47,738 nt of DNA, taken from positions 1 to 47,738 of the forward strand of contig CALSCQ010002215.1 in NCBI GenBank assembly GCA_943704525.1, read 5' to 3'. This DNA is from Pigoraptor vietnamica (lineage: Eukaryota > Opisthokonta > Filasterea). Shown in pieces: positions 1 through 47,738 of the stretch; the first letter of the stretch is position 1; each line of letters opens with the position of its first letter. The notes under the pieces are model-generated. The model saw only the letters and a list, made by a program, of their open reading frames with translations, searched no databases and was not told the DNA's origin. A program made the position numbers and the translations under genes.

Positions 1-896
1 CCGGGGGGCCGGCGGGGGGGGCGGGGGGTGTTGAGGGCCGGCCCGACCGGTGGCCGGCGTGCCGTGCAGTCTGCTGACGTGGCAGCGCCCGTTCATGTTC
101 GCTGCGGCAAATCCAGCGATCTTGTCAGCCACAATCTCTGCGCACGCGGGTGCAGAAATGGGGAAGTGACTCACCAAGCAATTACAAACGCTGCCTGACG
201 AGTGCTCGGCCTCTAATGCGCATGCCATCGGACCCTGCCGATTGATCTTACTCTGTCCCTTGCCGGGCCTACCGCCGGCGCCGCCGGGCCGCCGAATGCA
301 TATGGAACTTATCATAGTGATTTTGGTCCCATACGGTCAGTTCCATATGGGCTGTCTGAACCGACGGTGCGTGCCCTAAAGATAATCTATGTATATAAAT
401 AAGTCATCCTGGAGTTAGCTGCATCATGGCGTCCTCACGGCGACTAATCCGATGCTGCCTTTGTTCGCGCCGGTGTGCCGCAAGACGGCAAACTGACCGT
501 GACTGACCGTGACCATACCACATACCGTGACGCTGACGCCATGTTTCATGCATAATGCATCAAAATCGAAGGCACGCAGGGCTCGCCGTTTGCACTCAAC
601 GGACTCAACGGACGAGTGCTCAATACAGCGAGGGCGCCATGGGCGCCATTCGACCGAACAAAAAGGTACTGACCTGCCGTCCGCAGTTGGGCGTTGTGGC
701 GCACCCCGGATGCGCAATCAGCGAACGGGGTCACGTGCACGGCGACACCTCACGGTCACCATACCGGAACGGGGTTTTTTCTCGGACTGCGCGCCACTGT
801 TCGAGGCAAGCGCCTTCGAGCAGCCTTTCTCACTCACTTCAGCGCGCGCGCGTGCAGGGAGAGGGGCTGCTTCCCCCCTCCGCGGACGCCGTCGCC
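1..896. other. Gene-free left end
   Basis: I see no supportable gene here. The first 40 bases are almost pure G and C, which suggests low complexity at a contig end. The stretch 490-760 holds short degenerate repeats (several copies of a GTGACCGTGAC-like unit and CAACGGACTCAACGGAC). An 11-bp inverted repeat lies at 299-309 and 339-349. The open frames across 424-1280 on both strands overlap one another and show no family motif. Bases just upstream of 897 are presumably the promoter and 5' leader of the receptor kinase; I see no clear TATA box. Confidence 0.6.
299..349. repeat. 11-bp perfect inverted repeat
   Basis: CATATGGAACT at 299-309 is matched by its reverse complement AGTTCCATATG at 339-349, with a 29-base loop. 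It could form a hairpin or be a binding site. No element ends or target duplications are visible, so a mobile-element origin is not supported. Confidence 0.5.
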
Positions 897-3800
897 ATGC
901 GCGCAGGCGCGGTGCGGCGGGCGCGCCTCGGAGCGCTGGCAATGTTTGTCGTGCTGTCCGCCGCGTGTTTCCACCCTGCATCGGGAGAGTGGCGCGCGTG
1001 CCCTGCGCGCTTCTTTGGGCTCGCCTCGGACGACACGCCGAAGTCCTGGGACTACTCGTGCGGGACGGGCACGTGGCAAGGGTGTGTTGTCCGTTGGGTT
1101 TTGCACGGGTGGCTTGATCGCGTGGATGCGCAGCGATTCGCTGATGCGCTCTAGTGCCCGTTGCTCACTGAAATTGGTTGCGCAGAAAGCGCTTCACTGC
1201 CCTCTGCGATGTGCTGCCTGCGGGGAATGGCACCGCAGAGGTGCTGTCGGTCACACTGCGGTACGTGGCCCCTCCTAGCGTCGCTGGCAGCGAGTCGCTT
1301 GCCACGGCATGGCGCGAGGAGGCGTCTGGGAAGCAGACAACGACGCTCGTCGTCGGTCCCCCGGGCAGCACCGTGCGGCCGTCCACGCGCGACGGCTCAG
1401 ACGTTCCGAATGCCGACGTCATTGTAGTGAAGCGCGCCATCACCGCCAATTACACGTCCGCGCTGCTCGCGGCAGACCTGTGCGCACTCCCTGCGTCCGG
1501 AGGCACGATCGAAATCGAGGCAGGCACAGTGACAGATCCCCTCGCGCCCCTGCTGCCGCCCGACTCTGACGCGGAGCTCCAAAACACAACGCTTGCGCTT
1601 GTTCCGCGGGTCGCCGGTTCCGCCGTCCGTTTTGCGCGGGGCAGGACAGTGGGCCCCCTTGTCACGGTGGGCCTCGGCGCCAGCGTGGTGCTCGCGGGCA
1701 TCGCTTTTGAGGACACGGCGGGACCCGTCGTTTTGGCGCGCAATGGCGGGCGCGTTGAGCTGCGCGACTGCGTGCTGGCGCGGATTGCCTCGATCGGCGA
1801 CGATGACGCCATATCGGGCGCGGCGCACGCGACTGGCGACGGCTCTGTTCTCACTGCGGTGCGCTCGGTGTTTACAAACAACACGGCCTACACCGGCGGG
1901 GCGTCGTTGTATGTGTGCGAGGGGGCCACTCTGAGCGTGGACGGATGTCGCTTTGAAGGTAACCGCACCCCCGCAATCCCGTGTGACAAGCTTGTGCGCA
2001 CTCTGACACCTCCCGTTGCAGGCAACAAGGCGACGTTCGGAGGGTCCGTTGTGGCGGTCGACGCGGCGTCCATTGTGCTGGCGAACTCGACGTTCCGTAA
2101 CAACACGTGCACGGCGGACAACCTTGCGATGAAGGACACGCTCGACGACGTGCCCATATCGGCGTCGGGCGGCGCCGTGCTGGTCTCCGGCAGCAACGGC
2201 CACATCAGCGTCTCGGATTCGACATTCATCGGTGAGTGCTGATTACCGCACAGTCCCACGCCCCTCATGCAGTGCCGCTCACCGCCAGTCGTCGTGTGCA
2301 GGCAACAGCGCGGAGGCCGGCGGGGCCGTCTCGATCATGCAGTACAGCGGCCGTGGGGCGCCGGCTGTCTTCCAGCGGTGCGTGTTCAGGGACAATGTCG
2401 CGAGCGTGGCTGCGGGCGCTGTGCTTGTGCTCGAGTTTGTCGCGCGGCTCGAGTCGATGTCCGCTGGCTTTGAGGACTGCGTCAGCGCGGGTAACGCGGC
2501 CACGATGATGGGCGGATTCGCCGCGCTACTATCCACCGCGCGCGCGCACGTGTCGAACAGCGCCTTCAGCAAGGACGTTGCGCAGACTGGCGGCGTGTTG
2601 TGAGTATTGTCATGCGTACGCTGCTCCGTGTGTCTGGCGAAGGGCTGACTGTCCTCTCTCTCTGCAGTCACGTGTCCGCCGGCCGCCTTGTCGTGGAGGG
2701 TTCGACGTTCAGTGAGAGTTACGCGTACAGCGGCGGGTGTCTCCGGTTCGGCGAGAGCTCGGTCGGCGAAATTCGCAACTCGACCTTCATCGACAACGCT
2801 GCGAGCGATGGCGGCGGTGTTTTGGAGCTGGATGGCGCGGCGGGCGTGCTGATGGACGGGTGCGTCATGACTGGCAGCGAGTCGCGGCTGGGGGGATGCA
2901 TCACGGCGTATGGGAAGGTCAATGGGCGCGCGGGGACCACGTGGCTCAACGTGACGCGAACGTACGTCCACGAAAACAATGCGCAATTTGGCGCCGTCCT
3001 GTACGCTTCGCAGTACGCTGTGGGTTCGCTCACCGGCGTTGGCAAGGTGCGCGGCACATCGCCCTCGCGCACCGTTGCGCTCCGTGTCGTCGTCGACGCC
3101 TCTACCTTTGCGAACAACAGCGCGTACGTCGGCGGCGTGTTTGCGCTCGAGGGCAGCCTTAACGCGGAGGTGTCGAACTCGTCCATGCGCGGCAATCTCG
3201 CAGCCCAGGCGGGCGGCGCCGTGTACCAGACGAACATGGCGACCCTCCGCGTCTCTGGGGGCGACGCGAGCCTCAACACGGCCAATGGCTTTGGCGGTTC
3301 GTTTTACGCCGACTTTTCGTCGCATCTCTTTCTCGTCAACGCGACGGTTAGCGAATCGATGGCGCTGCTGAGCGGCGGCGCTGCATACGTTGCCCTTGGA
3401 TCGCGCTTGGACATCTCCAATTCCACCCTCTCGAACAACAAGGCGTACGTCAACGGCGGCAGTGTGTGCGTCGTGAGCTCGGCGACGGGCATCGTCTCCT
3501 CGTCGTCCATCTCCAAATCTCTCGCGGGCGAGTCCGGGGGTGGGTGTTCATGCGTGCCTCTTTGTGGTCGGGCTCCTGAAGCGGACTTTGCTGTTCGTGC
3601 ATTTGTGTGCGCGCTAAGCGACGCTTGCGTTTCCAGGCGCCGCATTTGTGGGATTCAGTTCGGACCTCGTGGTCATGGACTCTTCTCTCGCGAACAACTG
3701 TGCGCGGATGACGGGCGGTGCAGTGCGAGGGAGTGGCGACGGGTCCTTGACCCTCGTGCGCAGGTATGGCGGATCGCATTGCCCTGACCTACCCGCACGG

Positions 3801-6800
3801 ACACGCACTCGACGCAAACAGTAACACTCACGACGCACCCTCCTGCAGCACCGTCAAGTTCAATGCAGCGCGGTTTGGTGGCGCCCTCCACGCGCTCCTC
3901 CTCATCCGCATCAAGGCGGTCGATGTGTCGTTCCGCTACAACACGGCGCTGTACACTGGCGGAGCGATTCACATGGAGGTGCGTGGCCGTCGCGCCTCTG
4001 CATCTTTGCTCGATGCAGTGTGCTGTGCGTGTGCGTGGTAGAGCTGGAAATGCAGGGAAAAGAAGACATCCGATGATGAATGTGCCTTGCGCAGGATGCG
4101 ACCAGCCTCAGCATTCTTCGCTGCGCCTTCCACGCGAACCACGCGACGGCCGGGTACGGCGGCGGCATTCTCTTGGGCGGCGTGGCGCACCTGGAGGCGG
4201 TCGAGTCGAAGTTCACGGCCAACAGGGCCGCGGTGGACGGCGGGGGCGTGTGCTCCAGCGCCCTCGAAACGATTGCGAGTTCATGCTCGGAGCTGTTCCC
4301 TGAGCTGCAGACGGCGAATTCGGGCACTTTGCGCCTGTCGTTCACGAACTGCTCCGCAGTGGGCAACGCGGCGGCCGGTCGTGGCGGTTTTCTGCGCCTC
4401 GAGGGCGGCAAAACGGTGCTCGACGGCGGCTACTTTGCGAACAACACGGCAGACCAGGACGGCGGCGCGATTCACTTTATTGGCTATTCGCCGGTGCGGG
4501 TGCTTGGCGGCACGCAGCGCAGTACGGAAGCGCCACCCTCGGCGTCTCTGTTGATTGGCAACCTCACGCTGGAGGGTAATGGGGCCGGTAACGTGGGCGG
4601 GGCTGTGTACCTCTGGCAGGGTACGGCGGACTGCGACGTGACGGTGGGCCGTGTTGTGATCCGCAACAACGCTGCGGAAACGGGGGGCGGCGTGTTCAGC
4701 GAGACGCCGTGGTTTGTGCCGCACGTGATACTGCCCACGTGGGTCTACAACAACACGGCGCGCTCTGGCCTCGGCGGGGACATTGCCACGGCCGGATTGC
4801 GGCTGCATATCGAAGTGCCCGATGCTGTCGGCGTGCTGACGGCCGTGAACAACGCGCGGGCTCCCAACATCACGGCGCTGAATGTCATGCTCTGGGACAA
4901 GATGTTCGGCGGCCGCGCGTTCCCGGCGGAGGGCCAGCGGTTCTACTCGGGCGACATTCTACCCGCCATGAAGGTGTCCCTCCTCGACCTCACCGGACAG
5001 CCGTCGGCGTTCTTCCGCGGATCACCCGAGTTCGTCTCGGCCACTGTCGCGCCTCTCGGCGAAAGCAGCGGCGCCGCTCCGGTGCTCGTGGGAGGGGGGT
5101 CGCGGACGCTCGACCACGGCACGGTCATGTTCGATCGCCTCGGAATCCACGGCCCCGCGGGATCGTATGTGCTCAACTTTTCAATGGAGGCCGTGGGCAT
5201 GGTGCAGCGGTGGGTCGCCGTTACCGTCACCCTGTCGCCGTGCGCGATGGACGTCGGCCGCTACGAGGTCAGCGAGCGCGTGAGTGGGATCATGACCGTC
5301 ACGTGCGAGAAGGTGGTCCTCGGGGCGTCCTCGCGCGGGCTCAGCGACGGCCAAATTGTGGCGGCCGCAGTGCCGGCCGTGATTATCTGCGGCGCGATTG
5401 CCGTGGCGGCGCTTGGATTTGTGCGGCGGTACAAGCAGCGCGTCAACAAGGAAGCGCACGCGAAATTTGTGCGCGAGAGGATCGACGGCCACGACGAGCT
5501 GGAGGGCCTTGAGGTGCCCCGCGCGGGCATCAAGGTCGACGGCCAGATCGGCGAGGGGGTGGGTTTCCCCGTGTTGCTTGGCCAAGGACTGCTGTCTGTA
5601 TGCATCAGTGACAGAGGGAACTGATGCGATTGTGTGCGCAGGAGTTTGGCGTCGTCAGCAAGGCGCGCCTGTTCACGCCGACGGGCTGCCGCTTGTGTGC
5701 CGCCAAGGCTCTCCGCGAGGGCGCCAGCTTTTCTCAGCGCAACGCGTTTGTGCAAGAGGCTGAGATTATGCGCAAAGTGCCGCCGCACCCGAATGTTGTG
5801 GCGCTCGTTGGCACGTCGCTCCGGTGAGTGGCTGCAGCGTATGCAACGGACGCAGTGCTGGGATGTGACTGCGATGCTCACGCTGCGTTCGTCGCAGGGA
5901 GGAGCCGATGTATCTGCTGCTGGAGCTGTGCAGCGAGGGTGACCTGCGGTCTCACGTGACGGGCATTCCCGAGCATATTCAGGGCACGCCGGCCGTGCTT
6001 GCGCAGTTGCTCAGGTGGGCGCACGCCGATTGTGCGACGAGTCTTTGCTCACTCACTCGCACCCACTGCGTCCGATTGCTACTGACACAGGCTCCAATGC
6101 AGCTTTGCGTCCGACATAGCGAATGCGATGCACCACCTCAGCGAATGTCGCATCGTCCATCGCGACCTGGCGGCGAGGAATGTCCTCCTGCACACCACGC
6201 CCCAAGGCGGCCTCGTCGCGAAGGTGCGTACACCCTGGGTTCTGTTCGGTTCCTCGCAAACATCAACGGACTCATTCTTGCGCAGCTGAGCGATTTCGGA
6301 CTCAGCCGCGCCCTCAACCCCTCGGAGGACCAGTACTTCCGCCGGCGCACGCGTCGCCTGCCCATTCGGTGGCTCGCGCCCGAGTGCATCAAGCAGCGCG
6401 CGTTTTCCACGGCAAGCGACGTGTGGAGCTTCGGCATTGTCCTGTGGGAGGTGGGACTGCGCTGTGTGTGAGTGGGAGTGCGCTGCGTCTGAGCGACTGC
6501 GCTGTGAGTGTGGCGGTGCAGCGCCGAAGGGGGGTATAGTGTGGCAGCACAATTCGTGCATCTATGGGAGCGGCCTTGCAATGTGCGGCTCGTTCTCTAA
6601 TGCGTTCCTGTGAGCAGATGATGTCGTTTGGGATGCAGCCGTATTACGGCGTCGACAACCACCTGGTGTCGCGCCTCATCGTGTCTGGACACCAGCTCGA
6701 GTGTCCCGCGCACTGCCCGCCGGACCTCTACAATGTGATGCGCGCCTGCTGGCACCCCGATCCGAGCCAGCGCCCGTCGTTCGCAGACCTTGTCGAGAGC

Positions 6801-7367
6801 TTTGCGCTTGGCGGCGAGGCTGTATGTGTCGGTGCGGAGGCGGACACGATCAGCGTGGGACCCACGGACGCGCTACCGCCGGCTAAACCGGTCGCACTCC
6901 CGAGGCAGAGCTTCTTCGACTCGGTCGCAGAGTCGGTGCGCACTGCGTTTGGCGGCGCGCGGCGGAGCCTCCACGGCGATTTCGGCTCGGTGCCTGGCAC
7001 CGCGCGGCTGCAATACCAGCTCTCCATGGCAAGCCTGCTCCAGACGGCGTCCGCTGCTGAGCTGGGCGAGTCGCAGGCTGTCGTCGCCGCTCCTTCGGCC
7101 ACTGCGTCTCAAGCGGAGTCGGTGACACCAAGGCAGCACGAATACGACAACGTGCACTCGTCGGAGGACATGGCGGTCTCGTGGAGTGCGTCGGACACGC
7201 TTGGAACGTCGCAGTCGGCTACGTCCATGCTGAGCACGCCGTCGTTTCCTGCGCGCATCCGCACGTCGCTTCTCGCGTCGTCCGTGGGGGAGACGCAAGT
7301 TCGCAGGCAGAGTGTGGCGTGGGTCAGCCCTGCCGAGAACGGGAAATTGCTCGACAGCGATGCGTGA
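897..7367 (+). CDS. Receptor tyrosine kinase with a beta-helix ectodomain
   Basis: Twelve exons give 1,822 aa: 897-1081, 1186-2231, 2302-2599, 2668-3539, 3637-3763, 3849-3978, 4095-5558, 5642-5823, 5898-6014, 6091-6223, 6286-6450, 6618-7367. All phases close. Residues 1-30 form a signal peptide ending ACFHPASG. About residues 200-1000 hold many repeats with GG, SxF and NN/NxA turns and many NxS/T sites, typical of right-handed parallel beta-helices (POMP-like). One membrane helix lies near 1307-1328. The kinase domain (about 1365-1636) has loop GEGEFG, Lys1396, Glu1413, HRDLAARN (Asp1499), DFG (1521) and PIRWLAPE. HRDLAARN marks true tyrosine kinases rather than TKL. Tyr1535 sits in the activation loop; the C-tail has EYDNV (Tyr1749). 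The ligand is unknown. The acceptor before 6091 could instead be at 6103, also in frame. Confidence 0.88.
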
Positions 7368-7759
7368 TGTAACTTGTTTGTTACTAATCACGTGATAAAG
7401 TGCGTTGCCATGAAGGTCCCTGCCTCCTCCTAGCAACACCCGACACAGTGTATTTGAAAATACGTCAAGAAAATTTTTATGATTTCCAGGCTCGATTCAA
7501 TATAACTGGCCCTCTCGTTTTCGTTTGAACAGATGCCCGGCTTCAGTCTGCACTTGCACTCCCACACGACCTCTCCATTAGAGCGCGGGAGCTGACGGCA
7601 GACGCGTGTTTGTCACGCACACGCGCGGCACATAACAAGCAGTCTTGTTGGCGCACTGTCACGCGAGAAGCGACACTCTTGCCATCACGTGACGAATGGT
7701 GTCGGTTCTGAGCGAGACCCAAAGCTAGTCGTCGCGTCGCGCCTTTGCGCAGCACCGAC
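7368..7759. promoter_or_regulatory. Spacer and probable dynein promoter
   Basis: This 392-base gap holds the 3' region of the receptor kinase and the likely promoter of the dynein gene. It has AT-rich patches around 7450-7500, the palindrome ATCACGTGAT at 7387-7396, and TCACGTGAC at 7685-7693, about 67 bases before the dynein ATG. The second motif recurs in other intergenic regions of the window. I see no gene here. Confidence 0.5.
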
Positions 7760-10700
7760 ATGGCGTCGCCGCAGGTGAGAGCTGCCGTTGGGTTGGGATT
7801 TGTTAGGCCAAACTGAGAGCTGTTTTCACCCCGCAACCATGCCGCGTCTGCGAAGCGCGTTGGCTGTGCATGCGTGTGCATGTCTGAGACTATTCGCTTG
7901 CGCTGCTAGGATGCACTGCCGGCGATTGCCCGTAAGTCTCCGGACGATCTCGCGCGCCATCACCGCATCAACTCTTCCAAGCCGCTTAAGGCGGGGCAGA
8001 CGGTGGATGCAAAGAAATTGCTGTCGCGTCTCTACAGCACGAATGGCGCCATTCCGCCGACCATCACGGCCGAGTCGATGCGCTCGAAGGGTGCGTGCAC
8101 GTGCTCGCGTGCCATGTGTGTCCCTGGGCGCGTTCGGCTCTCCTCTCAACCGCATCCTTGCGGCCGCGCGTTTCCAGGCGCGCACATTGCACCCACAAAG
8201 CAGCGCAAGGTCACGTTCCCTCAGCAGCTGCCGCCCATCACGCGCGATGGCGAGCCGTTGCCGCGCTCCGGATTCCGTTCGCCTCCCCCGCAGCCGCCAG
8301 CACTCGCCGCGACACCGCGCACGCTTTCTGCGGCACAGCAGCGCGAACTCTTCCGGCTGATTGGTATGTGCACTATTGCGGTGCGGCTGTGCGTCGTGCG
8401 ACAGTGACGCATGCGCAAGAGACGGAGGCAGAAAGGCATGGCCGCGTGTTGACGCGCGTGGCGTTGTGTTCTGTGTTTTTCGCAGAGAACTTTGAGAAGC
8501 ACTCGGAGTCGTACGAGTTCAGCTACCTCGCGCCCATCCGGGGCGTGCGCTTCAACCCCTATCGCATGCGCATCGTGACACACGCCGAGGTGGACCCCGA
8601 GAACTACTTCACCATCAGCAACAACGGCGTCACGCACTACTTCCACGGCGAGATTGGTGCGGCGCGGCGGCATGCGCGGCTGTGCGCGGAAACTGTCGTT
8701 GACGCGAAAAAAAAACGCAAACCCACGCGCACTGTCCTTTACGCTTACCCGCCTATTCCTTCGCAGACATCACGCCGTTGAATGTCTGGGTGCGCGAGTA
8801 CGAGACGTTCCACCGGCTGCTCAAGATTCCGATCTTCTCGCAATACCGCATGTGGAAGCCGTTTTCGGTGTGGCGGAGGAACGTGACGCACAAGAAGATG
8901 GTGGCGTGCAAGGAGGCCCTCGCGAAGAACGTCTTCCTCCTCAACCCCGTGCTGCAGGTCACGCTCATGCGCGTGCACGACGCCTGCCGAAACTTCGCCG
9001 CCAAGCGACTGTTCCGCGTGGACGCCGACGCCACCTACACCCTCAAGGACTTTGTGCGTGTCCAGGAGGACCACATGCGCCAGCTGCGCACCGAATTTGC
9101 CGCGTTTGAGGTGCGTGGCATGTGCGTTTGCATATGCAGCGCTGTGCGTTGTTCGCTGGCTTGCGTGAGCGATCTGTGCGGCCTTGGAGTAATCACGCGT
9201 GCGTGGACAGGCGGAGGTCCAGCTGAACGTGCTCGATGCGTGCAAGGCGGACGTGACGGCGGCCGGCTTTACGCTCGAGGCGGACATTTCGGAGCTGACG
9301 TACATCCAGCAGGCCGAGCTGCGCGCCAAGTACGCGCGCATCGCCCACTTTATCCGCCTGTGCGACTACCTCGTGTTCTCTGCATTCCGCAGCCTCGTAA
9401 TCGGGTCCGTCACGGACCTCTGCGCGCTGGTCGCGTGCGAGGTGCCTAAGATTGTCGTGGTGGGTGCCTCGCATCACTCGCCGCATACGAGTGCGGCAGT
9501 GCGCGGCGGAGTGCGTTCCGTCTGGCTGTCTGCTGATGCGCTGTGTGGCCGCCGCAGGTGAACGAGGAGCGGAAGGAGGTGCCCCGCGCGCCCCTCTTCC
9601 ACGTGCAGATTGAGCTGCATGCGCGGCAGCTGCGCTTCAGCCCGGGCGTCGGCCAGTTCCAGTGGATTATGGAGAAGACGTTCCAGTCGTTCCTCGACTT
9701 CGTCGCCGGCATCCGAAACCTCGTCTCGCTGGTGGGCACCGGGTCCCTGTTCCCGTCTGTCTCCCGTGCACTACTGCTGCTCTTCAATTCCATCTAACGC
9801 TCACCGTCCGCGCAGCCCATGTATGAGCAGTTCACGCGGCCGCGGTTTGTGAGCAGTGCCGGAGACGAGTCGCTCGCGGACGGACCCCAGCTGGGACCCA
9901 CGGCATTTGACGACGACCACAAGTACCAGGCAGCCGTCGCCAAAACGCGCGACTCTGTGGCGCTTGCGTTTGAGCGGTCTGCGCACTACGCGGCGTCGTT
10001 TTCCGAGAGCCTCTCTGTGTACTTGGAGAACACGTCGCTGGACCTCGACAAGCTCATGGCGGCGCAGACGAGCCCGGCGTTCTTTGGGGAGCTGCTCGCG
10101 CGGTTCAACGGCCAGTGCGCTATGATGCAGGCGATGCCCGAGACGCAGCAGGTGCTCTTCCTCCGCGTGGACACGCGCGGGCTGAAGGAGCTCTTTGTGC
10201 CGTCGCCGCTCGGCTGCTTCACGCACGTGCGACAGGGCATGCCGGGCCTCATTGCCTCGCGCACGCGGGCCCTGCTGCAGGAGATCAACGCGAACCTGCG
10301 CCAGGTGTCGTCGATTCCATCGACCGTGGACGAGTTTCTCGAGCACATTCGCTTCCTCGACGCGCTTAAGGGCACTGTCGGCGCGCTCGCCAACCAGTGC
10401 GCGGAGCTCGAGGGCATGTTTGCGCTCACGCAGGAGTACGAGATCTCGCTCAACGTGGAGGACTACGCGCTGTTCCAGACGCTGCAGCCCACTTTTGTCG
10501 CTCTGAAGGACGCGATTGCGGCGGCGGACACGATTCGCGAGGAGCGCACGGGCGTGTTCTCGGAGGAGGTGATGCGGCAGGTGGAGCGGCTGCGGCTCGA
10601 GGCCCTGCAGACGCAGCAGAACCTGCAGAACCCAATGCTCGCCAGCCGCGACTCGGGCGTGGAGACGGTCCTCCAGTTCCTCGGGAAGATCGAAACGGCC

Positions 10701-13700
10701 CTCGCGCGGTTTGCCGAGCGCGCGGGTGTTCTCACGTCGCAGCAGAAGGAGCTTGGACTCATTGCATCGCGCCACGAGGAGCTCGAGCACCTGCGCCGCG
10801 ACTTTGACCTGAAGCGGACGCTGTGGACGTCGCTGTCGGAGTGGGACTCAACGCTGAGGTACGCACAGTTCCGTTGTTGCGGGTGCCTTTTTTGCTGTCC
10901 GTGCGCATCTGATGGCATTGTTGCTCACTTGTGTGTTCCGTGCAGCGCGTGGCTGGAAACGCCGTTTCTCAAGCTCGACATCGAGGCCGTGGGCGCGGAG
11001 CTTCAGCGCTACCGCCGCGTGATACAGCAGAGCCGTGCCGGGCTGCCGGGGAACAACGTCGTCCCCCTCCTCGACTCGAAGGTGTCGCGCTTCGACGACG
11101 TCTTCCCCGTCATCAGCGACCTGCGGAACCCCTCGCTGCGCGCGCGGCACTGGGACGAGATGTGCGCGGTTATCGGGCAGGACTTTTGGCGCGAGGGCGA
11201 CGTGCGCCTGTCGGAGGTGCTCTCGCTCAGCATTGGCCGCTTCCGCGAGCCCGTCGCGCGCATCTCCTCGAAGGCGTCGAGCGAGGGCGCGCTTGAGGCG
11301 ATGCTGAACCGCGTGGATGCCATGTGGAAGGAGACCGAGTTTGTCGTCAAGCCCTACCGCCCCGACCTGAAGGTGGGTTGCAGCGTTGTCGTTGTGAGGT
11401 GTGGATGGCGCGCGAGGGTCTATGGTTTGTTTGCTCACGCGTCGGGTCCCGCAGGACATGTTTGTGCTCACAAATGTCGACGAGATCTACGAGAAGCTGG
11501 ACGACAGCCTCGTGACCATCGGCGCCATCCGGGGCAGCAAGCACATTGGGCCGATTCGCGGGCAGGTGGAGGAGTGGAACCGGCTGCTGCGCGTGTTCTC
11601 GGGGACGCTCGACCTGCTGCTCACGTGCCAGCAGCTGTGGATGCGCCTCGAGGCCCTGTTTGGCATAGTCGACCTGCAGCGGCAGATGCCGCAGGAGTAC
11701 CGCCTCTTTGCGTCGGCCGACAAGAGCTTCCGCGAGATCATGTGGCGCACGAACAACAAGCCCAACGCGATGCGCGCGGGCACGGCGTTTGGGCTACAGG
11801 ACACGCTGCAGCACAACATCACTGCGCTCGAGGGCGCAGAAAAGTGCGTTGACGAGTATCTTGACGCGCGACAGCAGATGTTCCCGCGCCTGTACTTCCT
11901 TTCGCGCCGGCAAGTGCTCGAGGTGATTGGCCAGAGCAAGAACCCTCTGAGCGTACAGTCGGTCGTCGGCTCGCTGTTCGCCGGCATCGAGGCGCTCGAC
12001 TACTCGGTGCAGAACAAGGCGTACGAGTTCAAGGGTGCCGTGTCGTCGGAGGGCGAAGTGCTTGCGTTTGCAAAGACGGTCAAGCCGCGCAACACGGCGG
12101 ACGTGTGGCTCAGCGGTGTCGAGGACGCCATGGTGTCGTCGCTCAAGCGCACGCTGAAGCAGTCGCTGCTCGAATTTGACGGCAAGACGCAGCCCGAAAT
12201 GATTGGCTCGCTGCCGGGACAGGCGATTGCGCTGCACTCGCAGATTGCATGGACCCGCGTGGTCGGCTACTCGATCGAGACGGGCGCGCCGGCGGAGAAG
12301 TTCACGTCGATGCTCGACGAGTGCGAAGACGTGAGTGCACTGCAGCTTTCAGACCCTGACCCGTGTTCTTTCGTGTGGCTCGCTGACGTTTTGTGTTTTC
12401 TGCGCAGCGCATCGACGCCCTGTGCGACATGGTCCGCGACGACCCCGACGCCCTCCGCCGCAAGACGGCCGCGTCGCTGCTCACGCTGGCAGTGTACCAG
12501 CGCGACATCTTGGGCGTGCTGTCGCAGCTACCGGTCCCCGCGGAGGCATCGACGTTCGAGTGGCACGCGACCCTGCGCTACTATTGGGAGCCGGACGAGA
12601 ACACGGCGGTCGTGCGCATTGGCGACGGCACTTTCAAGTATGGCTTTGAGTACCTGGGCGCCTGCCAGCGGGCCGCCGTCACGCCCCTCACGCAGCGCTG
12701 CTACCTTGCGCTGGCCACGGCCATGCAGCACAACGTGGGCGTGGCGAGCGCGGGGCCGTCTGGGGTGGGCAAGACGGAGATGATGCGCGACATGGCTCGT
12801 GCCCTCGGGCGCTTCTGCGCGGTTTTCAACTGCTCGGCGGGCATGGATGCGGGCACTGCCTTCCGTCTGTTTGCGGGTGCGGGCCAGTCGGGCTGCTTCA
12901 GCATCCTCGACGACGCCGACCGCTCGCGTCCGGACGTGCTCTCGGTCATCGGACAGCACATTCGCTCGATGAAAATCGCCAAGGACTCCGGCGCAGCGTC
13001 GTTCTCGCTCAACGGCCGCGACGTGCGCTTGGAACCGTCGGCGGCCGTGCACCTGACGATGCGCTCCGGCGCTGAGCGGCGCAGCAAGATTCCGCCCAAC
13101 CTGCGCGCCCTCATGCGCCCGTTTGAGGCCGTGGCGCCGCCGCAGTCGTTTGTCGGAGACGTCTTGCTGCTCTGCGAAGGCTTTGACGAGCCCCAGCGCC
13201 TGGCGCGGCAGCTCGAGACGATGCACGGATTGCTGGCAGAGCGCCTCTCCGGAACCGCGGCGCACTACGACTGGGGTCTCCGCGCGCTGCGGGCCATTGT
13301 GTCGCTGGCGGGGCAGCGGCGCCGCGCGTGGATGGAAACGACCGAGGACGAGATTGTTGCGTCATCCGCGTACGACGTACATTTCCCGCGCATGCTGGCC
13401 GAGGACGCCCCCGCCCTACGCGCCGCGGTCGCCGACGCCTTTCCTGAGGCGCGCTCGCTGCAGTCGGCGTCGGTGGGACTCCTCTCGGCCTCGCTCTCGG
13501 CATCGAGCAGCGCCGCGCGCGAGACGTTCCAAATGCAGCAGAACTACTTGCACTCGGAGGGTGACGCGCGTGCCCTGCGGCAGGCCATCACGGCGGCGAT
13601 CACGGCGGGCGGACTGCAGCCGGTGACGCGCATCGTGGACACGGCCGTGCGCCTCCGAATGGCGCTCGACTCGCTTCAGCCCGTCGCCATTGTCGGACTG

Positions 13701-16700
13701 GCAGGTTGCGGGAAGACGGCCACGTGGCAGACGCTCGCGCGCGCCATGAATGTCCTGCGGGCGCTGCCTGCGCGGGAGGCCGATCGTAACCTCGCCACCC
13801 GCCGGCTGCACTCGACGTCCGATGGTGCGCTCACGCCTTCAGCGGCTGTCAGCGCGACTGGGAAGCCAGAGACGCCTCCGCCCGAGCAGAGCGTCGAGGC
13901 CGTGTGGTGCGCGGCCGTGCGCGCCGGGGTGATGACGCCCTCGGAGCTTTTTGGGGAGCGCCGCGAAGGGGGGCAGTGGGCGGACGGCGTGTTCCCTGCG
14001 CTCTTCCGACAGGAGGCGCCCGAGGGCACACTGGAGCGGTGGATTGTGATTGACGGACCCGTCGACGCGGACTGGTCGGAGCAGCTCAACACGCTGCTGG
14101 ACGACACGCGCACTCTGTGTCTCCCATCCGGCGAGCGGCTCCGCATGCCTGACAACATGCGCATTCTCCTCGAGACGGTGGATCTGTCGACCGCGTCGCC
14201 CTCGACGGTGACGCGGTGCCGCGTCGTGGCGATGGACCGGCCCCAGGACTACTGGATGCCGATGGCCCAGTCGCGCATAGCACGCACGGCCGCGCGGCTG
14301 GGGTATGCCGACGACCTGGTGCCGGACCTTCAGCGCCTGTTTGCGACGGTCATTCCCGCCGGGCTGAAGTACGTGCGGGACTCCGGCGAGGAGCCGCTGC
14401 CGACGCAGGATCTCGGCATTGTGGAGAGCATCTGCACGCTCCTCGACGCCGTGGCCGTGGTCCCGAAGGACGCGCCATTGATGCAGGGCGAGGACGTGCG
14501 GCGCATCGTCCACGGCGCCTTCGCCTTTGCGTTTGTGTGGGGCGTCGGCGGCAGCTTTTCGGACGCCGCGCGCGTATCGTTTGATCGGTTTGCGCGCGTG
14601 GCGCTGGACGGCCTGGAATGCAACTTTCCCGCGTCCGGCTCCGTCTTTGATTACCACTTCAACAACCGCGAGGGGACGTTTGTCAAGTGGGCGGACCTCG
14701 TGCCGACGGGCGCGTCGTCCGAGGCCGTGCCTCGCTCGCACGACATGCTCTTTACGACGCCGCAGACAGTGTGCTACGACACGCTCATCAACTACTATGT
14801 CGAGCAGGGACGCCCGGTGCTCCTCACTGGGCCCCCGGGGACGGGCAAGAACCAGATCGCCGCGCGCTACATGCAGCGCCGCCGCGAGAAGGAGGGCTTC
14901 CTCACCGGCTCGGTCGCGTGCCACGGGCGCACAACGGCGGACCATCTGCGCCAGTACCTAGAGGGGTCGCTGGTGCGGCGCGCGGACGGTGGCCTCTCGC
15001 CGCCCCCCGGTCGCCGCATGCTGATGATGCTGCTCGACCTAAACGCCGACGCGGACGACGAGGCGGAGCGGTGCGGGGACGGCGTGTGCTGGGGCACGCA
15101 GATGGAGCTGCTCGCGCAGATTGCGTCGCAGGGGGGCTTTCATGCCAAGTGGACGCCGACCTTCCGCCGCCTTTCGGGCGTCTCGTTCATTGCGACGTGC
15201 GGATCGACGGAGAGCGGGCGGCGCGCTGTCCCTGAGCGCCTCTCCCGCCACGTGGCCGTGGTGTGCGTGCCGGTGCCCACGCAGGAGACGTTCCTGTGGA
15301 TTGCGAACACGGCGCTGCAGGGCTTCCTCGCGCCGTTTGCCGACGAGGTGCGCGCCATTCGCAACCAGTTTGCGTCGGCCATTGTGGCGCTGACGCAGCG
15401 CATCGCGGGCGACTTCCCGCCGGTGCCGACGCGCAGCCACTACATCTTTAGCCTGCGCGAGGCGGCGCGCGTCCTCGTCGGCATGACGCAGATGCGCCCG
15501 CTGGAGGTCTTCACGAAGGTAGACGCCGTGCGCGTGTTTGCACACGAGTGTGCGCGCGTGTTTCACGACCGCTTTGTCGATCCCCTCGAGCGGCGCCGCT
15601 TCAACGCCGCCTTCGCCGAAATCCAAGAGTCGTTCTTTGGCGCGTCCGCGGACAAGATTACCGCGGCGGGCGACCTCGTGTTCGGCGCCGTGGCAGGCTT
15701 CAATGGATCGACCGTCAAGTCGCCCGTGTACACGGAACTGGACGTCGAGAAGCTCTCGGCGTTCCTGCAGGAGAAGCTGGACGAGTACAACGTCAAGTGC
15801 CAACAGTCGGTGCGCCTCGTCTTCTTCCCGGAGATCACGAGAACGTTTGTCCGCATCCACCGCCTCCTCCGCCAGCGGCGCGGTTCGGCACTGCTCGTCG
15901 GCGCGCGGGGTTCGTGGCGGTCGTCGCTCGTGCGTTTTGCGGCGTACCTTGCGAGCATGGCCATTGTCGTCGTGGACGCGTCGAAGTGGTACGGCGTGGA
16001 GCAGTTGCGGGAGGACCTGCGCAAGGCCGCGCGCGCCGCGGGGTCGCTCGGGGTGGACATTGTGCTGCTGTGCAGCGAGTCTGTGCTGGAGGAGCCGTCG
16101 TTCCTCGACGACCTGAACTGCATGCTGGGCACGGGCACCATCCCGAACCTGTTCAAGGCCTCCGAGCGCGAGGAAATCATCGCCGAGGTGCGCCAGTTTG
16201 CGATTGAGGCCGGCTGTCCGGACACGCCCGACTGCGTCACGGCGCACTTTTACGAGCGCGTTAAGGATCGCGTGCACGTGGCCATGTGCTGCTCGCCGGG
16301 TCCCCTCCTTGCCCGCCGCCTGCGCGAGTACCCTGCGGTGCAGTCGCGCTGCTCGGTCGTGTGGGTGGACGGGTGGACCGAGGAAAGCCTGGCGGCGATT
16401 GCGAGCGTCACCATCGAAGGCCCGCTCGCTGCCGATCACCTCGGGGGCATCGACGTCGCGCAGAAGGTCGTCGCGGTGTGCACCAAGGCGCACGGGTGCG
16501 TGACCCGCATTGCGTCGCGATACTCGGACGAAACCGGTCGCCAGTTTCACGTGACGAGCGCCGCCTACGACGACATGCTGCAACTGGTGGCGCAGCTCAT
16601 GGAGAAGCGGCGAACGACCATTTCGACAGGTGCGTCACGGCCCTTTGTGGCGTGTGGCTGTGGCGTGTGGCTTCTTGTGACGTCCGTCGTTACGTCTGTG

Positions 16701-19700
16701 TGCCGCCCGCACAGCTCGTTCGTCTTGTCTTTTCCGTGCATTCTCTGACCCGTTGTCTGTTGCGCAGGCCTCGCTCGCTTTGGCGCCGCCGTCGACCGCG
16801 TGTCGGCGCTCCATCAGCAGCTCGCCAAGCTCCACCGCGACTTCGGCAACGTGGAGCTCCAGATGACGCAGCAGAAGGCGGATATTGAGTACTACGTCAC
16901 GCGCCTTGTCGACGAGCGCAAGCTGCACGAGGACGCGCTGGCGCAGATTTCAACCGACGAGGCCTTTGCGTCCGACCTCGACGCGGAGATCGAGTCGCTG
17001 GTGCGCCTCACTGAGGAGGAGATTGCGGCCGCGGTCCCGGCGCTCGAGGGCGCGATCGCGGGTGTGCTGGGCATAGAAGAGGCGGCGATGACCGACCTGC
17101 GCACCATGCGGCGGCCCGCAGTCACCGTGCAGCGCGTCATGGAGGCCGTCTGCGTCGCGTTTGGCGTCCCCGCAGACTGGCAGTCGGGCGTGCGCCTCCT
17201 TGAGGACCCGAAGTTTGCGTCGAACGTGGCGAACTTCGCGCGCGATGCCGTGCCCGAGGTCGTCTTCCGCAAGCTCATGACGTACACGGAGACGCCCGAT
17301 TACGATCCCGACCAGATCGGAAAGCGCTCGGCTGCCGCGCAGGCGCTGTGCCTGTGGACGCGCGCGCTGGTGAATTATGCGAAGGCGTCGCGCAGCGTGG
17401 AGCCGCAGCGGCAGAAGATTGCCAAGATGCGCGCCGACCTCAAGGAACGCCAGGCGCGCGCGTCGGAGCGGCGCGGGCGCCTCGCGCAGTCGACCGAGGA
17501 TCAGGCGCAGCTGCAGCGCGAATACAACGACAAGCTCAAGGCCGTCGACGTCCTGAAGGTCAAGTACGACGAGCTCCTTGCGAGGCGCGAGCAAGGCGCG
17601 GCGGTGATTGCGGGCTTCGCGGGCGAGTACTCGCGCTGGATGGAAACGGTGCATCTGCTGAAGAAGGAGGAGAGCACGGTCGTCGGCGACACGGTCGTCG
17701 CCGCCGCGTGGATCGCGTATGCAGGCGCGCTGACGCAGGAGTACCGTCGCCTGCTTGTCGCGGAAATCCGCGGCCTGTGCGAGCAGGAGGGCCTTGCGTG
17801 CTCGATGGACGTGACGGTGCCCACGCTCGTCGCCGACCCCAACGACATGGCGTCGTGGCGGCAGAGCGGCCTCGGCGCGACCGAGACGGCCGCCGAGAAC
17901 GCGACGCTCGTGACGCGCTCGCTGCGATGGCCGCTGCTGGTGGACCCGCAGCTGGAGGGCGCGCGCTGGATCACGCGCCTCGAGTCGCCAAACGGCCTTC
18001 GAACGCTCAAGTGCTCCGACGCGGGCTTCCTGCGCGCGCTGGAGTCTGCGGTGCGGCTGGGCCAGCCGGTGCTGCTGATGGACATTCCCGAGGGCGGCGT
18101 GGACCCCGCGATCATGCCGCTGCTGCGCCGGCAGATCTACCGGCAGCATGGGCGCGTCCTTGTGCGGTGGGGCGAGACAAGCGTCGACTTCGACCCCAAC
18201 TTTCGCCTGTATGCGTGCGTGCGGCGAGCCAACCCGCGGCTCTCCATGGACTTCTGGTGCGTGTGAGCTGCCTGTTCCCAACATTTTCGAATTGCTGCAC
18301 ATGTAACTTTCACTGCGCCGGCGTATTGCTGATGCTGTTCTGTGTGGTGTGTGCAGGCAAGCCTTCAATGTCGTCTCGTTCCGCGAGTCGCCCGAGTGGA
18401 TTGAAGACGCGATGCTCTCGGCGGTATTTGGCCACTTCGCACGCGACGACGAGGACCGCCTGAGCGAGCTGGTTGTCGACACGGCCCGCTTCCGCACGGA
18501 GCTCGACCGCGTCGAGGCGCTTGTGCTCGAGCGGCTGTGCGCCGGCACGGGCTCTGCGATCGAGGACGATGCGCTCATGGCGGAACTTGGCGTGGCGCAG
18601 AAGCAGGCGGACGCGGCCCACGCGCAGATGGAGAACGCGAACAACGAGCGCGCGGCGATTGCGGCGCGGCGCGAGAAGTTCCGTCCGCTTGCTGCCAGCG
18701 GCGCGCACATGTACCTCGCCACGGACGAGTTTGTGCGCCTCAACCCCCTCCTCCAGTTCTCGGTGCCCGACTTTGTGAACCTCTATGCGCTGGCCCTCCG
18801 CAAGTGCGTGGCGGGGGCGCGCGACGACGGGTCTGTGGACGTCGACGCTCTCCTGAAGGTGGTTCCCGCGCAGCTCTTCCAGCACGTGTCGCGCGCGCTG
18901 CCGGAGGACGAAAGCCGCGCGTTTGCGATTATCTTTTGCGGGCGCATCCTTCGAGCGCGCGGGGCCATTAGCGATACGGACTGGCGTGTGCTCCTCGCCA
19001 CCCACCGCCCCTCGGGCGTGTGCCCGCCGCGCCCGGACGTCGACTGGCTAACGCCCGAGGCGTGGGAGGCGGCGATTGGGCTTGGGCAGGCCGTGCCTGC
19101 GTACGAGCGCCTGTGCGCGGACCTCAGCGCCCGCACGCGAGTCTGGCAGGTGCGTTTTGCGACCTGTGTGCTTGTGTGGTGTAGTTGTGCAGCGCGTTTG
19201 CTTTGCGCATTGCGTCCTCTGATCCCCGTTTCGTCACGCAGGCGTTTGGTGAGAGTAAGGTGCCCCACCGCGAGCCCCTCCCCGATCCTTGGGCCGCCGA
19301 ACTCAACGACATTCAGCGGCTGATAGTTACCAAGACGCTGCGTCCGGACATGGCCGTGCCCGCAGTGCTCGACTGGGTGGAGCGCGCCATCGGCGAGGGC
19401 TTCGCTCCCCGCGCCTTTGACCGCTTCCGCGGCATTTTCCAAGAGACGTCACCGTCGACGCCGCTCCTGCTCATCCTCGGCGAGGGCGCGGACCCGGCGG
19501 ACGAGCTCCTCGCTTTTGCCGCCGAGCAGGGGAAGGCCGCGCGCATGCACGTGCTTGCGCTCGGTGAGGGCGCGTACGAGGGCGCGGAGGCGCTGCTGGA
19601 CAAGGCCGCGAAGACGGGCGACTGGGTGTTCCTGCAGAACTGCCACCTCGCGGGCTCGTGGATGGCACGCCTGGAGGAGATTGTGACGACGCTGTCTGGC

Positions 19701-21626
19701 GCGGAAACCCCCGTGCACCACGACTTCCGCCTGTTCCTCAGCTCGGAGCCGTCGCCGGACTTCCCCATCACGCTCCTCCAGCAGTGCGTCAAGATGACGT
19801 CCCAGCCTGCCACGGGCATTCGCGCCCGCCTGTCACGTGCCATTGTCAACTACGAGCGCCCACCGGCGGCGCTGGCGGGAAACACCGAGGCCGTGACAGC
19901 GTGGCGCCGCCTGACGTTCGCCGTCGCCATGATGCACGTCGTTCTCACCGAGCGCGTGCGTTTCGGCGTCGGCACCTCCATCTCGCGGATCCTCGCGTTC
20001 AGCGACAAGGACCTCGTGATGCTTGGCGTTGCCGTCAATGCGGCGGCTGTGCGCGCGGCGCCTCTTGCGTCGCAGCTGCGCTACCTGCGCCATGCCTTCG
20101 CGGAGGTCATCTACGGGGGCCGCCTGGCCGACCAGCGCGATCGCCTTCTCCTGTCGCAGTTTGCCGATTCGTTCCTCTGTGAGGGCGCGCTCTCGGCTGG
20201 ACACGCGTTCAGCGAGGCTTACCGCACACCTGAAGGGTCCACGTACGCCGACTTTGCCCGTTACGTCGACTCGCTCGGCGCGACGACGGACATTGGCATT
20301 TTCCGCGTGGACCCCGCCGAGGCGATTGCGTCGAACGCCCGCGCCGGCCGTCGGCTGCTGCGCATGGCCCTCTCGCTGCAGCCGTGGCATGTTATTGGCA
20401 CGCGCGCGGCGGTGGCAGAGCGCCTTGCGCTGGAGCGTGCCCACGCGGTGCTATCGGCGCTGCCGCCGTTTATCGAGACGGAGAATGCCTCCGAAATGGC
20501 GCTGCCGAAGGACGGGAAGGGCCGCCTCACACCGCTCTCTGCGTTCGTTCTCCGGGAGGGCCTTCGTTACAACGCGCTCATCACGCGGCTCAAAACAGGC
20601 TGCGATGCCGTCATTCGCGCGGCGACAGGGGGCTCCCTCCTCACGACGCAAGTGCAGCGCCTCTTCGACGCCCTCGCGGCCGACCAGGCACCCGCCGAGT
20701 GGCGCTTTGGGTTTGTGCCGACGAACAGTGCGCTCATAGCCTTCCTCGAGGACTTGAACAAGCGCGTGGCCTTTGTGCGCGACTGGATCGCCAAGGGGCC
20801 GCCGCCCACGGTGTGGCTGCCGGCATTCTTCAGCCCGCGCGGTGAGTGGTGGTGCCGGGATGGAGTGCGGCTATTGTCTTTCTGATGACACTGACGTTGT
20901 CGATTGCGCGCAGCATTCCTGGCGACGGTGCTCCAGGCGCACGCGGTGAAGACAAGCACGCCCGTCGACCGGCTCACGTTCTCCCACCGCGTGGACAAGA
21001 GCCCGCTGAAGCCGCTTGCCGATGGCTCGGTTGCTGTGAGCGGCCTCTACCTTGAAGGCGCTGACTTTGACGACAACACGCTCAAACTTGTGGATACGCA
21101 TGTGGCGCACGGTTCGCAGGTGTGTACTGCGCGAAAGCCACCGTGTAGGATCAAAAACGCTGACTTTTTTTTTCCTGGGACAGGCCCAAATGCTTCCTGC
21201 GATCCGTTTCACGCCGACCACCGACGCGGCGGCAAAGACGCTGTCGTACTGCTGCCCAATGTACGCCATGTCTTCCGCGTGCGTCGAGAGTGGCGCCCGC
21301 TCGTCAGACGGTATGTCGACAATTGTGAGCAGTGCTTGCTCGGACGAAGCCGTCTGTACTCATCGTGCCACTCACTTTGCGCAGAGCGACTGTCGTCCAC
21401 CATCTGCGACGTGTGGCTGCCGTCAGACCACGGGGCGGTGCACTGGCTGCCGCGCGGCGTCGCCCTCGTCTGCCGCCCCGCCGACCACGTGCAGCCGAGG
21501 GCGGCGGCCGCGGCGGCGCAGGCAGCAGCGCCAGTGCGCGCCACGAGCCGCGCGGGCCTCGAGGGGCACCGCGACAGCCCGATCAGCGACGGCCTGGCCA
21601 CCTCCGCCATTCCCGAATCCCAGTGA
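7760..21626 (+). CDS. Axonemal inner-arm-type dynein heavy chain
   Basis: Seventeen exons give 4,114 aa: 7760-7774, 7910-8090, 8178-8363, 8486-8656, 8767-9110, 9211-9459, 9558-9731, 9816-10858, 10946-11372, 11455-12330, 12408-16629, 16768-18256, 18357-19149, 19242-20841, 20914-21119, 21184-21310, 21385-21626. Length fits single-headed inner-arm dyneins; the N-terminal tail resembles the DNAH6/DNAH14 group, though exact class is uncertain. In order: tail, linker, AAA1 (Walker A GPSGVGKT, 1338-1345), AAA2 (GLAGCGKT, 1652-1659), AAA3 (GPPGTGKN, 2030-2037), AAA4 (GARGSWRSS, about 2387), coiled-coil stalk with microtubule-binding tip (about 2630-2960), AAA5, AAA6 and C-terminal domain. AAA1 is odd: its Walker B reads ILDDAD where dyneins have CFDEFN, and the sensor TMNPG reads TMRSG. 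AAA2 keeps the usual GPVDADW. The protein should work in axonemal arms, but its main ATPase site may be weak or dead. The first exon is only 15 nt. Confidence 0.92.
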
Positions 21627-21834
21627 AAATCTCCGTGAAATACACTGTTACAACATGTTACGCTTCAAATGCGAGATCTCGTGACTTGGAGCCCTCTGTG
21701 AGTCTTTCGCCGTGTTCCGCAGCCAACACGCTTTTTTTCGATCCACTGAGGGCTGTAGCCGCTGTGTGTTGCGAGAAGAACCCCTGCAATGGCGTAGGCC
21801 TGTCTCGGCTCGTCCGCTCGGTCGCCCGGCAACC

Positions 21835-24675
21835 ATGGCGGACGGCGCCCCGTGCGACTTTGTCGACATCATGGACACGCTGCCCGCCATCATCCCCGAA
21901 AACCCGTGCGCGGAAGGCGTGGGCGCGCGCGCGGTAGGCCCGCTTGGCTTCGAGGTGCACGCGGCGGATCCGCTTGAAGTGCATGGGACGGGCGACATGG
22001 CGCCGCACTCGCCGCACGCGAGCGCCGACGGGTCGGGGTGGACCGACGTGGCGGAGGAGCCGCCGGCCAAGCGACGGCGCGAGGGCGACATGGGCGAGGC
22101 GTCCGGGGACGACGCTCCACCGGTGGCCTTTAAGGCGCGTGCTATGCTCGCGCTGCCTCGCTGATTTCGGATCGCGTTCACTAACAGATTGCTTCGCTTG
22201 TGCTGCAGATAACGCGGCCAGACACCTCCACGCACACATGGACATGCCTCGGACCAGGTCAACCGCGGCTATTCATTCAGCGACGCGCTGGGGGAGGTGT
22301 GTGGAGCGCATCTGTGTTTATGTGGACGCGTGCATGCAGCTTCGACGTGTCTGTTGTCTGCATGTCCACCACTTTATGGCTGACGTGCCTCGCCGCAGAC
22401 CTGCCCGTGTCGTCCGGCAGCAAGAGCAAGCCGATGCGCCTTCCCAGCGACGCACAGGACGTACTCTCCTTCCGCAAGTGCGCCGGTCGCCCGTCCGCGG
22501 ACTTTCTTGCGCGCTTTGTGGGCATGAGCGAGGCCACGCACGTGATTCGCCTCAAGCGGAAGAGGAACGAGCAGGACGCGCTTCCGAACAGCCGCAAACA
22601 CTTTATGCAGCAAATTCGCGACGCCTTTGTCGCCAATTACCATTCGAACGTGCGCAGGGACGCGGTGGGGGCTCCTTGCCGATGTATGGCCTGTGGTGCG
22701 TATGCGTGCTGCGCATCATTGACGCTCGTTCTTTGTTACCCTGGCAGCGCTTTCGATTCGGGTCCCTCCTGCTGGACCGCCTGACGGACGCGCGGGTCTC
22801 GCTCGTCATCAATCTTTATCGCGATGGTTTCACCCTCGGTTTGGACGAGTCTGTCGTGCATCGGTACGTGCAGTGCTCCAGCGCGCGAGACCCACGTGTG
22901 CGCCCCTTGCGATTGTGTGCCAACAGGGGCTGCGCTCGCAGGTACGATGGGCCGGCGCGCGATTTTTTTGCGGCGATTGACGCGCAGCTGATTCCAGTCG
23001 AGCTGTCGGACATTGTTGATGCCCTCCCCGCGCGGCACTTTTGCAACGGAGGGATTGTCGTGGAAATGCGGGACGCGCGCTTCATGCCGGCCCCTGCGCA
23101 GGCGCGCGCCGTCGGGACCGGGATGCCGGGGTCGCAGGGCCAGGGGGCTCCGGTGCTACCGTCGTTTGCGCCAGCGGCCGCGCTGCCTCTCGACGCCACC
23201 CGCCCCTCCGTGCGTCGCGTATTGCTGCGCGCTTCTCCGTCCGCACTGCTAGGCGACATAATGCAGGTGTGTTCAAATGCATGGCATCGCGTGCAGGGCG
23301 ATTGTGTGCGACGGTGATGGCGTTCTCACACTGCTTTCCGTCACGTCGTTCAGCTCGCCAGCGAGGGGGAAGCTGGCAGCGCACACTATTCGGACGATGA
23401 CTGCGTGCGGCTCGAGCGCAAGCTGCTTCTCCAAGTGCGCGCGCCGATTTGCCTCGATCCCTCAACGCTCGTCGCGTGCGTTGCAAACGCGCAGACGTAT
23501 GGCGCTCGCAAAATAGCCGCCGCTCTGCGCGGGCACACGCGACGGAGTTGGTTTCCGACTGGGCTGGACGGCGTTCGCCGGTCGCGTTTTGCGCTCATCA
23601 ATTACCTGGCGCGATCGAAAAAAGCTGCGGTGCCGTTGGTCGAGTCGTTGGCCGAACCGAAGCGGGAGCCGGCGACCTCTGCGGCCGCTAGTCCCTCTGG
23701 GGATCGTGGGGTTGACGCGCGGGATGCGGGCGAGGGCACCCGCGAGCGCCCGGGTGCGCGCAACTCGTTCGACCCGCTGGAGAGGTGCGATGCCGATGCC
23801 AGCCCATTGCGTCTGTTGTGCCAGTCGCTGTGTTCCTGCCGCAGCTCACTCTGTGCGCGATGCAGGACGGCCATTTTGGCAGCAGAGGCGCGCATCGAGC
23901 CGCCAAAGACTGGGCCGAAGTTTCCGCCCAGGCGGGCACTGCCGCCGTCGTCTACGCAGCAGCCGGTCCCCGTGCGCGTCGTCCGGTTTGAGTCACGGCC
24001 CCCGGCTGGACAGACGCAAACAGCCGTTACATCTTGTTCTCTGGAAGTGCGGCAACATCAGAACGGAATGCACGAGTGCTTTGTGCGCACGTGGCAGGGC
24101 CAGGACACGGGCCAGAACGGGGAACTTTTCCTGTAAGTGTGCACAACGACATGCCTGTGCGCGCTTGTCCCGTCATCCCGCCATTCACTCGGCTGTGTTT
24201 GTGTCGCGCAGGTTCTACTTGGGACTGCGGGAGGCCGCCATGGGCTACGTGACGCAGTTTAAGCGTCTGTACATGTCCGAGGGCAATGCGTGCACGCTGG
24301 ACAAGGAGATTTCGATGGCAGACCTTGCTCGCCAGCACGAGGAGAGGCAAAAGCAGGCGCAGGCGGCGCCGGCCCAGTCGCACTCGCAGCCCGCGCAGTT
24401 GCCCTCGCAGTCCCCGTCGCAGCCTGCCCAGCCGCCATCGGCACAGCCTCCGGCAGCACATGCCGCCGCGCGCACGGCGAATGCGGTGGGAATGGGCGCG
24501 GGGATGCCAATGGGTGGCGCGTCCATCCAGCAGCGTGCCGTCGCCGCCCTCTCGGCCGCGCAGCAGCAGCACCTCATACTACAGCAGCAGCAGCAGCAGC
24601 AGCAAGCGCCTGCTTCGCTGGGCATGGGGCTCTCGGCGCCCGTGCAGGCCGCCATCCAGGCGGGCAATGCGAACA

Positions 24676-24706
<31 letters not shown>

Positions 24707-25601
24707 AGGGAGTGCGCCGGGCGACGGCGCCGCGGTGCGTGTTGTCCGCATGGTTGCACATTCGGCCTGAGATGGCGTGCTGGCACTGACGTCAGTCGTT
24801 CCCCTTGCGCGCAGATTCGTCCCCCTGCGGCAGGGCGAGGCGTCGTGCCTGCAGCCGCTGCCATTCGGGGCCCACGCCCTCCTGTGCGCACGGTATGTCC
24901 TTCGTATTGCCGGCGATTGTTTGGGACCTCTGACAAAACGTGTTGCCGCTGTCGCAGGTGCCAGCTGCTGTGCGGCCTCCCATGCGGCCACAGGGTGAGT
25001 GCGTTTGAGAGTGGTGTTTATAGTTGCAGAGCTAACTTTTAAGGTTTGCCACGCGCAGGCCACACCGGTCCGGTGACACCCGTGCAGGCTCAGCTTACCC
25101 AGCAGCAGCAGCAGCAGCTCGCGCGAAGTCTGCAGCAGCCACCGCAACCCAAGTTACCGCAAGGTGTGTGATACTGTAATGCACGGTGGGCTCAACAATG
25201 GAGTTGACGCGCTCGCCCATTCGACAGCGCGTCCGCCTGTGGCTGCCGCCGGAGCTGCCCAGCCGTCCGCTGGCCAGGCGCAACAACCGCCATCACCGGC
25301 ACTCGCTGCGCCAGCCCCCCAACCCGCTGGCCAGGGCGGCGCAGGCGCGCAGGGCCAGTCGCTGTCGGTGCATCAGCAGCTTGTGCAGCTGCAGGCGGCG
25401 CTGCAGACGCCGAGCAACTACCCGCCGCACGTGCTTCAGGCCATACGCAACAAGTTTACGCACCTGCGACAGCAGTACCAGCAGCAGCAGGCCGCGCAGC
25501 AGCAGGCCTTGCAGCGCGGGGCGGCGCAGCAGCAGGCGGCGCTCGGGGGCATGGGTCGCGGCGTCCCTCCCCAACCCACGGTGACCCCGAAGCCGCAGTG
25601 A
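21835..25601 (+). CDS. SPT20: SPT20 / SUPT20H-like SAGA subunit
   Basis: This is a structural subunit of the SAGA histone acetyltransferase complex. Likely exons: 21835-22122, 22209-22296, 22399-22664, 22748-22863, 22942-23266, 23354-24132, 24212-24734, 24815-24892, 24958-24994, 25059-25163, 25228-25601, giving about 992 aa. The SPT20 domain is recognisable: SLVINLYRDGF, then YDGPARDFFAAID, GGIVVEMRDAR, RRVLLRASPSALLGDI and ICLDPSTLVACVAN, in the order seen in human SUPT20H. An upstream helix (SRKHFMQQIRDAF) also matches. The C-terminal half is rich in Q, A and P, with runs of eight Q and ten A encoded by CAG and GCG repeats. The first two exons are the weakest part: the donor after 22122 is GTGGCC, and a GC donor after 22134 is an alternative. 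The donor at 22664 could be at 22649. A 66-nt in-frame stretch, 23785-23850, may be an unspliced or optional intron. Confidence 0.8.
24583..24708 (+). repeat. CAG and GCG triplet runs in SPT20
   Basis: A CAG run near 24583-24602 encodes poly-Q, and a GCG run near 24675-24706 encodes poly-A. A further CAG run lies near 25098-25116. They sit in the low-complexity C-terminal half of SPT20, where related proteins are also Q-rich. Such runs may vary in length between strains. Confidence 0.8.
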
Positions 25602-26153
25602 TGCGAGGAGCAAGGAATGAACATTCGCGCCTCCTGCGGGTTGGCACTTTTGTGTGGTGCACACCTTGTCCGTTAAAATTTTATGCCAAGACATAAAACA
25701 GCGGCAAATTCGGCCAATTTATTCCCGAAGATTTGACCAATCGCATGGCCAATCGCACGTGACGGCGTGGACAGAGGGCGTTCCCTTAATTTCTCAGCCA
25801 ATGGGCGTGCGGATCACGACGGGGCGACCAATCGGATGCAAGGATGAGCTGCGACTGGCGAACATCAGCGCGGAAGCCACACCACACCCAGCTGGTTCGG
25901 CCGCGCACAGCCACCGTTCCATGCGCTGTGTTTGGGGTGCAGTGAGCACATGCCAGCCACGCGGGCATCACGCACGCCGTGGCACGCGGCAGTGAGTCCA
26001 TGCCGGCAAAGTATAATAGGGTACGCGCCCTCTCTCTGAGATCCGCGCGTACAGTCCACTCGGCAGCTGAAAACCGGCGGTTCGGCTTCGAAAGCGACGT
26101 TGAGTTCGGCTTCCCCTACAGCTTTGTGAGCATTGCAACTTTTGAGAGTGAAA
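25602..26153 (+). promoter_or_regulatory. Ammonium transporter promoter with CCAAT cluster
   Basis: No gene is seen between SPT20 and the transporter. Five CCAAT boxes begin at 25714, 25737, 25749, 25798 and 25828, all on the + strand; several read GACCAATCG or GCCAATCG. GCACGTGAC lies at 25755-25763. A TATAAT sequence at 26012-26017 stands about 140 bases before the ATG at 26154. CCAAT boxes are the classic NF-Y/HAP site, and HAP factors often act on nitrogen and carbon genes. Regulation here is inference. Confidence 0.5.
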
Positions 26154-28019
26154 ATGTCTGACCCGAACGCCACGGACCTTGCGGCGGACCCCGCTGGCGC
26201 GGCGGCGCTCACGGGCGCGGCGCTCTTTGTGGATGGCGACGTGTCCTGGGTGCTCATTTCCACTGCGCTGGTCTTCATGATGACGCTCGGCCTGGCCTTC
26301 TTTTGTGAGTGTCGCGTAACTGCGGTTTGTTTTTTCCCTCGCTTGCTGCGGCCGCAGTGCTGACCTGTTCGCCCTTCTGCAGACGCGAGCCTTGTGCGCG
26401 AGCACCACATGAGCGACACACTCTTCAAGACCATCATTTCGATGGGCGTCATCACTGTGCAGTGGGTCCTCTTCGGCTACTCGTTTGCGTTCGGCACCAA
26501 CAACGCCTTCTGGGGCGACTTCCGCTGGGGCGGCTTCATCGACCTTGGCAACGAGGCAGTCAACGACGGCGGTGCGCGCGAGAAGTACGCTACGAACATC
26601 GACGCACTCGCCTTTGCCGTCTTCCAGATGAGCTTTGCGGTAATCACGCCGTCGCTTATTACGGGCGCCGTTGTCGGCCGCATGAAGTTCATGTCATTCC
26701 TCGGTGAGTACTGTTGTCTGGACTGCCTGGCCGATCCGTCGTTCCCTGCTAATATCACGGCATGATGCGCCGCGCAGTCTTCCTTACCCTGTGGACGACG
26801 CTGGTCTACGACCCGATTGCACATTGGGTGTGGAGCCTCGACGGATGGCTTCACAAGCTTGGGGTGCGTGTCCCATTCGCCGGCACGGCGTTCATGCCCA
26901 CTGTACTCACTCTGACCACTGATGGCGGCAGGCCCTTGACTTTGCCGGCGGCTCTGTCGTCCACATTTCGGCGGGATTCTCGGCACTCGTTGCTGCAATT
27001 ATTGTGGGCAAGCGGCCGCATATGGAGCGCGACGACCCCGAGCCGCACCTTCCCTTCAATCTCCTCGGAGCTTCGATGCTTTGGATCGGCTGGTTTGGAT
27101 TCAACGGTGGAAGCGCGCTCTCGGCCGGCCACGTCGCTGCCCTTGCTCTTACTAATACGCAGGTGCGTGGTGTGCATATTGGAATCACATGTGTGGCCCC
27201 TCACACAACGTCTCTTCCCCAGATCTGCGCCGGGACGTCCATGCTCACGTGGGCTATCATCGATTATGCCGTGACACGCCGCAACCACCTTGATGGCGCT
27301 CTCTATGGCGCCGTTGTCGGCCTGGTCATCATCACACCGGCTTGTGGTTTCGTGTATCCAGGTCGGTGCATCATCCAGATCGTCCAGAGCTGAGATTGAT
27401 CTGGCACCGTGCTAACTAACAGACGTTTGAAATGGCCCTTGCAGGAATGTCGATTGTTATTGGCGCGTTTGGAGCGGCCATCTCGTATCTCGTTCTGTGG
27501 TCGTGGAAGAAATGCGCACACCTTCGAATGTGCGACGATAGTCTCTACGTGTTCTGTTCGCACGGAGTCGGAGGTGTCATCGGGTCGTTTATGACTGGTG
27601 AGTGAGTGTACCTAATTGTGATGTGTACATTTTTTTTTGTTTCTTGTGCTGAAGTACTTGCACACGCATTCACAGGCCTTTTCGCTACTACGAGCGTCAA
27701 TTCGGCGGGAGCGGATGGAGCATTCTATGGCAACCCCAAGTTGCTCCTCTATCAACTGGCGGACATTGCGAGCACAGCAGCTTGGTCGGTGGGAGTGACT
27801 GCGTTCATTCTCTTCCTTATCAAGGTAAGCTCTTTTCAATTCTTCAAAAGTGTTGCCCCACCCTAATCTCACGCTGCTGCGCAGTTTACGCTGGGGCTTC
27901 GTGAGGAATCGCACATCACGACATCGCCAAGCAGTACAGCCGAGATGGGCAAGAGCGTCGGCACCACCCCTGTAGCCGACACTGTGCGAGACTTTAACTC
28001 GGAAGTCGTTCCGGTCTAA
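26154..28019 (+). CDS. AMT: Ammonium transporter (AMT/MEP family)
   Basis: Eight exons give 454 aa: 26154-26304, 26383-26703, 26778-26863, 26932-27162, 27223-27361, 27445-27597, 27676-27824, 27885-28019. All phases close and the length is normal for the family. The protein should carry ammonium across the plasma membrane through about eleven helices. The pore twin histidines are visible as VVHISAG (His197) and SHGVGG (His349). FQMSFAVITPSLITG matches the gate and binding region of AMT proteins. The N-terminus lies outside, before the first helix; the acidic and serine-rich C-terminal tail (RDFNSEVVPV) is cytosolic. An AATAAA lies at 28042-28047, 22 bases after the stop. The promoter has a CCAAT cluster. 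AMT type is preferred over Rh because of these motifs. Confidence 0.93.
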
Positions 28020-28252
28020 GAGTCCAAACGACCAATATGTAAATAAATATATTCCAAAAAAATGTACACATACAAATATTGTATACAAATGTTCAATGGG
28101 CAAAGTTTTGCTCCAATTAATTAATACGCATTTAGATCAGTGGAGAAAGTAGAAAGAGTCCCAATACATAAATTATTAACTGTCTACAGTGAGAATTTAC
28201 AGTGCCATACTTCACTCCTCCAATCGAAGCCTGAACATTCGACAAAATTATA
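28020..28252. other. AT-rich convergent spacer
   Basis: This short gap separates the 3' ends of the transporter (+) and FUZ (-). It is clearly AT-rich, unlike most of the window, and holds an AATAAA at 28042-28047 for the transporter. I see no gene. The AT-rich character continues into the 3' half of FUZ, to about 29050. Confidence 0.6.
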
Positions 28253-30023
28253 TTAGATAAACATTTTTGTGTGCAGCAGTCCAGAACCAATGGAGTCACA
28301 TATTGAGGACATAGCGTAAACTGGAACGTGGTCCTCGAAAAGGCACATAATAGTTGCTTGTGTTTGCCGAAGCGAATACACTTTCCAACCCTACAATAAA
28401 TTTCGTTTAGAATTTCCGGAAAAGCAAGCGCTCAACATAATGGTAACAAGTACCTTAACAACGGAGTATAGTTCGACTGGAAAATGATGTCCATCCCAGT
28501 TCGAAGAAAACGGGTCGTTGTCGCTGCCCATCTCCGGGAAGAAGGCACTCATTGCAACGAGAAAAGAAGCGATTGCGTCTCTTCTCGCGTTCGCGCTCTC
28601 GTCGGCCTTGCCTTCGGTGGATCGCGTCCATGTAATGCATCGACGGCTGACTCTGTGCAGAACGACGACGCTACACCCAATAACATGTCACTCTTTGGGG
28701 AACTCAACTATTGCGAAACAAAGAAGCCCACCTAGCCACAGCAGGATCGACCGTAATGTTGGCTGGAAATCCCTTCGGCATCCATTCGATCCATGTGCGT
28801 AGGGTAGTCAGCGCTGGCGTCCAATGCGCGGCGAAAAGCTGCGCACGAGTGGGCAGGCAGTGTTATGAGGTTCTATCGTCAGTTCGAGACAACAACGGTT
28901 GTTACTGCGTCGCACCTCCTCAATAGCTTTCATAGCCGGCGAAGGGCCGCACAGTACAACTACGGCAACCCCAGCGATGGGATAGATAACAACGAGCCGG
29001 TGAGGCACCTGTTTCGTGCGAGAAAGTGTCAGTGAGTATTACAGAGTATTGTACAGAGTTTGAACATGTGGCCACCTGAGGACTTGCCGTCGGCAAATAT
29101 ACAGGGATGTCGTGCATGGTTGCAGAGGGAAGCGACGACACCAATGCAGCGAGAAGCGTTGTCTCGTTCGCGCTCAGCTTCCACCTGCAACTCAAAGATC
29201 AGTTCTTGTCACGAGATCGTAGCTACGTCTGCGCGAACACACACCAGCTGTCCGTCGCGGCAACGGTGCAGCCTCCGGCGATCAATGCGGCATAGCTGCT
29301 ATCCACGCTTGCTGCAAATGCGTCAAGGTACTTGCGGGCAATGGGCATGTCGGGCGCATAAGCGGTCTCTGTGGCCCGCAAAACAAGCGGCAGAACGCCC
29401 TGGCCGTCGAAAAGCGTGTCGAGCAGGCGGAATGCTGCCTGTTGGCAGAATTTTAAGCCGTTGCTTCCAGTATTGCTGGGACACACAAAGCAGGCACACA
29501 GAGCAGACAAGGACTTAAAGGGATGCTTACCCGACAGTCGCGCTTCAGGCGATCTGCAGGCTGAGAGCCCACCACGCCGTCGATGCCACGCAGCAGAACA
29601 AGAGCCTCAAATGCAAGCGATAATACGCGGTCCTCGGAGGTGGCCAACGGGCCCTTCGGGTCGGAGATAAGAATCAACGTCAAGCTGCAACGAGCGAGGG
29701 TCAGTGGCGACGGTCGTGGCACACAAACAGAATTGCCACACCATAATAAGGGCGCGCCCTCGCACAGAACACCTGTCGTGGAACACGCGCCAAGCTGTGC
29801 GTTGCGCAGCGCTTTCTTCGCCGACGAGTGACACTCCCTGTCCGGCGCAAAACATGTGCACGCCATTCAAGGCTCCCACGGCAGGAAAGGACGGCTGCAG
29901 GTGGGATGGGTGAGAATGGACTCGGGCATCTCGGTCGCACTCGGCACCCACCGCCGCCATGCCCCCGTACGTGCGCGTGAAGAGGGGAATGCCGCCCCCG
30001 GTGACAGCCACAAGGCACGCCAT
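28253..30023 (-). CDS. FUZ: FUZ, planar cell polarity and ciliogenesis protein
   Basis: Nine exons on the minus strand give 395 aa (human FUZ is 418): 30023-29952, 29894-29773, 29684-29531, 29438-29245, 29184-29076, 29008-28916, 28838-28732, 28652-28454, 28390-28253. Every phase closes. FUZ is part of the CPLANE complex with INTU and WDPCP, which recruits intraflagellar transport proteins to the basal body. Family motifs appear in the expected order: start MACLVAVTGGGIPLFTR, VGALNGVHMF (about 30-39), FHDSLTLILISD, ADRLKRDCR, VAATDSWWKL, DIPVYLPTASP, VVVLCGPSP and a C-terminal longin-like segment. Exons 5-9 lie in AT-rich DNA and use AT-richer codons than neighbours, yet the frame is intact. 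It faces the SDR gene across a 163-bp shared promoter. Confidence 0.88.
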
Positions 30024-30186
30024 GGCTTGCTCTGGACTGCCTGCTGTTGCAGTGGGACCAGTCGGTGGTTTGTGTCTGTGTCAAAGAGTGCCCGTCGAAG
30101 GAGGCGTGACGTCATCATAAGGGCGGCAGATTGGCTGAAAACGCGACACGGGTGGCCTCGCAATTCGCACTCGCGTTGCAAGTGCC
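30024..30186. promoter_or_regulatory. Divergent promoter, FUZ and DHRS7B-like
   Basis: The 163 bases between two divergent start codons must hold both promoters. TGACGTCA, a full CRE palindrome, lies at 30107-30114. I see no TATA box. The same palindrome type recurs in other divergent promoters of the window. Confidence 0.5.
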
Positions 30187-31410
30187 ATGGCCCGCGAGTA
30201 CGACGCTGTTGCGCGTGCGGCGGCGGCGGCGGTGCTGGGTGCGCTGGTGGCCGCCGTGGGCCTGCGGCTCCTCACGCGGCGCAGGGGGTGGCGGAGCGGC
30301 GGCGCATTCTTCCGCAACCGCGTCGTGTGGGTTGTCGGCGCGAGCTCGGGCATTGGCGAAGGTGCGTGCATGCAGCCAGCCCGCCGTCCGTGGCTCTGCT
30401 GATGGACGGGGCGCTTGCAGAACTGGTGTATGCCTTTGGCCGCTGCGGGGCCCGCCTCATCATCAGCGCGCGGAGGCACGACGAACTCCAACGCGTGCGC
30501 GCCGAGTGCGAGCGCAGGCAACTCGAGGTGCGTTGCTGTGGCAGGCGCTCTCTTCGCTCCGTTTTCTGACCACTCCCCGCGCAGGAGGGCGTCGATGCAC
30601 TACCGCCGCGCGTGCTGCCCCTCGACCTGGCCGACGCCCCGTCCCTCGCCGCGCGGTCGGCGGAGGCACTCGGCTGCTTTGGCCATGTCGACGTCGTCGT
30701 GCTGTGCAGCGGCATTTCGAGCCGGGGCTTTGCGGTGGACACGCAGGCAAGTGTGCGAATGTGCCTCCGGGCATCCCCGGTGCTGTTGAGTGCCTGCCCT
30801 CACAGCCTGGTCTGGTCGCAGATGGACGTCGACCGCCGCGTGATGGAGGTCAACTACTTTGGTCCCGTCGCCGTGGCCAAGGCGCTGCTGCCGAGCATGG
30901 TTGCGCGGCGCAGCGGCCACCTTGTCGCCATCAGCAGCGTGCAGGGCCTCGTCGCCATTCCCTCGCGGTCGGCCTATTCGGCATCCAAGGTGAGCCACAG
31001 GGCGCCTGAGGCGCGGGTGCACGCAATTGTTCGAATGTAACATCTACGTTCATTTCGCACAGCACGCGCTCCACGGCTTCTTTGGGAGCATACGCGCAGA
31101 GCTCGCCCCAAGCGGCGTTGACGTAACCGTCGTCTGTCCCGGCTATGTTCGCACCGCTCTCTCCCTTAACGCCCTCGCGGGCGATGGGTCGCGCCACGGC
31201 GTCATGGACGACACAACAGCGCGTGGCATGGCGCCCGCAGACCTCGCCGCGCGCATTCTCGTGGCCATTCAGCGCCGCGAGGCCGAGGTCGTTGTCGCGG
31301 ATGTGACTGCGCGCGCGGCCGTGTGGCTCCACCGCTTTCTCCCGCGCCTCCTGCGCATCGTCCTTGCACGCCGCGCCGCAAAGGAGCTGGCGCAAAGGCC
31401 GCCGCAGTGA
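30187..31410 (+). CDS. DHRS7B: DHRS7B-like short-chain dehydrogenase/reductase
   Basis: Five exons give 319 aa (human DHRS7B 325): 30187-30361, 30421-30527, 30585-30746, 30822-30989, 31063-31410. Residues 8-27 form a membrane anchor. The NAD(P)-binding motif GASSGIG is at 52-58 and the catalytic YSASK at 200-204, with ISSVQG just before it. [22 protein letters not shown] is close to DHRS7B. The usual NNAG motif reads LCSG here, which is unusual. In mammals DHRS7B reduces acyl-dihydroxyacetone phosphate in ether lipid synthesis; that role here is inference. Intron 30747-30821 has a GC donor (CAG then GCAAGT); removing it aligns the protein exactly, while reading through adds 25 unmatched residues. 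The gene ends 42 bp from the BRF1 stop. Confidence 0.88.
30747..30821 (+). other. GC-AG intron in DHRS7B-like gene
   Basis: The donor is CAG followed by GCAAGT, the consensus for GC-AG introns, and the acceptor is TCGCAG. It is 75 nt and has no stop in frame, so reading through would add 25 residues that interrupt a conserved DHRS7B block. Confidence 0.8.
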
Positions 31411-31452
31411 GCATCGAACTGCATGTGCGTGCGCTCGGCACCCGCCCATAAA

Positions 31453-34105
31453 TCAGTCGTCGTCATAGTCGCCCTCAAGAGCGTCATTCACCGAATAGCC
31501 CAGCACAGCCGCGAGGTTCTCTTCCTCAGCGCCCCCAGCCGCGACGTCGTCGCCATCCCCATCCCCGCCAGACGCCTGCGCAGCCCGAGGGCCGTACACT
31601 GACAGCGGCGTCACAGCGCGCGAAAAAGCGTGTTTCTTGGCGTCCTCTGTCGGCTGCGGCGCGGGCGGCTGCGGCGCGGTGGCATCGCCCCCCAGGCCCT
31701 CCAGGACGGCGTAGTTGATCTTCTTGGACATGCGGCGGCTCGCCAGCATCTGCCGGATGGCCTGCTGCGGGTTCTCGGCAGGCTCGCGCTCCTTCTTCTC
31801 CGCGCGCCGCCGCTTTCGCTGCGAACAACAATATTCCATCACACAGTGCACGCCGAAGAGAGGAGAGGAGGCTTAACGCCATGCCTGCATGCGCGAGGAG
31901 AGGTCCAACGCACCTTGCGCTCCGGCGGGGGACGTGCCACGCCCTCTTCGCGCGCCGCTGCTTCTGCTCGCTCCTTTTCTGCACCCGCCCGCAATTACGG
32001 TTGAGCTAGGCAGGGCACAACGCATCCCACAGAGGCACACGGCCCATTCCGCATGCCCACCGGCTTGCTCCTCAATGTACTCGATGTTCATGGCCCGCCA
32101 CAGCTCCGCCTTGACGCGCGCGTCGTCTTCGCCGAGGAGCATCTCGTCCACTTCCGAGTCGGCAATGTCCGAGAGCGTGTCCTCGCACTCTTCGGTCGCC
32201 GACGGTTGCTCCGTCCCGGCACTCCCGGGCACCCGCACCAGCGCCGCTGTTTGCGCGGCCAGGAAGGCCTGCGACGACGGTCCCGCGCCCCCCGCTGCGC
32301 CATCCGCCGCATTAGCTCCCACCAGCGTCAGCAGCCAGCGTAAAGCGATGCAAAGGCAGCCACTGCAACGCACAGCAATTGGCATCACCCACCCGAGTCG
32401 CGCTCAATCACGCGGAACTCGTCGCTGTCGAGCACGCGGCGCATCTCGGCCGCAATGGCCTCCTCCCCCGCTTCCGTCAACAGCCGCACGCCCCCGGCCT
32501 GCGTCTGCCCCGCCTGCCCCGTCTGCCCGGTCGGCGCGGGCAGGGCCGTCGCGGGCGCGGCCTGCTTGAGGCGGGCGCGCTTGCGGGCCTGGACAAACGA
32601 AGGAGGGTCGCACTCTTCCTCGAGGTCGATAGTCTGAAACTCGCGCGGCGTGAGGCCGCCCGAGGGCGTCTCCTCAAATTCATCGAGCCTGCGCAGCATA
32701 CAAAGAGAGCCCATTAGACCATGATGGAGAAAGTTGAGACTGTCCCGTCACTCGCCTCTTGCGGAGCGTGACGTCGCAAATGCGCACAACGTTGATAATC
32801 TCCTTCTGGGTGCGGCTGAAGCCAAACATTCGCGCGGCAATGAGGAGACCTGCAGTGCCGCCAACACGCGGTCAGAATGGCTCGCTTGAATCATTGACGA
32901 GTGCCCACTGACTCCACGACACGGGTCACACAGAGGAGCACGGGTGTCCGCATTCCACTCGCGCACATATAATCAGCCACATGGAACGGTGCTCACCCGC
33001 GCCGCAGATGCCCGCGGGACGCCGGCCGACCTGCATCCAGTCGCGCTTCATGCGTGCGACAAGGCGCAGCGCCGTCATGGCCACCTCGTGCGTCTTCTCG
33101 CCAAATTCAAGCTTGTGTGCGAAGCGGAAGATGTACAGCGAGGGATCTGCCGAAAGTGGTGCCAGTCAACGCACGCACCGCAATGGCCTCGGGAAGGTCC
33201 AAACACACCCACCGATAATGGGAACGCGGATGTTCAGTGCGCGGCAGAGCTTCAGGAATGTGCTACCAAGCGTGTACACGTTGACCTGCGGCATGTCTCT
33301 CGTCAGTAGCGAGTTCGTTACTCTGAAACGCCGTGTGTCGCAGCGCCAGCCGAAACTCCCCACCTGCAGGACGTCCGAAAAATCAAGCAGCATGTGGGGC
33401 GTCTGCTCCGTGCGGCAGACAATGTAGAGGCAGGCGGCGACCACGTGCGTCGTCTTGCGGCCCTGGATGAAGTTGTACTGTACGGCGAGCTTGAAGTACT
33501 GCTGCGCGGCCTCCACGTGGTGCGCGTTCAGGCGCAGCGCGGCAGCGACAGTCGCAATGCGCCGCCGCCCTACAAACGGCCCAATGAGCGTCCAAATAGC
33601 ACCAACAAGGTGCGCTGGTCCCAGTGTAAATACGAGGAAACAAAATGCATACGCACCGTTGCTCAGGGTGACCTCGCGTGACTCGCGACCAAAACCGTGG
33701 TGGAAGCCCGGGGCAATGGAGCACGACTTGGGACCTGCAGATCATGCGCCGTCGTTGAGAAAATGCCCCGTGCGCCCACGGTGCGGCGAGGCTTACCCTC
33801 TGCCGAGACGAATTGGCCCACGACGCTGTTGCCGCCATTGTTTGAGTCTGTAAAAGTAACCTCGGACACTATGATGCTGTCTTCGAGAACCTGTTGGAGA
33901 GAGCGAAAGAAAACACGGCGCAAGCACAGCGTCGCACAAATCCTTCAAAGAAATAGTGATAATAACAAAAAAAACCACTTCCAACGGCAATTTGCAGACG
34001 ACCGCACAGCCGCATTGGTACATAGCCGCAGTGCGTGCACACGGCGTTGCCGCGAGCCGGGTCGACGTCTATGTCCGCCCCTCCGCAGCTCGTGCAGGCG
34101 CGCAT
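31453..34105 (-). CDS. BRF1: BRF1, TFIIB-related subunit of TFIIIB
   Basis: Eleven exons give about 579 aa: 34105-34022, 33890-33797, 33734-33657, 33569-33364, 33285-33213, 33146-32997, 32849-32756, 32688-32393, 32294-32061, 31978-31914, 31818-31453. The protein brings RNA polymerase III to tRNA and 5S genes together with TBP. The zinc ribbon has Cys4, Cys7, Cys23 and Cys26. [11 protein letters not shown] and GQFVSAEG follow, then two cyclin repeats ([39 protein letters not shown]). [11 protein letters not shown] and [12 protein letters not shown] are BRF1-specific. The C-terminus is acidic. The intron at 32689-32755 uses a GC donor (AG then GCGAGT). The acceptor at 32295 could instead be 32316, adding seven residues. 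The third exon reads [19 protein letters not shown]. Confidence 0.9.
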
Positions 34106-34356
34106 CTTCGGAGCATGCGAAAGCGGTGCTAGTGCGACTAATCTGCTGCGCTTTTTGTTGAAATGCGCGCCACTCCTGATGACGCCGTCACGTGACGAGA
34201 CCGGACACCCACACGTGCCAAAGTGGCTTGCGCCAAGGGCGCTATAAGCGCCCTTGCTTGCGCACTTGCATCACCAGGGCGCTCCACGTGCAAGGCAAAA
34301 ATTCACTACCAACGCCTATTCGAAACACACATCCTCACGCTGTCCCGCGCCGCACC
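34106..34356. promoter_or_regulatory. Divergent promoter, BRF1 and PYROXD2
   Basis: This 251-bp region lies between divergent start codons. The palindrome TCACGTGAC is at 34188-34196, roughly central. No TATA box is clear. The motif matches those before the dynein and helix-hairpin-helix genes. Confidence 0.5.
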
Positions 34357-36476
34357 ATGCTAGCGTCTGCCGCTCGTCCCCGCGCCCAGCGGTGGCTGGG
34401 TGCTCGGTGTCGTGCGTCGCTGTCGTCAGCAGCTGGCACCGCGAATGCCACGCCCTCCCCATCGGCGCACCTCCTGACGCCGGCCGGGCAATTGCGATCC
34501 CAGTACGACGCGGTTATCGTTGGCGGTGGACACAACGGCCTCGCCGCAGCAGCGTACCTTGCGCGTGCTGGGATGAGTGTTGCGGTCTTGGAGCGTCGCC
34601 ACGTGCTCGGCGGCGCCGCTGTGACCGAAGAAATAGTACCGGGATTCAAGTTCTCCCGCGCTTCGTACCTGCTCAGTCTCCTTCGGCCTGCTGTTGTCAA
34701 GGAGCTTGATCTCCGCCGCCATGGGCTGCGCGTGCACCTGCGGAATCCGAGCTCCTTCACGCCGCTGCCGGACGGTCGCTCGCTCATCCTGGGCGCAGAC
34801 CACGCTGCGAATCATGCGCAGATCTCGCAGTTCTCGAAGCGGGATGCCGACAGGTATGCGGAATACGAGGCCATGCTCGACCGAATTGGTGGGTAGCAAA
34901 CTGGGCGGGGCGCTTTCTGCGACCATTGAGCGACTTGGCTGACGGCCGTTGTCCCGCATGCAGTGCGCGCCATCGACCCGCTCATCGACGCCGTTCCGGT
35001 GGATGCGGAGGCTCTTGCGTCTGGCGGCATGCGGGCGGCCATGCGTGCGCGGTCGTCCCTGCAGCCGCTGATGCGCGCGGCCTGGGCACTACGCGGCGAC
35101 CTTCCGCAGTTTCTGGAGCTGATGACGGCGCCCGCTTCCAACGTGCTCTCGCGGTGGTTTGAGAGCGAGCCGCTGCTGTCGACCCTTGCGACGGATGCGG
35201 TGATTGGCGCGATGGCCAGTCCCCACAGCCCCGGCAGCGGATACGTACTGCTGCACCATGTCATGGGGGAGCTGGAGGGGGTGCGCGGCGCGTGGGGCTA
35301 TGCCGAGGGCGGCATGGGCGCTGTCTCCGCCGCAATTGCCTCCGCCGCACGCGAGGCTGGCGCGCACCTCTTTGCGAACGCCGAAGTCTCTCGCATTGTG
35401 GTGGAGAACGGCCGCTGTGCTGGCGTCGCTCTCGGCGACGGTACTGTTGTGCGCGCGAAGGCGGTGCTTTCGAACGCGACGCCCCAGCGGACCTACCTCG
35501 AGCTGCTCGGGGCGAACGAGCTGCCGTCCGACTTCCGCGGGGACATTGCGCGCATCGACTACAAGTCGCCGGTGACGAAAATCAACGTCGCCGTGGACCG
35601 CCTGCCGAACTTCACGGCGATGCCCACGGTCGGCAACACCCCCGGCCCGAACCACCCTTGCACGACGCACCTCGGCGCGCAGACGATCGCGGAGATCCAC
35701 GCGGCGTACTTGGATGCCGTCGCAGGGCGGACATCGCGCAGGTACTTTCCGTTCTGGGTCGAACATGTCTTGCGCGGTGCCTGTCTTTTGACCTCTTTGT
35801 CGTTGTTCGTTTGGCGCAGGCCCGTCATCGAAATGTGCGTGCCCTCTGCGCTGGACCGCACCATCGCCCCGCCCGGCAAGCACGTGATCACGCTCTTTGT
35901 GCAGTACACGCCCTATCGCCTGGCACAGGGCAGCTGGGACGACCCCGGCGCACGCGAGCGCTTTGCGGACCACGGTGCGTCCATGCGCAGCTGTCGCGTC
36001 TACATGTGGCGACGTGCTAATGCTGCATCCCGCGACAGTGTTCTCCATCATCAACGAGTACGCACCGGGCTTTTCGCAGTCGGTGATTGGCCGCGACATT
36101 CTCACGCCCGTCGACCTCGAGCGTATCTTTGGGCTGACCGGCGGAGTGGGTGCTAATGACAACACAGCGATGGGGTCGCTTTGCTGTCCTTTCTAACGCT
36201 ACTGCCCGCAGAACATTTTCCACGGCGAGATGTCTCTGCACCAGCTGTATATGTTCCGACAGAAGCACCGCTCGCCCATCCATGGCCTCTACCTGTGCGG
36301 GAGCGGCGCGCACCCAGGTGGGCCACGCGTACGCATGCTAACCCTGCCATTGCCTCGCGCGCCGTCGCGTGTTACTGACCATTGTGCCCGCAGGGGGCGG
36401 CGTGATGGGGGCGCCCGGTCGCAATGCGGCGTCGATTGTGATTGGGGACATGAAGGGGGGCAGGGGGGCCAAGTGA
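34357..36476 (+). CDS. PYROXD2: PYROXD2-like FAD oxidoreductase
   Basis: Six exons give 586 aa (human 581): 34357-34888, 34964-35741, 35820-35974, 36039-36145, 36212-36317, 36394-36476. The first 30 residues are rich in R, A and S without acids, as in a mitochondrial targeting peptide. [19 protein letters not shown] is the FAD-binding dinucleotide fold, followed by [15 protein letters not shown]. Long blocks match human PYROXD2, including [46 protein letters not shown] and [16 protein letters not shown]. The family is related to phytoene desaturases, but animal PYROXD2 is a mitochondrial matrix protein whose substrate is not settled. The gene ends 12 bp from the stop of the convergent ACBD6-like gene. 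Confidence 0.93.
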
Positions 36477-36488
36477 TGCCTGTAAAGG

Positions 36489-37941
36489 TCACCGCCGCAC
36501 CAGGCGTATTGGGACCGCGCGCCGCCTCCGCTGGGCCATCCACAGCAGCGCGCACGCGACAGCCACCGCAGCCACCCCACGCCACGGCACCGCGCACACG
36601 GCACCCCGCAGCCACCTGGACCACGACCGCCGCGGTGCGGGTGGTGCGCTCTCGTGCACAGACAGATCGTCGTCCGACTCCTCCGATGCAGCTTCTTGAA
36701 CTGCGGCCACGGCCAACGGGGCAACGTCCTCGCCCACCAACAGCGCTCGAATGCGCTCGCACGTGGTTGTGTCGGCGGGCGAGCATCCGTCGTCGTCGCG
36801 CGCGTCGGGGTCCGCGCCGGCTGCCAGCAGAGCGCGCACGACACTCTCGTGCTCGCAGGCACAAGCTGCACACATAAGCCATTTTAAGCACACGAGGATA
36901 CGGACAAAATCACTGCTCAAGGTACACACCGTAGTGCAGCGGCGTCTGCCCGGCAGCATCCTGCGAGGGAAATAATCGGAATGTCAGCGGCGATGCGCGC
37001 TGCTTGGAGTCGCACAGGGACGAGACGCACCCTCACAGCCACGTCCGCACCGGCCTTGATGAGCAGCGCGACGATTTCGGCGTGGCCGCGGTCGCTCGCC
37101 CAGTGGAGCGGCGCCATATCCTGCAGAGCCAAATCGGGCTCGCTCAGCGGTCGTTACAAGGCACAGGCAAAACGGCGGTGGGCGTTACGTGCCTCTTCGT
37201 CAAGCGCATTCAGCGTTTCCGGCCGCAGAGCCGCAGCCACCCGAGCGCCATTGCCCTCCTTGCACCAGTCCCAGAGCGTCTTTGCGTCGTCACTGCGGCA
37301 GCGCTTCGTCAGCAGCCGTGTCCCGGCGTCCCTCGTCCGCTTTACTCCGCCACTACCCCACTGTGACCTGAGAAGGCTCCACAGCCGCGCGGCAAAAGGA
37401 AAGAGAGCGGCGCCCACTCACCTCAACTCGTCCTCAGGCGGCGCCGGCTGACTCACAACCACATATCCCGAGCGGTCGACGGCGCGCCCAGCCTGCGCAC
37501 CACGCGCTGTCAGTGCCAGCCATGTCTCCCACTGCATGCAGCACACGCACCTTTGCCTGCAAACCCTCTTCGCCACGCGGCACAAGCCGATCGGCCTCCT
37601 CAATGTAGCGGCGCACAGCTTCGGCGCGCGGCATGTCTCCGAGTGCACTCCAGGCGTCCCTGCCGCACACGAGCCACGACAGGCAGAATACATGAGGCAC
37701 ACACACGAGCACAATAGCGGCACGGCAGCACACATCGTGCGAAGGGTCACTGCTGGCGAGACCGGCGCACGCACCACTTTGCGCGGCCGACCATGTCGAG
37801 CATGGAGGGGCGCGCCGTGTCGCATCGGCCCTGCGTCGCCTGCTTGTACAGCCCGTAGAAGACGAGCTTCTCCGCGTTCCCAAGTGACGCGCCACTCCGC
37901 GCTATGCGTGCGACGGCGTCGTCAAAGGCCGCCTGTGCCAT
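36489..37941 (-). CDS. ACBD6: ACBD6-like acyl-CoA-binding ankyrin protein
   Basis: Seven exons give 314 aa (human ACBD6 282): 37941-37775, 37659-37551, 37492-37422, 37292-37193, 37120-37031, 36960-36930, 36865-36489. The N-terminal acyl-CoA-binding domain shows [13 protein letters not shown] and the KWDAWSALG core. Ankyrin repeats follow: [19 protein letters not shown] and [19 protein letters not shown], matching ACBD6. The C-terminus adds about 90 residues not typical of ACBD6: an acidic stretch (SEESDDD), then a short hydrophobic run (about 286-299) and a basic end [13 protein letters not shown], which may be a tail anchor. The intron 37121-37192 has a GC donor (GAG then GCACGT); using it puts DEE next to DMAPLHW with exactly the spacing in human ACBD6. 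Role: binding or handling of long-chain acyl-CoA, perhaps at a membrane. Confidence 0.87.
37121..37192 (-). other. GC-AG intron in ACBD6-like gene
   Basis: On the minus strand the donor reads GAG then GCACGT and the acceptor CTCTGCAG. It is 72 nt. The only nearby GT (GCAC then GTAACG) gives the wrong phase for the next exon. The same GCACGT donor occurs in the helix-hairpin-helix gene at 44664. Confidence 0.7.
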
Positions 37942-38175
37942 GGCTGGCGGCTGTGGTGAGGCAGTGCGAGGCTGTTCGTTTTCACGCCATCCTCAGTTTT
38001 CAAAAGTGAAACGCCACAGTTCGTCGCAGTGACGCACTTGTGACGTCCGACCAATTCAGCCAGCCGGTGTGTTGAACTGTGCCACTAACGCGCACGCGGC
38101 GCACTTTTCCACGGGACGCACATGAAGGCGCCTTGAAACCGCTCAGGCCGCGTTCGTGCTTCTGTGCTCGGTGCG
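37942..38175. promoter_or_regulatory. Divergent promoter, ACBD6-like and PHF20-like
   Basis: The 234 bases between divergent starts hold TGACGTCC at 38041-38048, a near-CRE site. A short upstream open frame of four codons (M K A P stop) near 38120 could be in the PHF20-like leader. Nothing else is clear. Confidence 0.4.
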
Positions 38176-40659
38176 ATGGGTGCGTAGGGCTGCTGTGGGC
38201 GTGTACTTTCTGCTCTCCGCGCAGATGCTGACACTGCGCGTCTGTGTGCAGCGGACGCCGACTCGTCATCCAGCTCGTCCGAGTCCGAGGGGGACAAGAG
38301 CCTCGAATTCGGCGGCTTTACGTACACAATAGGCATGCGCTTGGAGGCCCGTGACGCATGGGGACAGTGGTAAGCTCACGCGCGCGCCTTCTGTCTGTCG
38401 GCTGCCTCTGGAGCCCTGAGGACCGTTGCACTTTTAGGTTCCCGGCCGTCGTGCGCGGTGTGTGCCGCGAAGACAATACGGTGTGGGTGCATTTCATGAA
38501 CTGGGCGGAGCGCTTCGACGAGTGGGTCTCTGCGGAGGCGGGGAGGCTGCGACCGGCGGCCGTCGGGGCATCCTCCGCTGACCTCATTGCGGAGGCCAAG
38601 CGGCGCACGCTCGAGCTCAAGAAGCAGCGCCGAGAGGATCGGCGAGCGCGCGAGCGGGCCTTACGCGCCGCGCAGAATGCCAAAGTGGCCGCGACGGTGG
38701 AGGGCCTTGTTGCTGGCGAGACGCGCCCCGAAGTGAAGGTGGAGGACGAGGGGAGTGCGCAGCCGTCCACTGGCGATGCCGATGGCTTCCGGTGCCCATT
38801 CCCGGGTTGCGAGAGGACTTTTTCGAAGAAGAATGCGGTGGAGTGCCACGCCAAATTTGCTCACCGGCCACGCAAGCCGCCCGCGGAGGGCGCGGCGGCG
38901 AAGGGCCCTGCGGCGGATGGGGACCCGCAGGCGCAGGCATCGCGCAAGCGGCGTTCGGTGGAGAAGGATGCGAGCGACACGCAGCCCGGTGGTGACTCAA
39001 AGAGGCGCCGTAGCGGCGGGGATCCGTCCGATGAGATGCCTGGAGCCACGCGTGCGGGACGTGCGAAGGTGAGTCTCCGTGCCCCTGCCACGACCGTGCT
39101 TTGTCGGGGGTGAAATACATACGAATCATTTCTGCCTTCGCTCAGGATGACGAGGGCCCCTCAGAGCTGTTTGGCTATCGGCGGGGTCAGCGCGTGCTTG
39201 CGCGGTGGCAGGACCGGCGCATCTATCCCGCGCGCGTGCTAGGCTTCAACCGCGACGACTCAATCAACGTGGTGTTTGACGACGGGAAGAGCTACCGCAT
39301 CACCCACCTCAACATATTCCCCTTCAGTCGCGATGCGCTCGCCAAGCAGAACGAGCGCAGGGCGGCGTACATGCGGGGGTTCAAGGGCGGCGCGCGGCCG
39401 GCCGTGGACAGCCCGCTGGCCACTGCGCCAATGTCTCCCGCCGTCAATGCCAGCGCCGCGCCTGCGCAGGCAGCGATTGTCGATGGCGCAGTTGGGGGCG
39501 CTGCGGTCGTGGAGGGTGTCCTGGTCGATGGGGAAAGCGCACGCGGGCCTGCACTGGACCGCGTGCGGCAGCGACGGAAGAAGAAGGACCGCGCGAAGAC
39601 CAAGGCAGAACGCAGGGCGGAGCGCCTCGCTGCAAGCAAGCGCGCAGGAATGGGCGGGGGCGCGGGCATTTCGGCACCGGTGCAGGCCTTGGTGGTCGCG
39701 CCGAGCCAGCCGCTGCTGCCCGGCGGGGCCCTTGAGAGCGCCGCGGGTGTTGCCGTGGGTGCCGCAGGCGACGATGCGAGGGGCCTCGGGGGCGAGGGTG
39801 TGCACTCGCAGGACGTGCAGGCCGATGCGCCGCTGAAGCCCGCCGGCGCGGCCGTGGATGGCGCGCTGGGGCGGCGGTCGCTGCGGATGAAGCGACCAGC
39901 GGCAGACACCCGAAAGGTACGGCCATTGCGTGCAAATCGGCAATGTACCCAAAGGCGCACTGCCCCATTCCTGACGGCGCGCACATTTTGGGAGCAGCGC
40001 GACGGCGTTGTTCGATGCTGCGGGTTCAGCGACGAGCACGGCTTCATGATACGCTGCGATGGATGCGCCTCGTGGCAGCATGGCTACTGCGTCGGCGTGC
40101 ACCCCGACAGCGTGCCGCCGCGATACCTGTGCACCGCATGCGGGCCCGCGAGAAGTAAGTTGTCAACATGTCGATTGTGCTGCCGCTGAGTTGCTGACCG
40201 TTTCTTGCGATAGCGGCTCCTCCGCCGAACCGGGACGGCCTCGCGGGCGTGCCCAATGGACGGACCCGCCTGGGTGATCGCCTGCGGCTGTGCGCGTCCA
40301 TGCAGGGCGACACGATGGCTGTCCTGCGCGCGCTGCGGGCCGTGCGCATGTCGGGAGTGCTGTCACGGTAAGTGATGCGTCTGTGACGTGTTGTCCGGTG
40401 GTTGGGTCGCTGAGCAATTCCAGTCGCACTCCATGCGCAGGGAGAAATTTGCGCCGCACGTCACTCGCGGGCTGCAGGCGCTCGAGGCGCACGTCAAGCG
40501 ACTGGAGGCGGATTTCGGGGGTGGGTGGGGTGCCAACGTGCCGAGTGGGTATTGACAGGAATACTGATGCGACGCGAACGAACAGCACTCGAGGGTGTGG
40601 GACTTGAGGGAGACGAGGTGCTCAGCAAGTTGCTGACGGCGTACAGGGACCACCAATGA
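38176..40659 (+). CDS. PHF20: PHF20-like Tudor, C2H2 and PHD protein
   Basis: Eight exons give 662 aa: 38176-38179, 38252-38369, 38438-39068, 39146-39916, 39998-40154, 40214-40367, 40441-40520, 40586-40659. Domains in order: a Tudor/MBT-type domain (about 23-70; MRLEARDAWGQW and VHFMNWAERFDEWV), a C2H2 zinc finger (about 157-182; CPFPGC and ECHAKFAH), a second Tudor domain (about 252-325; GQRVLARWQDRRIYPARVLG), a long low-complexity linker with a basic patch, and a PHD finger (about 509-555; CCGFSDEHGFMIRCDGC). This order matches PHF20/PHF20L1, readers of methylated lysines in the MOF-NSL acetyltransferase complex. The first exon holds only ATG plus one base, inferred from phase and from the resulting start MADADSSS. 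The 81-nt intron 39917-39997 has no stop. The last intron could be 38 nt (acceptor 40558); 65 nt is preferred. A read-through stop at 40554 is a third option. Confidence 0.82.
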
Positions 40660-40673
40660 GGCTGACGCACGCT

Positions 40674-41282
40674 TTACTGCGCGTGTGTGTGTCCATGGCC
40701 GTGCGTGTGGCCATCGCGGTCGTGAGCGGGATGGGGGCCGCCCTGCAGCGCCTGTTTGCCCGCCCACGCGCACTCGCAGTTCTCCTTCCACGAGGCGCCC
40801 CCGTCCGCGTACACCTCCTTCTTCCATATCGGCACAGTGGCCTTCAGGACGTCGATCATGTGCGCCACGGCGTCGAGTGCGTCGCGGCGATGCGGCGACG
40901 ATGCGGCCACAACTACGCTCGCCTCCCCGATTGGCACGTGACCGAGGCGGTGGTGCACGGCGGTCGCGATGAGCGAGGGCCAGCGGGCCGCCGCGTCCTC
41001 GCACAGGCGGCGCATCTGGCGCTCGGCCATTGCGACATATCCCTCGTACTCGAGGCGTACGACGACACGGCCTGAAGTGTGACGGGTTAAGGGTCAATAC
41101 AGGGCCAATACAGGCTCGTAACGTTTCGTGGCTCCACTGTCACGGCACACACCTCCAAATGTGTTGCGGGTTGTGCCCACAAAGACGCTGACTGCGCCGG
41201 CGGCTGGGTCGCCCACGAGCGCCATGACGGGCTCGACGGCCAGCGCCTCACTCGTCACGGCCACGCTGATGCGGCACGCCAT
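40674..41282 (-). CDS. MOCS2B: Molybdopterin synthase catalytic subunit (MoaE)
   Basis: Two exons, 41282-41153 and 41071-40674, give 175 aa. The large subunit of molybdopterin synthase converts precursor Z (cPMP) to molybdopterin using sulfur from the MoaD C-terminus. Conserved blocks are visible: GAVSVFVGTTRNTF, RLEYEGYVAMA, HRLGHVPIGEASVVVA, SSPHRRDALDAV and VPIWKKEVY, which contains the catalytic lysines. The C-terminus ends in a His/Gly-rich tail (HGHGHTHAQ). The ATG is 25 bases after the MOCS2A stop, in another frame, with no room for a separate promoter, so it is probably translated from the same transcript. Its stop is 14 bp from that of the PHF20-like gene. Confidence 0.92.
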
Positions 41283-41307
41283 CTCGCCGCGGCACCCCAG
41301 CGCGCCC

Positions 41308-41717
41308 TCACCCGCCGCTCAACGGGGGGAACACGGCAACTTCGGCGCCGTCGCGGAGGGCAACGCGCGAGGTCCCTTCAATGTGGTCGCAATCGACGGC
41401 AAGCGCGAGGGAGCTGCTCACGGACCCCAGGCTACGAGCGGGGGATGCGTCAGATAAATGCGCGTCCATATACTATACTCATGCACGCGCAAGCATGGCG
41501 ACGGTATGTGTGCGTTGTGTGTCCGTAGTTATGTCTGCGTCTTCGTCTACGTCGCGCACACGCACCCCGGCCAGAGACCAGTGATTTGCGTGAGTAGCGC
41601 AGCCCCAGCGACGGTCCCGTCCGCGTCCACCTGCACATCCACGTCCTCCGCCGACGACACACCGGCAAGTTCGCGCGCTCGCGCAAAGAAGAGCACACGG
41701 ACACGCACACAAGCCAT
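41308..41717 (-). CDS. MOCS2A: Molybdopterin synthase sulfur carrier subunit (MoaD)
   Basis: Two exons, 41717-41566 and 41431-41308, give 91 aa. This ubiquitin-like small subunit carries a C-terminal thiocarboxylate to MOCS2B. VRVLFFARARELAG is the typical MoaD beginning; RDGAEVAVFPPLSGG is the typical end, with the required terminal Gly-Gly exactly before the stop. The start at 41717 is chosen because the family motif begins four residues later; an in-frame ATG at 41846 would add a poorly conserved extension. The donor is GTGCGT after GG, giving phase 2. The intron is 134 nt. It is followed directly by MOCS2B. Confidence 0.9.
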
Positions 41718-41904
41718 GCTCGCTGCGATGGCCGCAAGGGAGGGGATGTCCCTTCGCACTTGACGACTGATCTGCCGTTCGGCCGTTGGGTCATCAGTCA
41801 CGTGGTGTGGGTGCGTGGGCGCCACTTTGACGTCTGCCTCTTTCATACGTCCGTGTGCATTGGAGGCGTGCTTGTCTTTCGCGCGTGTTCTGCTGTCGCC
41901 GAGA
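41718..41904. promoter_or_regulatory. Divergent promoter, MOCS2A and HYKK
   Basis: The 187 bases between divergent starts contain TCACGTGG at 41798-41805. This is one base off the TCACGTGAC palindrome seen in other promoters. No TATA box is seen. Confidence 0.45.
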
Positions 41905-43038
41905 ATGGATCCCGCGGCGGCAAACAGCGCAGAGCCCGCCGCACGCCCCTCGCTGTCCGAGGGCGAGGCGTTGTCCCTGCTGCTGGCGGCGTATGGGCTG
42001 ACGGCGGTGGGCCGCCTGGAGCCCTTGCCCAGCTACGACGACCAGAACTTCCTCGTGCGATGCGGTGGGTGCGGTGCGCAGGGTGCGTGCTTTGTCGTGC
42101 AGTATGGGATGGCTCATTTCGCCCTCACTCGCCCTTTTCTGTGTGCAGCAACCGGCGAGGCCTTCGTGCTGAAAATTCACAACGCGGCGGAGGACGACGC
42201 CATCATTGACATGCAGAACGCGCTCCTGTGCCATCTCGACGCCCGCGGCATCCTCGTCCCGGCCGTCGTGTCCTCCCTCTCGGGGCAGTGGACCGTGCCA
42301 CACGATGTGCGCGGCTGCGTGCATGCCGTGCGTCTCCTGCGGTACGTCCCCGGCACTGTTTTGCGCGACGCCCGCCACACCGTGTCCCTACTCCGCGACC
42401 TCGGCGGCTTTTTGGCAAGGATGGACGACGCCCTGTGCGACTTTTCGCACCCTGCGGCCGACACTCGGCAGCTGCGATGGGACGTCGCGCGCGTCCTCGA
42501 GTCGCGTGACCGGCTGTGCGCCGTGGCGTCGGAAGAGCGCCGGCGGGTGCTTGAGGCCATTTTGGACGAGCTGGAGGTCCGCGTGCTGCCGCGCCTGTCG
42601 GGCCTTCGCCACGCGGTGGTGCACAACGACGCGCACGAGTTGAACGTGCTTGTCGACGGGGCGTCGGGGCGCGTGGCCGCCGTGATCGACTTTGGGGATG
42701 CCGTGCGCACGGCCGTCGCGTGCAACCTTGCAATTGCGCAGGCATACGCCATGATGCTCGCCAACGGCTCCAACTGCGACGAGGACATTGCGGGTCGCCC
42801 CGGGGCTGCGTTTGCCGCGGTGCGCGACGGGTACGAAGCGGTGCATCCCCTGCAGGCCGAGGAGCGCGCGCTGCTTCCATGGCTTGTGCTCGCGCGCCTG
42901 TGCATTTCCGTGCTGTCGTCGGCGCACAAGCAGCAGCTGTTTCCAGACGACCCCTACGTGAGGATCAGCGAGGCGCCCGCGTGGAAGCTCATCGGCCAGC
43001 TGTGGCCGGCGCTGGCGGAGGGGTCGTTTCCGGCATGA
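41905..43038 (+). CDS. HYKK: Hydroxylysine kinase (APH fold)
   Basis: The likely model has two exons, 41905-42064 and 42149-43038, giving 349 aa (human HYKK 373). HYKK phosphorylates 5-hydroxylysine with GTP in lysine breakdown. The start YDDQNFLV matches the conserved HYKK block; FVLKIHNAAEDDAIIDMQN holds the nucleotide-binding lysine. The catalytic loop VVHNDAHELN (Asp near 214) and VIDFGDAV (Asp near 234) are typical of aminoglycoside-phosphotransferase-fold kinases. The stretch 42065-42148 (84 nt) is open in frame; I treat it as an intron because it ends in TGTGCAG after a pyrimidine-rich tract. A donor at 42083 would give a 66-nt intron instead. It is a chromosomal metabolic gene, not a resistance gene. 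Confidence 0.88.
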   Translation: MDPAAANSAEPAARPSLSEGEALSLLLAAYGLTAVGRLEPLPSYDDQNFLVRCGGCGAQGACFVVQYGMAHFALTRPFLCAATGEAFVLKIHNAAEDDAIIDMQNALLCHLDARGILVPAVVSSLSGQWTVPHDVRGCVHAVRLLRYVPGTVLRDARHTVSLLRDLGGFLARMDDALCDFSHPAADTRQLRWDVARVLESRDRLCAVASEERRRVLEAILDELEVRVLPRLSGLRHAVVHNDAHELNVLVDGASGRVAAVIDFGDAVRTAVACNLAIAQAYAMMLANGSNCDEDIAGRPGAAFAAVRDGYEAVHPLQAEERALLPWLVLARLCISVLSSAHKQQLFPDDPYVRISEAPAWKLIGQLWPALAEGSFPA

Positions 43039-43203
43039 AATCGGGGGCTTCATTCACACACGCACACACACGCACACACAGACGCTGGCGAAGACGGCAA
43101 CGCTTTCCTCACACCCCGCAGCGCACTGGCGACAGCAACGACACGCGGCGGACGCTTTCTGCGACATACACACAATTCACAACGCGCAACGCACACGAGT
43201 CGA
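43039..43203. other. Convergent spacer with short CA runs
   Basis: The 165 bases between the HYKK stop and the PB1-UBA stop include broken CA-rich runs at about 43051-43080 and 43165-43195. No gene is seen. Confidence 0.6.
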
Positions 43204-44124
43204 TCACGCGGCGAGTTCGTCGAGGGCCGCGCGCAGGTCGCCGTCGTGCGCGTCCAGCAGTGCGACGCAGACACCTCGATCAAACCCCATCTCGACAAGC
43301 GCCTCGAGCGCCCGTGGCCACCGCGACACTGGCTGTTCCGCCGTCTCCACTGGCGCCGATGTTTGCGCGCCCTCTGCAGCTGCCGCGGCGGTCGCCCCGC
43401 CTTCGCTGCGCTGGGGTTCGGTGGGCGCGGCGTCTCGCCATCCCTCGTCGCCCGCAATGTCCGCAATCGCCTCGCCCAGCGCGGAGATGTGATCGCGCGC
43501 ACTCTCGCTCACTCGGCGCACCCTCTCGCGGACGGCGCCGACCAGCTCCGTGGCCATCTCGCTCTCCCGAACCTTCTGCACGGCGTCCGTGACGGCAGCG
43601 TGGAGCACCAGGCTGCCGTAGTACGCCTCGTTGGCGATAAACTCCAAGAGCGACGGCTCCCAGTTATGGCAGTGCGCCACGATGTCGTCCGGGTCGCCGG
43701 AGGGGCCCTCGCTTGGTACTGTTGCGTCGACGGTGGGGCGAACGTCCGTGGCGGACTGGCCGGTGGCCGCGGGTTCGCCGCGCAACACGGCGCCACTGCT
43801 GTCAATCACGACGAGTCGGAGAACACCATGCTGAGCCCCTTCTGCCACGCGGACGGCCGCGGCGAGATCCTCATCGTTTTCTAACGTTACAGAGTCACCT
43901 TCCTGCGGGCACGTGCGTGTTAGCAGAGTCCAGCCGAGTGCCGCGGTACCTTGTCTTACCTCATCAATATACTTGAGCCCAAACGACGCTGTGAGTGACA
44001 GCGCATGCGCCACATTTGCTCGCAGTGCGTCCACCGTGAGAGTGCTTGGATCGGGCACGCAAATGCGCCGCCCCGCTCGGCCGCCCTGCGAACTCCAAGT
44101 TGAGAGCGCGAACACACGCGGCAT
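43204..44124 (-). CDS. PB1-UBA domain protein (NBR1/p62-like ends)
   Basis: Two exons, 44124-43960 and 43902-43204, give 287 aa. The first 85 or so residues form a PB1 domain: after splicing the acidic OPCA motif reads KYIDEEGDSVTLENDEDL. The last 38 residues form a UBA domain (ALVEMGFDRGVCVALLDAHDGDL), which binds ubiquitin. The PB1-first, UBA-last order is that of autophagy receptors p62 and NBR1, but there is no ZZ finger or FW domain between them, only a middle part with an amphipathic, possibly helical stretch. A LIR motif is not obvious, though WEPSLLEFI could be considered. The 57-nt intron lies inside PB1 and has no in-frame stop. A role in selective autophagy or proteasome delivery is inference. 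Confidence 0.8.
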   Translation of the reverse strand: MPRVFALSTWSSQGGRAGRRICVPDPSTLTVDALRANVAHALSLTASFGLKYIDEVRQGTAALGWTLLTRTCPQEGDSVTLENDEDLAAAVRVAEGAQHGVLRLVVIDSSGAVLRGEPAATGQSATDVRPTVDATVPSEGPSGDPDDIVAHCHNWEPSLLEFIANEAYYGSLVLHAAVTDAVQKVRESEMATELVGAVRERVRRVSESARDHISALGEAIADIAGDEGWRDAAPTEPQRSEGGATAAAAAEGAQTSAPVETAEQPVSRWPRALEALVEMGFDRGVCVALLDAHDGDLRAALDELAA

Positions 44125-44405
44125 ACGAGACTCAGGTGATCAACCCACGGTGATTTCAATGGTGAGCATGTCTGCGGCGTCGGCGCGTCGGCGTCGGCGT
44201 CGGTCGGTCGCGCGCCCGGCCCTCTTTCTTGCAAAAGTCAGCGAATGGGTCACACAGTCTGCGTAACAACGGCGACACAACAAAAACAGGTCAACGTCAT
44301 CGGTCACGTGCTGCTATAGATTTGTCACGTGACACTTCTGTGACGTCACGCGGTTTCACTGGCTCAAAACGCTTTTCCTGTACGGCAGCTTTTGCATAAC
44401 AAAAG
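44125..44405. promoter_or_regulatory. Divergent promoter with three palindromes
   Basis: The 281 bases between the PB1-UBA and helix-hairpin-helix genes hold TCACGTG at 44304-44310, TCACGTGAC at 44325-44333 and TGACGTCA at 44341-44348. This is the densest cluster of the shared motif. The stretch 44180-44210 has a CGTCGG triplet run. Confidence 0.55.
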
Positions 44406-45284
44406 ATGCCCCCACGAAAAAGAGAGCGCGAGAGCGACCCTCCCGGCGTCCCGACAACCACAGCGGCGTGGACTGAGGCGCTTGCGTCCTACCCGCGGGC
44501 GGTGGAGGCGTTGTCGAGGGCGCGGCGTGCGGAGGATGCCGCAGACACTGTGGCGGCCCTCGACGCGCGCGTGCGCGGGGCTTTGCCGGCAGCGGTCCAC
44601 GGGCGATCTCCGCCGCACATGACACACAGTGAGCTTGCACTTGTCGTGCGATGGAAACTGAAGGCACGTGACACTGTAATTGCGTGGATTCGTTCCATTA
44701 TGTGCAGAGGCTCAACACCCTTTTCCGCAGCGAGGGAAGTTCCGCCCCAACCTACAGCGCCTCGCAGAGTCGAACGGCGACGCGGACGTTAAGCGCGTGA
44801 CGACGGATGCGTTTGCAAAGGCAGCCACCGGGGCAGTGCGCGCGGCAGCTTCGTCGCTCGTGGACGGACTCCGAGGGGTCGGCCCAGCCACGGCCACAGG
44901 CAAGCGCGCAGTTGTATGTGGCGTGTGCAGTGCGGGGGTCGGCCTAACAAACGCACTCGCAGCCATTCTCAGCATCGCTGCGCCCGCAACGTTTGCATTC
45001 ATGTCCGACGAGGCGCTCGCGGTGACCGTCGGCAAGCCGGAATACACAATGGCCGCGCTCGAAACGCACACAAAGTGGGCGCGCGACAAGGCCGCCGAGC
45101 TCAGTGCTGCGGGTGGGAGGGTGTCACACGCACACGCACACGCACGGACGGCCGTGCCTGACGCATGCTGCACGCAGGCACGCCCTGGACTCCAGACGCC
45201 GTCGAGCGGGCGCTGTGGGCGACAGTAGTCCTTGCGCGCCTTGCCAATCCTCCCGCTAAGAAGCAGCGCGCCACCGACGACTGA
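44406..45284 (+). CDS. Conserved helix-hairpin-helix protein, function unknown
   Basis: Four exons give 227 aa: 44406-44663, 44731-44899, 44963-45112, 45178-45284. I recognise a family found widely in fungi and protists, with WKLKRGKFRPNLQRL, then LRGVGPATATAILS, which looks like a helix-hairpin-helix DNA-binding motif (about 132-146), then FMSDEALA and a C-terminal block beginning WTPDAVERALW. No catalytic function is clear; the hairpin motif suggests DNA contact. The N-terminus MPPRKRERES is basic. Introns 44664-44730 (AAG then GCACGT) and 44900-44962 (CAG then GCAAGC) both use GC donors. Splicing them restores the family blocks, while reading through would insert unrelated sequence. It shares a promoter with the PB1-UBA gene. 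Confidence 0.78.
44664..44962 (+). other. Two GC-AG introns in one gene
   Basis: Introns 44664-44730 (67 nt) and 44900-44962 (63 nt) start with GC and end with CCGCAG and CTCGCAG. Each joins conserved blocks precisely. Between them lies exon 44731-44899. Confidence 0.75.
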
Positions 45285-45331
45285 GACGATGGGGCGTCCC
45301 GAAGGCGCAGGCCGTCCCTTGGAGTTGGAAT

Positions 45332-46585
45332 TCAGCGGCGTGGCGGCGAGCGTCTGCCGTCGTCTGCTCCCCGACGCGACTGCGCGTCTGTAGCAGGGGT
45401 TGCGCGCGTGTGTTCGCCGTGTCTTGGGTAGGAAGGAGGGCCCATCCCCGGCTTGTTGCTGCGCGCCAAATGGGTTATGGAATGCACATAATGGCGGTGC
45501 AATGCCCACAAAAGTGAAATGGACGAATGAGAACGCGAGGGACGAGGCATGCAGATGCTTGCGAGTCTGTGCGCGCGTGTGGCAGCAGTGTGTGCATGCA
45601 AGTGTGCGTGTGGGTCCGACGTGGTGTGCGTGAGTTGCGTGTGCTGGTGAATGGTACACACAAGGGACGTTTGAACGGCCGGTCGCGCCCGCCGAAGCGC
45701 AGCTGTCCAGACTCCTTGCGTCCGCCAAAGCCCCCGCCTGCGCACGCCGCTGTCAGCGCCACGGGCCACGGCGGCACAACGGGCACATTCGGCCCGGCAA
45801 CCAGGTCGCCATGGCACACATTGAACAGCTGCGACTGAACCCACCGAGACGGCGAGGCACCCAGCCAGGCATGGTCCGCTCGTGCTCAAACTCGACAATA
45901 ACTTGGCGGCCGTCAATCTCCGCCTTGTGCGCATCCTGTGCGGCTTCCAGCTCTCAGTCCATGCGCAAAACCAGTGGTCGCAAAAATGCAGCGAATACAT
46001 CTTGGGCAACGCCCGCCAAGGCTCCCATTCGAACAGCCGCCAAGACAGCGTACCCTGTGTGCGTCGCGCGCGGCTCTCTCGGACTCGAATTCGACAAAGG
46101 CATACGGGCGCGGCAGTCCGGTGGCTGCAGTGACGCGGCCCATCCATCAGCACAACCGCACTCAGACACACTGGCCGCACATGCCCACCTATGTCACGCA
46201 CGCGACGGAGTGAGAGAATGGCCCCAAATCGCGCGAAGAACGCCCGCAGTGCCTCTGTGGAGGTGGTTGATGTGAGAAAGAAATGCACGGCGGTCAGTCG
46301 CCCGTGGAATCACACACCGTCGTCCGTTTCGGCCGCGATGCGCCCAACAAAAAGAGTGCGCCGTGCGTCTGACGTGACCTTGGGATCCCGAGACGCGTCG
46401 TCTGCAAGTGGAGAGAGCCGCAATTCAGCCAAAAAGCAAAGAACAGTGGTGGGTTGCGCGGCGTGTGACGTGCACCCACACTTTGCGCGCATGGCCCGCA
46501 CGACGGCGCGGTCGTGGGGCACCGTGTCCGTGCCATCGATGCTCCCCGCTTGCAGGGGCGAGTATGTCGTCGCCAGCCACGACAT
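45332..46585 (-). CDS. SNRNP35: U11/U12 snRNP 35 kDa protein
   Basis: Seven exons give 206 aa (human 246): 46585-46480, 46401-46318, 46254-46189, 46124-46054, 45935-45845, 45737-45662, 45458-45332. SNRNP35 is specific to the minor spliceosome, in the U11/U12 di-sn[16 protein letters not shown] with [10 protein letters not shown] is the diagnostic N-terminal block. The RRM follows ([11 protein letters not shown] as RNP2, PYAFVEFES as RNP1), then [19 protein letters not shown] and [19 protein letters not shown], all in human order. The C-terminus is short and ends [10 protein letters not shown] rather than in the long RS/RE tail of animals. Its stop is 47 bp from that of the helix-hairpin-helix gene. 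Confidence 0.9.
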
Positions 46586-46732
46586 TGCAGAGAGTGGGTG
46601 CGTCGCGGAGGATGGCGTCGCTCCTTTTGAGCACAGGTACTGAATCTCAAACAGAGCCGAGCGTTGTGTGAGTCAGAATGGAGTCCATGGTGGGGCTTAG
46701 CATATCTCCAATCAATCCACATACAGCTTTAT
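46586..46732. promoter_or_regulatory. Spacer between DNAAF5 and SNRNP35
   Basis: The 147 bases hold the DNAAF5 3' end and the SNRNP35 promoter, both on the minus strand. The DNAAF5 stop codon overlaps an AATAAA signal (TGAATAAA, minus strand, about 46728-46735). Confidence 0.5.
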
Positions 46733-47587
46733 TCACGCGGCGCCGCCCTGGGCAAGTGCGGCCTCCGCGTGCGCAATAAGCACGTCGCAGTATTGCGGCG
46801 TGCGGTGCTTGTGTCGCGCAGGCAGCGCGTGCTCCAGCAGCAGCGCCGGGTGAATACGTGCAGCGGCCTTGAGCACTGCCAGCACCGACTCCTGCGCGCA
46901 GCGTGGGCGTGAGCACACTTTAAGACAGACGCGCCGCATGGAAGAGTTCCCTCGTGCCGCCCAGCAGTGGCTGCGCACGCACCTGGATGGCGGGGCTTGG
47001 GTCGTCGAGGTGTACGAGGAGCCCGCGGTACATGAGCTCGAGATGCGCCCGGTAGAGATCGCGATCGTACGACGGCGGAATCCGCTGGAAGAAAGCAGCA
47101 AACGTCCCCGCAATGCCCGCGCGAATTTCGTCGCTGCTGTCGTCGAGGCGCTTGAGCAGTTCGGGATAGAGCTGGTGCAGGCGGTCCACTGCGACAGGGC
47201 GTGTCAGAATGACGTCACGCTGCCCCACAGGGCGTGCGACCACGAGGGCACTCACCGTCCAGCGCAGGAACGAGCGAGAGCAGCTCGGTGGCCGCGTGGC
47301 AGGCGACCTTCCGCGTCGACTGATTGTCGTCGTCGAGCGCCGCCACTAGTACAGGCACGATACGGTCCACGGGGACGGTGGTATCCTCAAACGCACCCGC
47401 GCGCAACAGCGCCCACAGCAGAGTCACCGCCGCCGTGCGCACCGCCGCCGCCGTCCGTCCGGCCTTCCACACACAGTTGGGCGCAATCGCCGCATCAAAC
47501 AGATGGGGCGCATGCGGACGGAGGCGACCGGCGGGCTCCAGTGCGGGCGCGCCCTCCAGCACCAGCCGGGAAAAGAGCGCAAACAGC
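46733..47587 (-). CDS. DNAAF5: DNAAF5 (HEATR2), 3' part
   Basis: Three 3' exons are seen: 47587-47256, 47188-46983 and 46891-46733, encoding about 232 C-terminal residues. DNAAF5 is a cytoplasmic HEAT-repeat factor needed to preassemble axonemal dynein arms. HQLYPELLKRLDDSSDEIR, MYRGLLVHLDDPSPAIQ and PARHKHRTPQYCDVL match the C-terminus of human HEATR2 in order. The exon beginning at 47587 starts in phase 2, so more exons lie upstream, beyond the window edge. The intron before it contains the (CA)n tract that ends the window. It is the third ciliary gene here and a functional partner of dynein heavy chains. Confidence 0.9.
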
Positions 47588-47623
47588 CTGCACAATCAAT
47601 TCGGAAATCAGTGGCAGTTCCAA

Positions 47624-47738
<115 letters not shown>

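Follow-up and report, generated by a model that had tools for sequence, protein, structure and literature searches.

The window analysed here is a stretch of 47,738 nucleotides from Pigoraptor vietnamica. We identified in it a plus-strand gene, at 897-7367, with the layout of a receptor tyrosine kinase. A three-frame translation over 841-7441, with introns placed by eye, resolves the gene into 13 exons and 12 introns and yields a single open reading frame of 1801 residues. The ATG at 897 and the stop codon at 7365-7367 agree with the gene ends given earlier for this DNA from its letters and open reading frames (hereafter the sequence-only reading). The features of the gene are as follows:

897-1081, 1186-1958, 2022-2231, 2302-2599, 2668-3539, 3637-3763 and 3849-3978, plus strand: first seven exons of the whole gene, GT-AG introns, open frame
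4095-5558, 5642-5823, 5898-6014, 6091-6223, 6286-6450 and 6618-7367, plus strand: remaining six exons, completing the 1801 amino acids
897-986, plus strand: signal peptide, residues 1-30, from sequence and a hydropathy window at residue 11, with the cleavage point set by eye
1721-4739, plus strand: beta-helix-like repeat region with a 27-residue period, residues ~241-1080, introns inside, from repeat pattern, autocorrelation and profiles
4767-5324, plus strand: membrane-proximal domain, residues ~1090-1275, without a Pfam match and beta-sandwich-like by eye only
5355-5423, plus strand: transmembrane helix, residues ~1286-1308, from hydropathy
5532-6800, plus strand: tyrosine kinase domain, residues 1345-1613, in six exons, from Pfam PK_Tyr_Ser-Thr (PF07714, E 1.2e-77), PDB matches and a tree
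6334-6336, plus strand: activation-loop tyrosine Y1514 (SEDQYFRRR), a likely autophosphorylation site by analogy with receptor tyrosine kinases in general
7143-7145, plus strand: C-tail tyrosine Y1728 (HEYDNVHS), a possible SH2 docking site

All 12 introns are canonical GT...AG introns of 62-167 nt. The GC content at third codon positions is 0.73-0.88 across all 13 exons and the pooled introns have 0.59 GC; the single frame and the uniform third-position GC support the gene model. Intron 2 is 63 nt long, a multiple of three, and free of stop codons. We treat it as spliced out as joining the exons re-forms a repeat unit (FEG joined to NKATFGG), and a longer protein form retaining it is possible.

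The order of signal peptide, beta-helix-like repeats and complete kinase domain, as proposed in the sequence-only reading, is borne out by the one reading frame, Pfam and hydropathy. The strongest hydrophobic segment spans residues ~1286-1308 (hydropathy 2.62), and weaker windows above 1.6 occur at residue 11 (the signal peptide, 1.68), at 216-220 (1.98) and at 421-422 (1.66). The earlier description of one membrane helix therefore stands for the strong segment but, given the windows at 216-220 and 421-422, is not the sole reading; a single membrane helix is likely, and other readings exist. Sequence and hydropathy together give the arrangement of a receptor tyrosine kinase (signal peptide, ectodomain, single membrane helix and cytoplasmic kinase), qualified by the weaker window at 216-220. 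The tail that follows the kinase has 188 residues and contains two tyrosines only, Y1685 and Y1728.

The next gene downstream, on the same strand, encodes a dynein heavy chain (9819-20882; DHC_N2, AAA_6, AAA_8, Dynein_heavy and Dynein_C), whose start lies at ~7760 by eye. An axonemal coiled coil match in the window reached 22.2 of the 27 bits required and, below its cut-off, hints at a flagellum. Open frames of the window over Pfam cut-offs encode Spt20_SEP (21944-23314), an APH phosphotransferase (41815-43035) and, on the minus strand, PB1 (43204-44121).

Kinase domain and its class

The kinase domain contains GEGEFGVV, CAAK, HRDLAARN, DFG and LPIRWLAPE, among them the two motifs (HRDLAARN and PIRWLAPE) that the sequence-only reading had picked out. 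Read off the sequence, the catalytic residues are intact (glycine loop, Lys, Glu, HRD and DFG). The best 60 of 2529 matched PDB sequences are tyrosine kinases, including EGFR, FGFR4, FAK, RET, EphA3 and IGF1R.

The kinase tree comprised 47 profile-aligned rows: 32 TK, 8 TKL and 7 serine/threonine kinases. The TK rows were the window kinase, 27 others from the same genome, EGFR, FGFR4, MuSK and the Src-Abl ancestor, so that only four TK references came from outside, one of them a reconstructed ancestor. Six TKL rows came from the same genome and were joined by CTR1 and BRI1; all seven serine/threonine rows were from the same genome. TK rows were split from the remainder with UFBoot 96 and SH 0.948, and the window kinase lay on the TK side; the TKL group had UFBoot 77 and SH 0.709. 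On its sequence, then, the window kinase belongs to the TK group and not to the TKL or serine/threonine kinases, as the tree proposed as a check in the sequence-only reading now indicates. Where the window kinase has HRDLAARN, the TKL rows of its own genome carry, for example, HRDLKSPN.

Within the TK rows, 27 kinases of the genome formed a clade (UFBoot 99, SH 0.927) that includes the window kinase and leaves out a Src-like one. This clade contains a clade of 9 (UFBoot 100, SH 1.0) and a clade of 18 with the window kinase (UFBoot 98, SH 0.959). The exact place of the window kinase among the 18 is weakly supported, with UFBoot 52 for a grouping of the other 16 kinases without L067.

The repeat ectodomain

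An ad hoc repeat pattern matched 25 times in the 1255 residues of the ectodomain, whereas 2000 shuffles averaged 1.6 matches and never exceeded 7; as the pattern was derived from the same protein, this count is descriptive only. Over residues 241-1080, the autocorrelation of glycine peaked at lag 27 (0.238, against 0.166 at the top of 500 shuffles, lags 15-44), and those of N, A and FILV likewise peaked at lag 27, yet inside the shuffle range. With two overlapping or weak matches removed, 12 of the 22 successive repeat spacings were 26-28 residues and one more was 54.

Pfam Chlam_PMP matched one short stretch of the window protein (27.1 bits, cut-off 20.6), and Beta_helix did not match it at E 1. 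A profile made from 14 two-repeat segments had as its best match among PDB sequences 7w5z_U2 (E 1.2e-22, 6 stretches), a 3634-residue ‘Transmembrane protein, putative’, and also matched Rhombotarget A at E 0.017; both are matches at the level of sequence. Searched singly against PDB, the ectodomain sequence returned only Rhombotarget A, at E 0.19. We discounted a match to pertactin, which came last of six at E 4, behind three chance-looking ones at E 0.38-0.51. A whole-genome Chlam_PMP search gave nothing at E 0.001 and was set aside as insensitive, as it also missed the window's own match.

Related ectodomains in the same genome pass Pfam Beta_helix on contigs C1333 (47.3 bits, cut-off 25.9) and C1046 (49.8 bits, 4 stretches), and that of locus L049 falls just under the cut-off (22.4 of 25.9 bits). 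The C904 ectodomain passes no Pfam model, its Chlam_PMP score of 16 bits being below cut-off, and Beta_helix was unreported for C904 and L008. Bacterial and archaeal genome contigs were searched with short exact patterns, an approach that finds close relatives only; one of 31 pattern-matched stretches passed, from Methanobrevibacter thaueri (28% identity, E 3e-11). This stretch (L100, 3001-3753) is aligned with the repeats of window exon 5.

These periodicities and matches suggest that the ectodomain forms a right-handed beta-helix of ~840 residues, in which each 27-residue repeat would make one turn. Its repeat signature, with Chlam_PMP over its cut-off, is shared with the chlamydial polymorphic outer membrane proteins and with adhesin-like beta-helix proteins, surface proteins of bacteria and archaea that are not known to carry a kinase. 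The window protein differs from them in its attached kinase.

Related putative receptors in the same genome

We searched the whole assembly (32.5 Mb, 1395 contigs; scores for the best candidates only). The ectodomain query gave at least 47 exon-level matches, 8 of which are the window's own exons, and the kinase query at least 148, of which 5 are its own. A query made of L049's membrane-proximal domain, membrane helix and N-lobe gave at least 75 matches, and by hand count at least 28 of these run from the membrane-proximal domain to the glycine loop (27 without the query's own gene). This query misses the membrane-proximal domain of the window protein and matched only its N-lobe (E 1.2e-4).

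A repeat model built from the window was run on 17 candidate and 13 control kinase loci, with 20 shuffles each. It scored above all 20 shuffles in 13 other kinase-bearing contigs (C327, C542, C761, C645, C465, C865, C717, C443, C1333, C83, C904, C1076 and C1367), C1076 being represented by two overlapping loci. Repeats and kinase are linked by position only on C1367 (ectodomain 7799-9181, membrane-helix match 9914-10201, kinase 12179-12358). C1046 and C456, the two GPCR-like contigs, also exceeded their shuffles. C184 (L046) is family-like by eye, yet its score lay under its shuffles, with 7 single stretches passing. The controls (L001-L007, L043, L047, L052, L056, L058 and L062), several of which have little ectodomain and whose frame is not always the kinase frame, peaked at 1.9 bits; two rose slightly above their shuffles, each on a single weak stretch, L006 (1.5 versus 0.7 bits) and L056 (1.9 versus 0).

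At 10 loci (L008, L042, L045, L046, L048, L049, L053, L054, L066 and L095), a single frame spans over 500 residues, a membrane-helix-like segment and a glycine loop, and 9 of the 10 pass the repeat model. Because these paralogues hold both parts in one frame, we regard ectodomain and kinase as one gene, in support of the fusion proposed from sequence. The C327 kinase is 46% identical to that of the window, and one C327 frame holds the ectodomain and the whole kinase. The nearest layout is on C904, where the ectodomain matches window residues 621-1329, across the membrane-proximal domain, at E 1.4e-29 and is followed downstream by GSGEFGVV, HRDLAARN and LPVRW pieces.

The clade of 9 (L001-L007, L056 and L058) is sister to the window's clade of 18 in the kinase tree and differs from it in having no clear repeat signal, with the weak stretches of L006 and L056 noted above. 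Pfam found an EGF-like domain in L007 and nothing outside the kinase in L003, L005 and L006; we therefore dropped the label ‘EGF/FN3-type’ for this clade, of which Pfam backs only the EGF-like domain of L007. Inside the clade of 18, L043, L047 and L052 (C446, C788 and C1015) are closely related kinases (UFBoot 100), with no repeat signal in the little ectodomain sequence examined. The sequence upstream of L043 and L052 is kelch-like by eye, and ectodomains may have been swapped.

The best reading of these sequences is that beta-helix receptor tyrosine kinases have radiated within this lineage, with the window gene as one divergent member. The pairing called uncommon in the sequence-only reading is real, in that a beta-helix-like ectodomain does sit on a TK, but it is not a lone oddity, as around a dozen genes have it.

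With its twelve introns set by eye, the model is built from genomic sequence, so that a secreted beta-helix gene and an adjoining kinase gene might have been read as one. We consider such an artefact extremely unlikely, given that exon 4095-5558 by itself takes in repeats, the membrane helix and the beginning of the kinase and that the 10 paralogous loci repeat this arrangement in one frame. Hardly any weight falls on the idea of a TKL serine/threonine kinase merely resembling a TK: PF07714 takes in TK and TKL alike, but the UFBoot of 96 for the TK split, the TK motifs and the best 60 PDB matches listed, all TK, argue for a tyrosine kinase. The repeats might also build some other solenoid than a right-handed beta-helix, for the window's own evidence consists of a single short Chlam_PMP stretch and a profile match at the level of sequence. 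This too is very unlikely, as related ectodomains in the same genome pass Pfam Beta_helix and score with the window's repeat model.

Proposed function and known systems

We propose that the gene probably encodes a type I receptor tyrosine kinase whose beta-helix ectodomain binds a ligand or surface and which signals through SH2 proteins. The ~840-residue beta-helix would present a long rod-like surface for binding, and the membrane-proximal domain would link it to the single membrane helix. Binding would cluster receptors, the clustered kinase domains might then phosphorylate one another at Y1514 and at tail tyrosines such as Y1728 (YDNV), and SH2 proteins could dock on the phosphorylated tail. 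Clustering, autophosphorylation at Y1514 and docking at Y1728 are suggested by analogy with animal receptor tyrosine kinases and with RTKB2 of Monosiga; ligand binding and what is sensed are likewise matters of analogy.

The EYDNV of the C-tail, noted in the sequence-only reading, is present at Y1728. The pattern pYxN is that of Grb2-type SH2 domains, and YDNV fits it; with two tail tyrosines only, docking at this site is a thin suggestion. Microbial beta-helix surface proteins often bind hosts or surfaces, and for this reason our best guess is that the receptor may recognise prey, microbes or substrate. It may likewise sense glycans or surfaces, as put forward in the sequence-only reading.

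Alternatively, the protein may be mainly an adhesion or anchoring receptor, in which the beta-helix grips substrate or prey as bacterial and archaeal adhesins do and the kinase only reports attachment. Archaea such as Methanobrevibacter have adhesin-like proteins, and the sole relative from the close-relative pattern search of bacterial and archaeal contigs was that of M. thaueri; integrin beta genes also occur in the same genome. A like ectodomain upstream of class C GPCR exons is a signalling output and favours a sensor, and we hold the anchoring role possible but, on balance, unlikely.

These GPCR exons lie on C1046 (L016 and L097) and C456 (L018 and L098), where a beta-helix-like ectodomain precedes exon pieces. 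Once assembled by eye, these pieces give matches to Pfam 7tm_3 (class C GPCR) with E 2.5e-43 on C1046 and 2.6e-42 on C456. The DNA examined downstream of the repeats on both contigs gave no kinase match at E < 0.5. From order and strand we infer that ectodomain and 7TM exons form one gene on each contig. We speculate, with considerable doubt, that a unicellular relative of animals evolved a large set of beta-helix receptors resembling bacterial or archaeal adhesins, with one kind of ectodomain plugged into two unrelated outputs, class C GPCRs and tyrosine kinases; about a dozen of the latter are seen here, and there may be dozens. Such a set might serve in microbe or prey recognition in parallel to animal receptor signalling.

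The window protein shares with animal receptor tyrosine kinases (EGFR, FGFR, MuSK) the type I topology, the membrane helix, a TK domain with HRDLAARN and tyrosines in the activation loop and C-tail. It differs from them in its beta-helix-like ectodomain, and its kinase sits in the 27-kinase clade of its own genome rather than with any of the four references. It is already known that receptor tyrosine kinases of unicellular holozoans can combine ectodomains in ways that differ from those of animals; Monosiga brevicollis RTKB2 is likewise a unicellular organism's receptor, in lineage-specific families with ectodomain combinations unseen in animals (PMC3584944). RTKB2 differs from the window protein in its Cys-rich, hyalin, SCR and EGF modules and RM2 tail repeats, the parts consulted making no mention of a beta-helix; it is an active kinase controlled by autophosphorylation, and a Src-family SH2 domain bound to its tail domain when this was phosphorylated (PMC3584944). 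Another study reports 22 PTKs in Acanthamoeba, seven with predicted membrane segments, and PTK homologues in Thecamonas (PMC4053784). TKs as a class therefore occur outside the holozoans too.

In the literature searched we found no protist receptor tyrosine kinase of the beta-helix or pectin-lyase kind, and ‘beta helix’ and ‘pectin’ are absent from the main text of PMC8662651 and PMC12716839; an earlier description in kinome papers is possible. The beta-helix ectodomain on a TK may thus be new, whereas unusual ectodomains on the receptor tyrosine kinases of unicellular holozoans are not. The ectodomains of receptor tyrosine kinases are not the same in animals and in their unicellular relatives. 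A family with a microbial-type, beta-helix-like ectodomain, found also upstream of class C GPCR exons of the same genome, offers concrete ectodomains for ligand tests, and turns the recognition of prey or microbes into an early use of receptor tyrosine kinases that can be tested.

The taxonomic ranges of the T-box, integrin beta, SH2, PTP and Src-like genes found in the same genome suggest a unicellular holozoan. An apusomonad origin (Thecamonas), which integrin beta would also fit, was set aside because the strong T-box matches and the Src-like SH3-SH2-kinase gene speak for a holozoan. SH2 domains turned up in 27 exon-level matches spread over 21 contigs, and PTP gave 16 matches, with E 5.4e-83 for the best. 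There were 6 matches for integrin beta (best E 2.1e-51) and 11 for T-box (best E 1.1e-64), each of these two sets with one match under its cut-off. It also encodes a Src-like protein (L062, C68:58798-61929) with an MGC- N-terminus, SH3 and SH2 domains and a kinase that groups with the Src-Abl ancestor (SH 0.970).
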